NCBI GenBank assembly: GCA_937921865.1
Contig: CAKZWF010000064.1
Span: forward strand, 1-64,000
Length of the DNA: 64,000 nt
Direction of reading: 5' to 3'
Source: an uncultured Pseudomonadales bacterium
GTDB lineage: Bacteria > Pseudomonadota > Gammaproteobacteria > Pseudomonadales > Azotimanducaceae
Positions 1-64,000 of this stretch are shown here, in pieces. The translations under genes and the position numbers were made by a program. The notes under the pieces are model-generated. The model was given only the letters and a program-made list of their open reading frames with translations. It did no database searches and had not been told where the DNA came from. The number at the start of each line of letters is the position of its first letter. Position 1 is the stretch's first letter.

Positions 1-383
1 ATCTGTTCCTCTAGTACCTGCATATCCAGAACCAGCTGACCGACAATCCTGGACATGCGGTCCAGTGCGTCCTGTTCGGAAATAGCGCCTTTTTCGAAGC
101 GGCGTGCGACGCGTTTGTTTTGCTTTATATAGATGGCCCAGGATTCTGAGTACTCGGACCCCATCTGAGCTGTAAGCGGTACCAATTCTCGGAGGCATTC
201 CCATGCCGCGCTCTCAAGGGGTGCGTGTCTGGAGCGACACTCCTTGACAATTTTTTGCCGCTCGACATTAATCTGCTTCAGTTCTGGCTCCGTGAGATAG
301 CCTTTCGGCATCGTCATCTGACCTGACGCGCAACCGAATAGCAGGGATCCCACAGTGGCCCAGCCAATAGTTTTCATGATCAT
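1..383 (-). CDS. putative lipoprotein, partial (runs off the left edge)
   Basis: The reading frame is open from the ATG at 383 to the window edge, about 127 residues. The N terminus is a short hydrophobic segment ending in the lipobox LFGC, so an outer- or inner-membrane lipoprotein is likely. A good ribosome-binding sequence (AAAGGATG) lies just upstream of the ATG at 383; a second in-frame ATG is at 377. The mature part is hydrophilic and rich in Glu, Arg and Lys, with two further Cys and no recognised domain. The function is unknown. It sits on the side of tRNA-Phe where integrated elements usually lie, so it may belong to an acquired segment. Confidence 0.6.
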   Translation of the reverse strand, partial: MIMKTIGWATVGSLLFGCASGQMTMPKGYLTEPELKQINVERQKIVKECRSRHAPLESAAWECLRELVPLTAQMGSEYSESWAIYIKQNKRVARRFEKGAISEQDALDRMSRIVGQLVLDMQVLEEQ

Positions 384-596
384 GGCCCATCCTTTTGCCA
401 TAAAACGCTTTCAGGCTACGCTGGATGGTCCAACAGTGGTGTGAGTTTGGTCACGTTCTAATCATAGGAATCACCAGATCAGACAAGCACTGTGCCGATA
501 GAAGAAGTCGGTTCGAACTGAAGTTTAGAACGGAAATAGATTAAACCTCGGTTCGACCCCGATTAAAGGCTCGAAGTGATGGTCTGAACAGAAATA
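384..596. other. AT-richer intergenic segment with T-arm-like sequences
   Basis: No gene is apparent here. The segment is visibly richer in A and T than the surrounding chromosome. Two stretches resemble tRNA T-arms on the plus strand: TCGGTTCGAACTG at 508-520 and CTCGGTTCGACCCCGA at 547-562. They could be remnants of tRNA-linked recombination or chance. The promoter of the lipoprotein gene should also lie here, but no convincing -10/-35 pair was identified. Confidence 0.35.
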
Positions 597-622
597 TATG
601 GTGGCCAGGGGCAAAATCGAAC
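597..622 (-). repeat. partial copy of the tRNA-Phe 3' end (possible attachment-site remnant)
   Basis: These 26 bases match 698-723 of the window with one mismatch (614 versus 715). They cover the 3' part of the T-arm, the acceptor strand, the CCA end and three bases beyond the tRNA. The sequence cannot fold as a tRNA because the 5' side of the T-stem does not pair. Between the copy and the gene, 643-656 is a 14-base inverted match to tRNA-Phe positions 722-735. Duplicated tRNA 3' ends are the usual footprint of tyrosine-recombinase integration. Confidence 0.6.
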
Positions 623-699
623 CGGCAACCGCGTTGGGTCGACACGTGTCGGCAGTAAGAGCACAGCGCTCATCGAAGCGATGGAATGAAAGGATTGTA

Positions 700-775
700 T
701 GGTGGCCAGGGGCAGAATCGAACTGCCGACACGTGGATTTTCAATCCACTGCTCTACCGACTGAGCTACCTGGCC
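700..775 (-). tRNA. tRNA-Phe (anticodon GAA)
   Basis: The minus strand reads GGCCAGG at the 5' acceptor, a D-arm with AGCTCAGTCGGTAGAGC, an anticodon loop TTGAAAA giving anticodon GAA, a T-arm GGCAG-TTCGATT-CTGCC, and CCTGGCC pairing back to the 5' end. The CCA is encoded at 700-702. All stems are intact, so the gene should be functional. A partial 3' copy lies 101 bases downstream. Confidence 0.96.
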
Positions 776-903
776 GGAAAGGGTGCAACGTAAGCTGCGG
801 TTCATGGCGGGGGCGGATGCCCGGGCGACGAAGGCCGCGTATTAAACCGGGCTGCAGGGCAAACTTCAAGGCCGGTTTGGTGGTTGTTGCGCGGTTTTCC
901 GGT

Positions 904-1788
904 TCAGGTGTCGGTCGACACCCGCTGCAGCATGTCGCGGCCCATCAGCGCATGTCTGGGACTGTTGATCAGGCCTGAATCCAGCAGGATGACACCGAAT
1001 ATGATTGCCCAGCCCCGGGCTCGATCGAGGGTTGGCTGATCGGGTTGGTAGAGATCCAGTACCCGTTGTCGTGAGCTGCGATCAGGAAACAGGGCCCAGA
1101 TTGATGCCAGATCGGTAGCGGCGTCGCCACTGGTGATATCGCCCCAATCGATTACCGCGGCAAATGCCTGGTTGTGAGTCAGCACGTTCTGAGCATGAAG
1201 ATCTCCGTGCAGCCAGCAATTGCGGGTGGCTTCCGGTGCAGCCAGCCCCGTTTCCCAGAGTCGCTCGATATGTTTTGTGTATGCATCGGAAACCCCGCGT
1301 AGTCGATCGATGCGCACCTGCAGGGTGGTCTCGCGATCGCGCAACGGCACCCCGCGGAAGTCGTTTTCTGGCGCATTGTCCGGTGCTGGCTGATGCAGGG
1401 CTTTCAGGAACGCTGCCCAGACCTTTGCTTCAGCAGCTTCAGGCGGTGCCAGATCCGCGGGTTCACCGACAAACGCTGGAACAATACTCCAGTGCCAGGG
1501 ATAGTCGTCCGTCGGCTCGCCGATTCGCAATGGCGCCGGTACCGGCAGGGGCAGCAGAGGCGCGAGTTCCGGCAGCCAGGTCTGTTCGTTTCGCACCAGG
1601 GTTGCAGCAAGTTCGCGTCGTGGCAGCCGGACAATCATCGTCTCGCCGAGTGTGAACAGCTGATTATCCCAACCGGATGCAAATTCGCGCATCGGCAGGC
1701 CCGCCAGATCAGGATGCTGGGTCTGCAGCAGCTGTCTGACCAGCTCAGAACTGAGCGTCAGCTCTGCTTCGGGTTTGCCTCCGGACAT
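904..1788 (-). CDS. aminoglycoside phosphotransferase (APH) family protein
   Basis: This 294-residue protein has the fold signature of the APH/choline kinase family. The catalytic loop CWLHGDLHAQNVL lies around residues 190-202, and the metal-binding motif VIDWGD follows about 15 residues later. Family members phosphorylate small molecules with ATP; resistance enzymes are only one branch. The substrate here cannot be read from sequence. The gene is last in a minus-strand group, 10 bases after yggX, so it is probably co-transcribed with asmA-mutY-yggX. It is unlikely to be a dedicated resistance gene given the housekeeping context. Confidence 0.85.
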   Translation of the reverse strand: MSGGKPEAELTLSSELVRQLLQTQHPDLAGLPMREFASGWDNQLFTLGETMIVRLPRRELAATLVRNEQTWLPELAPLLPLPVPAPLRIGEPTDDYPWHWSIVPAFVGEPADLAPPEAAEAKVWAAFLKALHQPAPDNAPENDFRGVPLRDRETTLQVRIDRLRGVSDAYTKHIERLWETGLAAPEATRNCWLHGDLHAQNVLTHNQAFAAVIDWGDITSGDAATDLASIWALFPDRSSRQRVLDLYQPDQPTLDRARGWAIIFGVILLDSGLINSPRHALMGRDMLQRVSTDT

Positions 1789-1798
1789 CCGCAGCGCG

Positions 1799-2074
1799 TC
1801 AGTCGGTGGCGGGCGGCACGTAGCCTTCAGCGTGATCGGTTGTGTCGTTGTCGAGAAACTTCTCGCGCTGCTCGGTGAGATATTTACGCGCCTGCGGGTC
1901 GCGCATATCCAGAGATTTTTCGTTGATCAGCATGGTCTGCAGGTGCTGCCATTGCTGCCAGGCCTGACGGGAAACCGTGTTGAAGATTTCTTCGCCTTTG
2001 CTTCCGGGCAGCGGCGGGTTGTCAAGACCTTCGAGTTCTTTGCCGTATTTACGGCAGACCACGGTACGGCTCAT
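1799..2074 (-). CDS. yggX: Fe(2+)-trafficking protein YggX
   Basis: The 91-residue product matches the YggX family along its length, including the N-terminal MSRTVVCRKYGKELEGLD segment with the conserved Cys and the central QAWQQWQHLQTMLINE segment. YggX is a cytoplasmic protein that helps protect iron-sulfur enzymes and iron pools from oxidative damage. The start codon overlaps the mutY stop by four bases. The pairing with mutY is conserved in gammaproteobacteria and fits, because MutY carries a [4Fe-4S] cluster. Confidence 0.96.
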   Translation of the reverse strand: MSRTVVCRKYGKELEGLDNPPLPGSKGEEIFNTVSRQAWQQWQHLQTMLINEKSLDMRDPQARKYLTEQREKFLDNDTTDHAEGYVPPATD

Positions 2075-3129
2075 ATCAGTGCAAACTCTTCTAAGGAGTC
2101 GATCAGTTTAACGGCGGGTGCGGATAGACCAAAGGCTTCGTTGCTGCCCGGCTGGTGCCAGCGCCAGCCATCTGTTTCTGCAACGTTCAAAGGAGCCGAC
2201 CTCAGCAGTGCGTAAACCGGCTCGATGTCCAGGTGGTAGTGGCTGAAGGTATGGCGGAATCGCGGCGCATAGTGTTCGCTTGTCAATGCCGCCGGGTCCA
2301 GAGCCAGTTCCTGGGCCAGTTCGCTCAGCGTGGTCTGCACAGACCGTTCCGGGGGTGTCCACAAGCCTCCCCAGATACCTTGAGGTGGACGTTGTTCCAG
2401 CAGCACAGCACCGGCGTGATGCAGCAGGAACATCCGCGCCTGACGCACGGGTTTGAGCTTTTTCGGTTTGCGCCCGGGGTAATCGGCAATGGTATCGGTT
2501 CGGTATGCCTGGCAGGATCGGTGCATCGGGCAGGTTCCACATTCCGGTTTACTGCGCCGACACAGTGTAGCGCCCAGATCCATGATGGCCTGGGTGTAGT
2601 CGGCGAAGCGGCTGGCTGGGGTATGGCTTTCAGCATGATTCCACAAGATTCTGGCAACTGAGGTTTCTCCCGGGTAGCCGGACACCGCGTGATAACGGGC
2701 CAATACACGCTTCACATTGCCATCGAGAATGGCCGCCCGCTCTCCCTGGGCCAGGCTAGCAATTGCACCTGCGGTGGACCGACCGATGCCGGGCAGTTGC
2801 TGCAGCGCTTCGACTCCGCGCGGAAACTCTCCATTGAATTCGCTGCAGATCGTGTTGGCGGCCTTGTGCAGATTGCGCGCGCGGGCGTAATAGCCGAGTC
2901 CGGTCCAGTGATGCAGCACCGCGTCGATGGGTGCTTCGGCGAGACTTGCCACGTCTGGAAACCGGTCCATGAATTTCTGGTAGTAACCGACTACGGTGCC
3001 AACCTGGGTCTGCTGCAGCATGATTTCCGAGATCCAGACCCGGTAAGCACTGCGGTCAGACTGCCAGGGTAGATCTTTTCGACCGTGTTGGTCCCACCAG
3101 TCGAGCAGCCGGCCAGCGAATGAATCCAC
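2071..3129 (-). CDS. mutY: A/G-specific adenine DNA glycosylase MutY
   Basis: MutY removes adenine mispaired with 8-oxoguanine in base excision repair. The 352-residue protein has the catalytic Glu35 in WISEIMLQQTQV, the helix-hairpin-helix motif LPGIGRSTAGAI near 112-123 and the catalytic Asp136 in ILDGNVKRVLAR. A four-Cys [4Fe-4S] motif (C-x6-C-x2-C-x5-C) lies near 185-205. A C-terminal NUDIX-like domain for 8-oxoG recognition follows from about residue 230. The gene starts directly after the asmA-like stop codon and overlaps yggX, so translation is probably coupled. Confidence 0.97.
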   Translation of the reverse strand: MDSFAGRLLDWWDQHGRKDLPWQSDRSAYRVWISEIMLQQTQVGTVVGYYQKFMDRFPDVASLAEAPIDAVLHHWTGLGYYARARNLHKAANTICSEFNGEFPRGVEALQQLPGIGRSTAGAIASLAQGERAAILDGNVKRVLARYHAVSGYPGETSVARILWNHAESHTPASRFADYTQAIMDLGATLCRRSKPECGTCPMHRSCQAYRTDTIADYPGRKPKKLKPVRQARMFLLHHAGAVLLEQRPPQGIWGGLWTPPERSVQTTLSELAQELALDPAALTSEHYAPRFRHTFSHYHLDIEPVYALLRSAPLNVAETDGWRWHQPGSNEAFGLSAPAVKLIDSLEEFALI

Positions 3130-4653
3130 TCAGGATTCCGGTTCAGGTTTAGCCGCCGAGCGAGAAAAGATATCCAGCAGGTTCTTTGCTGCGTCGCGAT
3201 ACTCTTCAGGCACCTGCTCATCGATTTTTTCTTCGATCTTGTTGCGCAGTTCGCTGCCTTTTTCCGATGTCAGCGCGCTCGCGACAATTCGCTGGGCAGC
3301 GGCCTGGTCCACCGCACAGCGGGGTTCTTCCAGGGTGCCTCGACAGCGCAACGGAATCGGTAGTCCAACCAGCAGCGGGTTCACATCAAAGCTGTGCATG
3401 TCCGGATTGTCTTCAAAGACGATGTCCAGCTGCATATCCAGCGCGTCGGTCAGCGGATCATAGACGCCGGCGATGGCGGCGGTCAGATTGTCCAGCGCGA
3501 AATCCATCGCATGCTGGGTGCCGTTCACACTCCACTCGCCTATAAATCGCTCGTACTGCCACAGTTCCGGCCACTTGCGGATATGCTGGTCTTCGCGCAG
3601 CAGGGTGGCCAGCGCCAGCAGAGGCTGCTTTATTCTGCTGATATCAATAGTGCCTTTACCGCCATTGAATTGCGTTTTGCCGCTGACTGATCTGATCAGT
3701 TCCTCTCGAGTGTTGCCCGTCATAGTGATCGCGCCGCCATATGCGAGGGGTGCAATCCAGGTCAGCCTCTGATCAAGCCAGGTAACCAGCGCCTGGCTGT
3801 CGACATCGTTGAGATCCGGTGCGATCCGCCAGGCCACCTGATCCCGCTCGGCGTTGATGTCAATTTTTGCAGTAGCGCTGCCGCCGAAGAACTCGGGTAT
3901 CGACAGCTGCGTCGTGCTGTTACCAGCGGTATTGTTCAATTCAAGGCTCAGGTTCTCGAACCTCTCGCCTTCAAGTTCAATGGCGTCCAGCACACAGTCA
4001 CCCTGCCAGTCGTAACTGCGCCAGATCGAGATTGGAATGATTGCGTCGTCCGGGTCAATGTAGCTGCTGGCGCTACCAATGGTCGCATCGACATTGCAGA
4101 GTCCTGAAGTCAGGACTGTTTCGAAGCGCGTGTCGAGGAGTTGAATCTGGTCAGAATCTGGCCGGTAAACCAGCTTGCCCCGGGCGTCGAGCGGTATGTT
4201 CTCAGCGTCGCTGGGCTGATATTTGACTCGGGTTTCGAACGGTGAAGCCTGATTGAACGCGAAATCGTTCAGCTTGAGGTATTCAATCCGAGTCTCGTCG
4301 GTCTCGGTGCGCATGATCAGGTTATCAAGCTGCAGCGAGCGGATCTGCCACTGGTTCAGATCCTGATTGGCGATCACTGAACGAAGATCGAGATCCAGAT
4401 TCAACGTGGCTAACGCGTAGTCGCTGCCTTCATGACTGGCACTGATCTGTTCTGCGCGCAGAGTCAGAGGCGGAAACAGCCGCCATTGCAGATCGCCGTC
4501 GATGCTAACCGGCACTCCGGTCTGCTGCTCGATCAGTGCTGTGAGCTGGGGTTTCAGTTTGTTCGGGTCACTCAGCAGATAGTAGGCACCGGCTGCAAGC
4601 GCCAGAGTCAGACCGATAATGAGAGCCAGGAGCCAGCCAATGAATCGCAACAT
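3130..4653 (-). CDS. AsmA family protein
   Basis: The 507-residue product begins with one membrane segment (about residues 4-26, LIGWLLALIIGLTLALAAG-like) followed by a large periplasmic region. The segment VSIDGDLQWRLFPPLTLRAEQI near residues 48-70 is typical of the AsmA N-terminal domain. AsmA-like proteins are inner-membrane anchored and are linked to lipid transport and outer-membrane assembly. Residues Pro/Glu/Ser end the chain. It is the first gene of the minus-strand group asmA-mutY-yggX-aph, an arrangement conserved in Pseudomonas relatives. Confidence 0.9.
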   Translation of the reverse strand: MLRFIGWLLALIIGLTLALAAGAYYLLSDPNKLKPQLTALIEQQTGVPVSIDGDLQWRLFPPLTLRAEQISASHEGSDYALATLNLDLDLRSVIANQDLNQWQIRSLQLDNLIMRTETDETRIEYLKLNDFAFNQASPFETRVKYQPSDAENIPLDARGKLVYRPDSDQIQLLDTRFETVLTSGLCNVDATIGSASSYIDPDDAIIPISIWRSYDWQGDCVLDAIELEGERFENLSLELNNTAGNSTTQLSIPEFFGGSATAKIDINAERDQVAWRIAPDLNDVDSQALVTWLDQRLTWIAPLAYGGAITMTGNTREELIRSVSGKTQFNGGKGTIDISRIKQPLLALATLLREDQHIRKWPELWQYERFIGEWSVNGTQHAMDFALDNLTAAIAGVYDPLTDALDMQLDIVFEDNPDMHSFDVNPLLVGLPIPLRCRGTLEEPRCAVDQAAAQRIVASALTSEKGSELRNKIEEKIDEQVPEEYRDAAKNLLDIFSRSAAKPEPES

Positions 4654-4754
4654 GTCGCCATCCGTAATTTGCAGACGCGATCATAATACGGACCTCAAGC
4701 TGAGTGTTGGCTGAACACCATGCTCATTGCCTCGCGCAGGCCAGGCGTGTGGAC

Positions 4755-4976
4755 CTAGGTGTGCCGAGGTTGGTTGCGGTGGCGGCGCGACATCCTCGGG
4801 CCGAACAGCTTTGGCATCAGCTCAGGTGCTTTCAGTCGTCGATTACAAGCGGATACATGCGCTGTCAGCGCGAGTTCAGCGTTCTGGTACGTGCTGTACG
4901 GCCCCATCGATTGGTTACCGCGCACGTTGAAATACCATTGGGCATCCTGTCCCTGGTAGATTCTCTGCGTTTCCAT
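4755..4976 (-). CDS. DUF6316-like small protein
   Basis: This 73-residue frame contains a QWYFNVRG-x4-MGPYSTYQNAELAL pattern. That resembles the short DUF6316 family of gammaproteobacteria, in which an aromatic WYF motif is followed by a GPY/GPF turn and an amphipathic helix. The function of that family is unknown. It is transcribed divergently from the nuclease gene and stands alone between asmA and the nuclease. A GAAGAG sequence just upstream of the ATG could serve as ribosome-binding site. The family assignment is from pattern recognition only. Confidence 0.62.
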   Translation of the reverse strand: METQRIYQGQDAQWYFNVRGNQSMGPYSTYQNAELALTAHVSACNRRLKAPELMPKLFGPRMSRRHRNQPRHT

Positions 4977-5087
4977 GCTCTTCTAACGCTTAGTGCGATT
5001 TTTATTGAAAGTTCAAGTGTCCCCGTATGCTGTATTGCACCACAAAATCATGAAGTTTTTGTATCACTATGTAAGCAAGCTGACGAT

Positions 5088-5795
5088 ATGTTCATTTTCT
5101 TCCCTGTGACCCGCTTGGCGAGCAAGCCGCTCAGGCGTTTTTTCACTGTTATCGGTGCGCTGCTGGTTGCTGGCTTTGCTGCGGCTCCGGTGCTGGCAGA
5201 GACACTGCGAGGCCAGGTGGTTACGGTATTCGACGGTGATTCGTTCATCCTGCTGGTTGGCGACGCTCAGATCGGTATTCGTATGGTCGAAATCGACACG
5301 CCGGAAGTTGGCCAGGACTGGCATGACGAGGCAGGCAGAGCGCTGCGTCGAAAAATTCTGCGGCAAGCGGTTGCGGTAGACATTGTCGATCGCGATCGCT
5401 ACGGCCGCCTGGTGGGTAAAGTCTGGCTTGGCGAAAGAGATATTAATCGCGAGATGATTGTCGAAGGTCACGCCTGGGCATACCGCCAGTATCTGCGCGA
5501 TGAGAGTCTGCTTGAGGATGAAGCGGCCGCTCGGGAGGCGACGCTCGGGCTCTGGGCTCTTGCTGATCCGCTGCCGCCCTGGCGCTGGCGCCATCAGCAA
5601 CGTGGCGGCGAAGAGCAGAAGACTGCAGCCGACTGCAGAATAAAAGGCAACATCAGTAGTTCAGGCAAGCGCATCTATCATGTTCCCGGGCAGCAGTACT
5701 ACGAGCAGACTCGGATCAGTACCGGCAAAGGTGAGCGCTGGTTCTGCACGGAAGCGGCGGCGCGTAAGGCGGGCTGGCGGCGTTCACGGGTCTAG
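5088..5795 (+). CDS. secreted thermonuclease family (SNase-like) protein
   Basis: The 235-residue product has a signal peptide with probable cleavage after APVLA (residue 37). The staphylococcal nuclease domain follows, with Asp51 (in DGDS), Arg65, Asp70, Thr71 and Glu73 (in IRMVEIDTPE) and Arg107 (in DRYGRLVG), which match the calcium ligands and catalytic arginines. The C-terminal 60 residues (IKGNISSSGKRIYHVPGQ onward to ERWFC-x8-GWRRSR) form the conserved tail common in proteobacterial SNase proteins. A periplasmic or secreted nuclease is inferred. The ATG at 5088 was chosen because it directly precedes the signal peptide; the frame stays open further upstream without coding character. 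Confidence 0.88.
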   Translation: MFIFFPVTRLASKPLRRFFTVIGALLVAGFAAAPVLAETLRGQVVTVFDGDSFILLVGDAQIGIRMVEIDTPEVGQDWHDEAGRALRRKILRQAVAVDIVDRDRYGRLVGKVWLGERDINREMIVEGHAWAYRQYLRDESLLEDEAAAREATLGLWALADPLPPWRWRHQQRGGEEQKTAADCRIKGNISSSGKRIYHVPGQQYYEQTRISTGKGERWFCTEAAARKAGWRRSRV

Positions 5796-5865
5796 GTGGG
5801 TTCTGGCGATTTGTCACCGCGAAAGTCGTAGAATCTGCCGCGCATTCAAGAGCGTGAGATGTGAT

Positions 5866-6264
5866 ATGGCGGTTGATTCCTGGGACCCGGCAGCAGGCGG
5901 GGAACCCTCAGAGCTGGATGTGGCGAGGCTGTGTCTGGCATCCGCTGCCCTCGAAAAGCAGGATTTTGGTCTGTCTGCACATGAGATTGCCCGTCTGGCG
6001 CCCTTCGCCCGGCAGCAGGGTGCGGTTGATTGGGCACAGCTGGCCCAGGGGCTGGAATCTGCTCAGATCGTCGCGCTGGTCAGACTGTTCACACTCGCGG
6101 AGTCGGCTTTTCCCGCCTGGGAATCCGGTCCCAGATCACCCGTAGTGCCGCTGGTGGCTTTGCTCAAGTCCCGCGCTGCTTATCCGAGTGAGCTCACCCG
6201 CTGGATCAAAACCAATACCAGCAATCGGTTTTTACCCTATGGCAGCCTGATGGATCGGCTGTAA
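5866..6264 (+). CDS. hypothetical protein upstream of hisB
   Basis: The 132-residue frame from the ATG at 5866 is mostly alpha-helical in character, acidic at the N terminus, and has no signal peptide or membrane segment. Its C-terminal half (ALLKSRAAYPSELTRWIKTNT) looks like a conserved small-domain tail. I do not recognise a family with certainty. It is co-directional with hisB, with about 90 bases between. Coding is supported by base composition and by the lack of a better frame on either strand. Confidence 0.7.
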   Translation: MAVDSWDPAAGGEPSELDVARLCLASAALEKQDFGLSAHEIARLAPFARQQGAVDWAQLAQGLESAQIVALVRLFTLAESAFPAWESGPRSPVVPLVALLKSRAAYPSELTRWIKTNTSNRFLPYGSLMDRL

Positions 6265-6357
6265 CCCGCCCGGTTCGATACGTATACTGGCGCCGCCGCT
6301 AATTCGGCACCCCCGAAGTAAATGCAACCCGGGGTCCAGGATAAACAGGTAGCAGTT

Positions 6358-6960
6358 ATGAACCAGCCTTCCTCCCGCGCCGCCAGTGTGAACCGGGATA
6401 CCCAGGAGACGCAGATCGCGATTACGCTCGATCTTGATGGCAGTGGGCGTTGTGAGATCGCCACCGGCGTGCCGTTTTTTGATCACATGCTCACCCAGAT
6501 CGCCCGGCACGGTCTGATTGATCTGGATATCCATGCCAAAGGGGACCTGGAAATAGACGCCCACCATACCGTTGAGGATGTGGGCATTGTGCTCGGCCAG
6601 GCAATGGCTCAGACGCTTGGCGATAAAAGCGGGCTTACCCGCTACGGTCACTCCTATGTGCCGCTCGATGAAGCGCTGTCGCGCGTGGTCGTCGATTTTT
6701 CAGGGCGACCGGGCCTGGTTTACCAGGTCGACTATGTTCGCGGCCGGGTAGGTGATTTCGATCTGGATCTGCTGGCTGAGTTCTTCCAGGGATTCGTCAA
6801 CCATGCGCAGGTGTCGCTGCACATCGATAACCTGCGTGGGTCCAACGCCCATCATCAGGCGGAAACGATTTTCAAAGCCTTTGGTAGAGCGCTGCGCATG
6901 GCGGCAACGCCGGATCCGCGCATGGCAGGTCAGGTTCCGTCCAGCAAAGGATCCTTGTGA
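6358..6960 (+). CDS. hisB: imidazoleglycerol-phosphate dehydratase HisB
   Basis: HisB dehydrates imidazole glycerol phosphate to imidazole acetol phosphate in histidine synthesis. The 200-residue monofunctional form has the metal-binding motifs [14 protein letters not shown] and NAHHQAET that form the dinuclear manganese site. The ATG at 6358 gives the usual family length; an upstream in-frame ATG at 6322 would add 12 residues. The stop overlaps the GTG start of hisA. The hisH gene that normally separates hisB and hisA is absent. Confidence 0.96.
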
Positions 6961-7706
6961 TCCCGCTGCTGATTCCTGCGATCGATCTAAAAGACGGCCG
7001 CTGTGTTCGCCTCAAACAGGGTCGGATGGAAGACGTCACCGTTTTTTCTGATGATCCTGTGGCCATGGCATTGCACTGGGTTGAGCAGGGTTGCCGCCGT
7101 CTGCATCTGGTCGATCTCGACGGCGCTTTTGCCGGAGTGCCGCGCAATCGTGAGCTCATCAATGCGATCACCGATGCGGTGGGTGAGATACCCGTGCAGG
7201 TTGGGGGCGGCATCCGTGACCTGGAGACAATAGGCGCTTATCTCGAGGCCGGCATAGCTGGCGCCATCATCGGCACCCGGGCTATCGAAGAGCCGGACTT
7301 TCTGCGCGCGGCGGCGGCTGAATTTCCCGGCAGCGTGATTCTGGGTCTGGATGCTCGGGATGGCTTGCTGGCGACTGCCGGATGGGACGAAACTTCATCA
7401 AAACGGGCGGTAGATTTCGCTGCTGAGATGGCCGATCTCGACCTTGCCGCAATCGTTTACACCGATATTGAACGCGATGGCATGCTCACCGGCGTTAATG
7501 TGGAAGCGACGGCGGCGTTGGCAGCGGCGACCAGAATTCCGGTGATTGCTTCAGGTGGGGTCACTAATGAAGCTGACATTGCAGCCTTGATAGACGGTTT
7601 CAAAGGCACGGCCAGCTCGCTGTTCGGAGCGATTACAGGCCGGGCGATCTATTCCGGGACTCTGGACTTTCGAGCCGGGCAAGCGTTGTTCGATCAAGCC
7701 GCCTGA
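6957..7706 (+). CDS. hisA: phosphoribosylformimino-AICAR-phosphate isomerase HisA
   Basis: HisA isomerises ProFAR to PRFAR in histidine synthesis. The 249-residue TIM barrel starts at a GTG overlapping the hisB stop and shows [17 protein letters not shown] with the catalytic Asp near the N terminus. VGGGIRD and VIASGGV form the phosphate-binding loops, and [10 protein letters not shown] carries the second catalytic Asp. Its last 74 bases overlap the 3' end of the convergent yibQ-like gene. No hisF follows, unlike the standard hisBHAF order. Confidence 0.96.
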
Positions 7707-8499
7707 CGCGGCGCTGTTTCTGCGCCAGATCCCCCAGCGTAATCAGACGCACGTCATCCGGCAGATCGATGAGCTGCCGCTCTAAAAACTTCAGGGTGCT
7801 TCGATACGGGTGGGCAATGACCACCGCGTGACCTTGACGCCGGGCAATGCGCAGCGCTTCGCGGTATGACGTTTCGATGGCCGCCATGTTCGGGTCGTGA
7901 TCCAGAAATACATCCCGACGCAGCGTTGGGATCCGCCAGGCCCGGGCCGTAGTTTCGGCCACGGTTCTGGGGGTGGTGCGGCTGTCGAGAAAAAACAGTC
8001 CACGCCGCTGAATGTTGTCCATCAGTTGATTCATCGGTTCGTGATGCTGAGTCAGCAGGCTGCCGGTGTGGTTATTGACACCAACCGCCTGGGGCACGTT
8101 GGCCAGCGCGGCTGCAAACTGGTGATCGAATCGCTCCGCGGTCATTCCCAGGGTCAGCGTGCCGCGCTCAGTCCGCAAATTGGCTGGCGGCATTGGCTCC
8201 ATTGGCTGGTGCAGAATGACTTCTTTGTTTTTCAGGACAGCCTGGCGGGCAATCTGCGGAGTGTGCGGCGCGAATGGCAGCATGCCAAGGGTGATCGCGC
8301 CGGGGAGATTAACCAGCCGGCGCGCTCGGTCGAGGTGGTAACCAACGTCATCCACAACAATCACCAGTTCAGCCGCCCGGGCTGGGGGTGAAAGCGCAAA
8401 GCAGATTAAGACGATTGAGAGTGTTTTCAGCAGTCGGGCAAACGTGCGCGTGATTGCGGTGCTGACTGAAGGGCTCCTAACGCTAGAAACGAGGGGCAA
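7633..8499 (-). CDS. yibQ: divergent polysaccharide deacetylase family protein (YibQ-like)
   Basis: The 288-residue protein has an N-terminal hydrophobic signal or anchor and then the YibQ pattern: [40 protein letters not shown], and VGVNNHTGS. These correspond to the divergent NodB-type barrel of the DUF610 family. A periplasmic role in wall or polysaccharide metabolism is inferred from the fold. The biochemical activity of the family is unproven. It is the last gene of gpmI-envC-ctpA-yibQ, an order widely conserved in gammaproteobacteria. The C-terminal 24 residues are encoded opposite hisA. Confidence 0.9.
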
Positions 8500-8606
8500 A
8501 GTGGCTGCTTACACTCGATGATCGTTAGGCTCAACAGAATAGTCGGCACCAAATCACATTGCCAGCAGCGCGACCGGTTTCAGCCGAAAATTTTCGGGCG
8601 TGGTTT

Positions 8607-9812
8607 TTACAGTCTCGCCTGGAGACTGTTGGACTCTTCTTCAGCTCGGGCGGTGTTCTGGCTTTTGAGAACTTCAAGAGCGGTTGCCATCAACTCATCG
8701 TCTGCGCTGGAGTTTTCGAGGTTTACCCCATTGACCCGCATGTCGGGCTCAATGCCGATGTTGTGGATCGACGCTCCGTTGGGTGTGTAGTAATAGGCAG
8801 TGGTGAGTTTGATGGCTCGATGATCATCGAGTGGCATCACTGACTGAACGGAACCTTTGCCGTAGCTGGTGGCACCAATCAATGTCGCTCGGGAGTGGTC
8901 TTTAAGGGCGCCGGCCACAATCTCTGCTGCAGAAGCCGAGCCGCCGTTAATCAGAATCACAATCGGTTTGCCGGCGAGGGTGTCTTTACCGGAAGCTCGA
9001 TACTTCAGGTGGCTGGAGGGCAGCCGTCCGGAGGTATAAACAATCAGGCCGTCTTCTAAAAACGCGTCGGCAACACTGACCGAGGCCTGCAGCACGCCAC
9101 CCGGATTGTCGCGCAGGTCTAAGACCAGACCTTCCAGACTCGACTGATTTTCTTCGGTAAGTTTTTTCAACGCGCCGAGAAAGTCTTTGCCGGTGGTATT
9201 GTGGAACTGAGAAATTCGGATATAACCATAGCCGGGCTCAAGCATCTGCTCTTCAACACTGGCAATCTCGATGATCGCCCGGGTCAACGTGACATCTCGC
9301 GTCTGCTGGTCGTTGCTGATAAGCAGATTCACGTTGCTGCCCGGCTCACCGCGCAGCAGTTCAACAACGTCGGTCAGACGTTTCCCGCGCAGGGAGGTGT
9401 TGTCGAGTTCCAGGATCCGATCACCGGCTGCCAGTCCGGCCGAATTCGCCGGGCTGTCGGGCATGGGGGCAATAACTACGAAGTGATCGTCCATCAGGCC
9501 GATTTCGATGCCGATGCCGCCGAATTCACCAGTGGTGTCTGCTTCGAGCGCGTCGAGATCACCGCCATCAACATAGCGGGAGTGGGGGTCGAGTTCGCTG
9601 AGCATGCCTTTCAGGGCGCCTCGCACCAGTTCACGCTCGTCGATCTCGCTGACGTAGCTTTCGCGTACCTGGGAAAGCACCTCGCCAAAATCACGTGCGT
9701 CTGCACTCGGGCCGCTGGGCTTAAGCCAGGCGTGATAGCCGGAGATACCCAGTGCGATGCCGGTCACCATGCTCAGCACGATCCCGAATAGAGTGATAGG
9801 ACGCAGGCTCAT
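8607..9812 (-). CDS. ctpA: S41 family carboxyl-terminal processing peptidase
   Basis: The 401-residue protein has an N-terminal signal/anchor (residues 5-28). A PDZ domain follows around residues 90-175 (FGGIGIEIGLMDDHFVVIAPM, AGLAAGDRILELDN), and then the S41 catalytic core. The Ser-Lys dyad lies in IGATSYGKGSVQS, with the Ser four residues before the Lys. C-terminal processing peptidases act in the periplasm on lipoproteins and peptidoglycan enzymes. It sits 21 bases after envC, so a functional link to EnvC-controlled wall hydrolysis is plausible. Confidence 0.94.
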   Translation of the reverse strand: MSLRPITLFGIVLSMVTGIALGISGYHAWLKPSGPSADARDFGEVLSQVRESYVSEIDERELVRGALKGMLSELDPHSRYVDGGDLDALEADTTGEFGGIGIEIGLMDDHFVVIAPMPDSPANSAGLAAGDRILELDNTSLRGKRLTDVVELLRGEPGSNVNLLISNDQQTRDVTLTRAIIEIASVEEQMLEPGYGYIRISQFHNTTGKDFLGALKKLTEENQSSLEGLVLDLRDNPGGVLQASVSVADAFLEDGLIVYTSGRLPSSHLKYRASGKDTLAGKPIVILINGGSASAAEIVAGALKDHSRATLIGATSYGKGSVQSVMPLDDHRAIKLTTAYYYTPNGASIHNIGIEPDMRVNGVNLENSSADDELMATALEVLKSQNTARAEEESNSLQARL

Positions 9813-9833
9813 GTTGAGAGTTTGGCACCTAAA

Positions 9834-10985
9834 TCAGCGTTTAGCGAGCCATCCTATAGGATCCCGGGCGACGCCTTTATGACGTACTTCAAAGTACAGG
9901 CCGGTTCTTGCCTGTGCGCCACTGTTGCCAGCCCGGGCAATAACCTCGCCACTTTCCACCCACTCGCCTTCGGTTTTCAGCAGTATGTCGGCATGTCCGT
10001 AAAGGCTTAAGTAGCCGCCGCCATGATCGACGATGGTGAGCAGACCAAACCCCCTTAGCGCATCAGCAAAGACCACACGGCCGCGAAATACGGCTTTGAT
10101 CGGCTCACCCTCATCGGCGGCGATAACAATACCGGTCCAGGACAGACGTCCATCCGCCCTGGACTGACCGAAAGCGTTTACCAGTCTGCCCATGATCGGC
10201 CAGGGCAGCTTGCCGCGGTTCGCAACAAACGCGCCACCATCCAGCTGGGTCGCTCGGCGTCGGAGTTCGGCCAGCAGGGTTTCCAGCCGGTCCCGGTCAT
10301 TATTCAGCCGGCGCAGTTGTGCTGATTTGCTTTCAACCTGGGCAGTCAGCTCGGTAATCTTGGTTTCCCGCGCTGCCCGCTCGCGCGTCAGTTTGCGTTG
10401 TTCATCGGCCAGCGTGCGCTGTTTGCGCTGCGCGTCTTCGCGCTGGGTTTCCAGTCGGAATCGGTTGTCTGCCATCTGATCGAGCGTGCGCTGGTAGTCT
10501 TGAATCACCTCCATACGCGCCTCGGTGAAGTAGCGGTGATAGCGCATCAGGCGATTCAACTGTTCAGGAGACTGCTGATTGAGCAGCAGTTTGACGTAAT
10601 CCTCACCGGACATTCGATAGCTGGCAGCCAGATGTTCGGCTATGTGCTCAGCCTGGGTTCTGCGTTGGGTGTCCAACTGCGTTTGCTCTGCTTCGATCCC
10701 GGCGATTTTGCTATTGGTGTCGGCAAGCTTTGCGCGAGCCTGCTCAACCTCACCGGCGACCTGGGCTACCAGTTTGTCGACCCTCTGAAGGTCCAGTTCT
10801 GCTTGGGCGCGTCGTTTTTCGTCGCCCTTGATGCCTGTTTCCAGCCCGTTGATCGCTTTGACTAGCTTGGCGATGTCCTGCTCGGTCGAGGCGAGATCAG
10901 ACTGCCCGGCAGCAGTCAGTGCTGCCAGCAGCAGGATAATGCAGCAGGTGGTCAGCCGGAGCATCTGCGGCGCGCTGCTGATCAA
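9834..10985 (-). CDS. envC: murein hydrolase activator EnvC family protein
   Basis: The 383-residue protein has a signal peptide, then a long Gln/Arg/Ala-rich coiled coil (about residues 30-255), then a C-terminal LytM (M23) domain. The LytM domain retains LSLYGHAD and YFEVRHKG but lacks the first zinc ligand pair ([11 protein letters not shown] replaces the usual HxGxD). This matches EnvC-type activators that switch on amidases rather than cutting peptidoglycan themselves. Its start overlaps the gpmI stop by four bases. Confidence 0.93.
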
Positions 10986-12535
10986 GCGCTGCGCTGTTCC
11001 CGGATGGTGGCGATTGAGCGACCGGTCATTTCACCAGGCACCTCCAGATGCATCAGGGTCAGGATGGTCGGAGCTATATCCGACAGGGTGCCGTCTGCAG
11101 CCAACTCGATTTTCTGAGGTCCGACATAGACCAGAGGTACCGGTTCACTGGTGTGTGCCGTGTGGGCCTGCTGGGTGTGGGCGTCGTGCATCTGTTCGAC
11201 ATTGCCATGGTCTGCTGTGATCAGCATCTGGCCTCCGGCGGCGTTGACTGCGGTGCCCAGTTTGCCCAGACAGTCGTCCAGCGTTTCGACGGCTTTGACG
11301 GCCGCGTCGAAGTTGCCGGTATGGCCAACCATATCGCCGTTGGCGAAATTGCAGACGATCACGTCGAATGCCCGATTCTCGATCGCGGTGATCAGTTCCT
11401 GGGTCACCTTCCCGGCGCTCATCTCCGGACACAGATCGTAGGTGGCAACTTTGGGTGATGGCACCAGCAGCCGTTGTTCACCCGGGTAAGGGTCCTCCCG
11501 GCCGCCGGAAAAGAAGAAGGTCACGTGGGCGTATTTTTCCGTCTCAGCAATCCGCAACTGGGTCTTGCCGAGACTGGCAAGCCACTCGCCGAGGGTGTTG
11601 GTCAGGACGGCTGGTTCGAACGCGCAGGACGCATCGATATCGTCAGCATAGCGGGTCAACATCACGAAATCGGCCAGTTGCACCGTGCTGCGACGTTCGA
11701 AACCGTCGAAATCCGCTTCAATCAGCGCGCGAGTGATCTGTCGCGCCCGATCTGCCCGGAAATTCATGAACACCACAGCATCGCCGTCATGCATGCGCAC
11801 CGGCAGGTCTTCGCTGGCATGAATTGCCGTGGGCTGCACAAATTCGTCGTTTTCATCGCGCTGATAGGCCTGTTCCAGGGCATCCAGCGGATCGGTGGCA
11901 TGAAACGGTGCTTCGCCGCGCACGATCAGATTGTAGGCGCGCTCGACCCGGTCCCAGCGCCGGTCCCTATCCATCGCAAAGTACCGGCCACTGATAGAGG
12001 CGACGTGTCCGATGCCGAGTTCGGTGAGCAGTTCATGAGCCTGCTCTATAGACGCTCGAGCACTGCGCGGCGGGGTGTCACGGCCGTCGAGGAAGGCATG
12101 CAGCATCACCCGTGCCACGCCCGCTGCGGCAGCAGCTCGAATAAGCGCAAAAATCTGCTGCTCATGGCTGTGCACTCCACCCGGAGACAGCAGCCCCATC
12201 ACGTGCAGGGTGCCGGAGGATTTTTTGACCTTGTCGAAAGCCCGATTCAACGTCCGGTTGCGGGCAAATTCACCCTGTTCGATGGCTCGATTGATCCGAG
12301 TAAAGTCCTGATAGACCACCCGGCCAGCACCCAGGTTCATATGACCCACTTCAGAGTTGCCCATCTGACCGTCGGGGAGGCCCACATCGGTGCCGGATCC
12401 GGAGATCAGGGTATGGGGCTGCTGAGACCACAGCCGGTCCCAGTTGGGCGTATCAGCAGCCGCGATGGCATTGGATTCGCTCGTTTCGCTGTAGCCGAAG
12501 CCGTCAAGAATGACGAGAAGGGTGGGGGTTTTCAT
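10982..12535 (-). CDS. gpmI: 2,3-bisphosphoglycerate-independent phosphoglycerate mutase
   Basis: GpmI interconverts 3- and 2-phosphoglycerate in glycolysis using two manganese ions. The 517-residue protein has VILDGFGY near the N terminus, the phosphoserine nucleophile Ser61 in [37 protein letters not shown], and the C-terminal metal site [11 protein letters not shown] with nearby HT residues. It is the first gene of the minus-strand operon and is divergent from yibN across a 126-base spacer. Confidence 0.97.
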
Positions 12536-12619
12536 GGCCGTGCGCTGGATCTCGAGTGAGCGCGCATTCTAGCAGAACAAAGCCGATCCGGATTGGCTTC
12601 GGCACGCCAGCGAGGTGTG

Positions 12620-12625
12620 TATAAT
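12620..12625 (+). promoter_or_regulatory. predicted -10 element of the yibN-secB promoter
   Basis: A perfect TATAAT with an upstream TG (extended -10) lies 37 bases before the yibN start in the gpmI-yibN divergent spacer. No strong -35 is visible at the standard distance, which is common for extended -10 promoters. Confidence 0.55.
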
Positions 12626-12661
12626 CGCGCGTTTTCCAATAGCGCCAGCACCTAAGTAGAT

Positions 12662-13078
12662 ATGGAGAAACTGTTCGAGTTTATCGGCAATCACATGATC
12701 CTGGTCGGGACCTTCGTGTTTCTGCTGGCGTTGTTCATCCGTAATGAAACCCGCCGTGGCGGCCAGGCGGTATCTGCCCAGCAGCTGGTGGACATGGTGA
12801 ACCGCGAGAATGCGCTGGTGCTCGATGTCCGGGACAAAAAAGAGTTCGAAGCCGGTCATATTGTTAATGCCATCAATATTCCCTACGCCGCCCTGGAAGG
12901 ACGTCTTGGTGAGCTAAAGAAACACCAGGAACGACCGCTGGTAGTCGCGTGCAAGATGGGCCAGCACTCGGGCACAGCAGGGACCCTGCTACGTAAAAAT
13001 GGTTTCACAAACGTGCAGCGCCTTACCGGCGGTATTGCGGAATGGCGTAATCAGAATCTGCCGGTGGTTAAAGCGTGA
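12662..13078 (+). CDS. yibN: rhodanese-like domain protein YibN
   Basis: The 138-residue protein has one N-terminal membrane anchor (residues 7-25) and a cytoplasmic rhodanese domain from about residue 38. The active-site Cys is in VVACKMGQHSG. Rhodaneses carry sulfane sulfur as a persulfide; the physiological acceptor for YibN is not firmly established. The TGA stop overlaps the GTG start of secB. In E. coli and Pseudomonas a glutaredoxin gene (grxC) sits between yibN and secB, but here it is missing. Confidence 0.93.
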   Translation: MEKLFEFIGNHMILVGTFVFLLALFIRNETRRGGQAVSAQQLVDMVNRENALVLDVRDKKEFEAGHIVNAINIPYAALEGRLGELKKHQERPLVVACKMGQHSGTAGTLLRKNGFTNVQRLTGGIAEWRNQNLPVVKA

Positions 13079-13539
13079 GTGAAGCGAGCGATCAGCCGGC
13101 GACCGGCAATCAGGGCCAGGTTCGTCTTGAACGACTGTATCTGAAAGACGTTTCTTTCGAATCACCGAATACCCCGGAAACTTTCACCCAGACCTGGGAA
13201 CCCCAGATCAATCTGGAGATTAACAACCGCTCCCAGCGGGTGGGTGACGCTCACTACGAGGTGGTGCTCACCGCAACTGTAACGGCGACTCTGAGTGATA
13301 AAACCGCTTTTGTGGTCGAAGTTCAGCAGGCGGCAATTTTTGCTATGTCAGGTCTACCTGAAGAGGTGGTTCATCGGGCCATTGGCACCGTGTGCCCGAA
13401 CACACTGTTCCCCTATGTCCGTGAGACCGTTGATTCGTTAGTTGTTCGCGGCGGTTTTCCTGCCCTGCACCTGGCACCGGTGAACTTCGATGCTGCCTAC
13501 GCGGACGCGCTTAAGCAGCAGCGCGACCAGGCTCACTGA
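13075..13539 (+). CDS. secB: protein-export chaperone SecB
   Basis: SecB keeps presecretory proteins unfolded and delivers them to SecA. The 154-residue protein begins at a GTG overlapping the yibN stop. It shows the typical core [67 protein letters not shown] and an acidic-to-basic C-terminal tail. Its last seven bases overlap the 3' end of convergent trmL. Confidence 0.97.
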
Positions 13540-14012
13540 CCGCCGGGATAATCCAACTGCCGCCAGGCTTCGTATACCGCGACCGCCACAGTATTGGCGA
13601 GATTCAGGCTGCGCGAGTGCGCGAGCATGGGCAGTCTCAGTAGCGCTTCGGCCGGCAGACTGTTGAGTACCGACTCAGGTAAACCGCGCGTTTCCGGCCC
13701 AAACAGCAGCACATCATCAGCTTTGAAGATTGCGTCAGAAAATTTTCGCCGACCGCGGGTACTGAAAGCCCAGACGGTCTCTGCACCCAGATTGCGGGCA
13801 CTTTCGAGCGCTGCCTCAAGAGATCTGTGCCGACGGGTGCTGGCCCATTCATGGTAGTCGAGACCCGCCCGCTTCAGCTTTGCATCCTCCAGCGTAAATC
13901 CTAAAGGCTCCACCAGATGCAGCCTGGCGCCGGTGTTGGCGCACAGTCTGATGATGTTGCCAGTGTTCGGAGGGATCTCCGGCTCATAAAGGATTACCTG
14001 TACGGGCATCAA
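13533..14012 (-). CDS. trmL: tRNA (cytidine(34)-2'-O)-methyltransferase TrmL
   Basis: TrmL methylates the 2'-OH of the wobble base in tRNA-Leu isoacceptors. The 159-residue SPOUT protein has the knot motifs [32 protein letters not shown] and [27 protein letters not shown], at the family's usual length. It is convergent with secB and divergent from the mshI fragment, and is probably a single-gene unit. Confidence 0.95.
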
Positions 14013-14075
14013 GTTCCGCCAACGCTTACCAATTCTCTTTTTATACTGAATTGAGACCCCAATAGGAGCAATGCT

Positions 14076-14501
14076 TTGCGAGCGGTTATCCGTTGGCTTC
14101 CATCCTGGCTCAGCCGGCCGGATCAGAGCCGACCGGCTGCGGACGTATACATGTCCCCGAAAACGTTAGCCGTCGCGAAAGGCGATCGTGGGGGTGACCG
14201 TTTGCACCTGCACCTGCACCTGCGGGCGGATCCGATCGATCAGCTGTCTGCGGCCAGAGATGTGCTCAAGCTGCAGAGCCACGATGTCGGGTTGAAATCT
14301 ACCAGCTGCAATCTGGTGCTGGCGTCTGAACTTTACTCGGTATCGCTGCTGGAACGCCTGCCGGTAACTGACGAAGAGCTGGTAGAGGCGGTGCGCTGGA
14401 GTATTCAGGAAAACATCGAGTTTCCGGTGGATACCGCCGCCGCGATAGAATTATCTTCTGGCGGGAAAGACGCCAGAGACTGCTACAGATCCAGCCGCTG
14501 A
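14076..14501 (+). pseudogene. truncated MshI-like pilus biogenesis protein
   Basis: The 141-codon frame resembles the N-terminal part of MSHA biogenesis protein Msh[13 protein letters not shown], then LVLASELYSVSLLERLPV and EELVEAVRWSIQENIEFPV. Full-length MshI is around 300 residues, so more than half is missing. The frame ends at a TGA inside the first unit of the tandem repeat starting at 14493. A TTG at 14076 is the likely start, seven bases after AGGAG (14064-14068); the ATG at 14071 is out of frame. A GCACCT hexamer repeated three times (14204-14221) encodes Leu-His repeats. No other msh genes are nearby, so a decayed relic is most likely; a short functional protein is not excluded. Confidence 0.55.
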
Positions 14502-14571
14502 AGGCTCTCTTTAGGTAGCCGCTGAAGGCTCTCTATAGTTAGCCGCTGAAGGCTCTCTATAGGTAGCCGCT
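14493..14571 (+). repeat. 24-bp tandem repeat, convergent-junction repeat family, locus 1
   Basis: Three near-identical 24-base units start at 14493, 14517 and 14541, followed by a partial unit from 14565. The core is AGCCGCTGAAGGCTCTCTA. Each core can form a small AGCC/GGCT hairpin. The array fills the gap between the mshI fragment and the convergent ntrC gene, supplies the mshI stop codon, and ends next to the ntrC stop. The same core recurs at 37204-37320 and, inverted, at 60646-60720. Confidence 0.85.
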
Positions 14572-14577
14572 TAGAGC

Positions 14578-16002
14578 TCAGCGCAGATCGTTTAGTTCGA
14601 GGTCGGCGATTTTGCGGGTGAGGGTGTTGCGTCCCCAGCCGAGCAGTTCGGCGGCATCTCGTTTGCGTCCGGCGGTTTTCTTCAGCGCAGCTCGGATCAT
14701 GATTTCTTCGAATTTTGGTTGAGCGATCTGCAGCAGCGGTGTGTTGAGACTTTCAGAAGCTCGCTCAGCCCAGTTTTCCAGCGCCCTTTCCCAGCTGACT
14801 TCGGAAGGTGACTCCTGTTCCGAGTCGCCACGGAGTTCAGGTGGCAGATCGCTGACATGGATCTCGCGGCCTGAGGCCATGACCGTCAGCCAGCGACAGG
14901 TGTTTTCCAGTTGTCGGACGTTGCCAGGCCAGCTGAGTGAACACATGAAGTCGATAGTGTCAGGGCGTAGAACTTTGTTTTCGCCGCCCAGTTCCTTGGC
15001 CGCCTGGTCAAGAAAATGCCGTGCCAGTAGTGGGATGTCACCGCGCCGCTCAGCCAGCATTGGCACGTGCACGCTGATGACATTGAGTCGGTGAAACAGA
15101 TCCTCCCTGAAGCTGCCTTCGCGAACGCAGATCTCCAGGTTCTGGTGGGTGGCGGCAATGATCCGTACATCCACTCGAATGGGCGAGTGACCACCCACCC
15201 GATAAAATTCTCCGTCAGCGAGCACCCGTAGTAAGCGGGTTTGTGTGTCTGGCGGCATGTCACCTATTTCGTCAAGGAACAGGGTTCCGCCGTTGGCCTG
15301 CTCGAAGCGCCCGACACGGCGGCTGTTGGCACCGGTAAACGCGCCTTTTTCGTGTCCGAACAGTTCCGACTCAACCAGCTCGCGAGGAATCGCTGCCATA
15401 TTCAGAGCAACGAAAGTACCGTCTGCGCGAGGACTGTGGCGATGCAGGGCTTTCGCAACCAGCTCTTTACCTGATCCTGATGCGCCGCGGATCAGTACTG
15501 TGACATTAGAGTTGGCCAGTCGACCGATTGCCCGGAAGACTTCCTGCATGGCAGGTGCCTGACCAATGATCTCCTGGTCGAGCATCGGTTCGAGCTTTCT
15601 AGGAATGGCGATCTCGTCATTGACCTTCATCGCCCGCTGAACGATGGCAACGGCTTCGTCGACATCGAACGGTTTGGGCAGGTATTCGAATGCTCCGCTC
15701 TGATAAGCATTAACAGCGCTGTCGAGATCAGAGTGGGCAGTCATCACGATGACCGGCAGATCAGGATAGGCATCGTGGACGTTGGTCACGAAGTCCAGGC
15801 CGTTCATCCCCGGCATTCTAACGTCGGTGATGATTGCGCTGGGGCGCTCGTCGTGCAGCAGGTGCATCGCATGATCGGCTGAGGCGAATGCGGTGATTGG
15901 AATGCCGGCCTGAGACATTGCCCGTTCCAGAACCCAGCGAATGGACTGATCGTCGTCGACTACCCAGACCTTATCGTTCGACATTGCTGGCGCTTCACTC
16001 AT
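14578..16002 (-). CDS. ntrC: nitrogen regulation response regulator NtrC
   Basis: NtrC is the sigma-54 activator of nitrogen-limitation genes. It has an N-terminal receiver domain with the acidic pocket VDDD and phosphoacceptor Asp in VITDVRMPGM. A central AAA+ domain follows with Walker A GASGSGKE and the sigma-54 contact loop EKGAFTGA. The C terminus is a Fis-type helix-turn-helix (GRKRDAAELLGWGRNTLTRKI). The ATG at 16002 gives 474 residues and overlaps the ntrB stop; a GTG at 16008 or an ATG at 15984 are alternatives. The gene ends at the tandem repeat. Confidence 0.96.
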   Translation of the reverse strand: MSEAPAMSNDKVWVVDDDQSIRWVLERAMSQAGIPITAFASADHAMHLLHDERPSAIITDVRMPGMNGLDFVTNVHDAYPDLPVIVMTAHSDLDSAVNAYQSGAFEYLPKPFDVDEAVAIVQRAMKVNDEIAIPRKLEPMLDQEIIGQAPAMQEVFRAIGRLANSNVTVLIRGASGSGKELVAKALHRHSPRADGTFVALNMAAIPRELVESELFGHEKGAFTGANSRRVGRFEQANGGTLFLDEIGDMPPDTQTRLLRVLADGEFYRVGGHSPIRVDVRIIAATHQNLEICVREGSFREDLFHRLNVISVHVPMLAERRGDIPLLARHFLDQAAKELGGENKVLRPDTIDFMCSLSWPGNVRQLENTCRWLTVMASGREIHVSDLPPELRGDSEQESPSEVSWERALENWAERASESLNTPLLQIAQPKFEEIMIRAALKKTAGRKRDAAELLGWGRNTLTRKIADLELNDLR

Positions 16003-17092
16003 CGACACGTGTCTCCAGGGGTAAGAAGATTGAGAAGCAGGTTTCGCCAGGCTCGCTGTCGCATTCGATCATGCCTCTGTGCTGGGTGATGATGTTCTGA
16101 GTGATCGCCAGGCCCAGCCCGGTGCCATCGGCACGCCCGGTGATCATGGGTAAAAAAACCTTGTCCTGCATGTCTTCCGGGATCCCGGGTCCGTTGTCGA
16201 TGATGTCGATCTGGGCAACCAGTCGGTGCAGGGTGTTGCCAATCGTGAACAGCCGAACAATCCGGGTGCGCAAAGTGATCGTAGGATTGACGGTCTGCGT
16301 TTCGACGAATACCTGAACTGCGTTGCGCATCATGTTCAGGGTTGCCTGAATCAGACGATCTTCGTCTGCATAAAGGTCCGGAACGCTGGGGTCGTAGTCC
16401 CGTTGAAATACGACCTGCCCGGGAAATTCGGCATAGATCAGACGGACCACATGTTCCAGAATCTGATGTACGTTCACCGCCTGAAGCTTTGGCTGCTGGT
16501 TTGGTCCAAGCATCGTGTCGACCAGATCTCTGAGTCGGTCCGCTTCCTGGATGATCACGTTCGTGTATTCCCGCAGCTCCGGAGATTCCTTGAATTCGCG
16601 ATCGAGCAGCTGTGCGGCACCCCGCAGGCCACCGAGCGGGTTTTTGATCTCGTGGGCAAGACCCCGGGTCAGTTCCTGGATAGTTTTCTGGGAAGACAGC
16701 ACCTGCTCTTCGCGATTGATCCGCAGCAAACGATTCATAGGCGTAAGTTCGATAATCGAAGCACCGCCGATTGTGTCGTAGCTGATGGTGAGATCCGCTT
16801 TGATTCGCTGACCGTCACGCATTCTGAACACCGCGCCACGGCGCGTCACCGGTTCTCTGGATTGGAACAGATCCGTCAGGTCGCCAAACTCGAGACTGCC
16901 ATCGTTCATCAGATAGTCGCGCAGCGAACCGCCAACGGCGCGTCTTTCGCTGACGCCAAAGAGATCCTCTGCGGCCTGATTCATAGCCCGAACCGTCTGC
17001 GTCGTATCGAGCACCACCACTGCGGTGGTCAGCAGATCGAACGCATTGGCCTTGTAATCAGGCACAGCCATATATTCCGTTGCCGGTTCCAT
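15995..17092 (-). CDS. ntrB: nitrogen regulation sensor histidine kinase NtrB
   Basis: NtrB phosphorylates or dephosphorylates NtrC under PII control. The 365-residue soluble protein has an N-terminal PAS domain (about 15-120), the phosphorylated His147 in GLAHEIKNPLGG, and a C-terminal ATPase domain with DNGPGIPEDMQDKVF and ADGTGLGLAI. It has no membrane segment, as expected. Its stop overlaps the ntrC start, so the two are translated together. An NtrC-box-like dyad about 150 bases upstream (17238-17252) suggests autoregulation. Confidence 0.97.
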   Translation of the reverse strand: MEPATEYMAVPDYKANAFDLLTTAVVVLDTTQTVRAMNQAAEDLFGVSERRAVGGSLRDYLMNDGSLEFGDLTDLFQSREPVTRRGAVFRMRDGQRIKADLTISYDTIGGASIIELTPMNRLLRINREEQVLSSQKTIQELTRGLAHEIKNPLGGLRGAAQLLDREFKESPELREYTNVIIQEADRLRDLVDTMLGPNQQPKLQAVNVHQILEHVVRLIYAEFPGQVVFQRDYDPSVPDLYADEDRLIQATLNMMRNAVQVFVETQTVNPTITLRTRIVRLFTIGNTLHRLVAQIDIIDNGPGIPEDMQDKVFLPMITGRADGTGLGLAITQNIITQHRGMIECDSEPGETCFSIFLPLETRVDE

Positions 17093-17237
17093 AAGAAGAA
17101 AAGAGCAAAAAACGGTCCAACTTTAAACTGGTGCGTAAAATAATGGTGTGAGTGTTTACTTACCCATATAGGCCTATTAGGCGATCAGGGTCTAGCGGCG
17201 CCGCGGCTCAACTCAGGGCGCGATGATACCGCACAAC

Positions 17238-17252
17238 GCACCATAAAGGTGC
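17238..17252. promoter_or_regulatory. predicted NtrC-binding site upstream of ntrB
   Basis: GCACCATAAAGGTGC is a dyad close to the NtrC consensus (GCACCA-N3-TGGTGC), with one mismatch in the right arm. It lies in the spacer between the DUF4124 gene and ntrB. In enteric bacteria NtrC-P binds near the ntrB promoter and limits its expression, which fits this position. No sigma-54 promoter is visible here. Confidence 0.6.
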
Positions 17253-17273
17253 GAATGTGCGAAATTGGTTCGT

Positions 17274-17852
17274 TTAGTTGGTTGGGCTGGGTCTTGGTGC
17301 GGCGGCAACGCGTTGCAGATGGAAAGTGGTTGGTGCACTGCTGATCAGTACTTTGCCGCTGTCGTCGATGACCTCCGCCTGCACGCTGTGGGTGCCACGG
17401 TCGACATTAGGCAGCATGAAGACAGTCTGGGCGGCAGCCTGTTCGGGTTTGCCGTCCAGCAGGATTCGGACCCGATGGCCAATCTGGAGTTCGGGGCTTA
17501 CTTCGGCAACCACGTTGACGTTTCCCGCGTTCTCTCGAACGGCTTCATCATTGCTCGGAGCACTGATGTTCAGGCTTGCGTAAGTGAACGGCGCCGCTTC
17601 GGATTCTTCATCAGTGGGATCAACAATCCATTGCTCACGACTCTCTGGCTCTGCGGCTGGGAAGGTGTTGGGCGTCTCTACCGCAACGGCCTCGCTTGAT
17701 TGACCTTCTTTGGGCGGGACATCGGTGAAAACCACATTGCCATTCTCGTCCACAGTTTTGTAGATACGGCTGGCTGCATGGCCGTCCATACAGAGTCCAA
17801 AAACGGCTATCGCCACGATCAAGACAAGTAAATTTCTAAAATATCCGGTCAT
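17274..17852 (-). CDS. DUF4124 domain-containing protein
   Basis: The 192-residue protein has a hydrophobic signal segment (about 7-25) followed by the DUF4124 pattern SRIYKTVDENGNVVFTDVPP at residues 28-47. A Glu/Ala-rich linker leads to a C-terminal domain with an Ig-like or DUF4124-associated character (VRILLDGKPEQAA, GTHSVQAEVIDDSGKVL). It is predicted to be periplasmic. DUF4124 has no established function. Such genes often sit between glnA and ntrB in Pseudomonas relatives, so the context is conserved rather than special to this strain. Confidence 0.88.
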   Translation of the reverse strand: MTGYFRNLLVLIVAIAVFGLCMDGHAASRIYKTVDENGNVVFTDVPPKEGQSSEAVAVETPNTFPAAEPESREQWIVDPTDEESEAAPFTYASLNISAPSNDEAVRENAGNVNVVAEVSPELQIGHRVRILLDGKPEQAAAQTVFMLPNVDRGTHSVQAEVIDDSGKVLISSAPTTFHLQRVAAAPRPSPTN

Positions 17853-18084
17853 TGTCTGACTCTCACCAATTAATAGAGGATTCGTCGCCTGTTCTTACGA
17901 TTGTCCTGCAGTTGGGCTGAACAGCGCCTGAATGGTAGCTGCACCACTTTGGGTGCTTGGCCAGATACTCCATGGATCATTGGCCAGATGCTCCGTCGGA
18001 ATGGTCCGCCTACCGTTCGTCAAGCTACCACGATCTGATGGAGCGGTGTGTTACCAGCCTCGCTATTTTGGACTTCGGATAGGT
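17853..18084. other. spacer between glnA terminator and DUF4124 gene
   Basis: No gene is visible. It should hold the DUF4124 promoter. It contains a direct repeat of TTGGCCAGATrCTCC at 17957-17971 and 17980-17994, with one mismatch and a 23-base period. An imperfect GCACCA-N4-GGGTGC dyad at about 17940-17955 has the wrong spacing for an NtrC box. Confidence 0.3.
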
Positions 18085-18120
18085 AAAAAAAAGCCCCAAT
18101 AGGTATACATATTGGGGCTT
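18085..18120 (-). terminator. Rho-independent terminator of glnA
   Basis: On the minus strand AAGCCCCAATA pairs with TATTGGGGCTT across an 8-base loop and is followed by a run of eight T. It lies about 20 bases after the glnA stop, so glnA is probably transcribed separately from the DUF4124-ntrBC genes. Confidence 0.93.
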
Positions 18121-18139
18121 TAAGTATGGCTGGGTTGTT

Positions 18140-19552
18140 CTACAGGCTGTAGTACATCTCAAATTCAGCCGGGTGGGTGGTGGCATTCAGGTAGTCGACC
18201 TCTTCCTGCTTAAGCGCGAGATATCCGTCGATGGCTCCGTCACTGAAGACGTCTCCGGCTTTCAGGAAGTCACGGTCGGCGTCGAGTGCCTCCAGCGCCT
18301 GTTCCAGAGAGCTGGCAACGGTGGGCACACCCTTCAGTTCTTCAGCCGGTAGGTCGTACAGATCCTTGTCGAAAGAATCGCCCGGATGGATTTCGTTTTT
18401 GATGCCATCCAGGCCAGCCATCAGCATTGCGGCGAAGGTCAGATAGGGGTTGGCGGTGCTGTCAGGGAAGCGAACTTCAACACGGTAGGCACGTGGGTTT
18501 CCGCCTTGAATATATGGCACGCGGATTGACGCTGAACGGTTGCGGGCTGAATAAGCCAGCAGCACGGGCGCTTCGAAGCCTGGAACAAGACGTTTGTAGG
18601 AGTTAGTGCTGGCGTTGGCAAATGCATTCAAGGCACGGGCGTGCTTGATGATTCCGCCAATGTAGAACAGCGCGGTTTCGGACAGACCGGCATAAGCGTC
18701 ACCGTGGAATACGTTGGTATCCCCTTTGGCAATGCTCTGGTGTATGTGCATGCCGTTGCCGTTATCGCCTACGAGCGGCTTAGGCATGAAGGTAGCCGTT
18801 TTGCCGTAGGCGTCCGCAACGTTGTGCACGCAATACTTGTAGATCTGTACCTCGTCTGCTTTGCGCACCAGCGTGTTGAAGCGGGCGCCGATTTCGTTCT
18901 GGCAGGCGGTGGCGACTTCGTGGTGGTGGACTTCGATTTCCAGACCCATCGCCATCATGGCGTTGCACATGGCTGAACGCAGATCAGCAGCGGAATCGAC
19001 CGGTGGAACCGGAAAGTAGCCGCCTTTGATGCCGGGGCGGTGGCCCAGGTTGCCGCCTTCAAATTCGGAATGGGATTCCCAGGCCGCTTCTTCAGCACCG
19101 ATGTGGTAGGAAGCGCCGCTCATTTCGACCTTCCAGCGCACGTCGTCAAAAACGAAGAATTCGTTTTCAGGCCCGAAGTAGGCGGTATCACCTACGCCAG
19201 TTGAGCCAAGGTAGGCTTCGGCACGCTTGGCAATCGACCGGGGATCCCGATCGTAGGGCTGCATCGTTGATGGCTCGATAATGTCGCAGCGAAGATTCAG
19301 CGTGGTGTCGTCGCGAAAGGGGTCGAGGACCGCAGTTTCATCGTCGGGCATCAGGATCATGTCGGATTCGTTGATCGACTTCCAACCGGCAATCGATGAG
19401 CCATCGAACATGAAACCGTCAGAAAGTTTATCAGCATCCAGGCCAGAGGCTGGGACAGTCGTATGCTGTTCCTTCCCTTTCGGGTCGGTGAAACGCAGGT
19501 CAACCCACCTGACGTCATTGTCTTGGATTAGTTTGAGAGTGTTCTCGGACAT
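18140..19552 (-). CDS. glnA: glutamine synthetase, type I
   Basis: Glutamine synthetase makes glutamine from glutamate, ammonia and ATP. The 470-residue protein has [12 protein letters not shown], the metal-site segments [11 protein letters not shown] and [24 protein letters not shown], and the ATP-loop [11 protein letters not shown]. The adenylylation Tyr is present in [11 protein letters not shown], so regulation by GlnE is expected. Expression is predicted to be NtrC and sigma-54 dependent from the promoter at 19623-19637. A strong terminator follows the gene. Confidence 0.98.
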
Positions 19553-19622
19553 CTTATGTCGTGCTCCTGAATGTGATAGATGTTGATCACCGAAACGCAG
19601 ATCGATAGCAGAGAGAAGAAGA

Positions 19623-19637
19623 GCAACATATGTGCCA
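19623..19637 (-). promoter_or_regulatory. sigma-54 promoter of glnA
   Basis: The minus strand reads TGGCAC-N5-TTGC, an exact match to the -24/-12 consensus. It lies 71-85 bases upstream of the glnA start codon. Transcription should begin about 11 bases further downstream. Two NtrC boxes lie at suitable enhancer distances. Confidence 0.9.
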
Positions 19638-19681
19638 GCAAGAAAAGTTGGTACCGTAGCGGTTAGTGAAGACTAACTGAC

Positions 19682-19696
19682 GCACTATTATGGTGC
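19682..19696. promoter_or_regulatory. NtrC-binding site 1 of glnA
   Basis: GCACTATTATGGTGC matches the dyad GCACyA-N3-TGGTGC. Its centre lies about 78 bases upstream of the predicted sigma-54 start site. Confidence 0.8.
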
Positions 19697-19723
19697 TTTA
19701 TTTCGCATTGATTTGATGCATTG

Positions 19724-19738
19724 GCACCATATTGGTGC
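19724..19738. promoter_or_regulatory. NtrC-binding site 2 of glnA
   Basis: GCACCATATTGGTGC is a perfect dyad (GCACCA/TGGTGC). It lies 42 bases, close to four helical turns, from site 1, so both sites face the same side of the DNA. This is the classic enhancer arrangement. Confidence 0.88.
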
Positions 19739-19836
19739 ACTTATGACGCATGCGCGCGTCTCTCGACGTGTGACGTCCGGCTTTCTGGAGGCCGGTTTTT
19801 CTCGTCAGTAAGTTCGAAGACGCGTTGTCTGCTGGA

Positions 19837-20103
19837 TTACTGCTCCACCACACAAATCGTAAAGCGATAGGTCCTCCCCTTCTCGATATCCTCCTCTGTT
19901 TGTTCTGTCGTCACCAGTCGATGCCCGTGTACCCTGCACCAGGCCGGGATATCCTGCAGAGTTCCCGCATCACTGGCCGTGACCACAAGCATGCTGCCGG
20001 GCGCCAGACTGCGTATCCTGTCCTGGGTCCTGATAACCGGCAGCGGGCACAGTAACCCCCGGGTGTCTAAGGTTTCAAGCGCCAATGAGCCACTCCGGTG
20101 CAA
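19837..20103 (-). CDS. TusA/SirA family sulfur-carrier protein
   Basis: The 88-residue protein has the TusA signature DTRGLLCPLPVIRT, with the CPxP cysteine that carries a persulfide, and the following VVTASDAGTLQDIPAWC segment. TusA-like proteins relay sulfur to thiolation enzymes. The gene starts 29 bases inside the end of the PP-loop gene, so translation is probably coupled. This may be a dedicated sulfur donor for that enzyme rather than the housekeeping TusA. Confidence 0.88.
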   Translation of the reverse strand: MHRSGSLALETLDTRGLLCPLPVIRTQDRIRSLAPGSMLVVTASDAGTLQDIPAWCRVHGHRLVTTEQTEEDIEKGRTYRFTICVVEQ

Positions 20104-21142
20104 GTTCGGCTTTCGGCAGGGGCGTGGTGGTCAATTCTTCACGGCGACCATCAGGCCAATTTACAGACACAACAATCTGTTCGGCTTCCCGGCCCTGGCT
20201 GTAGCGGCCGGTGATTCGAGCCGCCAGCAGCAGATCGGCTGCGCTCGGTGTGCCATCGATAAGGCACAGCGGGCCTTTATGGCTCTCCAGCTTGAGTGCT
20301 GGAAACTGCTTTCTATAGCCTTCCAGATAGCGGTTTTCGCCCAGTTCCCGACCGATGATCAGTTTGAAATTGGCCGCCGGACGGATATGACGGCCCACCT
20401 TCAGCAGCATGATGTCATCGAGTTCATAGCTTCTGACGCCTTGAGCTTGCCAGAGGTCCTGGAGTTTGTCGGAATAACTGTCATCAGTCAGGAAGCAGCA
20501 GCCGCCTGCCGGCTGGGCCCAGTCTTCGATACCGAGTCTGCGTGCCAGCTCAATCTGCGGGGTCCGGTTACGACCATGGAAGCCGAACAGCGCTTCCCGG
20601 TCCACCCAGCCTTCCCGTTCCGGCAGCGTTTCCGGCAGGAATTTCGCGCACAGTGGCCTTAGCAGCCGGTCGTCTGCGCCCGATTCCCTCGCAATCAGTG
20701 GCATTGTGGCTTTGCGCTGGCTTTTCGGGCGCTGGCCGATTACTTCGCCGGTGATGATGAAATCAAAGCCGTGTTCAGACATGAAACCGTCGCTCAACCA
20801 AAGTTCCATGGCCTTCTTTACCATGAACACTTTACAGTCGAGGCAGGGGTTGAGATGAGCGCCGTAGCCGTGGCGCGGATTGAGCACGATGTCTTTGTAC
20901 TCTTCGATCACATCGATGATGTGCAATTTTATGCCGAGCTGCTCGGCGACCCAGAGCGCATTGTTGCGTTTTGGCCGTTTGCTGCGATTTTCTCGAATGG
21001 CGTGGGTATGGCCTTCGACACAGAAGCCGGTGAAAAAATTCACTCCTTCCACGGCGATTCCCTGATCGGCGATGACCTTCGCCGCCAGCATTGAATCGAG
21101 CCCTCCTGAAATCAACGCGACAGCTTTGCGCTGTTTCGGCAT
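20075..21142 (-). CDS. PP-loop tRNA thiolation-like protein (ThiI/MnmA-related)
   Basis: The 355-residue protein has the N-terminal ATP pyrophosphatase PP-loop ISGGLDSMLAAKV. It also has paired cysteines in NPCLDCKVFM, ITGEVIGQRPKSQR, LLRPLCAKFLPETLPE and PAGGCCFLTDD. These belong to a ThiI/MnmA-related family. It lacks the THUMP and rhodanese domains of gammaproteobacterial ThiI. The C-terminal 110 residues (DDIMLLKVGRHIRP, LIIGRELGENRYLEGY) resemble the NFACT-R-type RNA-binding domain. The exact tRNA position is unknown. In P. aeruginosa the gene thiI sits here between glnA and typA, so this may be a functional replacement working with the coupled TusA-like protein. Confidence 0.8.
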   Translation of the reverse strand: MPKQRKAVALISGGLDSMLAAKVIADQGIAVEGVNFFTGFCVEGHTHAIRENRSKRPKRNNALWVAEQLGIKLHIIDVIEEYKDIVLNPRHGYGAHLNPCLDCKVFMVKKAMELWLSDGFMSEHGFDFIITGEVIGQRPKSQRKATMPLIARESGADDRLLRPLCAKFLPETLPEREGWVDREALFGFHGRNRTPQIELARRLGIEDWAQPAGGCCFLTDDSYSDKLQDLWQAQGVRSYELDDIMLLKVGRHIRPAANFKLIIGRELGENRYLEGYRKQFPALKLESHKGPLCLIDGTPSAADLLLAARITGRYSQGREAEQIVVSVNWPDGRREELTTTPLPKAELAPEWLIGA

Positions 21143-21177
21143 ACTGCGCCACCATTTTTACCCGGCCGCGCAGTCTA

Positions 21178-22998
21178 GTGTCCCAAAAAAACCTACGCAA
21201 CGTCGCGATCATCGCACATGTTGATCACGGCAAAACCACTTTAGTCGATCGTCTCCTGCAGCAGACGGGCATGATTAGCGCTGGAGGCCAGGACCGTGTC
21301 ATGGACAGCAACGATATCGAGCGCGAGCGCGGTATCACGATCCTCTCGAAAAACACCGCAATTGAATACGACGGCTATCTGATCAATGTGGTTGATACGC
21401 CCGGACACGCTGACTTTGGTGGAGAAGTAGAACGGATTCTGTCGATGGTGGATTCGGTGCTGTTGCTGGTCGATGCTGTGGAAGGGCCGATGCCGCAGAC
21501 GCGTTTTGTCACCCAGAAAGCTTTTGCTCGCGGGCTCCATCCGATTGTTGTGGTGAATAAGGTTGATCGGCCAGGTGCTGAACCATTCCGGGTGATTGAC
21601 GAGGTTTTTGATCTGTTCGATAACCTTGGTGCGACTGAAGAGCAGCTGGACTTCCCCATTGTTTATGCTTCAGCGCTGCTCGGTCAGGCGGGGTATGAAC
21701 CAGATGCCCTGAATGACGACATGAAGGTGCTGCTCGATGTGATCATCGACAAGGTGCCGTCGCCCCAGGTAGATAGAGACGGTCCGCTGATGATGCAGAT
21801 CAGTGCGCTCGATTATTCGAACTATGTTGGCGTAATTGGTGTCGGTCGAATCACCCGGGGTGAGGTTGTTCGTAACATGCCGGTAATTGTCGTGGATCGG
21901 GAAGGCAAACAGCGTAAGACCCGAGTGCAGACCATTCTCGGCTATCGAGGTCTGGAGCGTATCGAGCTGGAAACAGCGGGGGCAGGCGATATCGTCTGCG
22001 TCACCGGGGTGGATGGCGTCAGTATTTCCGACACCATCTGTGCGCCGGAGAAAGTTGAGGCGATGCCACCGTTGGAAGTGGACGAGCCAACCCTGACCAT
22101 GAACTTTCTGGTGAATACCTCGCCGTTTGCGGGTAAAGAAGGTGACTATCTGACCAGCCGGCAGCTGCGTGAGCGGCTGCGGAAGGAAGCGCTGCACAAT
22201 GTTGCGCTGTTGATCAAAGACACCGAAGATCCGGATCGGTTTGAAGTTTCCGGCCGTGGCGAACTGCACCTGTCGGTCTTAATCGAAACCATGCGTCGGG
22301 AAGGTTATGAACTGGCCGTCTCGCGGCCGAAAGTCATCACCAAAATTGATGAAGACGGCACCGTACTTGAACCATATGAAATGGTTACCGCAGATATCGA
22401 AGAAGCTCACCAGGGCAAGGTCATGGAAAGCCTGGGAGAACGCCGGGGTGAACTGGAGGACATGATCCCTGATGGGCACGGTCGGGTCAGACTGCGATTC
22501 AGAATTCCGACCCGGGGCTTGATGGGCTATCGGCCGGTATTTCTGTCCACCACATCGGGCACCGGCATTCTCACCTACGCTGCTGCGGGATATGGGCCGC
22601 GCACTGATGCGGAAGTGGGTCGGCGCGGCAATGGCGTGATGGTCTCGATGGCTCAAGGCAAAGTGGTTGGTTTTGCGTTGTTCAATCTGCAGAACCGGGG
22701 CCGAATGATGGTCACCCCGAATGACGAAGTCTACGAAGGCATGGTGGTTGGTATTAACAGTCGTGATGCGGATCTGCCGGTGAACCCGCTGAAAGAAAAG
22801 AAGCTCACCAATGTCCGCGCTTCCGGAACGGATGAGAACATCATGCTGACACCATCGCTCAAGCTGGGACTGGAGCAGGCCCTGGAATTCATCAATGATG
22901 ATGAACTGGTGGAGGTGACACCGAAGAACATCCGCGTGCGCAAGATTCTCCTCAAAGAACATGAGCGCAAACGCGCTGCATCTGGCCGCGAGCGCTGA
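21178..22998 (+). CDS. typA: translational GTPase TypA/BipA
   Basis: TypA/BipA is a ribosome-binding GTPase involved in ribosome assembly and stress adaptation. The GTG at 21178 gives 606 residues, the usual length; the open frame extends further upstream without family similarity. Motifs include G1 [10 protein letters not shown], switch [12 protein letters not shown]3 [16 protein letters not shown]4 NKVDRPGA and the C-terminal domain [17 protein letters not shown]. The gene is divergent from the PP-loop gene across 35 bases and is followed three bases later by dtd. Confidence 0.96.
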
Positions 22999-23001
22999 TT
23001 C

Positions 23002-23439
23002 ATGCGAGCGCTGTTGCAACGCGTGAGCGAAGCCAGCGTGACGATAGCCGGTGAGACCGTCGCGAGGATTGATGCTGGCTTGTTGGTACTCCTTGGTGTT
23101 TTTCCGAGTGATGGGACCGCTGAAATCGACTACCTGGTCGACAAAGTGCTGGGTCTGAGAATTTTTGCCGATGGCGACAAAGCCATGAATCTGTCAGTAA
23201 AAGACATTGAGGGGCAGGTGCTGGTCGTGTCCCAGTTCACCCTTGCGGCAGACACCAGTCGCGGCCGAAGGCCTGGTTTCAGTGCAGCTGCGCCACCGGC
23301 AGTGGCGCAGCCTGTCTACGAACAATTTGTTGCAGCGCTGCGCGAGCGCTGGCCACAGGTTGTGACTGGCGAATTTGGTGCGGATATGCAGGTGCGGTTA
23401 ACCAACGATGGTCCCGTCACAATTCTGCTGGAACGGTGA
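23002..23439 (+). CDS. dtd: D-aminoacyl-tRNA deacylase Dtd
   Basis: Dtd removes D-amino acids mischarged on tRNA. The 145-residue protein has MRALLQRVSEASV at the start, the catalytic VSQFTLAADTSRGRRPGF segment and the C-terminal NDGPVTILLE motif, which are the two active-site signatures. It follows typA by three bases and is presumably co-transcribed. Confidence 0.97.
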   Translation: MRALLQRVSEASVTIAGETVARIDAGLLVLLGVFPSDGTAEIDYLVDKVLGLRIFADGDKAMNLSVKDIEGQVLVVSQFTLAADTSRGRRPGFSAAAPPAVAQPVYEQFVAALRERWPQVVTGEFGADMQVRLTNDGPVTILLER

Positions 23440-23642
23440 GCTGATTAATTGCGCTTCAGTCAGGTCGTCTGATGATCTGATCATGTAGCCGCACCAGTTC
23501 TTCCGACTGCCAGGGCGGTAATCTGAGTGACCGGTGAATGCCTGGTGGGCTCGTGCCGGTTGGCCAATGCCCAGTTCACTAAAAAACCTGATCCAAAAAA
23601 AAGCCGTGGTCTGTGAACGGGATTATCCGGGTATAAAACTTG
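23440..23642. other. spacer downstream of dtd
   Basis: No full gene is visible. On the minus strand a short frame from an ATG at about 23655 reads MAQAKFYTRIIPFTDHGFF and stops in a T6 run at 23580-23585. Removing one T would continue it with SELGIGQPARAHQAF and more. This may be a decayed small gene or chance. TATAAA at 23632-23637 is a possible -10 for the RNA that follows. Confidence 0.3.
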
Positions 23643-23758
23643 GCCTGCGCCATAACGTCCTTGCTATCTGCAGAGTGCCCGATCTGTTGGCGTGGTAACG
23701 CCACGCCTGCGTTGGTTATTCACCCTGGTCCCTGCAGCGCAAGCGTTGCGCTTTTTGT
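23643..23758 (+). ncRNA. candidate small RNA
   Basis: A possible -10 (TATAAA, 23632-23637) precedes a 115-base stretch with a perfect 7-bp hairpin (GGCGTGG-TAACG-CCACGCC, 23689-23707). It ends in a strong Rho-independent terminator (23736-23756). The region lies about 200 bases beyond dtd and 200 bases before the next gene, so the terminator does not fit either. No known RNA family was recognised. A long dtd 3' UTR is the main alternative. Confidence 0.4.
23736..23756 (+). terminator. Rho-independent terminator
   Basis: AGCGCAA-GCG-TTGCGCT is a perfect 7-bp stem with a 3-base loop, followed by a short T-run (TTTTT including the last stem base). It terminates either the candidate small RNA or a long typA-dtd transcript. 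Confidence 0.8.
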
Positions 23759-23958
23759 GTGTCGAGTCGGGGAGTCGGACCAGTGGTGCATCAGTGAAGC
23801 TGTGTTGGGTTTAACGCGCTGAATTAGGGGTTTGTTCTGATAAGCATTCGGTGTTTGTTGTGTAATCTACTAGCGTTGATCTGACACACAGGCTCGGCAG
23901 GTGTTTCACGACAATCAATGATTTCAGGAAAACAGAGATTTCAGGGAAAGCAGGGTAG

Positions 23959-24372
23959 ATGGTGAATGCACTAATCGGGGGCAGTCTGATCGGTCTAGCG
24001 GCGGTGCTGCTGTTTGCAGGTATCGGTCGTATTGCAGGAATCAGCGGCATTTCGGCGACAGTCTTCAAGCGCTCGACTGATCAGCGCTGGGCGCTGGCGT
24101 TTCTGATCGGACTGATGGTTTCGGGCATTCTTGTGGGTTGGCTGCTTGATAAACAACCCCTGCGCGATCTCTCTGCTGTCAACGTGCCGATACTGCTGCT
24201 GGGTGGGCTGCTGGTTGGTGTCGGCACACGGCTTGGTTCCGGCTGTACTAGCGGACATGGTGTCTGCGGCCTGGCACGACGCTCACCGCGTTCTCTGGTT
24301 GCGACCTTGACCTTTCTCAGTGTCGGTATGGCGTGCGCGACCGCGCTGGCGTATCTAGGGAACCAGTTATGA
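23959..24372 (+). CDS. YeeE/YedE-like membrane protein, first half
   Basis: The 137-residue protein has about four membrane segments and the motif GVGTRLGSGCTSGHGVCGLAR, which is the Cys-containing signature of YeeE/YedE (TsuA-type) sulfur transporters. TsuA imports thiosulfate through conserved cysteines. Here the transporter is split into two proteins of about half length, this being the first. The stop overlaps the start of the second gene (ATGA). A sulfur-compound uptake role is inferred from the family. Confidence 0.88.
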   Translation: MVNALIGGSLIGLAAVLLFAGIGRIAGISGISATVFKRSTDQRWALAFLIGLMVSGILVGWLLDKQPLRDLSAVNVPILLLGGLLVGVGTRLGSGCTSGHGVCGLARRSPRSLVATLTFLSVGMACATALAYLGNQL

Positions 24373-24842
24373 AGCCGATATTCTGGGCATTGTTGTCGGG
24401 CGCTTGTTTTGGTGCCGGGCTGGTCATATCAGGCATGACTGATCCCGAGGTGGTGCTGGCTTTTCTAACCCTGGATGCGAGCTGGAACCCGGCACTGATT
24501 GTGGTCATGGGCAGTGCGGTGGTCGTTGCCAGTCTGGGATTTGCGTTTGCCCATCGTCGTGAAGCGCCATTTGCGGATCCGGAATTTCATGAACCCACGG
24601 CAAGTTCGCTGGACGCTCGGCTGCTGCTGGGTGCAGCTACGTTTGGTGTTGGCTGGGGGCTCAGCGGCTATTGCCCGGGGCCAGCAATTGTCGGAGCTGC
24701 CAGCATTGATGTCCGCGCGCTGATCTTTCTCGCTGCCTACCTGGTTGGCAGCGCGGCCTACGAATGGTGGTTAAGCAATGCTCAGCCGGATCTTACGCCA
24801 GGTATCGCTATGTCAGCAGGGGCAAGCGCCGGCGACGGCTGA
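24369..24842 (+). CDS. DUF6691/YeeE-like membrane protein, second half
   Basis: The 157-residue protein has about four membrane segments and the motif GVGWGLSGYCPGPAIVG with the conserved Cys. It pairs with the preceding gene to form the two halves of a YeeE/YedE-type transporter. The ATG at 24369 overlaps the upstream stop codon. A hydrophilic C-terminal tail follows the last helix. Such pairs often sit near persulfide-handling genes, but here the neighbours are dtd and tatC. Confidence 0.88.
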   Translation: MKPIFWALLSGACFGAGLVISGMTDPEVVLAFLTLDASWNPALIVVMGSAVVVASLGFAFAHRREAPFADPEFHEPTASSLDARLLLGAATFGVGWGLSGYCPGPAIVGAASIDVRALIFLAAYLVGSAAYEWWLSNAQPDLTPGIAMSAGASAGDG

Positions 24843-24860
24843 CTGATTCGTACCAGTCAG
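24839..24860. terminator. inverted repeat at a convergent junction
   Basis: CTGACTG and CAGTCAG form a perfect 7-bp stem around an 8-base loop between the convergent DUF6691 and tatC genes. There is no T-run on either strand, so it may act as a weak bidirectional terminator or only as mRNA 3'-end protection. Confidence 0.4.
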
Positions 24861-24874
24861 TGAGCAGCGGCTGT

Positions 24875-25645
24875 CTACATTACGTCGGCCTGGCGTTTTT
24901 CAGCGAGTCGAGCAAAGAAGATTCCAACTTCAAACAGTAACCAGGTGGGAATGGCCAGCAGCAGCTGAGATATCACATCTGGCGGCGTGATCAGCATCGC
25001 CACGACGAAACAACCGACTATTACGTAAGGTCTTTTGTTGGCCATGCTGGCAGCTGAGGCAATGCCGGTAAGGGCCAGCAGCATCGTCGCGATTGGAATC
25101 TCGAACGCGATTCCAAAGGCGAAAAACATCGTCAGGATGAAGTCGAGGTAGCGGTTGATGTCCGTCATCATCGTCACGCCTTCCGGGGTGACGCCTGCCA
25201 GAAACTGAAATACCAGCGGAAACACCAGGTAGTAGGCGAAGGCCACACCGGCATAGAAAAGCATAATGCTCGAGACCAGCAGAGGTACAGCAAAGCGTTT
25301 TTCGTGTTTGTACAGACCCGGGGAAATGAACGCCCACATCTGGTGCAGCAGAAACGGCATGCCGAGAAAGACCGCGGTAAAGATGGCCAATTTGAATGGC
25401 GTCAGGAACGGTGACGCAACTTCTGTCGCAATCATTGTGCCGTTGCTGGGCAGGTGCGCCATTAACGGCGCCGCAACAAATCCGTAGAGATCGTTGGCGA
25501 AAAAGTACACAGGGAAGAACAGCGCGATGACGGCCAGCAGGCCGTGCAGGATGCGTTGTCTGAGCTCGATGATGTGATCGAGGAACGGCTGCTCGTTGCC
25601 GTCTACCTGGGCATCATGTTCGTCTTTAATCAGCTCTTCAGCCAT
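24875..25645 (-). CDS. tatC: Sec-independent translocase protein TatC
   Basis: TatC is the polytopic receptor of the twin-arginine export system. From the ATG at 25645 the protein has 256 residues and six predicted membrane helices. Conserved segments are [15 protein letters not shown] near the N terminus, [27 protein letters not shown] and [11 protein letters not shown]. It overlaps tatB by eight bases. Confidence 0.97.
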
Positions 25646-26132
25646 TGTGGGCGCGTGTCTGCTCCGGAGTGTCGTCCGCTTTGGGGTTGCTGATGTTCTG
25701 CTCCTGGGCCTCGCTGACCGCTCCGGCAGCATCGCTATGGTCGGCGGCTGCATCGGCCGCCGCTTCAGTACCCGGTTCAGCATCGGGCGTGCTGCTTATT
25801 GCTTCAACTCCAGCCGCAGCAGCCCGGCTGGAGGCCGGATCAACTAACCCGGCAGTGTCATTCATTGCGCTTTGAACATCACTTGCAGTGTTGCGCACTT
25901 CGGCTTCGATCCGCTTCATCTCGTCCATGATCGCTTCGTTGTGCAGTTGTCGGCGGACTTCGTCCATACCGATTTCTTTTTCGATCTCGTTTTTCACTGA
26001 GGTGAAACTGCGCCGCATTCTGCCAAGCCACAGCCCCAGGGTCCTCAGGGCTTCGGGCAGGCGTTCCGGACCGATCACCAGCAGGCCGACAATGGCCACC
26101 AGTACCAGTTCCGGAAAACCGATATCAAACAT
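25638..26132 (-). CDS. tatB: Sec-independent translocase protein TatB
   Basis: The 164-residue protein starts with [26 protein letters not shown], the single membrane helix with Glu near position 8 and the GPERLP hinge typical of TatB. An amphipathic helix and an acidic, Ala-rich disordered tail follow. TatB forms the substrate receptor with TatC. It overlaps both tatA and tatC by eight bases. Confidence 0.96.
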
Positions 26133-26370
26133 TGCTGTTCTGTTTGGCGTGGCTGTCGTTGGCAACCTCGCTGTTGACTTCACCTTCGATCACTTTGGCA
26201 TCGACAGTAGGCTCAGCAGCCGGCTTTTCTTCGTCGGTGACTGCAGTGCGGAAGCCTTTGATGGCTGATCCCAGGTCGGAACCCAGGCTCTTGAGTCTTT
26301 TAGGTCCGAATATCAGCAGCACGATGGCCAGAATGACCAGCAGCTCTGTCAGACCAAATCCTCCAAACAT
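26125..26370 (-). CDS. tatA: Sec-independent translocase protein TatA
   Basis: The 81-residue protein begins [22 protein letters not shown], followed by the [18 protein letters not shown] amphipathic helix. TatA oligomerises to form the export passage. An AAGGAG ribosome-binding site eight bases upstream supports the ATG at 26370. It opens the tatABC cluster 140 bases after hisE. Confidence 0.96.
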
Positions 26371-26510
26371 GGTTGTCTCCTTCGTCACGCCAGGCGTGGC
26401 GGTGCGGTATGAGCGGCCAGGACATCCGGACCGCTGCTGTTAACTGCCACATTATAGGTTTTTGCGGCAGGGTAAAGTGTGCGCTCGTCTGCGTGCTACC
26501 AGTGCACCCG

Positions 26511-26837
26511 TTATGAGGTCCTCGAGCGCTTCTCATCCAATCCGGACACCCCGAATCGCTTGTCCAGCAAGTTGAGCACTTCAGTAGGGGTGCTATTCAA
26601 ATGGATCAGCATGACCATTGTGTGAAACCAAAGGTCAGCGACCTCACCAATCAGTTCCGGATTGTCGGCTGCCGGATCTGCATCTTTGGCAGCCAGAATG
26701 ACTTCCGTGGCTTCCTCGCCGACCTTTTCCAGAATTTTATTCAGCCCGGCGGCATACAGGGATGCGACATAAGAACCGTCCGGCTCTGCCTGCTGGCGCT
26801 GCTTCAAGGTTTCGGTCAGTTTGTCGATGATATCCAT
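26511..26837 (-). CDS. hisE: phosphoribosyl-ATP diphosphatase HisE
   Basis: HisE hydrolyses phosphoribosyl-ATP to phosphoribosyl-AMP in histidine synthesis. The 108-residue protein has KILEKVGEEATEVILAAKD and LIGEVADLWFHTMVML, the metal-binding EEAxE and ExxD motifs of the MazG-like fold. It lies 21 bases after ubiB. In Pseudomonas, hisI precedes hisE at this spot; hisI is absent here. Confidence 0.95.
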   Translation of the reverse strand: MDIIDKLTETLKQRQQAEPDGSYVASLYAAGLNKILEKVGEEATEVILAAKDADPAADNPELIGEVADLWFHTMVMLIHLNSTPTEVLNLLDKRFGVSGLDEKRSRTS

Positions 26838-26858
26838 TTATGGGCTTTCCTGACGTAG

Positions 26859-28475
26859 CTATTGTTTGACGATTGCTGTTGCGCGGGTGTCCTCAACAGT
26901 TTTCGAGGGCCAGTTCCAGATCACTAGAGTGGCCAACACAACCGTCGCCAGAACTGCCAGCCGACGCCGTCTTGAGCGACTCTGACTGTGCAGCTGTGCC
27001 TGCAGACGAGCCAGTTCGCGCTGCTGTCGGCTGACGCTGCGCTGCAGAATTTTCATCTTCACGCTCACATCTAGCAGCGCTGAAGGCAAGCGGGGCAGCA
27101 CTTCCATAAGTTCCGGCGCATGTTCGGCAAATTCCCGCAGCGTTGCTGCTGGGCCCACCTGCTGGAGCATCCATTGTTCCATGAAGGGTTTGGCGGTTTC
27201 CCACAGGTCCAGCTGTGGGTAAAGCTCCCGACCCAGACCTTCGATATAGAGCAGAGTTTTCTGCAGCAGCACCAGCTGAGGCTGAATTTCCAGATTGAAG
27301 TCGCGGGCGGTCTGAAACAGCGTTACCAGGAACTGTCCAAAAGAAATTTCGTTTAGGGGTTTGGCAAAAATCGGCTCACAGACTTCTTTAATCACCCGCT
27401 CGAACGCAGCGGTGTCGGTGTCTTCAGGCACCCAGCCCGATTCCAGATGCAGGCGGGCGACCTGGCCGTAGTCCTGATTGAAGAAGGCCAGCAGATTCCG
27501 CGCCAGGTAGTCCTGATCGTCTTTTTCCAGAGAACCGATAATCGCGCAGTCGATGGCGATCCAGGATGGATTCTCCGGATCCGTGACGTCGACAAAAATA
27601 TTTCCCGGGTGCATGTCCGCGTGGAAAAAATTATCGACGAATACCTGGGTAAAGAAGGTTTCCACACCGCGCTCGGCGAGCAGTTTCAGATTGGTGCCGC
27701 GGCGTTTGAGTTCATCGATATCGGATATCGGCACGCCGAAGATGCGCTCCAGCACCAGCACCCGCTGCGTGCACAACTCGTGGTAAACCCGGGGCACATA
27801 GAGCATCGGCGATTCGGCGAAATTCTGCCGCAGCTGTTCGGTGTTGGCCGCTTCCTTGCGCATATCCAGTTCGTCAAAGATGGTGGTTTCATAGTCGCCG
27901 ACCACCTCCGGCAGATGCAGTCGGGCCGCATCTTCGATGTTTCGAGTCAGCCACCCGGCAAGTGCGTTGAGCACATCGATGTCTTCACGGATTACTTCGG
28001 CGATGTCCGGCCGAACAATTTTGACCACCACCTGTGTACCTGAAGCCAGTTCAGCTGCGTGTACCTGGGCGACAGACGCTGAAGCCATTGGAATACTCGA
28101 AAATTCTGCGAAAACCGCATTCAGCGGTTGGCCGAGCGCTTCGCTCACGGTGTGTTCGGCAATGTCAGCCGCGAAGGGGGCGACGTCGTCCTGCAGACCG
28201 GCGAGTTCGTCAGCAATGTCCAGCGGAATCAGGTCTCGGCGAGTGGATAACAATTGACCGAACTTGACGAACACCGGACCCAGTTCCTGCAGTGCCATTC
28301 TCAGCCGCTGGCCGCGCGGCTGTGTGGGTTTGCCCCACAAAGCCAGTGGCGAAAATCTGAGCAGCCAGCGATAACGAACCGGCAGATAGGGTGCTACCAG
28401 AGTATCCAGGCGGTATCGGCAGGCGGTGCGGGAGATGCGCAGGAAACGGCGTACCGAACGACGGACCGAACTCAT
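26859..28475 (-). CDS. ubiB: ubiquinone biosynthesis regulatory kinase-like protein UbiB
   Basis: UbiB is an atypical ADCK/ABC1 kinase-like ATPase required for ubiquinone synthesis. The 538-residue protein has the family motif VFVKFGQLLSTRRDLIP near residues 89-105 and the Ala-rich loop ASASVAQVHAAEL replacing the glycine loop. ADMHPGNIFV and WIAIDCAIIG lie in the catalytic region. A C-terminal hydrophobic anchor is at about 511-527. The start overlaps the ubiJ stop by four bases. Confidence 0.96.
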   Translation of the reverse strand: MSSVRRSVRRFLRISRTACRYRLDTLVAPYLPVRYRWLLRFSPLALWGKPTQPRGQRLRMALQELGPVFVKFGQLLSTRRDLIPLDIADELAGLQDDVAPFAADIAEHTVSEALGQPLNAVFAEFSSIPMASASVAQVHAAELASGTQVVVKIVRPDIAEVIREDIDVLNALAGWLTRNIEDAARLHLPEVVGDYETTIFDELDMRKEAANTEQLRQNFAESPMLYVPRVYHELCTQRVLVLERIFGVPISDIDELKRRGTNLKLLAERGVETFFTQVFVDNFFHADMHPGNIFVDVTDPENPSWIAIDCAIIGSLEKDDQDYLARNLLAFFNQDYGQVARLHLESGWVPEDTDTAAFERVIKEVCEPIFAKPLNEISFGQFLVTLFQTARDFNLEIQPQLVLLQKTLLYIEGLGRELYPQLDLWETAKPFMEQWMLQQVGPAATLREFAEHAPELMEVLPRLPSALLDVSVKMKILQRSVSRQQRELARLQAQLHSQSRSRRRRLAVLATVVLATLVIWNWPSKTVEDTRATAIVKQ

Positions 28476-29092
28476 GATTGACCGTCGGCGGGGGAGTCTG
28501 CAGCAGCTTCCAGCAATTTGGTCCTGGCCTGCAGACGATCCACTTTCAGGCTCAGGCTCTCGAGGGATTCGATGGCTTCGCCGAGCTGACGCTCACCTGT
28601 GTAATGTTGTTTAGCAGTCGCTTCCGCGGCGCCCTGGGCTGCCTGCAGTGCTGATCGCGCCGCAGCGCCGGCAGCTTCTGCGAAGCTGAACAGTCTGGTT
28701 GCGGTTTCTTCGCCGATGATCCTGCCCAGGGGCTGGGCAAGATCCGGCTGGTAGCCGGTCAGCAGACCTGCGAGTTGTTCCAGCAGCAGTTCGTCGCCGC
28801 TGAACTCCAGGCCACGACCGTCTCCGCGGCTGAGCCAGCTGATCAGTGGTCCCAGACCGCCACGAACTATCGCATGGGCCTGACACTCGTCACAGGTGTC
28901 GATCTGCAGGCTGGCCTTGTCAATGCTCAGCAGCCAACGGACAGGCGTGCTGCTGCCCGGCATCTGGATGTCGAGTCTGACAGTGCGGCCCTCAAGTGCC
29001 TGCAGTCGAGGCTCGGTCAAAGGGTCCAGCTTCAACACTGCGTTACTCAGCGTTGCCAGTATTTCGGCACTGAGCGCCGGCGGCGTGGTCAC
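28472..29092 (-). CDS. ubiJ: ubiquinone biosynthesis accessory factor UbiJ
   Basis: The 206-residue protein has an SCP2-type lipid-binding domain in the first 110 residues (VRLDIQMPGSSTPVRWLLSI, AHAIVRGGLGPLISW, LEFSGDELLLEQLAGLL) and a C-terminal coiled-coil tail. UbiJ helps organise the late ubiquinone enzymes in a soluble complex that holds hydrophobic intermediates. It overlaps ubiE and ubiB by four bases each. Confidence 0.93.
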   Translation of the reverse strand: MTTPPALSAEILATLSNAVLKLDPLTEPRLQALEGRTVRLDIQMPGSSTPVRWLLSIDKASLQIDTCDECQAHAIVRGGLGPLISWLSRGDGRGLEFSGDELLLEQLAGLLTGYQPDLAQPLGRIIGEETATRLFSFAEAAGAAARSALQAAQGAAEATAKQHYTGERQLGEAIESLESLSLKVDRLQARTKLLEAAADSPADGQS

Positions 29093-29847
29093 GGTTTGAC
29101 GCCTCGATGGATTGCGGCAACGCCGCTGATCAGATTGTGATATCTGACCTGCTCATAGCCAGCATCTTCCATCATGATTTTGAGTGCCTTCTGATCCGGG
29201 TGAACCCGGATGGATTCCACCAGATATCGATAACTTTCGGAGTCTCTGGTCAGCAGTTTGCCCATGCCGGGCCAGAACGCCTGGAAAACCCGGTAGCCAG
29301 CATCAATGACGGGATTTTCCGGTTTGGAAAATTCCAGTACCAGCAGTACGCCGCCGGGTTTCAGAATCCGTTTCAGTTCGCCGAGAGCCCGGGTTTTGTT
29401 GGTGAAGTTGCGCAGGCCGAAACCGATACTCACACAGTCGAAGCTGTCATCCGGAAAAGGCAGGCTCTCGCCGTTGGCCTGGCAGAACTGGACCTGGGCA
29501 AAACCCCTGTTGAGCAGGCGCTCACGGCCGACGGCCATCATCTCGGCATTGATGTCGGTAAGCACGACGGTGCCTGTGGTTCCGACGACTTCTGCAAACA
29601 GGGCTGCCAGATCTCCGGTACCACCGGCCAGATCCAGCACCCTATCGCCGGTGCGAACCCCTGACATTTCTACCGTCATGCGCTTGAATAACCGGTGGCT
29701 GCCCAGCGACATTAGGTCGTTCATCATGTCGTAGCCGCTGGCGACCGAAGAAAACACTTCGCGTACCAGCTCGGTTTTCTCTTCCGGAGAGACTTTCTTG
29801 AATCCAAAATCGACGCGTTGCATCGCGACTTCTCGACTGTGCTGCAC
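29089..29847 (-). CDS. ubiE: ubiquinone/menaquinone C-methyltransferase UbiE
   Basis: UbiE methylates the quinone ring using S-adenosylmethionine. The 252-residue protein has the class I motif VLDLAGGTGDLA, SIGFGLRNFTNKTRAL and the family segment LEFSKPENPVIDAGYRVFQAFWPGMGKLL. An internal ATG (MQRVDFGFKK) eight codons downstream is an alternative start. It heads the ubiE-ubiJ-ubiB block. Confidence 0.96.
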   Translation of the reverse strand: MQHSREVAMQRVDFGFKKVSPEEKTELVREVFSSVASGYDMMNDLMSLGSHRLFKRMTVEMSGVRTGDRVLDLAGGTGDLAALFAEVVGTTGTVVLTDINAEMMAVGRERLLNRGFAQVQFCQANGESLPFPDDSFDCVSIGFGLRNFTNKTRALGELKRILKPGGVLLVLEFSKPENPVIDAGYRVFQAFWPGMGKLLTRDSESYRYLVESIRVHPDQKALKIMMEDAGYEQVRYHNLISGVAAIHRGVKP

Positions 29848-29877
29848 CAGCCGCTAGTTTACGCTTTTCGATCCAGG

Positions 29878-30264
29878 TTAGCTGTTGGAAGGTTTCCAGT
29901 GACCTACTGGAATTGTCGGCAGACGGGAGGCATTGGCGGTCTTCATTTCATCCAGGTAATCGGTGAAGAAACGCTCCTGGTCGCGGCCCAGTTCTTCGAG
30001 GAATTCCCAGGCAAACAGCCCGGAGTCATGGCCGTCGTCGAAAACGATCCGAATCGCATAGTTTCCGACCGGCTCGATAGCCTGAATGCCGATATGTTTT
30101 TTGCCGGTCTGCAGGCGCCGCTGGCCGCTGCCGTGTCCGCGGACTTCTGCCGAGGGCGAGTAAACACGCAGCAGTTCAGCCGGAATCTGATAGCTTGCGT
30201 CGCCGAAACCCACCTCCAGCGCTTTGGAGCGCTTGTGGTAGATGATTTTGCTGGGTGTGGTCAT
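29878..30264 (-). CDS. DUF971 domain-containing protein
   Basis: From the ATG at 30264 the protein has 128 residues. It shows the DUF971 pattern IIYHKRSKALEVGFGDASYQIPAELLRVYSPSAEV and YAIRIVFDDGHDSGLFAWEFL. DUF971 is related to the N-terminal domain of gamma-butyrobetaine hydroxylase and occurs next to hslU in many gammaproteobacteria. Its function is not established. It lies 16 bases after hslU and 30 bases before ubiE. Confidence 0.9.
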   Translation of the reverse strand: MTTPSKIIYHKRSKALEVGFGDASYQIPAELLRVYSPSAEVRGHGSGQRRLQTGKKHIGIQAIEPVGNYAIRIVFDDGHDSGLFAWEFLEELGRDQERFFTDYLDEMKTANASRLPTIPVGHWKPSNS

Positions 30265-30280
30265 TTCTGCGCGTGTCCGC

Positions 30281-31612
30281 TTACAGGATGTAGCGGGACA
30301 GGTCCTGGTCCTTGGCAAGTTCAGCCAGGTGCTCATCGACGTAGCTGGCGTCCACCGTGACGGCCGTGGTCTGGTCACCGGCGTGGTACGACACTTCTTC
30401 GAGCAGACGCTCCATAACGGTATGCAACCGGCGGGCACCAATGTTTTCGGTGCCTTCATTGACCTGCCAGGCCAGTTCGGCAATGCGGCTCAGACCATCT
30501 TCGCTGAAACTGATATCCACACCCTCGGTTGCCAGCAGCGCCTGATACTGTTCCGTCAGAGAGGCTCTGGGCTCGACCAGAATGCGCTTGAAGTCATCCG
30601 GGCTCAATGCCGCCAGTTCGACCCGAATGGGCAGTCGACCCTGGAGTTCGGGGATCAGATCGGAGGGTTTGGCCAGATGAAACGCCCCTGATGCAATAAA
30701 CAGGATGTGATCGGTGCGCACTGGCCCGTATTTCGTAGAGATTGTGCAACCTTCGATCAACGGCAACAGGTCCCGCTGAACGCCTTCCCTGGATACGTCG
30801 GCACCGACACCCTCACTGCGTTTGGCGACCTTGTCGAGTTCATCGAGAAAGACGATGCCCATCTGTTCGACGGCATCTATGGCTTTGGCTTTCAGCTCAT
30901 CTTCGTTGACCAGCCGGGCGGCTTCTTCCTCGCGGACTTTCTTCAGAGCATCTTTTACTTTCAGCCTGCTCGACTGTTTTTTCCCGCCGCCGAGATTGCT
31001 GAACATGTTCTGCAACTGGTTGGTAATCTCCTCCATGCCCGGGGGAGCCATGATTTCCACCCCAACCTGGGCGGCCGCAACTTCGATTTCGACTTCTTTG
31101 TCGTCCAGCTCGCCTTCGCGCAGTTTTTTGCGGAAGATCTGTCGGGTAGCGGAGCCTTCGCTGCCGCCGCTTTCCGTCGCTGTACCAGTGCTCCTCGGCT
31201 CCGGCAGCAGCGCATCGAGAATACGTTCTTCAGCCGCATCGTCAGCGTGGTGTTGAATCGCCGCTATCTGGATGTCGCGCTGCATTTTGATGGCGGCATC
31301 AGTTAGATCGCGGACGATAGATTCAACGTCCCGCCCGACGTAGCCGACTTCAGTGAATTTGGTGGCTTCAATCTTGATGAACGGCGCGCCGGCGAGTTTT
31401 GCAAGACGCCGGGCAATCTCGGTTTTACCAACCCCGGTAGGGCCGATCATCAGAATGTTCTTCGGGGTTATCTCGCTGCGCAGCTCTTCATCGAGCTGCA
31501 TGCGCCGCCAGCGGTTGCGTAACGCGATCGCTACAGCGCGCTTGGCGTCGTCCTGGCCAATGATGTGACGGTCCAGCTCGTGGACAATTTCTCGGGGCAT
31601 CATGTCGGTCAT
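30281..31612 (-). CDS. hslU: HslU ATPase subunit of the HslUV protease
   Basis: HslU is the AAA+ unfoldase that feeds substrates to HslV. The 443-residue protein has [22 protein letters not shown], Walker [17 protein letters not shown], Walker [11 protein letters not shown], a large I-domain insertion around residues 110-240 and the C-terminal LSRYIL tail that docks into HslV. It overlaps hslV by four bases. Confidence 0.97.
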
Positions 31613-32151
31613 GTCAGGTCCAGAACCTCAATGGTTCGCTGCTGGTTGGTGTACACACAGATATCCCCGGCGATGGCCAGGGCCTTCTCAACGCTGGTCG
31701 CGGCATCAAGGTCTGTGTTTTCTGCCAGGGCACGGGCGGCAGCCTGGGCATAGGGCCCCCCCGAGCCGATCGCCAGCACGCCGGATTCCGGTTCGATCAC
31801 ATCGCCGGTGCCGCTGATCAGCAGTGAGGCAGTGGCGTCTGCGACCAGGAGCATGGCTTCCAGACGCCGCAGGGCGCGATCTGATCGCCAGTCTTTGGCG
31901 AGCTCAACCGCTGCCCGGGTGAGATTGCCATGATATTTTTCCAGCGCGCCTTCGAAGCGCTCAAAAAGGGTGAAAGCGTCAGCGGTGCCACCAGCAAAGC
32001 CGGCCAGCACCTTGTCGCCGTAGAGGCGGCGTACTTTGCGGGCGTTGCCCTTCATGATGGTATCGCCAAGCGTTACCTGACCGTCACCGCCAATGGCGAC
32101 CTGGGCGTCCCCGCGGACGCAGACAATGGTGGTGCCGTGAAACTGCTCCAT
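31609..32151 (-). CDS. hslV: HslV peptidase subunit of the HslUV protease
   Basis: HslV is the proteasome-like threonine peptidase. The 180-residue protein begins [14 protein letters not shown]; removal of the short propeptide would expose the catalytic Thr. [26 protein letters not shown] and the [11 protein letters not shown] segment are typical. The gene precedes hslU in the usual order. Confidence 0.97.
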
Positions 32152-32230
32152 GGAATTCCTGTGAATTAGACCTTCAGGTGATAGTGGGGGCGGTGGCTGT
32201 GGTTTTCAACGCAACCGGCGGTGCGGCCAA

Positions 32231-32830
32231 TCAACCCCTGTTAATCTGCATGGGTGACAGATTGTTTTCCCGCAGTGCGGTGACAGCCCGGTTGAAGTCT
32301 CGTTTGAGGTTAAAAGGTCCGACGGTGACCCGGTACCAACGCTGATCTTTCACAGTCATGACAGACACGCTGGCAGGGAGATCCTGCTTAGCAAGACTAT
32401 CCTGGAGATCGGCTGCCTGGGCAAACGATTTGAAAGATGCTGCCTGGAGCAGATAGGTCTTGTTCGGATCACCGTTGGGGCCTTCGAATTCCACCTCATA
32501 GGCTGACTGGTCGATCTCGACTTCACTCTCGCTGAGCATTGTGTCGAATTTGAATATCAGCTCCTGCTCGGCAGACTGCTCGGTGTTCCCGGTTGGTCGA
32601 GGTGATTGTTCGAACAGCTGCGCTACCTGGGGTAACAGCAGGACTGCGGCCCCACCCAGAATCAACCCGACAGAAAAACTCGGTGCATTGAAGATGATGC
32701 CGCTGACCGCCTGCTGGCGTTTGGCTGATCCTTTTGGGTCCTTGCGGGACCGGGTTTTTCTGGGCGCCGGCCGGCCTGCGGGCTTTTTGCGGGCGGTGGC
32801 GTTGGTTCGGGTGGCGTAGTCACGTTTCAT
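32231..32830 (-). CDS. SPOR domain-containing (FtsN-like) protein
   Basis: The 199-residue protein has a basic N-terminal cytoplasmic stretch, one membrane segment (about residues 52-70), a linker and a C-terminal SPOR domain (KTYLLQAASFKSFAQAADLQ, WYRVTVGPFNLKRDFNRAV). SPOR domains bind denuded peptidoglycan at the division septum. A bitopic FtsN-like division protein is inferred. In P. aeruginosa argS lies between priA and this gene; here it is missing. Confidence 0.88.
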   Translation of the reverse strand: MKRDYATRTNATARKKPAGRPAPRKTRSRKDPKGSAKRQQAVSGIIFNAPSFSVGLILGGAAVLLLPQVAQLFEQSPRPTGNTEQSAEQELIFKFDTMLSESEVEIDQSAYEVEFEGPNGDPNKTYLLQAASFKSFAQAADLQDSLAKQDLPASVSVMTVKDQRWYRVTVGPFNLKRDFNRAVTALRENNLSPMQINRG

Positions 32831-32933
32831 CGCGCAGATGATAAGGAACCTGGCTGACTATGCCACCCCTGAATAACCGGTTTTATGGTCGGTCCGTGCA
32901 GCCGCGAAAATCAGGCGTCAGGCGATTGTGGGC

Positions 32934-35111
32934 TCAGAAGGTATCGTAAGGATCTATATCGATGGCGAAACGCACATTGGCGGGGAGGGGTGGCAGCTTC
33001 TTCAGATTGCGGACACCGGCATGCAGAATCTGCCGATTTCTGGCGACAATCAGCAGCTGAAATCGCCACCGGTCAGCGATGCGTTCGATGATCGCCGGCG
33101 CCGGACCATAGACTTCCAGGCTATCCGGCAGCAGAGCTCGAGCCTGATTCAGCCACTGGTTTGCGACGCTTGCATTGCTGGACTCGCTGCGCAGCAGCGC
33201 AATGGGTCGAAACGGCGGCAGCTCCTGAGCCTGCCGCGCTTCCAGCTCGCGTGCCGCGAACCCTTCATAACCCTGCTCCAGCAGAGCCTTGAGCAGCGGA
33301 TTGTCCGGTTGATAGGTCTGGATATACACCTCGCCGCGCCGCTCTGCTCGACCCGCCCGGCCGGCGACCTGAATGATGAGCTGTGCCGTTCGCTCAGGGG
33401 CGCGAAAGTCAGGGCTGAGAAAACCGCTGTCAGCGTTCACCACAGCGACCAGCGTGACATTCGGAAAGTGGTGGCCCTTGGCGAGCATCTGAGTGCCGAT
33501 GAGAATTGCCGGATGGCCTTCATGAATGGCCTCAAGCTGGGCTTCCAGGCGAGCCCGGCTGCGGACGGTATCCCGATCGATGCGATAGACCGGCAGATCT
33601 GGAAAGTGCCTGCGCAGTGCTGCTTCAGCTCTCTGGGTGCCCTGGCCAACCGGGATCAGGCCAACTTTTCCGCATTCCGGACAGGATTCTGTCAGTGGGT
33701 CGCGGCGCCCGCAGTGATGGCAGATCAGCCCGGCGGGAGACCTGTGCATGGTCATTGGGCGATCGCACCCAGGACACAGGGCTCGCCAATTACATTGACC
33801 GCATAGCAGCGAGGGCGCAAAACCGCGTCGATTCAGAAATACCAGTACCTGGCCGCCGGCCTTTAAATGGCGACCGGTGACCCTCAACAGGTCGTCGGCC
33901 AGGCCACTGTCGAGTTTACGTCCGCGTAAATCAAGCAGATGGAACCCGGGCACTGCCGCTCCACCGGCCCGTTCGGTCAGCCTGAGCTGCTGGTAGCGCC
34001 CGGTGGCGGCATTGTGAAGGCTTTCGAACGATGGCGTTGCACTCCCCAGCAGCAGCGGAATTTTCAATTGCTGGGCTATTTTTACTGCGACATCTCGCGC
34101 CGAGTAGCGCAGCCCGTCCTGCTGCTTGAACGAAGCATCGTGTTCTTCATCGACAACGATCAGCCCGAGATCCGCAAACGGGGTCAGTACTGCTGACCGG
34201 GTGCCGATCAGGATCTGCAGTTCGCCTCGTGCAGCCCGCAGCCAGACCTGCAGTCTGGCGCGGTCGGTCATTGCTGAGTGGATCACAGCGGCACTGCCGA
34301 AGCGCTGTTCGAAGCGAGCGACGGTTTGTGGAGTCAGCGCGATTTCTGGAACTAGGACCAGTACCTGCCTGCCGTTACCAAGCACCTGTTCGATCAGGCG
34401 CAGATAGATCTCGGTCTTGCCGCTGCCGGTGATTCCGTTGAGGAGTGTTGGCGCGAACTGCTGGAGTCTGCTGACCAGTTCAACCAGAACATGCTGCTGT
34501 TCGCTGTTCAGTTCCAGGCGCTCGCCCGGTCGCTCCAGTGATGGGGGCTTACCATGGTGTGCTGTTCGGCGCACCAGGCCTTTGGCCTGGAGAGCTTTCA
34601 GGACTGTGCGCGCATACCCTTCAGAGCGCAGCAGTGAAGCGGAGGCCAGGCCACCCAGGGCAACCAGCCGTTGGTAGAGCACCTGCTGTTTAGGTGCCCG
34701 AGCAAGACTGGCAGTTTCGGCATCGACGTCGGTGCCGGTGAGTTGCCAGTGTTCTTCGGTGGTGGCTGGGAGCTTTTCAACGCTGCGCGCAGCACCCGGC
34801 AGCAGCGTCGCCAGCACTTCGCCAAGAGGATGTTGATAATAGTCAGCCAGCCAGTTCGCCAGCTCCCACAGGTGCTCACCAAAAAAATTCTCCTGATCGA
34901 TGACCCGCAGCAGCGGCTTGAGCTGCTTATGGGCATCCTCGGGATTGAGTGCCACACAGATACCGATTAAACGTCTCCCGGAGAAGGGCACCTGTACCCT
35001 GGCGCCAACGGCCGGGGTTGGTTCGGAAGCTGGAATCAGATAGTCAAACAATCGATCCAGGGGCACCGGCACCGCAACCCGGGCTACTCTTATGGGCGCT
35101 GGGTCGCTCAC
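32934..35111 (-). CDS. priA: primosomal replication protein N' / helicase PriA
   Basis: PriA restarts stalled replication forks. The 725-residue protein has an N-terminal DNA-binding domain (VARVAVPVPLDRLFDYLIP). Helicase motifs include Walker A GITGSGKTEIYLRL and DEEH in VVDEEHDASFKQ. A zinc-binding Cys cluster (CGQCNWRALCPGC, CHHCGRRDPLTESCPECG) and GTQMLAKGHHFPNVTL also match the family. It starts 24 bases from the divergent rpmE promoter. Confidence 0.97.
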   Translation of the reverse strand: MSDPAPIRVARVAVPVPLDRLFDYLIPASEPTPAVGARVQVPFSGRRLIGICVALNPEDAHKQLKPLLRVIDQENFFGEHLWELANWLADYYQHPLGEVLATLLPGAARSVEKLPATTEEHWQLTGTDVDAETASLARAPKQQVLYQRLVALGGLASASLLRSEGYARTVLKALQAKGLVRRTAHHGKPPSLERPGERLELNSEQQHVLVELVSRLQQFAPTLLNGITGSGKTEIYLRLIEQVLGNGRQVLVLVPEIALTPQTVARFEQRFGSAAVIHSAMTDRARLQVWLRAARGELQILIGTRSAVLTPFADLGLIVVDEEHDASFKQQDGLRYSARDVAVKIAQQLKIPLLLGSATPSFESLHNAATGRYQQLRLTERAGGAAVPGFHLLDLRGRKLDSGLADDLLRVTGRHLKAGGQVLVFLNRRGFAPSLLCGQCNWRALCPGCDRPMTMHRSPAGLICHHCGRRDPLTESCPECGKVGLIPVGQGTQRAEAALRRHFPDLPVYRIDRDTVRSRARLEAQLEAIHEGHPAILIGTQMLAKGHHFPNVTLVAVVNADSGFLSPDFRAPERTAQLIIQVAGRAGRAERRGEVYIQTYQPDNPLLKALLEQGYEGFAARELEARQAQELPPFRPIALLRSESSNASVANQWLNQARALLPDSLEVYGPAPAIIERIADRWRFQLLIVARNRQILHAGVRNLKKLPPLPANVRFAIDIDPYDTF

Positions 35112-35134
35112 CGGCGGTGCAGCCGAACAGTCAG

Positions 35135-35163
35135 TTGATATCCGGCTGTCTTGTGACTAGAAT
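35135..35163 (+). promoter_or_regulatory. predicted sigma-70 promoter of rpmE
   Basis: TTGATA (35135-35140) and TAGAAT (35158-35163) are separated by exactly 17 bases, close to the consensus -35 and -10. The -10 lies about 70 bases before the rpmE start. Confidence 0.75.
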
Positions 35164-35234
35164 GCGCGGCCTTCGAATCCTGACCAGACGGCGTGACGGC
35201 GACCGGCCGAAGCGCAAAATTAGGCGAAAAAATC

Positions 35235-35450
35235 ATGAAAGCAGACATTCATCCAGAGTATCGCGAGATCAAGGCAACCTGTAGCTGCGGGAATGTCGTT
35301 GAGACCCGCTCAACGCTTGGTGAGGATATTCACCTCGACGTCTGCTCCGCCTGCCATCCGTTCTATACCGGTAAGCAGAAAGTTCTCGATGCCGGTGGTC
35401 GGGTAGAGCGGTTCCGCAAGCGTTTCGGCAATCGCGCTGCCAGCAAGTAA
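35235..35450 (+). CDS. rpmE: 50S ribosomal protein L31, zinc-binding type
   Basis: The 71-residue protein has the four zinc-binding cysteines at positions 16, 18, 37 and 40 (CSC and CSAC), followed by [20 protein letters not shown]. This is the zinc-containing form replaced by a Cys-free paralogue under zinc limitation in some bacteria. The ATG at 35235 gives the family length. Confidence 0.98.
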
Positions 35451-35790
35451 ACCAGAACTGGCGCGAGTTGCGTATCCCGGAGCCACCATTGCCGGCTCCC
35501 CGGTGACATTCTCACCTGATTCAATGCACACGGCGGGTTAACGCCCGCCGCCTGTACCCGGTGACTTTCATGGTTGCCGCTGTCATTTCCCTTCAGTCTC
35601 TATTCATCTGAACCCCTGTACAGTTCGCGGTCTAAACTTTGGCGAATCTGGCATTATCATGAGCCGGGGATGGCGCAGCGAAAACTGCGAATCTATTGCG
35701 GCGAATCTATAGCAGTGAAGATCGTGCTGCTCAGATAAGGCAGAGCAGAAACTTAAGACGAGAAGCATCAAAGAAGTAGAGACACAGCCG
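35451..35790. other. rpmE-M48 protease spacer with a terminator-like hairpin
   Basis: A GC-rich hairpin CGGCGGG-TTAACG-CCCGCCG lies at 35531-35550, about 80 bases after rpmE, but it has no T-run. The rest contains no gene on either strand. It should include the promoter of the M48 protease gene, for which I see no clear consensus. Confidence 0.5.
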
Positions 35791-37206
35791 ATGGACGTGC
35801 GTAAACCCATGAAGCTTATCAATACCCTGTTGAGCCTGCTGCTGCTGGCCAGCCTCAGCGGCGTCAGTAACGCAGCTGGTCCGGGAGCCAAGTTCTATCA
35901 GGAACTGCTGGAACAGGATGGTCTGTATCCTGACGAAGCCTGGCAGGCCTATATCAATGAGATCGGCCAGCGGCTGCTGGCGGTCACGCCTGATGCAAAA
36001 GACGAGTATCACTTCTATCTGCTGGACAGTACGTCGGTCAACGCGATGGCGTTTCCGGATGCCTATATCTTCGTCAATCGCGGGCTGATCGCGTACCTGC
36101 GCTCCGAGGACGAGTTGGCGGCTGTTATCGGCCATGAAATCGGCCACGTGGTAGGCGCTCACGCCAAACGCAGCAATACCACGGCAAGAATAGGCAACAT
36201 TGCCGGTTTCATAGGCTCCATTCTGACCGGCACCGGGGCAATTGCTGACCTGTCCAATAGCGCCACCTCCACTCTGGTGACGGGCTATCGACGCGAATTT
36301 GAACTCGAAGCGGATGAACTCGGTGGCGAATACCTGGCCAAAGCCGGATACAACCCGCTGGCAATCATCGATACGATCCACGTGCTCAAAGACCACTCGC
36401 TGTTTTCTAAAAATGTCCTGAAGCAGCCGACGGTTTATCACGGATTGTTTTCGACCCACCCGAAAAACGATAAACGTCTCTACGAAGCAGTGCAGAAATC
36501 TCAGCATCTGTTCCCCGAAGAGCTGCAGGAGCCTGTCGGGGACTTCTGGAGCATGGTTGACGGACTGGTCTATGGTTCGGAAGCAACCGCCGGACTGATC
36601 AAGGGCACTACCTACTACCACGGCAGTTTGCGTGTGGTGGTTGCGTTCCCGAGCGATTGGGACGTGGTTAATAGAACCACAGAAGTGGTGGGCCGACCCA
36701 TCACCGGTGCCAGCGATGCATCGATTGCGGTGGCTCGCTCAGCGCCGCCTGAAGCTGCCCAGAGTCCCGAAGAGTACCTGCGCTTCACCCTGAAGCGGGA
36801 TGATCTTGAGAACGGCGAAGCAATTGAAGTGAATGGATTCACAGGTTATACCGCAGATATAGCAACGACGGACAATGCCGTTGCCGCTCGAAAAATCGCC
36901 GTAGTGTTCAAAGATGCCAATGCCTATGTATTTACTGGCGAACTGCAGGTGCCTGGTGATCTGAAGGCGTTTGAGCAGACCTGGTCCGAAACTGTGGGTT
37001 CGTTCCGTGCGATGACGGCTGATGACCTTAAGGTCGCCAGCAGTCAGCGTATTGCTGTGTTGGTTGCGCAACCGTCTGATACCTTTGCCAGTCTGGCTCG
37101 CAAGTCTTCACTGAAAAGATATCCTGAAGAAACCCTGCGCGTACTCAATGGCATGCACCCGGTCGGGGAGCCTCGCGCCGGCGACTACATCAAGATTGTT
37201 CAGTAG
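35791..37206 (+). CDS. M48 family metalloprotease (BepA/LoiP-like)
   Basis: The 471-residue protein has a signal peptide (about residues 7-29) and a zinc metallopeptidase domain with HEIGH at 115-119. A further ligand Glu lies in EFELEADELGGEYLAKAG. The C-terminal half is not TPR-like but mixed alpha/beta, and ends in a short LysM-like segment (LVAQPSDTFASLARK onward to AGDYIKIVQ). Periplasmic M48 proteases assist outer-membrane protein quality control; this role is inferred. The TAG stop begins the tandem repeat array. Confidence 0.9.
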   Translation: MDVRKPMKLINTLLSLLLLASLSGVSNAAGPGAKFYQELLEQDGLYPDEAWQAYINEIGQRLLAVTPDAKDEYHFYLLDSTSVNAMAFPDAYIFVNRGLIAYLRSEDELAAVIGHEIGHVVGAHAKRSNTTARIGNIAGFIGSILTGTGAIADLSNSATSTLVTGYRREFELEADELGGEYLAKAGYNPLAIIDTIHVLKDHSLFSKNVLKQPTVYHGLFSTHPKNDKRLYEAVQKSQHLFPEELQEPVGDFWSMVDGLVYGSEATAGLIKGTTYYHGSLRVVVAFPSDWDVVNRTTEVVGRPITGASDASIAVARSAPPEAAQSPEEYLRFTLKRDDLENGEAIEVNGFTGYTADIATTDNAVAARKIAVVFKDANAYVFTGELQVPGDLKAFEQTWSETVGSFRAMTADDLKVASSQRIAVLVAQPSDTFASLARKSSLKRYPEETLRVLNGMHPVGEPRAGDYIKIVQ

Positions 37207-37320
37207 CCGCAGCTGTTAGTCGCCGCAGCTGTTAGTTGCCGCGGCTGTTAGTCGCCGCGGGCGCTCTAGACGCTGCAGGCTCTTTTAGACGCCACAGCTT
37301 CTCTAGACGCCACAGGCGTT
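37204..37320 (+). repeat. degenerate tandem repeat, convergent-junction family, locus 2
   Basis: Seven units of 13-19 bases each start with TAG, at 37204, 37217, 37233, 37249, 37267, 37286 and 37304. The array fills the space from the M48 stop codon (the first TAG) to the PBP1a stop codon on the other strand. The unit TAGACGCTGCAGGCTCT at 37267 matches the core of the other two loci. Neighbouring units can pair into GC-rich hairpins (AGCCGC with GCGGCT). Confidence 0.8.
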
Positions 37321-39895
37321 AAAAAATATCTACCGCTTTGATCGGATCTTCGGTCTGGTCGGGGTTGCGTTCGCTGGCCGGTTGCTGCCGGGGCGTATGT
37401 TCGGCGAGAAAGAACTCGAAAATTGCATCTTTGTCGCGAACGCCCGCCATTACGCCGGTTTTCGGATCAATCTTCATAGTCACCACGCCGTCCGGCTGGT
37501 TCGGAAAGGATTCCCGGGCGCCAGCCAGGGCCGTTGTCATATAGTCAATCCAGATCGGCAGCGGTGTGGTGGAGCCGTACTCTCTGCTCCCGAGCGCCTG
37601 ATGATTCGGGAATCCAACCCAGACGGTGGCAACCAGATCCGGATTGTAGCCATTGAACCAGGTATCTGCGGCATCGTTGGTGGTGCCAGTCTTGCCTGCC
37701 AGGTCGCTGCGCTCGAGGCTGCGCGCGCGCCGGCCGGTACCACGGCGAATCACATCCTGCAGCATGCTGTGCATGATGTAGGCATTGCGTTCGTCGATGA
37801 CCCTGGGGGCAGGAATCAATACCGGCGGTTGCGTCCCGATCGTCTGTGAAGATTCGTCAACGGGCGTGTCGCTGGCAAACAGTTCTTCAAGATTAGCGGG
37901 TTCGCCGGTCAGCAGATCGGTGCCTTCAGTCACGCTCTGGCAGGCGTCGTCGCAGACCACCGGATAATTTGGTTTGAACACCAGTTCGCCGTCGATGTCG
38001 CGGACTTCGCTGATGATGTTGGGCTCAACCAGGTAGCCGCCGTTGGCGAGCACCGCATAGGCGGTCGCCATGTCTATCGGAGTCACCGCCATTGTTCCAC
38101 CGCCGATCGCAAGCTGGGTGTTGCGTGGAAAAGTGCTGGTGTTGAAACCGAAGCGGGCAACGTGATCCATCACATTGCCTGCGCCCACTTTCAGCAGGAC
38201 CCGCATGGATACCAGATTGATGGAACGATAAAGGGCTTCCCGTAACCGCGTTGGGCCATTGTATTGATTGTTGTCATTATCCGGTCTGTAGTCGGATTCT
38301 AGGTTCTGATCAGCGAATACCAGCGGTGCATCCATGAAGATACTGGCAGGCGTGATGCCACTGGCCAGTGCCGCAGAGTAGACAAAAGGTTTGAAGCCTG
38401 ACCCTGGCTGGCGGGCAGCCTGCAGTGCGTGATTGTACTGGTTCAGACCGAAGTCGAAGCCGCCAACCATGGCCTGCACCGCACCATTCTGCGGATCCAG
38501 TGAGACCAGTGCGCCTTGAATTTCAGGTAGCTGGGCAAGACGCCAGGTCTGCTCCAGCACTTCCGGAGCATATTCGGATGTGGGCGTTTCCGCTTGAGTA
38601 GCCGCGGTTGCGCTGGGCTGGAGTCCCAGATCCTGGAGTCGGATCACGTCGCCGATCTGCAGTACTTCACTAACGCTGCGCACAGCAGGACCGCGGGTAT
38701 CGACGTCAACGAACGCTCGAGCCCAGCGGACCGCATCCAGATCAAGCGTTGCGCTGCTGCCGTTGGCAAGCCTTACGCTGGCGGTGAGTTCGTCAACGCT
38801 GACGACTACGCCCGGTAGCAATCCGGCTCGCGCCTGTCGTTGGGCAAGCTGTTCCTGGAGCTGGTCTTCATCGATGCCCTGATCCGAGCTGATGAGATCA
38901 GCCACGTTGTCCTCAGGTCCTCGATAGCCGTGGCGACGGTCGTAATTCATCAATCCGCTGCGTAAAGCTTCGCTGGCAGCCCGCTGCCTCTCCGAGTCCA
39001 GAGTTGTAATCACCTCGTAGCCGCCTGAATACAGATCCGGGAACTTGCCCAGGAGCTGCTGGCGAACCCACTCGGCTGGATAGGGCGCTGGAACGTCCAG
39101 TTCACGATCAAAAACCTGGGCGGTGATTGGCGAAGCAATTGCGGCCTGATAGCTGTCGAGGTTGATGGATCCCTGGTCCAGCATTCGCCGGAGCACTACG
39201 TTGCGCCGCCGCAGTGCCCGTTCTGGCCCATTGATCGGATTACCTGCCTCCGGCGCATTGGGGACGCCGGCGAGCATCGCTAACTGCGCCAGATTAAGCT
39301 CCTTGAGCCGTTTGCCGTAGTAGGTGAGGGCAGCCGCCTGGGCACCGTAAGCGCGTTTTCCAAATGGCACCACATTGATATACAGCTCGAGAATTTCGTC
39401 TTTGCTGAGCTCTCTTTCGATTTTCAGCGCGAGCAACATCTCTTTGAATTTCCTTAAGAATTTTCGTTCCAGAGAAAAAGAGATGTTGCGTGCCAGCTGC
39501 ATCGTGATGGTGCTGGCGCCAGACCCCAGGCCTTCGCCGGTAAGCAAATCGGCTATGAGACCGAAAGTGTCATTGGTCAGGGAGATGAAGTCGATTCCCT
39601 GATGTTCGTAGAAGCGTTTGTCTTCGGTATCGAGCAGGCCGCGTATGAAATACTCGGGTACTTCGTCGAGGCTGATTGGAATGAGACGTCGTTCGCCAAA
39701 TTCAGCGATCAGCTTCTGATCAGCCGTATACACTCTTAATGGCGTCTCCAGTTTTACCTGACGATACGTCTCGGCTTTTGGCACTTGAGGGTCCAAATAC
39801 AGGTAGACGCCTGCAAGACTGAGCACTGCGGCACACAAACCGGCGAGTGCCAGACACATAATGGCTACGGTTACGCGTCGGGACCTCGGTGTCAT
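37319..39895 (-). CDS. mrcA: penicillin-binding protein 1A (bifunctional transglycosylase/transpeptidase)
   Basis: PBP1a polymerises and cross-links peptidoglycan. The 858-residue protein has an N-terminal membrane anchor. The GT51 motif LLDTEDKRFYEHQGID carries the catalytic Glu, and GASTITMQLARN follows. An OB-like insertion lies near residues 320-420. The transpeptidase Ser is in ARQPGSGFKPF, and KTG is in AGKTGTTNDAADTWF. It is divergent from pilM, as in Pseudomonas. The stop lies at the edge of a tandem repeat. Confidence 0.96.
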   Translation of the reverse strand: MTPRSRRVTVAIMCLALAGLCAAVLSLAGVYLYLDPQVPKAETYRQVKLETPLRVYTADQKLIAEFGERRLIPISLDEVPEYFIRGLLDTEDKRFYEHQGIDFISLTNDTFGLIADLLTGEGLGSGASTITMQLARNISFSLERKFLRKFKEMLLALKIERELSKDEILELYINVVPFGKRAYGAQAAALTYYGKRLKELNLAQLAMLAGVPNAPEAGNPINGPERALRRRNVVLRRMLDQGSINLDSYQAAIASPITAQVFDRELDVPAPYPAEWVRQQLLGKFPDLYSGGYEVITTLDSERQRAASEALRSGLMNYDRRHGYRGPEDNVADLISSDQGIDEDQLQEQLAQRQARAGLLPGVVVSVDELTASVRLANGSSATLDLDAVRWARAFVDVDTRGPAVRSVSEVLQIGDVIRLQDLGLQPSATAATQAETPTSEYAPEVLEQTWRLAQLPEIQGALVSLDPQNGAVQAMVGGFDFGLNQYNHALQAARQPGSGFKPFVYSAALASGITPASIFMDAPLVFADQNLESDYRPDNDNNQYNGPTRLREALYRSINLVSMRVLLKVGAGNVMDHVARFGFNTSTFPRNTQLAIGGGTMAVTPIDMATAYAVLANGGYLVEPNIISEVRDIDGELVFKPNYPVVCDDACQSVTEGTDLLTGEPANLEELFASDTPVDESSQTIGTQPPVLIPAPRVIDERNAYIMHSMLQDVIRRGTGRRARSLERSDLAGKTGTTNDAADTWFNGYNPDLVATVWVGFPNHQALGSREYGSTTPLPIWIDYMTTALAGARESFPNQPDGVVTMKIDPKTGVMAGVRDKDAIFEFFLAEHTPRQQPASERNPDQTEDPIKAVDIF

Positions 39896-39976
39896 GATCG
39901 CGGCAGAGATAAAAGGATCGGATTGCGCATTACTTAAACCTAGTATTTAATGTTATGTCGCATAAATAGGACGTAA

Positions 39977-41067
<1,091 letters not shown>

Positions 41068-41068
<1 letters not shown>

Positions 41069-41649
41069 TGGCACACATTAACCTCCTCCCGTGGCGCGAC
41101 TGGGAACGGGAACGTAAGAAGAAAGAATTTCTCACTAATCTGGTGGGTGTGCTGGTGTTTGGTGGTGTGTTGCTTTTTGCAGCCGGCTGGCAGCTTGACA
41201 GCAACCTCGAGTATCAGAACGCTCGCAACGATTTCCTGCAGAAAGAAATCAAAACGCTGGATAAGCGAATTGCAGAGATTGTGAATCTGCAGAAAGAGAA
41301 GAAAGAGCTGCTGGCACGGATGGATGTTATTCAGCAGCTGCAGGGTAACCGTCCCATCATTGTGCATGTCTTCGATCAGCTGGTGCGCACCCTGTCGAAA
41401 GGGCTGCACTACCGCAATCTGGAAATGTCGGGCGAGGAATTGACCATCGCCGGTACGGCAGAATCTAACAACCGGATTTCCGGTCTGATGCGCAACCTTG
41501 ACGATTCAGACTGGTTCGCCCAGCCGAATCTGCGCACCATCAAAGAAGATCCTACCAACGCTGAGTATGGGTCGCAGGCCAGTAATTTTGATCTGACCTT
41601 TACCCGGGTCAATCCGCTGAAAGGCAATGGCGACGCGGGGGAGGACTAG
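41068..41649 (+). CDS. pilN: type IV pilus assembly protein PilN
   Basis: The 193-residue protein starts MAHINLLPWRDWERERKKKEF, where INLLPWR is the PilM-binding motif. One membrane segment (about 24-42) and a periplasmic coiled coil plus ferredoxin-like domain follow. It forms the inner-membrane platform with PilO. Confidence 0.96.
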
Positions 41650-41652
41650 GTA

Positions 41653-42270
41653 ATGGCTTTACAGGACACACTCGCGCAGCTGCAGGCTTTTGATCTTGGT
41701 GATCTGGATGTAAACAACGTCGGTTCCTGGCCGAACCCAGTCAAGATCATCATTATGGTCGTTTTGTTTCTGGCGGTTTTAGGGGGTGGTTATTATTTCT
41801 ACCTGACCGACAAGCTGGTTGTGCTGGAACGCGCTGAACTCAAAGAAGTTGATCTGCGTAAAGACTACGAAGCGAAGAGCGAAAAGGCTGCAAACCTCGA
41901 AGCCTATCGGGCTCAGAAAGCTGAAATGGAAGCAACTTTCGGCGCGCTGTTGCGCCAGCTGCCCAGTGACACTGAAGTCCCCGGTCTGCTCGACGATATC
42001 ACCCGCACTGCACTCGACAACGATCTGACTATTGAAAGCATCGAGCTGCAGAATGAGAAAAACACCGAGTTCTATGTCGAGTTGCCAATCGACATCGTCG
42101 TTGAAGGCAACTACCACAAGATTGGTTCTTTTGTCAGCGGGGTCGCTAACCTGTCGCGAATTGTCACTCTGCATGACTTCATTATTTCGCCTCAGGACGG
42201 CAATGTTGAAAACCTCAGGATGACCATCCTGGCCAAAACCTACCGCTATCTGGAAGAAGAGGACGGGTGA
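41653..42270 (+). CDS. pilO: type IV pilus assembly protein PilO
   Basis: The 205-residue protein has a cytoplasmic N terminus, one membrane segment (about 30-52, IIIMVVLFLAVLGGGYYF), a coiled coil rich in Glu, Lys and Ala, and a C-terminal ferredoxin-like domain (FYVELPIDIVVEGNYHKIGSF). It pairs with PilN in the alignment complex. Confidence 0.96.
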   Translation: MALQDTLAQLQAFDLGDLDVNNVGSWPNPVKIIIMVVLFLAVLGGGYYFYLTDKLVVLERAELKEVDLRKDYEAKSEKAANLEAYRAQKAEMEATFGALLRQLPSDTEVPGLLDDITRTALDNDLTIESIELQNEKNTEFYVELPIDIVVEGNYHKIGSFVSGVANLSRIVTLHDFIISPQDGNVENLRMTILAKTYRYLEEEDG

Positions 42271-42809
42271 TGGGAATGCTCAAATACCTTTCATTTGTCG
42301 TGTTGACCGGGCTGTTAGCCGGGTGTGGCGGCAGCAATGATTTTGACGACCTGCAGGGTTATATGGATGAAGTGGATGCTCGACCGGCACCGCCCATCGA
42401 ACCCCTGCCGGTATTCGAACAGGTGGAACCTTTCCGGTATCAGGCGAGCACCGATCGCAGCCCGTTCGAGCCGCCCGTCCTGGTATCGGCGACGCCGCCG
42501 CCCCCTCCGGGCAGCCCTGAAGTTAAGCCTAACTTCAATCGGGCGAAGGAATATCTGGAGCAATACAGTATCGCCAGTCTGACGATGGTTGGCACCCTGG
42601 CCCGTGATCAAAGCATGTTTGCGTTGATCAAAGATGCGGACGGCGGTGTGCACCGGGTGGAACGCGGCGATTACATTGGGACGGATCACGGCGAAATTCA
42701 GAGCATCGATGAAGCTTCGATTGAGCTCATTGAGATTGTCAGAGACGGCGGTGATGGCTGGGTTAGACGAGAGCGCACAGTCAATCTCGGTGGTGGAAAC
42801 AGAGGATGA
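42270..42809 (+). CDS. pilP: type IV pilus assembly lipoprotein PilP
   Basis: The 179-residue lipoprotein has a lipobox LLAGC with the modified Cys at residue 19, a disordered Pro-rich linker and a C-terminal beta domain (SLTMVGTLARDQSMFALIKD, VHRVERGDYIG) that binds PilQ. The ATG at 42270 overlaps the pilO stop; a GTG three bases earlier is possible. The stop overlaps pilQ. Confidence 0.94.
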   Translation: MGMLKYLSFVVLTGLLAGCGGSNDFDDLQGYMDEVDARPAPPIEPLPVFEQVEPFRYQASTDRSPFEPPVLVSATPPPPPGSPEVKPNFNRAKEYLEQYSIASLTMVGTLARDQSMFALIKDADGGVHRVERGDYIGTDHGEIQSIDEASIELIEIVRDGGDGWVRRERTVNLGGGNRG

Positions 42810-44956
42810 AAATAATGAGCAGTTGGATAATGTTCGGCTCGAGGCATTCCATGAAGGAATCGGCCATAGAAGTGGCCATAAAGGGAATGCTCGGGTTCGC
42901 CGCTTTGCTTCTCAGCGCGTCAGCTTGGTCGCAGGCCAACATCGAGGGTGTCGAATTTTCGTCACTACCGGGTGACAAAACCGAGATCAGACTGGTTTTT
43001 GATGGCGCACCGCCGGAACCAACGGGTTACACCATCGAAGAGCCCGCACGAATTGTGCTGGATATGCCGGGCGTGGCCAGCAGCCTGGAAGAGAAGCACC
43101 ATAATCTCGGGATTGGCAATGCCCGCCGTGTTTCGATTATCACCACCAAAGATCGAACCCGGGCGATTGTTAACCTGACCGAGCTGGTCAACTACGAAAC
43201 GCAAATTCAGGGCAACACACTGTTCGTCACCATTGGTGCCGACGGTGGCGGTGTTCCGACTACCGAACAGTTCTCCAGCGCCACAGATACTTCGCCGATC
43301 GAGCGCAACATGGCTGCATCCCAGGTGACCGGCGTCGATTTCCGACGTGGTCCAGAAGGGGATGGTCGCATCATCGTCAGCCTTTCTAATCCGAAAGCAC
43401 CGGTCAACGTCGTTGGCGAGGGCGGCAAGATCAAGGTTGAAATCCGCAACACTGATCTGCCCGCTGAGCTGCGTCGTCGCCTCGACGTCACAGATTTTGC
43501 GACTCCCGTGCAGATTGTCGATGCAGTGCAGGACGGCGATCACACAATATTTACTGTGTCTGCGGCGGGAGACTATGACTATCTCGCTTATCAGGCTGAT
43601 AACACTCTAACCATCAATGTCAGCCCGATGTCTGAAGATGAGGTTGAGCGTCGTGATGACATGTTCAGATTCTCTGGAGAGAAGCTGTCGCTGAATTTCC
43701 AGGATATCGAGGTACGCTCTGTTCTGCAGCTGATTGCCGATTTCACCGATCTCAACCTGGTGGCCAGTGATACGGTTTCCGGTCGCATCACGCTACGTCT
43801 TAAGAATGTTCCCTGGGACCAGGCGCTGGAACTGATTCTGAAAACCAAAGGCCTCGACAAACGCCAGGTGGGTAACGTTCTCCTGGTGGCACCTGCGGCT
43901 GAAATCGCTGCTCGAGAGAAGCTTGAGCTGGAAAACCAGAAGCAGATTTCTGAACTGGCCCCGCTGCGTACTGAATTTATTCAGATCCGTTACGCCAGCG
44001 CCACTGAGCTGTTTAATCTGTTCAGTAACAGCGCCGGCTCTTCAGAGCAGTCAATTCTCTCGGAACGCGGCAGCGTGATTGTGGATGATCGCACCAACTC
44101 GATCATCCTTACGGATACAGCAGATCGCCTTCAGGAATTTCGTGAAGTGATTGCACAACTCGACGTCCCGGTACGTCAGGTGCTCATCGAAGCTCGAATT
44201 GTGACTGCCAGTGACAACTTTTCAGAAGAGCTGGGTATTCGCTGGGGTGGCGGCGCGATTAAAGATGGCGCCCCGCTCGGCAGCCAGGCCAAGCTGGGTG
44301 GTTCTCTGACGACTCTGAGCGAGTTGCAGGACATCATCGTCAATGGTGAAGGGGATATTTCTTCACCCGACGACCTGATCGTTGATCTGGGTGTCACCAG
44401 CCCGGGAGCGACCAGCTTCGGTATTGGTATCACCGGTGAACAATACATCCTGGATCTGGAGCTCTCTGCATTAGCCGCTGATGGCCATGCGGAAGTAGTT
44501 GCCCGTCCGAAGGTGATTACCGCAGATAAGTCTCCGGCTATCATCGAATCTGGTACGGAAATTCCTTATCAGGAAGCGACCAGCAGTGGCGCAACCTCCA
44601 CATCGTTTAAAGATGCGGTGTTGTCGCTGGAAGTTACCCCGCAGATCACGCCTGATGACAGAATCATCATGCAGCTCAATGTGAAGCAGGATTCAGTTGG
44701 TCAGGTATTCAATGGCGTTCCATCCATTGATACCAACGAAATCGAGACGGAAGTACTCGTAGACAACGGCCAGACTCTGGTTCTGGGTGGTATCTTCCAG
44801 ACTGACCGCAACGTTTCGACGACCAAGACTCCGTTCCTTGGTGATCTGCCGTACGTGGGTCGGCTGTTCCGCCGGACGCTGGAGCGTGATGACAAAGCTG
44901 AACTGCTGATCTTCATTACGCCGAGAATCATTCAGGAAAACCTGACTTCTCTGTAG
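42806..44956 (+). CDS. pilQ: type IV pilus secretin PilQ
   Basis: PilQ forms the outer-membrane pore for the pilus. The 716-residue protein has a signal peptide ending near SAWSQA. Two AMIN domains (about 45-290), an N0/STN domain (LSLNFQDIEVRSVLQLIADF) and an N1 domain follow. The secretin domain contains VEARIVTASDNFSEELGIRWG, TEIPYQEATSSG and TVEVLVDNGQTLVLGGIF-like segments. An intrinsic terminator follows 40 bases after the stop. Confidence 0.96.
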   Translation: MKIMSSWIMFGSRHSMKESAIEVAIKGMLGFAALLLSASAWSQANIEGVEFSSLPGDKTEIRLVFDGAPPEPTGYTIEEPARIVLDMPGVASSLEEKHHNLGIGNARRVSIITTKDRTRAIVNLTELVNYETQIQGNTLFVTIGADGGGVPTTEQFSSATDTSPIERNMAASQVTGVDFRRGPEGDGRIIVSLSNPKAPVNVVGEGGKIKVEIRNTDLPAELRRRLDVTDFATPVQIVDAVQDGDHTIFTVSAAGDYDYLAYQADNTLTINVSPMSEDEVERRDDMFRFSGEKLSLNFQDIEVRSVLQLIADFTDLNLVASDTVSGRITLRLKNVPWDQALELILKTKGLDKRQVGNVLLVAPAAEIAAREKLELENQKQISELAPLRTEFIQIRYASATELFNLFSNSAGSSEQSILSERGSVIVDDRTNSIILTDTADRLQEFREVIAQLDVPVRQVLIEARIVTASDNFSEELGIRWGGGAIKDGAPLGSQAKLGGSLTTLSELQDIIVNGEGDISSPDDLIVDLGVTSPGATSFGIGITGEQYILDLELSALAADGHAEVVARPKVITADKSPAIIESGTEIPYQEATSSGATSTSFKDAVLSLEVTPQITPDDRIIMQLNVKQDSVGQVFNGVPSIDTNEIETEVLVDNGQTLVLGGIFQTDRNVSTTKTPFLGDLPYVGRLFRRTLERDDKAELLIFITPRIIQENLTSL

Positions 44957-44995
44957 CAGGTGCCGGGACACCCGGCCCATCCATCCTATAAACTA

Positions 44996-45023
44996 CGCGG
45001 CGCCAATAGGCGCCGCGTTTTTT
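44996..45023 (+). terminator. Rho-independent terminator between pilQ and aroK
   Basis: CGCGGCGCC-AATA-GGCGCCGCG is a perfect 9-bp GC-rich stem followed by six T. The T-run ends directly at the aroK start codon, so the hairpin occupies the place of the aroK ribosome-binding site. Confidence 0.93.
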
Positions 45024-45548
45024 ATGAGTAAACAAAATATTTATCTGATAGGGCTGATGGCCGTAGGCAAGAGTACGGTCGGGCGTACTCTTGCGCAGCG
45101 TCTGGGTTACGACTTCTACGACTCCGACCATGTCATTGAAGAACGGGCGGGGGCAGATATCGGCTGGATATTTGACGTCGAAGGAGAAGCTGGATTCCGC
45201 GAGCGGGAAACAGCCGTTCTCGATGATCTGACCAGACTGGAGGGAATTGTGCTGGCAACCGGTGGTGGCGCGGTGTTGCGGGCGGAAAATCGCGCCATGC
45301 TGGCTGCGCGCGGGACGGTAATACATCTGGACAGCCCGCTGCAGAGGCTGCTGGAGAGAACGGAAAAGGATAAAAAACGGCCCCTGCTGAATACTGGGAA
45401 CCCCGCGGAGACACTGGCTCGAATTGCGCAGGAGCGAAATCATCTGTATGCCGAAATTGCCGATTTCCGTTTTGTTACTGATCGCCAGTCGCCCAAGGTG
45501 TTAGCACGAGCGATCGAAAGCTGCCTGCACGAACAGAGAGTTATCTGA
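45024..45548 (+). CDS. aroK: shikimate kinase AroK
   Basis: AroK phosphorylates shikimate in aromatic amino acid synthesis. The 174-residue protein has the P-loop [11 protein letters not shown] (residues 10-20), [12 protein letters not shown], [16 protein letters not shown] substrate segment and ATGGGAVLR. The start is fixed by family alignment. It abuts a terminator T-run and has no evident Shine-Dalgarno. The stop overlaps the aroB start. Confidence 0.95.
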
Positions 45549-46642
45549 TGACCAGGATCGTAACTGTCCCGCTGGGTGATCGAAGCTATCCGATATACAT
45601 CGGCGCCGGGGTGTTGCGCAGTGGCAGATTGGCTGAGCACATTGCCGGTTCCCAGGTTGCAATCGTAACCAATACCGTCGTTGCGCCCTTGTGGCTGAAA
45701 ACTCTGAACACCGTTCTGGCGGACAGTAATGCGAAAGTGGATGTCTTTGAACTGCCTGACGGTGAGGCGGAAAAGAACCTGAGTAATTATGAGGCCATAC
45801 TCGACTTCCTGATTGCGCATAAACACAATCGCAGCACCACGGTCATCGCATTAGGGGGTGGCGTCGTCGGTGATATGGCCGGTTTTGCAGCCGCGACCTA
45901 TCAGCGAGGGGTCAGATTTGTGCAGATTCCTACCACGCTGCTGGCTCAGGTGGATTCATCCGTCGGTGGCAAGACGGCCGTGAATCATCCTCAGGGCAAG
46001 AATCTCATCGGAGCGTTCTACCAGCCGGAAGCAGTTTTCGCGGATACCGAGCTGCTGGCGACACTGCCCGCACGAGAGTGGCGCGCGGGCATTGCTGAGG
46101 TCATCAAGTATGGGATTATTCAGGATTGTAACTTTTTCAACTGGTTGATAGAGCACAACCAGGCTTTGTTGGAGATGTCGTCTGACGCAATCATCCATGC
46201 CGTCGGCCGATCCTGCGAGATCAAAGCGGAAGTGGTGGCGCAGGACGAACGGGAAGGCGGTATTCGGGCCATTCTGAACTATGGTCATACCTTCGCTCAC
46301 GCGATCGAGGCATTGACCGGTTACAACACCTACCTTCATGGTGAGGCGGTGGCGATCGGTATGGTTATGGCGGCGGACCTGTCCTGGCGGCAGGGTCTGC
46401 TGACCCTGAATGACTCGGCTCGAATCAAACAGGCGATTGGTACCTTCGGGCTGCCGGTGGTGCCGCCAGCACTGGAATCTGAGGCAATGCTCAATGCGAT
46501 GGGCATGGACAAAAAGGTTCTGGATGGTCGACTGAGGTTGATACTGGCACGATCGATCGGTGATGCTTTTGTTACTGATGCCGTCGATCAGCAACTGCTG
46601 CAGGCAACGCTCAGCGCTGGAAAGCGACTGTGCGATGATTGA
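45548..46642 (+). CDS. aroB: 3-dehydroquinate synthase AroB
   Basis: AroB converts DAHP to 3-dehydroquinate with NAD and zinc. The 364-residue protein has [54 protein letters not shown], and the zinc-binding Glu and His residues in [19 protein letters not shown] and [10 protein letters not shown]. It overlaps aroK by one base. Confidence 0.97.
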
Positions 46643-46682
46643 TTATCGGTTAACCCTTTTCGTCCTAGGATAGCGCGGCAAC

Positions 46683-48425
46683 ATGGCAGAAGCGGAGCGC
46701 GGTTTTCTTGGCCTGACCCACAATCCGTTTGTGCAATCGGATGAGGGTTTCTTCGAACAGGCTGATCGCAAAGCCCACCTAGAACAGCTGCGACATCTCA
46801 GTCAGTGGTCACGGCGCGTGCTCGTGGTAACGGGCCCTCCTGGCATGGGTAAATCCATGCTTTATCGACAACTTTCCGCAACGTTAGAACCTCGCTGCAA
46901 AGCCGCCCGAATTCATGGCTCGCTGATCAATGCCAGTCGGGAAGTCCTGGTTTCTGTTGCACAGGGGTTCGGTATTGCCGCACCTTCGGATGCCAACAGC
47001 CAGCTTCTGACCTCGCTGATAGAGCGTCACGTCGACGAACAATCAGCGGCAGAGCGAATCTGTGTGGTGATGGTGGACGATGCGGATCTTTTGGAGCCTA
47101 AAGCCGTCGTCGATCTGATGTCGCTGGCTCAGGCCTGCAGTCTGCAGCTGGTGCTCTTCGGCGAGGTGAAGCTGGTCCCCGCCATTGAGCGTGCGGCGGG
47201 ACGTCTTGGTCTCGGCTGGCACGAAATCCGCCTGACCGGTTTCAGCGCGCAGCAGACCAGGGAGTACCTGGAGTGGCGCTTTCAGCAGGCACGATATCGG
47301 GGTCGGCTGCCTTTTACAGAATCTCAGCTGCAGGAAATTCAGCGACTCTCCGAGGGCCTGCCTGGAACAATCAATCAGATGGCTAACGTGCTGCTGGTGA
47401 AGCTGGAAACTGGCGACATCGGCAAATCCGGATCGGTATTTCCGGCTGTGCATCGAGCATTACTGGTGCTGTTACTGGTGGTGGCGGGGCTGGTGTATCT
47501 GCTCTGGTTGCAGAGTGAGAGCGCGGATGAGCAGAACCGGGTGGTGGTCGAAGAGTCCGTTGCTTTGGAACCCACCGATACCGATGTTGCTCTGCTCGAA
47601 CCGGAAACTCCGGTTGAGCCTCCGGTCGACTCTCGAGCGGAGCCCACGGCCGAGAAACCGCCGTTTGGAATGGCCGGAGATCCACGACAGTCGCCTGGGA
47701 GCACAATAGCCAGTCAGCCGGCGGACGGTATTCCATTTGGCCAGGAACCTGAGATCCCAACGCCAGCTGAAGGCGCGGCTGCTCAGAGTGAAGAGATCAC
47801 CGCATTGGGGCAAGCACAGGTTGCGGAAACGAGTCGAGGAACGGCGGAAACGCCAATTCAGCAGCCGATGGAACTACAGCCTCTGAAGCCTCAACCCGTT
47901 CCAGAACCTCAGGTGGACCCGACCTCGGCATTTGCAGAAGGTGCCCAAGCGCCAGGCGAAGCTCAAACAGAACCAGTCACTGAAACATCGCCACCGGTTG
48001 GTTTTGCGACCTCTGCAGCTGATAAGGACGACCCCGCGCCCGCGGGTGCTCCAATATCGGTAACGCGGTCCCCCGCTGATGATCCATCAGCTGATGGATC
48101 ATCAGCGGACCTACTCCCGGCAGATGCCCAGGGTGCAGATTGGCTGCTGGAGCAGCCTGGAGAGCGATTTACTCTGCAGCTGGTTACGGTGTCGTCTGCG
48201 GAGCGAGCCCGGGAGTTTATCGACAAACAGAATAGTCCGCAGCAGTTTGCCACCTATGAACTCGCGCGCGATGGCAAGCGGCTGCACGTCGTGGTTTTTG
48301 GTGTTTTTGAAAGCCGTGCTGACGCCGAGGCTGCATCGCGCGCGCTGCCGGCCGGCGTTGGTAACGTACAGCCTTGGATCCGCACGCTGGAGCAGGTGCA
48401 CGGTGCGATTTACACCGTGCGCTAG
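46683..48425 (+). CDS. damX: DamX-like AAA and SPOR domain protein
   Basis: The 580-residue protein has an N-terminal ExeA-like AAA domain with Walker A VVTGPPGMGKS (49-58) and Walker B CVVMVDDADLL. One membrane helix (about 261-277) follows, then a long Pro/Glu/Ala-rich disordered linker and a C-terminal SPOR domain (FTLQLVTVSSAERAREFI, RLHVVVFGVFESRADAEAA). DamX localises to the septum through SPOR binding of peptidoglycan. Its position after aroKB is conserved. A 36-bp perfect palindrome lies in the linker coding region. Confidence 0.93.
   Translation: MAEAERGFLGLTHNPFVQSDEGFFEQADRKAHLEQLRHLSQWSRRVLVVTGPPGMGKSMLYRQLSATLEPRCKAARIHGSLINASREVLVSVAQGFGIAAPSDANSQLLTSLIERHVDEQSAAERICVVMVDDADLLEPKAVVDLMSLAQACSLQLVLFGEVKLVPAIERAAGRLGLGWHEIRLTGFSAQQTREYLEWRFQQARYRGRLPFTESQLQEIQRLSEGLPGTINQMANVLLVKLETGDIGKSGSVFPAVHRALLVLLLVVAGLVYLLWLQSESADEQNRVVVEESVALEPTDTDVALLEPETPVEPPVDSRAEPTAEKPPFGMAGDPRQSPGSTIASQPADGIPFGQEPEIPTPAEGAAAQSEEITALGQAQVAETSRGTAETPIQQPMELQPLKPQPVPEPQVDPTSAFAEGAQAPGEAQTEPVTETSPPVGFATSAADKDDPAPAGAPISVTRSPADDPSADGSSADLLPADAQGADWLLEQPGERFTLQLVTVSSAERAREFIDKQNSPQQFATYELARDGKRLHVVVFGVFESRADAEAASRALPAGVGNVQPWIRTLEQVHGAIYTVR
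48073..48108. repeat. 36-bp perfect palindrome inside damX
   Basis: The arm CCGCTGATGATCCATCAG (48073-48090) is followed immediately by its exact reverse complement (48091-48108), with no spacer. It encodes the repetitive acidic part of the DamX linker (DDPSADGSSAD). It could extrude as a cruciform or fold as a strong mRNA hairpin. Confidence 0.9.
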
Positions 48426-48429
48426 CAGA

Positions 48430-49893
48430 TCAGGGTAGCTGGGTGCTGCCCATCAGATAACGATCGATCTCACGCGCAGACTCGCGGCCTTCGTTGATGG
48501 CGCGAACTACCAGTGACTGACCCCGTCGGCAATCTCCTGCAGTGAAAACCTTAGCCACGTTGGTGTTGTATCGACCGTATTCGGCCTGATAGTTAGAGCG
48601 CTGGTCGTAGCTGATCCCGAGTTGATCGGAGACTGCATGTTCAGGACCTAAGAAGCCCATTGCCAGCAGCACCAGATCGGCCTCCCACTCCCGTTCTGAA
48701 CCAGGAACGTTTTCAAACTTGCCGTCTTTCATGACCACATCCATGGTCCGGATCGCTTTGATGTGACCATTGCCGTTGTCGACGAACTCAGTCGAGGAAA
48801 TGCTGTACACCCGCGGATCCTTGCCATCGCGCTGCGCCGCTTCCTGGTGTCCATAGTCAGTTCGAAGGATCTTCGGCCAGGTGGGCCAAGGATTGTTGTC
48901 TGCCCGCTGCGTCGGTGGCTGTGGAAACAGCTCGAAGTTCACCAGACTCTTACAGCCGTGTCGCAACGAGGTGCCGATGCAGTCTGTGCCGGTATCACCG
49001 CCGCCGATGACAATCACATTCTTGTCCTTGGCACTGATGTAGTCGGCATCAGCCAGGTTGCTGTCGAGCAGGCTCCTGGTGTTGCGGGTGAGAAAATCCA
49101 TCGCGAAGTGAACGCCGGTGAGCTCCCGCCCGGGAATCGGCAGATCCCTCGGTATCGTGGCACCAGTGCTGAGCAGAACCGCGTCGAAATCAGCAAGGAG
49201 TTGCTGGGCGTCAATGCTACCGTCGCTGCCATCCGCTACAGCCTGGCCGAGAACAAACTCAACGCCTTCATCACGCAGGAGCTGCAGACGCCGTTCCACG
49301 ACGACGTTCTTGTCCAGCTTCATGTTTGGGATACCGTACATCAGCAAGCCACCGGCTCTATCCGCGCGTTCGTAAACGACAACCTGATGACCCGCCTGAT
49401 TCAGCTGATCTGCGGCAGCCAATCCTGCAGGCCCGGAACCGATCACCGCGACGCGTTTGCCGGTCCGCTGGGCCGGCAGGCGCGGCACAATCCAGCCTTC
49501 TGCATAGCCCCGATCGACGATGGCCATCTCGATGTTCTTGATGGTGACCGCCGGGTCGGTAATTCCCAGCACGCAGGCGCCTTCGCATGGGGCGGGGCAG
49601 ACGCGTCCGGTAAATTCCGGGAAATTGTTGGTTTTGTGCAGCCGTTCGAGCGCTTCCCGCCACTGGCTCCGATAGACCAGGTCATTCCACTCGGGAATCA
49701 GATTGTGGATGGGGCAGCCTTCTTCTGACTGACAAAAAGGCACACCGCAATCCATGCAGCGTGAACCTTGCGTGGTCAATCGCTGCTCGTCGTGGTCTGT
49801 ATATATCTCCTGGAAGTCGAGCATGCGTTTGCCGGCATCCCGATAGGGTGCCTGCACACGTTCAAATTCCATGAACCCAGTAACTTTACCCAT
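48430..49893 (-). CDS. gltD: glutamate synthase (NADPH) small subunit GltD
   Basis: GltD oxidises NADPH and passes electrons to GltB. The 487-residue protein has N-terminal Cys clusters for [4Fe-4S] centres ([30 protein letters not shown]), the FAD motif [17 protein letters not shown] and the NADPH motif [16 protein letters not shown]. It follows gltB by 26 bases. The stop is only four bases from the convergent damX stop. Confidence 0.97.
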
Positions 49894-49919
49894 GGTTCTC
49901 CAATCAGGTCAGGTTCTTG

Positions 49920-52900
49920 TCAGCCGGCAGAAACTGCACTGCGTTGTGCTTCCAGCACTCGCTTGTAATCTGTTGGCATCACTTTCACGAAAGCTCCGAG
50001 CTGCGTTTCCCAGCTCTCGAGAATATGCCTGGCGACGTCCGAACCGGTCAGGCGTAGGTGTTTTTCTATCAGAGTCTGCAATTCAGAAATGTCCTGTGCA
50101 TCAACTACGCCTTCCAGCGCAACCATTTCCATATTGCAGCGCTCACCGAAGGCCTGCTGCGGATCCCAGACATAGGCGATACCACCGCTCATACCGGCGG
50201 CAAAATTGCGCCCGGTGGGGCCCAGGATCACGACCCGGCCACCGGTCATGTATTCGCAGGCGTGATCGCCTACGCCTTCGATGACTGCGCTGGCACCGCT
50301 GTTGCGGACGCAGAATCGTTCAGCGGCGACACCGCGGAAGTAACACTCACCGCTGGTTGCGCCGTACATCACGACGTTGCCGATCAGAATGTTGTCTTCA
50401 GGCTTGAACTTGCTGCGTTTGGGTGGATAGACGATTACCCGTCCGCCGGACAGTCCTTTGCCGACAAAATCGTTGGCATCCCCTTCGACTTCCAGGGTCA
50501 CGCCCTTGGCCAGGAAACAACCAAAACTCTGTCCGGCACTGCCGTAAAATTTGAAGTGCAGACTTTCATCAGGAAGCATCTGAGGGCCCACTTCGCGGAT
50601 GATCATATTCGACAACATTGCACCTACGACCCGGTTGGTGTTGACGATAGTCAGCTCGTCATAGAGTTTCTCACCCCGTTGAATCGCCGGCAGGGCAAGG
50701 GCCATCAGCTCATTATCCAGCGCCCGGCCCAGCTGGTGATCCTGCTGATGAATCGCGTAATTGCCGAGAAATTCCGGAGGCTTTTCGGCAGGTCGAATGA
50801 TCGCGGACAGATCCAGTCCCTTCGCTTTCCAGTGATTGATGGCGGCGTTGATTTCCAGCGCATCCACTCGACCGATCATCTCATTCACAGTGCGGAAACC
50901 CAGTTCCGCCATGATCATGCGCAGCTCTTTAGCCACCATGAAGAAATAGTTCACGATATGTTCGGGTTGTCCGGAGAACTTTTTACGCAGCTCCGGGTCC
51001 TGGGTGGCAATCCCCACAGGGCAGGTATTCAGATGGCACTTGCGCATCATGATGCAGCCAAGCGCAATCAGCGGTGCTGTGGCGAAACCGAATTCTTCCG
51101 CGCCGAGCAGCGCTGCGATCGCTACATCCCGGCCGGTTTTCAGCTGACCGTCGGTCTGCAGCACAACTCTGGAGCGCAGATTGTTCATTACCAGGGTCTG
51201 ATGGGTTTCGGCGATACCGAGCTCCCAGGGCACGCCGGCATGTTTGATGGACGTCAGTGGCGATGCGCCGGTACCACCGGTGTCTCCGGCGATGACCAGA
51301 TGATCGGCGCGGGCTTTGGTAACGCCAGCGGCAACGGTGCCCACCCCGACTTCCGCGCCCAGTTTGACGCTGATGCGTGCCTTCGGGTTGGCGTTTTTCA
51401 GATCGTGGATGAGCTGAGACATATCCTCAATGGAGTAGATGTCGTGGTGTGGTGGCGGACTGATCAGACCCACGCCAGGCGTCGAATGGCGAATGCTGGC
51501 GATCACGTCATCGACCTTGTGGCCCGGCAGCTCGCCGCCTTCCCCAGGCTTGGCGCCCTGAATGATCTTGATCTGCAGCTCGTCGGCATTGCTCAGATAG
51601 TTGATGGTGACGCCGAAACGACCGCTGGCCACCTGTTTGATTGCGCTGCGCTTCGAGTCACCGTTCGTCAACGGGATGAACCGCTTCGGATCTTCGCCGC
51701 CTTCGCCGGTGTTGGACTTGCCGCCGAGCCGATTCATCGCGACGGCCAGCGACTCATGCGCCTCGGCACTTATGGAACCGAAACTCATTGCGCCAGTGGC
51801 GAAGCGCTTGACGATATCCTGCGCGCTTTCTACTTCATCGAGGTCGATGCTGGGGCCATTGGCTGCCGGTTTAAAGTCCAGCAGACCGCGCAGAGTCGAT
51901 TGCCGGGTATTTTCTTCGTTGGTGTGCCGGGAGAACTTCCAGTAGGCCTCTTCGCTGTTACCTCGGGCGGCGACCTGCAGATTGGCAATTGCCTCAGGGT
52001 CCCACATGTGGGTATCGCCGTGGCGTCGCCAGTGGAAGTCTCCGGGGTTTGGCAGCACTTTGACATTGTCGGCGCGACTCGGATAGCCGAGCTCGTGTCG
52101 TCGGGTCATTTCTTCGGTCAATACCGCAAGGCCAACGCCTTCGACCCGGGAGGCCGTGCCTACAAACGCCCGGTCGATCACGTCTTTCGCCAGACCGACT
52201 GCTTCGAAAATCTGTGCGCCTTTATACGATTGCAGGGTGGAAATACCCATTTTGGCCATGACCTTGAGGATGCCTTTGGCCGTACCTTTCCGGTAGGCGG
52301 CCACCACGTCGTCGTCGTTGCTGATGTGGTCTGCATCGTCCAGAGCGCCTTGGCGCCGGGCGTCCCAGAGTGCTTCGAAGGCGAGGTAGGGGTTGATTGC
52401 GTCTGCGCCATAACCTACCAGCAGGCAGTGGTGATGGACTTCGCGCGCTTCCCCGGATTCGATAATCAGACCAATCCGGGTTCGGGCATGGGAGGCCACC
52501 AGGTGGTGATGTACAGCGCCCACAGCCAGCAGCGAACTGATTGGCACATTGTCCGGTCCGGTTGCCCGATCGGATAGCACAATAAGACTATACCCGTCAG
52601 CGATGGCTTCGCTTGCTTCGGCACAGATTCGGTCGAGCGCATTGACGAGGCCCTGGTGCGACGAATTGGCTGGGAAGGTGATATCGATGGTCTGACTCTT
52701 CCAGCCGCGATGATCCATCTGCTTCAGCGCCGCCAGTTCCTGATTCGACAGGATGGGGTGATCGATGCGCAGTCGATGACAATGCTCTTCACCGACTTCC
52801 AGCAGATTGCCTTCCGGACCGATATAACAGTTCAGCGCCATGATCACTTCTTCGCGGATCGAATCGATCGGCGGGTTGGTCACCTGTGCGAAACGCTGTT

Positions 52901-54464
52901 TGAAATAATCGTAGAGCATGCGCGGCTTTTCTGACATGACTGCCAGGGCGGCATCGTTGCCCATTGAGCCCAGCGGATCACGCAGTTCCCTGACCAGCGG
53001 TTGCAGCATGATCTGCATGGTTTCGATCGTATACCCGAAGGTGGCCATCCGGGCAGTAAGGCTGGTGGCGTCGAAAACTTCTGGTTTCGCGGAGTCCAAC
53101 TGCTCAAGGTCGATGCGCTGGCGATCCAGCCATTCGCTATAAGGCTGCGCAGATGCCCATTCCTGTTTGATTTCTTCGTCCGGAATCATTCGTCCAGCGG
53201 CAAAATCGATCAGAAACATCCGGCCCGGCTTGAGCCGGCCTTTTTCGACCACACGCTCAGGATCCACGCTGACCACGCCCACCTCTGACGCCATGATGCA
53301 TTTGTCATCGTCGGTGATGTAGTAGCGGCTGGGCCGTAAACCATTGCGATCCAGGACCGCACCGATATAGGTGCCGTCGGTGAAGGCGATGGAAGCGGGG
53401 CCGTCCCAGGGTTCCAGCAGACAGGAATTGAACTCATAGAAAGCCCGCTTCTGCGCATCCATGTTCGGATGTTGCTGCCAGGCTTCCGGAATCATCATCA
53501 GCACCGCTTCCTGCAGCTTACGCCCGCCCATGAGCAGGAATTCGAGCACGTTGTCGAATGTGCCGGAATCGGAACAGTCCGGCTCGACTATCGGGAACAG
53601 CTTCGTAAGGTCATCACCAAACAGCGGTGAGTGCAGCGTGCCTTCGCGTGAGTTCATGGAATTCACGTTACCGCGGAGCGTATTGATTTCACCGTTGTGG
53701 CTCATAAAGCGGTTCGGCTGCGCACGATCCCAGGATGGAAAGGTGTTGGTACTGAAGCGCGAATGCACCATGGCCAGATGGGACTCGAACTCGCTGTCGC
53801 ACAGATCCGGGAAAAACAGCGGAACCTGATCCGGCGTGAGCATGCCTTTATAGATGATGACTTTTGAAGACAGGCTGGCCACATAGAACAGCTTGCGTTG
53901 CTCGAGCGTTTCGTCGCCTCGAAGCAGATGCGTGGAGTGTTTGCGGATCAGATAGAGCTTGCGTTCGAAGTCATCACCAGCGGCACCGCGAGCCCCAATG
54001 AAAACCTGAGCAAAACTGGGCATTGCCGCTCTTGCCGCATTGCCGATACCTGCGCCGTCCGGATGGGTGGGCAATTCCCGCCAACCCAGCAGTTCCTGAC
54101 CAGCTGTCGCAATCTGAGCTTCTAAAGTGGCAATACAGTGAGTTCGGGCCGCATCGTTCCTGGGCAGGAATACGTTGCCGACACCATATTCGCCCTGGGG
54201 TGGCAGGTTGAAACCGAGCCGGGCCGCGGCTTTACGCAGAAAACCATCGGGCAACCCAAGCAGAATGCCAGCACCATCTCCGGTGTTCTTTTCGTAGCCG
54301 ACACCGCCGCGATGTTCCATGCAGGAGTTCATGTGCAGAGCGTCCTCGACAATCTGTCGACTCGGGCGACCTTTGATGTCGCAGACAAAGCCGACGCCAC
54401 AGCCGTCTTTTTCGTTGGCCGGGTCATACAGACCCTGCTTTTCTGGCAGTCCAAACTCGCTCAT
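49920..54464 (-). CDS. gltB: glutamate synthase (NADPH) large subunit GltB
   Basis: GltB converts glutamine and 2-oxoglutarate to two glutamates. From the ATG at 54464 it has 1514 residues. The amidotransferase nucleophile is Cys22 in NEKDGCGVGFVCD after a short propeptide. FMN and 2-oxoglutarate sites follow (SVKLGAEVGVGTVAAGV, HLVIAGDTGGTGASPL), with the 3Fe-4S Cys cluster in CIMMRKCHLNTCPVGIATQ and a C-terminal beta-helix domain. An upstream in-frame ATG at 54494 would add ten residues. Together with glnA it completes the GS-GOGAT route. Confidence 0.97.
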   Translation of the reverse strand: MSEFGLPEKQGLYDPANEKDGCGVGFVCDIKGRPSRQIVEDALHMNSCMEHRGGVGYEKNTGDGAGILLGLPDGFLRKAAARLGFNLPPQGEYGVGNVFLPRNDAARTHCIATLEAQIATAGQELLGWRELPTHPDGAGIGNAARAAMPSFAQVFIGARGAAGDDFERKLYLIRKHSTHLLRGDETLEQRKLFYVASLSSKVIIYKGMLTPDQVPLFFPDLCDSEFESHLAMVHSRFSTNTFPSWDRAQPNRFMSHNGEINTLRGNVNSMNSREGTLHSPLFGDDLTKLFPIVEPDCSDSGTFDNVLEFLLMGGRKLQEAVLMMIPEAWQQHPNMDAQKRAFYEFNSCLLEPWDGPASIAFTDGTYIGAVLDRNGLRPSRYYITDDDKCIMASEVGVVSVDPERVVEKGRLKPGRMFLIDFAAGRMIPDEEIKQEWASAQPYSEWLDRQRIDLEQLDSAKPEVFDATSLTARMATFGYTIETMQIMLQPLVRELRDPLGSMGNDAALAVMSEKPRMLYDYFKQRFAQVTNPPIDSIREEVIMALNCYIGPEGNLLEVGEEHCHRLRIDHPILSNQELAALKQMDHRGWKSQTIDITFPANSSHQGLVNALDRICAEASEAIADGYSLIVLSDRATGPDNVPISSLLAVGAVHHHLVASHARTRIGLIIESGEAREVHHHCLLVGYGADAINPYLAFEALWDARRQGALDDADHISNDDDVVAAYRKGTAKGILKVMAKMGISTLQSYKGAQIFEAVGLAKDVIDRAFVGTASRVEGVGLAVLTEEMTRRHELGYPSRADNVKVLPNPGDFHWRRHGDTHMWDPEAIANLQVAARGNSEEAYWKFSRHTNEENTRQSTLRGLLDFKPAANGPSIDLDEVESAQDIVKRFATGAMSFGSISAEAHESLAVAMNRLGGKSNTGEGGEDPKRFIPLTNGDSKRSAIKQVASGRFGVTINYLSNADELQIKIIQGAKPGEGGELPGHKVDDVIASIRHSTPGVGLISPPPHHDIYSIEDMSQLIHDLKNANPKARISVKLGAEVGVGTVAAGVTKARADHLVIAGDTGGTGASPLTSIKHAGVPWELGIAETHQTLVMNNLRSRVVLQTDGQLKTGRDVAIAALLGAEEFGFATAPLIALGCIMMRKCHLNTCPVGIATQDPELRKKFSGQPEHIVNYFFMVAKELRMIMAELGFRTVNEMIGRVDALEINAAINHWKAKGLDLSAIIRPAEKPPEFLGNYAIHQQDHQLGRALDNELMALALPAIQRGEKLYDELTIVNTNRVVGAMLSNMIIREVGPQMLPDESLHFKFYGSAGQSFGCFLAKGVTLEVEGDANDFVGKGLSGGRVIVYPPKRSKFKPEDNILIGNVVMYGATSGECYFRGVAAERFCVRNSGASAVIEGVGDHACEYMTGGRVVILGPTGRNFAAGMSGGIAYVWDPQQAFGERCNMEMVALEGVVDAQDISELQTLIEKHLRLTGSDVARHILESWETQLGAFVKVMPTDYKRVLEAQRSAVSAG

Positions 54465-54675
54465 GCGTGTCTCTCTCTCTAAAAAACATGCCAAGTTGCA
54501 TGCTCATTGCCGCGGCTGCGTTCCGCTGGCGGATCAATTCGCTGGCAGGTTTCGGGCGCGAAGCTGGCCGTCAGCTCTCATAAAAGAGAGCATCCAGTAC
54601 TTCGAGTTAGCGAATGTCGGTTGTGCCTGGACCTGTAACTGATTATTTCGTATGGCTTTTATCAGCCATTTAGTA

Positions 54676-54693
54676 AGTTGAATCGGTTCAACT
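54676..54693. promoter_or_regulatory. inverted repeat upstream of gltB
   Basis: AGTTGAA-TCGG-TTCAACT is a perfect 7-bp dyad about 210 bases upstream of the gltB start, in the 299-base spacer between the GNAT gene and gltB. Its size fits an operator for a dimeric regulator, but the regulator is not identifiable. The rest of the spacer (54465-54763) shows no gene. Confidence 0.4.
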
Positions 54694-54763
54694 CAGACGC
54701 AGGCAGGCGCGGCTTAATCTCGCGCGGAGACGAAACATCTCAGAAATGCGGCGACGAATCAAG

Positions 54764-55564
54764 TTAGCCGGAAAGTCGATACCAGTAGCGATAGCAGCGA
54801 GCGAAGCCCAGATTGGCATAGAGGGCGTGGGCGGGGTGATTGTCGGCGATCACCTGCAGATAAGCTGTGGTGGCACCGCTGCCCGCGCTCCAGTCCAACA
54901 GACCCTGCACCAGGCGTTTGCCGAGCCCGAGACCGCGGTGGTCCGGGTGGGTGTAAATGTCGAAAAGACCCACCAGTTCATGTTCCAGAACCGCCAGCCC
55001 GCAGGCCTGTGGCCGCTCAGGGGTGCCGATGATGGCAAACGCGCTTTCCCCCGGTACGCCTTTCAGAATGGCTCCGTGCAGCGCGCGGGCGGCTGCCGGC
55101 ATGCCGGTCAGCTCAGCGTAAACGTCGAGCCACAGGTCGCGTGGCAGCAGCTGCAGCACGTCGTCGTTATCAGGGGCCGCCCGGGACGGCAGCGCCAGTG
55201 TCATAACATCTGTCGGGTCCGCCAGCGTATAACCCCGCTGATCCAGCAGCTGGTCGAGTTCCGCCTGCCCGGAGATAGAGGTCAGGCGGAATATGGTCTG
55301 CAGCTGCTCGCGGGCGTAGGCGTTTTCGCAGTAGCGGATTTTCTCAAGCATCGGCTGTTGCTCCGGATACAAGGCCACAATGCTGTTAGCCCGCTTGGTG
55401 AAACCACCCGCAAAACGCAACAGCCAGCCATCCAGAAGAATCTGGCGGATGGCCGGCCAGGCATTGAGTGAGGCTTCTTCCACCCGGCGGAGCGCAAGCC
55501 CCGGAGCGGTCAACGGCTCAGTCTTGCTTGCCTGGGTCCCAGGGTGATCGCCATGCTGGTTCAT
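54764..55564 (-). CDS. GNAT family N-acetyltransferase
   Basis: The 266-residue protein has a C-terminal GNAT domain with the acetyl-CoA-binding motif [19 protein letters not shown] near residues 201-220. An [18 protein letters not shown] ending is typical of GNAT enzymes. The N-terminal half ([31 protein letters not shown]) matches a subfamily with two tandem GNAT folds. The substrate is unknown. It is transcribed in the same direction as gltB but is separated by about 300 bases. Confidence 0.88.
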
Positions 55565-55649
55565 GACGCCAAGATAGCAACGACCCGCGAACTGTCATAG
55601 CACTGCCGACTGCGCTAGCCTGCGACGGCGGGTCAGCGGAGAACAATCA

Positions 55650-56078
55650 GTGTCTAGAGATCAGTTTGTGGTGGTGGTGCATGTGCTGGTGCTGCGCGGT
55701 AGCGAGCTGTTCCTGTTGAGGCGTGCAAATACCGGCTTCATGGACGGCTACTACGCGCTGCCGGGTGGTCATCAGGAAGCGGGCGAGAGTGTCAGCGCGG
55801 CAGCGATCAGAGAGTGCCGGGAGGAAATCGGCATTACCCCTCGGGATCTGCAGCCGGTTTGTGTGATGCCCTATCGCTCCGGGCGACATCAGGGACTCAA
55901 CTTCCTGTTTGAAACTTCCGACTATGATGGCGAGCCGGTCATCAACGAACCCGAACTGTTTGATGCCGGCTGCTGGGTGAACGCTGCGCAGCTGCCGCAG
56001 CCTGTGGCCGTCTGGCTGCCGGATGCGCTGGCGCTGCGGGAGCGTAAGGAATGGTATCGGGAATTCGAGTGGGATTAG
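55650..56078 (+). CDS. NUDIX hydrolase
   Basis: The 142-residue protein has the Nudix box GGHQEAGESVSAAAIRECREEIG at residues 39-61 in the standard spacing G-x5-E-x7-REUxEExGU. It hydrolyses nucleoside diphosphate derivatives; the substrate cannot be predicted. A GTG at 55650 is the likely start. It stands alone, with mdh 65 bases downstream. Confidence 0.9.
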   Translation: MSRDQFVVVVHVLVLRGSELFLLRRANTGFMDGYYALPGGHQEAGESVSAAAIRECREEIGITPRDLQPVCVMPYRSGRHQGLNFLFETSDYDGEPVINEPELFDAGCWVNAAQLPQPVAVWLPDALALRERKEWYREFEWD

Positions 56079-56143
56079 CCATGAAGTTTTCTTACAATGC
56101 GCGCCCTGATATTCCAGCAACCTTTTTTTACTAGGAGTCTTCG

Positions 56144-57121
56144 ATGAAAGATCCGGTCAGAGTTACCGTCACAGGCGCCGCCGGACAGATCGGCTATGCG
56201 CTGCTGTTCAGAATTGCCGCAGGTGAGATGCTCGGCAAAGACCAGCCGATTATTCTGCAGCTGCTGGAAATCACTCCGGCACTGGACGCGCTGAAAGGCG
56301 TGATCATGGAAGTTGAAGACTGCGCATTCCCGCTGGTGCGTGGCATTGTCGGTACCGATGATGCAAATGTTGCTTTCAAAGACTGTGACTATGCGCTGCT
56401 GGTAGGTTCACGTCCGCGTGGCCCGGGGATGGAGCGCAAAGACCTGATCGAAGCCAACGCGGCCATCTTCTCGGTGCAGGGCAAAGCGATCAACGACCAT
56501 GCCAGCCGCGACATCAAGGTGTTAGTGGTCGGGAATCCGGCCAACACCAACAGCCTGATTGCCCAGCGCAACGCACCGGACATAGATCCCCGCCAGTTCA
56601 CGGCGATGACTCGACTCGATCACAACCGGGCGATGGCACAGCTGGCGCAGAAAACCGGCAAGCAGGTCGAAGACGTGAAAGGTCTGTGTATCTGGGGTAA
56701 TCACTCAGCCACCCAGTATCCGGACATCCATGATGCAAGCGTTGCCGGTGAGAGCGCGATGAGTCTCGTTGATATGGCCTGGTACGAAGCGGACTTCATC
56801 CCCACCGTGCAACAGCGCGGCGCCGCGATCATTGAAGCCCGCGGCGCTTCCAGCGCTGCGTCAGCTGCAAATGCGGCGATTGACCATATGCATGACTGGG
56901 CACTCGGCAGCGATGGTGTGGTCAGCATGGGCGTTTATTCAGATGGCAGTTATGGGGTTGCCAAAGGCCTGATCTATTCTTTTCCGGTGACCTGTGCCGG
57001 CGGTGACTGGACAATTGTTCAGGGTCTGGAGGTCAATGATTTCAGTCGCGGCAAGATGCAGGCGACCGAAACCGAACTCACCGAAGAGCGCGATGCGGTT
57101 GCGCACCTGTTGCCAGGCTAG
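56144..57121 (+). CDS. mdh: malate dehydrogenase
   Basis: The enzyme interconverts malate and oxaloacetate in the TCA cycle. The 325-residue protein has the nucleotide-binding [21 protein letters not shown], substrate residues in [24 protein letters not shown] and the catalytic His in [13 protein letters not shown]. It belongs to the cytosolic-type MDH group used by many non-enteric proteobacteria. A TACAAT at 56093-56098 may be its -10. Confidence 0.97.
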
Positions 57122-57148
57122 CGGCTGATCTGACCTGGGGCGTCTGGG

Positions 57149-57889
57149 TCAGGCGCCTTTGAACTGTGGCTTGCGCTTTTCAGCAAACGCCCGTCGACCT
57201 TCCGCGCCGTCAGCGCTGGTGCGGACCCCGAGCAGCAGGTCGCGGCTAACCGCCCCGGCTTCGGCCGGGCTCTGATTCAAGGTCGCCAGGGAAAACTCTT
57301 TCAGTGTTTCCACCACCAGAGGCGCTGAATGGCGGAGAATCTCGGCATATTCGAGTGCCGCAGCCAGTTCTTCGCCTTCAGGCACCACCTTGTTGACCAT
57401 GCCTACCTGCAGTGCGCGTTCGGCAGAAAAATCCTGACCGAGCAGCATGAATTCCATCGCGATCTTGTGCGGGATCCGGGCAGCAGCGCTGGCGATCAGA
57501 CCACCGGTAAAGCCCAGCTGGGCTTCCGGGTACTTGAAAACCGTGGTTTGCGATGCCACCACCAGGTCGCACATCTGCACAATCACGTAAGCTCCGCCAA
57601 TACACCAGCCGTGCAGGGCGGCAATGATCGGTTTGCTTACCGGCACGCCAACGGACGGTACGCCCTGCCACATTTCCGCAGGCGGGTCTTTTATGTCTGC
57701 ACCAACGGAAAACGCGCGATCGCCGGCCGCGTGCAGAACGGCGACCCGATCATCGGAAGTCTCCAGCGTCTGCCAGGCTTCGCGTAGACCCTGAATGACC
57801 GCTTCGTTGAGCGAATTCATCTTTTCCGGCCGATTGATGGTAATGATGGCAATGCCATCTCTGGACTCATAGGTGACGACGTCTGACAT
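57149..57889 (-). CDS. enoyl-CoA hydratase/isomerase family protein (first of pair, downstream)
   Basis: The 246-residue crotonase-fold protein has INRPEKMNSLNEAVIQGLREA and FSVGADIKDP. The oxyanion-hole segment IAALHGWCIGGAYVIVQMCDLVVA is also present. One catalytic Glu position is replaced (GFTGGLIASAAARIP in place of the usual LG-xxPGxG with Glu), so hydratase activity is uncertain. It lies 23 bases after another crotonase gene and is probably co-transcribed with it. Confidence 0.87.
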   Translation of the reverse strand: MSDVVTYESRDGIAIITINRPEKMNSLNEAVIQGLREAWQTLETSDDRVAVLHAAGDRAFSVGADIKDPPAEMWQGVPSVGVPVSKPIIAALHGWCIGGAYVIVQMCDLVVASQTTVFKYPEAQLGFTGGLIASAAARIPHKIAMEFMLLGQDFSAERALQVGMVNKVVPEGEELAAALEYAEILRHSAPLVVETLKEFSLATLNQSPAEAGAVSRDLLLGVRTSADGAEGRRAFAEKRKPQFKGA

Positions 57890-57912
57890 GGTTGCGACTC
57901 TCCGCTGATCGG

Positions 57913-58770
57913 CTAGGACTGATCTTTCAGCCAGGTATTGAAGCTGGGCTGACGTTTTTCGTGAAATGCACTGACCCCTTCCCGGGCGTCAGGGTGATGG
58001 TCTGATATGGCTGTTTTGGCGGCGATTTCGTCGAGTGCGGCATGCCAGTCCAGCTCAGCGGCGTTATAGAGTGAACGCTTCAGCAGCCGCATCGACACCT
58101 GCGGTCCATCCGCCAGCTCTTCCGCCAGCGCCATGGTTGCTGCTTCCAGCTGATCGGGTTCGACCACTTCAGTGACCAGACCCAGCGCCAGTGCTTCTTC
58201 GGCGCTGGCGATTTTTTTACGCATCAGAAACTCCAGCGCTTTTGGCAGCCCGAGCATACGTACCAGCAGATATTGACCGCCTTCGTCCGGCAGTAGACCG
58301 AAGCGCAGCGTGGCGCTCCCGAGCCTGGCGGTTGTGGCGGCCAGTCTGAAGTCGCAGCTTAGCGCCAGGGAGAAGCCGGTCTGTATCGCGACGCCGTTTA
58401 TGGCTGCAATGGTCAATTTGTCGATGTTGCGAATACAGGTGTTGAGCTGCTGGGAAATGGTCCGAAGGCCGTTGTAGGTCCCCAGCGCGGAGTCGTGGCC
58501 GGGCGGGATGTCTGGCACCAGCGCGTTGCTGCCCAGTTCAGCAGAGCCATAGGCTTTCAGGTCGTCGCCCGCACAGAACGCCCGACCGCTGCCGGTGAAC
58601 ACCAGCACCCGGACTGCGTTGTCCATCTGCGCCTGGGTCACCGCTTCAATCAGGTCACGCTTGATCCGGGTGGTCATGCCGTTCAGGCGTTCGGGTGTGT
58701 TGAACTGGAACCAGGCAATACCCGGATTCCTCAGGCTCAGCTCAAAGCCGGTAAATTCACCAATGTCCAT
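57913..58770 (-). CDS. enoyl-CoA hydratase/isomerase family protein
   Basis: The 285-residue crotonase-fold protein has FNTPERLNGMTTRIKRDLIEA, FCAGDDLKAYGS and the oxyanion-hole segment IAAINGVAIQTGFSLALSCDFRLA. LRFGLLPDEGGQYLLVRMLG retains an acidic residue near the catalytic position. It is the upstream gene of a two-gene crotonase unit; the substrates are unknown. Confidence 0.9.
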   Translation of the reverse strand: MDIGEFTGFELSLRNPGIAWFQFNTPERLNGMTTRIKRDLIEAVTQAQMDNAVRVLVFTGSGRAFCAGDDLKAYGSAELGSNALVPDIPPGHDSALGTYNGLRTISQQLNTCIRNIDKLTIAAINGVAIQTGFSLALSCDFRLAATTARLGSATLRFGLLPDEGGQYLLVRMLGLPKALEFLMRKKIASAEEALALGLVTEVVEPDQLEAATMALAEELADGPQVSMRLLKRSLYNAAELDWHAALDEIAAKTAISDHHPDAREGVSAFHEKRQPSFNTWLKDQS

Positions 58771-58855
58771 ATTCCCCCTCCCGTGGTTGTGATGTGCTGG
58801 TGTGACGGTGAGTCGATTATGTTTGAATCGTCAGCGGATATCAGGAGGTAAATAC

Positions 58856-59371
58856 GTGAAAGGAATTCCCAGATTGTTAATCGGCCTGCTGGCGGCGGTT
58901 ATGTCGATGAGTCCAGCGCTTGCGGACGAACCTGAGGCTGTGCTCGGATACTGGGCGACGGAAGATTCAATTCTTGAAGTTGCCACCGCCGGTGAGAGTT
59001 TGAGCATGCGGGTCGTTGCGCTGGAAAATCCGGTTTACACCGAAGGTGAAGAACATGGTCCGCCGGGGGCGGTGCGGGTGGATGTAAACAATCCGGACGC
59101 AGCACTTCGCGATCGACCGATCCTCGGGCTCGAATTGCTCAGTGACTATGCGTTCAGCAAAGACCGCTGGGGTGGGAAAATTTATGATCCGCAGTCCGGC
59201 AAGCTCTACTCTTCGACCATGTGGTTAGAGGATGGATCGCTGCAGATGCGTGGCTATATCGGGGTGTCCTTTCTGGGTAGAACTCAGACCTTTGCACCGG
59301 TAGCCGACTGCGGTCCGAAAATTGTGGCTCTGCTTCGAGCGACCAGCTTCGCCCAAGCCAGCTGCGATTGA
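58856..59371 (+). CDS. DUF2147 domain-containing protein
   Basis: The 171-residue protein starts at a GTG seven bases after a strong AGGAGG. It has a signal peptide ending in SPALA and then the DUF2147 pattern: VLGYWATEDSILEV, RPILGLELLSDYAF, GGKIYDPQSGKLYSSTMWLED and LQMRGYIGVSFLGRTQTF. Family members are periplasmic beta-barrel-like proteins of unknown function. The stop overlaps the start of the next gene. Confidence 0.88.
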   Translation: MKGIPRLLIGLLAAVMSMSPALADEPEAVLGYWATEDSILEVATAGESLSMRVVALENPVYTEGEEHGPPGAVRVDVNNPDAALRDRPILGLELLSDYAFSKDRWGGKIYDPQSGKLYSSTMWLEDGSLQMRGYIGVSFLGRTQTFAPVADCGPKIVALLRATSFAQASCD

Positions 59372-60663
59372 TGCGACATCTGTTAACGCTGCTGAAAGTG
59401 CTGAGCCTGACTGCAGTGGTTGCTGCACTCTGGGCTGGCCTCGTGGTGACGGCGACCCTGCAGGGTTGGTTCCGCCCGGCAATAGCGCCAGCTGGGGACA
59501 GCGGCGCTTTTGCAAGCGCAGCGATTGCGATGCTCGATACGCAGAATGTTGGCAATGTTGCTTATCAGCTGCTGGAAGATGGCAAAGTTGTCAGTGAGCA
59601 TTATCTGTCGATCGGCACGCCGGTTGATGCGGACACCTTGTTTCAGGTGGCTTCGCTCAGCAAGTGGATCACCGCCTGGGGCGTTATGACACTGGTGGAC
59701 TCCGGCCGACTCGATCTCGACAAGCCGGTGGACGACTACCTGGAGCGCTGGCAGCTGCCGTTGGGTAGTCATGACAATCAACTGGTAACACCCCGGCTCC
59801 TGCTCAGTCATCGTGCCGGTCTGATTGACGGACTTGGCTACGCGGGATATCTGCCGGGAGAGCCTGTGCAGCCGTTGACCGAGTCTTTGACCCAGGCTGC
59901 AGACGCATCACCCGGCGCCGGTGGACGCACCGTCGTTGGCATTGAACCCGGAACCACGTTCGCATACTCAGGTGGCGGGTATACGTTGTTGCAGCTGCTG
60001 ATTGAAGAAGTCTCCGGCCAGTCTTTTTCCGACTATATGACAGCAACGGTGTTTGTACCGCTCGGGATGAATCGCAGCACGTTCACGCCTGATCTCGACC
60101 AGCTGGAAAATGTTGCCAGCTTCTATGATCTAGATGGTAGCGAAGCCATTCACTACCGGTTCACCTCACTGGCGGCTACCTCGCTGTACACAACGGCTGC
60201 CGATCTGACCCGGTTGCTGCAGGCACATTTACCCGGACCTCAAGGCGAGACTATTGGTCGCGGAGTGCTCGCTCCTGAGACGCTGGCGCTGATGCGTGAA
60301 CCTCATGCCAGTCAATTTGGTGCAGACATCTGGGGACTTGGAACAATGCTGTTTGCAGCGGACGTGGACGGCAACTGGGTGATTGGCCACGACGGCAGCA
60401 ACGAACCGGCGATCAATACTTCAGCCAGAATTAATCCAGCAACCGGTGATGGCATCGTGGTGCTGGAAACCGGGTCACAGCTGCTGGCCTCGAACCTGGC
60501 CGGAGAGTGGGTGTTCTGGCTGACCGGTGTGCCTGATCTGATCATGATTACCATTGCCAGTGAGGGCATGATCAACACAATACTCGTAGGTTGGCTTGTT
60601 TTGCTGGTGCTCGCCGCAGCAATCTGGCTGCTGCGCCGGCGTAGGAGAGCCCTCAGCGTCTAA
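59371..60663 (+). CDS. serine hydrolase, beta-lactamase family (class C-like)
   Basis: The 430-residue protein has an N-terminal hydrophobic segment and the nucleophile motif SLSK at residues 95-98. The tyrosine motif lies in FAYSGGGYTLLQLLIEEVSG, and an HDGSNEP segment replaces the KTG-type third motif. Two C-terminal hydrophobic helices suggest membrane attachment. Class C-like serine hydrolases act on peptides, esters or wall fragments; beta-lactam hydrolysis is not implied. The ATG overlaps the DUF2147 stop. The last codons lie within a repeat unit. Confidence 0.88.
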   Translation: MRHLLTLLKVLSLTAVVAALWAGLVVTATLQGWFRPAIAPAGDSGAFASAAIAMLDTQNVGNVAYQLLEDGKVVSEHYLSIGTPVDADTLFQVASLSKWITAWGVMTLVDSGRLDLDKPVDDYLERWQLPLGSHDNQLVTPRLLLSHRAGLIDGLGYAGYLPGEPVQPLTESLTQAADASPGAGGRTVVGIEPGTTFAYSGGGYTLLQLLIEEVSGQSFSDYMTATVFVPLGMNRSTFTPDLDQLENVASFYDLDGSEAIHYRFTSLAATSLYTTAADLTRLLQAHLPGPQGETIGRGVLAPETLALMREPHASQFGADIWGLGTMLFAADVDGNWVIGHDGSNEPAINTSARINPATGDGIVVLETGSQLLASNLAGEWVFWLTGVPDLIMITIASEGMINTILVGWLVLLVLAAAIWLLRRRRRALSV

Positions 60664-60720
60664 CAAAGAGCCCTCAGCGGCTAACTAAGAGCCCTCAGCG
60701 GCTTTTATAGAGCCTCAGCT
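60646..60720 (-). repeat. 21-bp tandem repeat, convergent-junction family, locus 3
   Basis: Units of 21 bases start at 60646, 60667 and 60688, with a partial unit at 60709. The plus-strand core AGAGCCCTCAGCGGCT is the inverse of the locus 1 core. Read on the minus strand the units are TTAGmCGCTGAGGGCTCT. The first unit supplies the stop of the beta-lactamase-like gene, and the last runs into the stop of the metallo-beta-lactamase gene. Confidence 0.82.
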
Positions 60721-61398
60721 GCCCATTATGGCTTTCCAGGTCTCGAGGTCGGGCACGCGCAGATAGGTGTTTTGCTCTTTGGTCTCACCCATTGTCGCAT
60801 TAGGCACGTGTCCGTAGTTGTGACCAGGCAGCAGCAGGGTTTCTTCCGGCAGTTCGGACAGCTTCTGCAGGCTGCGGTACATGTCTTCAGAATTCGAACC
60901 AGGCAGGTCGACTCGGCCGCAGCCGTTAATGAACAGGGTGTCGCCGGAGACCAGTGTGTTTTTTATGCGAAAGCATTGCGACCCGGGTGTGTGGCCGGGC
61001 GTGTGAAGAAATTCGACTTCTACGTCACCCACCGACAGCTTGTCGCCGGATTCGACTCGGATGATGTCGGTTTCAGAAACCCCGGTGACTTTCTTCAGGC
61101 CGTCAGCTTCTTCTTTGTGGGTATAGACTCTGACCGGGTGTGTTTCCAGCAGCTCAGCAATGCCCTCAACTGTATGCCCGCCGTACGCGCCGCCGCAATG
61201 ATCCGGATGATAGTGGGTGATCAGTGCACCGCTGAGAATGTATTCGCGCTCGGCAAGATGTTTCAGCAGTCCATCCACATCCCAGGCCGGGTCAACGACA
61301 ACTACCTCGCGCGTTGTCCTTGAGCCGACAAGGTAGGTGAAGTTCTGCATCGGACCGATCTCAATCTGTTCGATGATGAGTTCCTGCTCGTTGTTCAC
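60715..61398 (-). CDS. metallo-beta-lactamase fold hydrolase
   Basis: The 227-residue protein has the zinc motif THYHPDHCGG, followed by EFLHTPGHTPGSQCFRI, LVSGDTLFINGCGR and LLPGHNYG, which supply the remaining ligands. It resembles glyoxalase II and persulfide dioxygenase-like hydrolases. The N terminus (EQIEIGPMQNFTYLVGS) is typical. Which thioester or persulfide it acts on cannot be decided here. It overlaps the upstream metallophosphoesterase gene by four bases. Confidence 0.9.
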   Translation of the reverse strand: MNNEQELIIEQIEIGPMQNFTYLVGSRTTREVVVVDPAWDVDGLLKHLAEREYILSGALITHYHPDHCGGAYGGHTVEGIAELLETHPVRVYTHKEEADGLKKVTGVSETDIIRVESGDKLSVGDVEVEFLHTPGHTPGSQCFRIKNTLVSGDTLFINGCGRVDLPGSNSEDMYRSLQKLSELPEETLLLPGHNYGHVPNATMGETKEQNTYLRVPDLETWKAIMGS

Positions 61399-62501
61399 TG
61401 TGGGCTCCTGTGTTCGCTGGGATTCGCGCTCGCCTGCAGACAGATCATACTGATCTCGCAGCGTGATCCCAATCGCAGCACCGGACCCCAGGTGCCGGTG
61501 CCGGGAGAAACGTACAGAATCATCTGGCCAATCTGATAGCGGCCGAGGATGCGTGGAAAGATCCGCCTCACCAGCAGATTGAACGGCAGAATCTGGCCGT
61601 TGTGGGTATGCCCGCAGAGCATCAGTTGAGCACCCCAGGCATCAGCGGCTTCAGCGCCATCCGGGCGGTGGTAGAGGAGGATCCGGTATCTGTCAGCCAG
61701 TGGCTGGAGGTTGCTCAGATGTTTTGGCACCTGATCCCGGGCGTCGGCGTCATCAATACCGATGATCTGCAGGTCCCCTGCGACGATGGATTCGTTGCGC
61801 AGCACGGTAATGCCCAGATTGCGCAGCCGCTGGCAGATGGCTTCCAAGTCGACGTAGCGTTCATGGTTGCCGATGATAAAGGTCGCTGGCGCATTGAAGG
61901 TGCCGAGGCAGGCCAGTTCGCTCTCGGTGATGCCGCGAAAGTCGATCAGATCGCCGGTGATCAGCACATGATCAGGCTTTGCTTCGTTGACTGTAGCGAC
62001 CACGCGACGCAGGAACCCGGGCTGTCGTGAGCCGATGTGGACGTCACTGACTTGAGCGAGTCGCAGGCCAACGACACTCTGAGGAGCCGTCGGGGGAACC
62101 TCGATATCAACGTCTGCGGTGGTCAGTCGCTGCGCGTTGTACATTGCATACAGTGCCAGCACGGCCACGATCAGACACAGCAGCCCTCCCCACAGTCTGG
62201 GAGTCAGTGGCAGCACGAGGTGCGCGATCTCCCAGCAGACGACTACCGTGAATGCCAGAAAGCACACTCCCAGCCAGGTGAGCGCGATCGCAGAGAGACT
62301 GCGTCCAATGGTTCCCGGGATTGCTTCTGCGGCCATGCGCAACGCTAATGGCCCGACCATGACGATCAGCAGGATCGTCGTGCCCGGCGGTGGCAGCAGC
62401 AGATACCAGATGCGCAGCACCGGATAAACCAGCAGTCCGAAGTAAAAAACGCTGATGACTGCAACCGGTGCAACGTAGCGGCGCAGCAGATTGCCTATCA
62501 C
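61395..62501 (-). CDS. membrane-anchored metallophosphoesterase
   Basis: The 368-residue protein has about four N-terminal hydrophobic segments (to residue 120) followed by a calcineurin-like domain with the metal motifs VSDVHIGSR, ITGDLIDFRG, GNHERYVD and CGHTHNGQ. The layout matches YkuE/YaeI-type membrane phosphoesterases, which can act on lipid phosphates such as UDP-diacylglucosamine. The true substrate is unknown. It follows the mannose isomerase-like gene by 13 bases. Confidence 0.9.
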   Translation of the reverse strand: MIGNLLRRYVAPVAVISVFYFGLLVYPVLRIWYLLLPPPGTTILLIVMVGPLALRMAAEAIPGTIGRSLSAIALTWLGVCFLAFTVVVCWEIAHLVLPLTPRLWGGLLCLIVAVLALYAMYNAQRLTTADVDIEVPPTAPQSVVGLRLAQVSDVHIGSRQPGFLRRVVATVNEAKPDHVLITGDLIDFRGITESELACLGTFNAPATFIIGNHERYVDLEAICQRLRNLGITVLRNESIVAGDLQIIGIDDADARDQVPKHLSNLQPLADRYRILLYHRPDGAEAADAWGAQLMLCGHTHNGQILPFNLLVRRIFPRILGRYQIGQMILYVSPGTGTWGPVLRLGSRCEISMICLQASANPSEHRSPQ

Positions 62502-62514
62502 ACTAGTCTGCCTG

Positions 62515-63702
62515 TCATAAGCCTGGTCCTGACAACAGCAGCTGCGCCGGATTCGTTGCGTTGAATGTGACCCGCTGTGCGCTGCCGGGTATGAACGCCG
62601 CTTCGCCTTCAGCCAGTTTCAGAGTGCCGCGCGCGCAATTGATGGTGATGTCGTTGTCTGTGGCGATGCACACAGCGTAAGGCAAGCCTTCGGGCATTGG
62701 CTGGTCGGCGCTGGCGCTGATGCTGATTCTGTGGACGCCGAATTCCTCGAAGCTGGCGACAACCGGGTCCGGGTGCGTGGCTGGCAAAGGTGCAGCTGGC
62801 GGCTCCAGTGACATTTGTGCGATTGCGCGGGCGGAATCCCAGCCGGCCTGGGTCAGAACCGGCTGGCTGGCGTAGATGATCTGGCGTTCATAGCTGGGTG
62901 TCTGGAATTCAAGCACCCGCAGTCCGGGTTGCAGCGAGTGAGGCACACCACTCGGCACAACAATCACATCGCCACGCCGCAGTGCTGTAAGGTTGATAAA
63001 TGACAGCATCTGATCGCGGCTAGCACTGCTGCGTTGTCCTGGTAAGGCTATTTTCCGAAGTTCTTGGCCAAGACCTTGGCCTTCCCGCTGGTAGCTCTCT
63101 ACGGCGGTAAGAAAAGCCAGGCGGAAGGCATCGTCACTGGGGTGCGTGGCGCGCAGGGTCTGGTTCATGCCGAAGCGGATCGCACCAATGCCATCAGGAT
63201 AAACGTGTTTATCGACTTCGGTGACCAGGTAGACTTCCTGTTTGCGCTCATGAATCTCGAAGTACAGTTCGCCTATGACGGGCTCCGGGCGCGAGGTCAG
63301 CTCTTTCAGCAGTACTGGCGGCCGCCGGCCGCAGAGGCGTTGGGGCGCGAGGCTGAGGTAACTGAGCAGTGGCAGCCTGCCGTGCTGCGCCTGAACCGAA
63401 CTTTCCCCTCGGGCTTCGATGCCCGAATACCAGGTTTCATGTCCCCAGGGTTTGCTGACGGTCACCGGTAACAGTTTCAGCGGCTCATCGAGTGGAATTC
63501 GGGTGCCGTCGACGTCAGCGTACAGCCCGCCAGATCCGGCCGGTGAGGCGTGATAACGCACGTCCAGCTGGTCTGATGCTTCCTGCCAGGGACGCGTTAC
63601 GCTCACGCAGGTGTGTGCGTCCGGTTCGCCGCGCTGCAGCGCGGCATCCAGGTAGGCGTCAGAATCCGGATAGGAGAAATCGCTCACAGCGGTGGTTTGC
63701 AA
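62515..63702 (-). CDS. class I mannose-6-phosphate isomerase-like protein
   Basis: The 395-residue protein has the type I phosphomannose isomerase pattern: [19 protein letters not shown] and [35 protein letters not shown] cupin segment [33 protein letters not shown] also carries metal ligand candidates. The C-terminal 100 residues form a second cupin-like barrel. It probably supplies mannose-6-phosphate for surface polysaccharides. It is divergent from the Ada/AlkA gene across 62 bases. Confidence 0.82.
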
Positions 63703-63764
63703 AGCTCCGGGTAATGTCCAGTTTCAGCGAGTTTTTTCGCAGCGGGAATCGTATAGTCGCTGCT

Positions 63765-64000
63765 ATGGAAGCCAGCATGATACCAGCACCCGAGGTCTGC
63801 AGAAGCGCGCGTATGGCCCGTGATCCACGCTTCGACGGTCGGTTTATTGTCGCAGTGCTGACCACCGGAATTTATTGTCGGCCGGTGTGTCCGGCGCGCA
63901 CGCCGGCTGAGGAAAATGTTCGCTACTTTGCGACGCCGGCGAGCGCTCAGGATGCCGGTTACCGGCCCTGCCTGCGCTGTCGCCCGGAAACAGCGCGCCG
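63765..64000 (+). CDS. Ada/AlkA-type DNA repair protein, partial (5' end)
   Basis: The frame is open from the ATG at 63765 to the window edge. It encodes the Ada N-terminal zinc domain: [28 protein letters not shown] then [11 protein letters not shown], with four Cys in the C-x3-C and C-x2-C arrangement. In this family the domain is usually followed by an AraC-type HTH and either an AlkA glycosylase or a methyltransferase; which one lies beyond the window. A second in-frame ATG at 63777 is possible. Confidence 0.9.

Follow-up and report, generated by a model that had tools for sequence, protein, structure and literature searches.

A dispersed family of short tandem repeats with a near-constant 11-nt core at convergent gene junctions and in frame within genes of Pseudomonadales

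The window analyzed here, a 64,000-nucleotide stretch of a contig (CAKZWF010000064.1) from an uncultured Pseudomonadales bacterium, contains a short tandem array (37204..37318, plus strand) lodged between two convergent genes. Upstream lies a gene for an M48 family peptidase (35791..37206, plus strand; Pfam PF01435, E 4.2e-31), the stop codon of which is also the first TAG of the array (37204-37206). Facing it is the gene for a penicillin-binding protein with transglycosylase, transpeptidase and OB domains (37319..39895, minus strand; PF00912, PF00905, PF17092), which terminates at a minus-strand TAA at 37319-37321 and to which the name mrcA was assigned in this analysis. The array comprises seven units of 13, 16, 16, 18, 19, 18 and 15 nt, each beginning with TAG, and takes up all of the sequence between the two stops (112 bp following the TAG), just as the first-pass annotation of this DNA had described.

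Two further arrays are present in the window. At 14493..14571 (plus strand), 3.3 copies of the 24-nt unit AGCCGCTGAAGGCTCTCTATAGGT separate a 141-aa ORF without a Pfam match (14076..14501, plus strand) from the gene for an NtrC-type sigma-54 response regulator (14578..16008, minus strand; PF00158, PF00072, PF02954). The ORF ends in the first unit of the array, its stop being the TGA within GCTGA at 14499-14501, and the TGA stop of the NtrC-type gene sits in a degenerate inverted core. At 60646..60719, ~3.6 copies of a 21-nt unit with the core on the minus strand hold the stops of both neighbors; the last codons of a serine beta-lactamase-fold protein gene (59368..60663, plus strand; PF00144) are inside the array, and the TGA stop (60717-60715) of a metallo-beta-lactamase-fold protein gene (60715..61398, minus strand; PF00753) falls in its last unit. 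The earlier description had assigned to the three arrays a shared core, unit lengths that differ by locus (13-19, 24 and 21 nt) and positions exactly between convergent stop codons. The lengths are as described. All three arrays are real and belong to one dispersed family, but the units at 37204 are mostly of a CGCCGC variant, with the core proposed at first pass present without mismatch in one of the seven (at 37267). All three likewise lie at convergent junctions; however, only the 37204 array fits between the stops, and the other two overlap the gene ends and supply the stops. A search of the window with TAGMCGCTGMRGGCTCT at up to 3 mismatches returned 10 matches against 1.25 expected, the maximum of 100 shuffles being 5.

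The mrcA/M48 peptidase pair is kept in 9 of 14 relatives, where the convergent gene following mrcA was matched to the M48 peptidase by its end, by eye; the gap in these nine measures 5-77 bp and holds no tandem array. The other five relatives have a different arrangement after mrcA. Both window proteins at this junction end as those of the relatives do (...VDIF and ...IKIVQ, by eye), and, on comparison of these sequences, the array at the mrcA junction is an addition. At one relative's locus (L083), a REP-like palindrome containing ...CGGCTGAAGCCGCTCC... is seen by eye just after mrcA (~12600-12660), where the window has its array. Synteny at ntrC is broken, with a trmL-like gene following ntrC in several relatives (by eye), and the locus was set aside as a second empty site for that reason.

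The genome that the window comes from is a 4.27 Mb draft in 103 contigs, 89.7% complete. At up to 2 mismatches, GCCGCTGAAGGCTCT has 117 matches in this genome, compared to 13 for the reversed pattern. Among the 52 matches with 0-1 mismatch, a hand count placed 50 in tandem arrays and two alone; many lone places are found among the 2-mismatch matches listed. The sister pattern CGCCGCAGGCKCTTTA, searched at 3 mismatches, gave 253 matches against 113 for the control; these 253 include A-type units, and 16 B-variant stretches were picked by eye among the matches listed. Unit length across the family is ~16-26 nt, often 18 or 23/24, and the units have in common the core GCTGARGGCTC, with GCTCARGGCTG and CGCCGCNGGC as sister variants. 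By eye, the 18-nt and the 23/24-nt unit types recur at separate loci and in several genera. Local expansion of a dispersed seed, as suggested at first pass, is therefore only part of the story: lone seeds are rare, and whole unit types reappear from place to place. A putative tiny hairpin, GCY-NNN-GGC, is common to the core variants (by eye).

To describe where the arrays lie, tandem arrays with units matching variants A, B or C were classified by their surroundings, with genes called by our own codon-score script and not by a standard gene finder. The 34 arrays of the own genome divide into 12 at convergent, 7 at co-directional and 5 at divergent junctions, 5 in coding sequence and 5 at contig edges. 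Four relatives (G050, G021, G004 and G043) contributed 40 arrays from fetched loci, four loci being omitted (two of G022 and one each of G011 and G060): 18 coding, 6 convergent, 6 co-directional, 1 divergent and 9 at edges. Overall, 23 of the 74 classified arrays are inside genes. Some of the divergent calls are gene ends; the single such array of the relatives (L173) is an in-frame GyrA tail, and an own-genome one (L119, at 4330) lies, by eye, in frame in a YccA-like ORF. The background, drawn from the same stretches and hence from stretches chosen for arrays, consisted of 400 junctions (68 convergent, 262 co-directional, 70 divergent). Measured against its 68/400, the convergent share of the own junction arrays (12/24) gave a one-sided p of 2e-4 by junction number and 4e-7 by intergenic length, and variants A and C alone gave 7/11 (p 7e-4). 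Convergent junctions are favored by the own-genome arrays, yet they are not exclusive. Confinement to such junctions, as first claimed, holds for the three window arrays but not for the genome, in which arrays also occupy genes and co-directional and divergent gaps; matches within genes, named beforehand as a result that would refute the claim, were indeed returned.

Within genes, the arrays are in frame. The period is divisible by 3 in 23/23 coding arrays versus 18/37 junction arrays. The coding value is in part a necessity, given that one frame per strand of the 18-nt unit carries a stop; arrays retained in genes preserve the reading frame. Of the six reading frames of the 18-nt unit TCCGCTGARGGCTCTTTA, four contain no stop, and in translated genes the unit appears mostly as AEGSL (sense) or KEPSA (antisense), and once as PLKAPD, the units running in sense in some genes and in antisense in others. 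Hosts identified by Pfam are RNase E, GyrA and trigger factor (the latter two in the C-terminal tail), an E2 acyltransferase with the array between the lipoyl and E3-binding domains, and a glycosyltransferase with the array between the family-4 and group-1 domains. Pfam also identified as hosts an MFS transporter and T2SS protein B, both with arrays of B-variant units, a zinc-ribbon/DUF3426 protein and a CheA-like Hpt kinase. Judging by composition and domain borders, the arrays would be positioned outside the folded parts of their host proteins. The GCTCARGGCTG variant, which carries two linked changes, forms arrays at L113, L160 and L166; these three, the ones classified, are all junction arrays, which fits the stop codon that this variant has in the EPSA frame.

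These in-frame arrays bear on the role raised at first pass, namely that the repeats function as bidirectional terminators, transcript-collision insulators or stop-codon clusters at convergent gene ends. Such a role would account for the convergent enrichment and for the stop codons of flanking genes inside the units at two window loci, and folding of the 37204 array is stronger than that of shuffled sequence on either strand (z -3.4 and -3.9). For the arrays at 14490 and 60640, however, folding is no stronger than in shuffles (z -0.17 to -1.27). A scan of 30000-45000 detected no terminator-like site (hairpin plus T run) within 37204-37320. Long genes are read through such units, in frame and in both orientations, as in RNase E, in trigger factor and in the tail of GyrA, and four of the six frames of TCCGCTGARGGCTCTTTA are open. 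Furthermore, the array at L124 precedes a separate hairpin and T run (by eye), and the nine relatives with the conserved gene pair make do without any array at the mrcA junction. A functional role of this kind is thus very unlikely, and terminator or insulator activity was rejected as the main role on grounds of location, folding and presence in genes. The 37204 array may nevertheless exert a local effect, because that array folds well.

Variation was compared across 88 antisense-coding, 38 sense-coding and 96 junction units with up to 4 mismatches in 16. The GCTGA-GGCTC positions are 95-100% constant over coding and junction units, and the flanks vary. The purine R of GCTGARGGCTC is A in 37-47% and G in 48-63%; this residue (position 7 of the 16-mer core) is the sole free core site, is synonymous in both favored frames and is mixed in junction arrays too. 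Within arrays, with units cut by period and not by core, and with 16 of 53 A-type arrays skipped for long or irregular periods, 33 of the remaining 37 arrays were informative; in 30 of these, units differ less from one another in the core than outside it (mean difference 0.040 versus 0.143). By class, this holds for 11/13 junction, 13/13 coding and 6/7 edge arrays, and an anchored version of the comparison gave 39/47 (junction 16/17, coding 17/20, edge 6/10). Contig-edge arrays on their own display no significant core effect, whether period-cut (6/7) or anchored (6/10).

In the EPSA frame, the serine codon has A as its third base in 97% of units, compared to 13-21% TCA among the serine codons of host ORFs, and in the AEGS frame the alanine third base is T and the glycine third base is C in 100%. 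Hence, from these codon and unit comparisons, it seems to be at the nucleotide level that the core is constrained, in junction arrays as in coding ones. The low core variation may partly reflect ascertainment, because core matches guided the choice of loci and a limit of 4 mismatches applied to the units used for the constant positions and third bases. The fixed third bases weigh on another explanation, that the repeats are selected as flexible protein linkers of which the junction arrays are escaped copies. The AEGS and EPSA peptides, which are hydrophilic and placed in tails and linkers, would suit it; the near fixation of synonymous third bases would not, nor would the 19/37 junction arrays whose period is not divisible by 3, or the arrays that variant C forms despite a stop in the EPSA frame. 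We consider selection as linkers extremely improbable.

Among relatives, the family is patchily distributed. At up to 1 mismatch, CGCTGARGGCTCTNTA has matches in 52/96 genomes, the own included, and at least 10 matches in 15 of 60 genomes of the same family, led by G004 (169), G021 (96) and the own genome (73). The three congeners of the own genome have 3, 2 and 0; low counts of this kind mean little because the control gives 0-3 per genome. Across 390 genomes of the order, the TTTA form was matched in 110, with at least 10 matches in 13; these 13 fall in four families (f1, f8, f41 and f44), and the reversed control gave 0-2. A-type arrays are also present in the public records SMWK01000224.1 (L031) and QIDL01000499.1 (L053). 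In 19 low-copy genomes, the matches are small arrays or singles, with flanks that look different by eye. A universal template copy in all genomes of the family was rejected for the GCTGARGGCTC core, G005, G010, G012 and G028, among others, being without a 1-mismatch match. In a few relatives (L132, L195; G035, G039), the core is joined to a hairpin, GCGAGGGGCAAGCCCCTCGC, and the composite in G039 forms BIME-like 45-nt tandem units. A composite of core and hairpin GAGGGGCAAGCCCCTCGC as the unit of the own genome was rejected, that hairpin being found in 6/96 genomes and not in the own.

G021 and G050, which belong to one genus, both have an array where a gene like that for ribosomal protein L33 ends (by eye); some arrays are therefore inherited. 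For the zinc-ribbon/DUF3426 gene of the own genome, no core match was found within the gene at any of the 13 relatives' loci at which the ORF was found; the other 16 of the 29 loci gave no zinc-ribbon ORF, those of congeners G001 and G002 included. One of the 13 (L288) encodes an APAAE-type protein repeat without the core. At the loci compared, no array was observed in the course of insertion, nor was it possible to define a target duplication.

A model for the family emerges from these observations. We think it probable, with appreciable doubt, that the arrays are a dispersed short-tandem-repeat family spreading through the genomes of the order like a selfish element, with a core constrained at the nucleotide level. 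A new array would be founded when a whole unit, or several, is copied to another site, with slippage or recombination lengthening and shortening it afterwards. Copies that land in genes or promoters would mostly be lost, and the survivors would gather at convergent 3' ends and in loose protein segments; a putative sequence-specific factor would read the core and keep it constant. Insertions may be tolerated in convergent gaps because promoters and coding sequence are absent there, and protein tails and linkers would be the next best places. At 37204, the array would have landed between the M48 peptidase and mrcA stops with neither protein end altered.

Slippage can expand tandem arrays in any genome, and the family might instead consist of neutral minisatellites, in which shared ancestry or transfer of a few arrays, followed by slippage and ectopic recombination, suffices with no reader of the core. 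The long, uniform edge arrays without a significant core effect are consistent with such neutrality, as is the placement of arrays where harm is least. Neutrality leaves unexplained the lower core variation in 30/33 informative arrays and the recurrence of the same core in many genera, with at least 10 copies in four families, and we judge it rather unlikely. Lower still in our estimation, and properly called unlikely, is that the cell uses the core as a recognition sequence, such as a DNA-uptake or a chromosome-organizing site, and that the repeats accumulate through this use. Uptake sequences sit in proteins in favored reading frames, and the two favored frames here, AEGS and EPSA, resemble that placement; the 11-nt core is also near constant in junctions and on both coding strands, with one free purine. 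Uptake and chromosome-organizing sites are, however, mostly dispersed singles; lone copies are rare here (2/52 at 0-1 mismatch in the own genome), and congeners with 0-3 matches imply that the core has no genus-wide use.

Returning to selfish spread, a narrower proposal can be made, which we offer tentatively and as possible rather than probable. The arrays may be a minimal mobile element, a ~18-24-nt minisatellite unit with most frames open that is copied head-to-tail by a dedicated host or element factor recognizing GCTGARGGCTC and that colonizes junctions and protein linkers across the order. No mobilizing gene for the arrays was found in a Y1/RAYT survey of 96 genomes and 20 loci. Y1/RAYT-type transposases are encoded in 13/15 high-copy versus 24/45 other genomes of the family (Fisher p 0.03, relatedness ignored) and are absent from two high-copy drafts. 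No GCTGARGGCTCT array was found beside the Y1 gene at any of 20 Y1 loci from 14 genomes; at L329, three CGCCGC-type matches lie 0.2-0.3 kb from a Y1 gene, and at L328 a variant array lies 1.7 kb away. With a weak association and no linkage, a RAYT/Y1 transposase as the mover is not supported.

No description of the GCTGARGGCTC family was found in searches of the open-licence PubMed Central literature, in which the core strings matched no paper. The arrays display what is general to dispersed short tandem repeats: the same core, in many arrays at many places, in numbers that vary between relatives. REP and BIME sequences are short dispersed palindromes common downstream of genes, and a RAYT gene is flanked by REPs. 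The arrays resemble these in being short dispersed repeats common downstream of genes; they differ in that the REP unit is palindromic, whereas the three window array regions hold no inverted pair of at least 12 nt, and in that RAYT-flanking copies were not seen here, the hairpin composite of a few relatives aside.

The STAR elements of Staphylococcus aureus are interspersed direct repeats of a 14-nt consensus with spacers that expand and contract and are uneven among species, and their dispersal mechanism is given as unknown (PMC3532100). STAR motifs lie between genes and are separated by 40 bp or more of recurring sequence (PMC3532100), whereas the units here are 16-26 nt and head-to-tail, many arrays are in frame inside genes, and the cores bear no sequence relation by eye. 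TAACTGA repeats of Beggiatoaceae likewise occur in numerous dispersed arrays with a patchy taxonomic spread; some of these arrays overlap stop codons and others lie in ORFs, mostly at protein ends, but the repeats are heptamers situated mostly just upstream of start codons (PMC4679880). In the arrays described here, by contrast, 3' ends and gene interiors dominate, and a conserved core is accompanied by a drifting remainder. Rickettsia palindromic elements are comparable as in-frame insertions in unstructured parts of housekeeping proteins that are thought to be selfish (PMC2996958); they are stand-alone palindromic insertions, unlike the arrays here, which are tandem and have no 12-nt inverted repeat. 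PARCEL repeats are also tandem, code for protein, are punctate in their distribution and have a feature at the DNA level in addition to the protein one, yet they have 75-nt units, encoding a 25-residue domain with dyad symmetry, and the word "intergenic" is absent from the text that describes them (PMC2996958). None of STAR, TAACTGA, PARCEL or the Rickettsia palindromic elements matches the arrays in full anatomy.

Dispersed short repeats without a known mover, STAR and TAACTGA among others, pose an old open question. Here, the range of 0-73 matches within one genus, together with a less variable core, means that the mover or core reader can be looked for through near relatives and through binding. 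The arrays have consequences for their hosts as well, extending GyrA, trigger factor, RNase E and other proteins, and could be mistaken for regulatory junction elements. They also break assemblies at contig ends, as four own contigs begin or end in an A-type array (the starts of C18, C35 and C44 and the end of C83). At the end of C83 (L125) and at the start of C18 (L118), an Hpt/CheA-like kinase ORF is cut short within the same repeat; the two pieces probably come from a single gene that an unassembled array has divided. Genes similar by eye to this kinase carry arrays elsewhere in the gene in G050 (L142) and G004 (L164).
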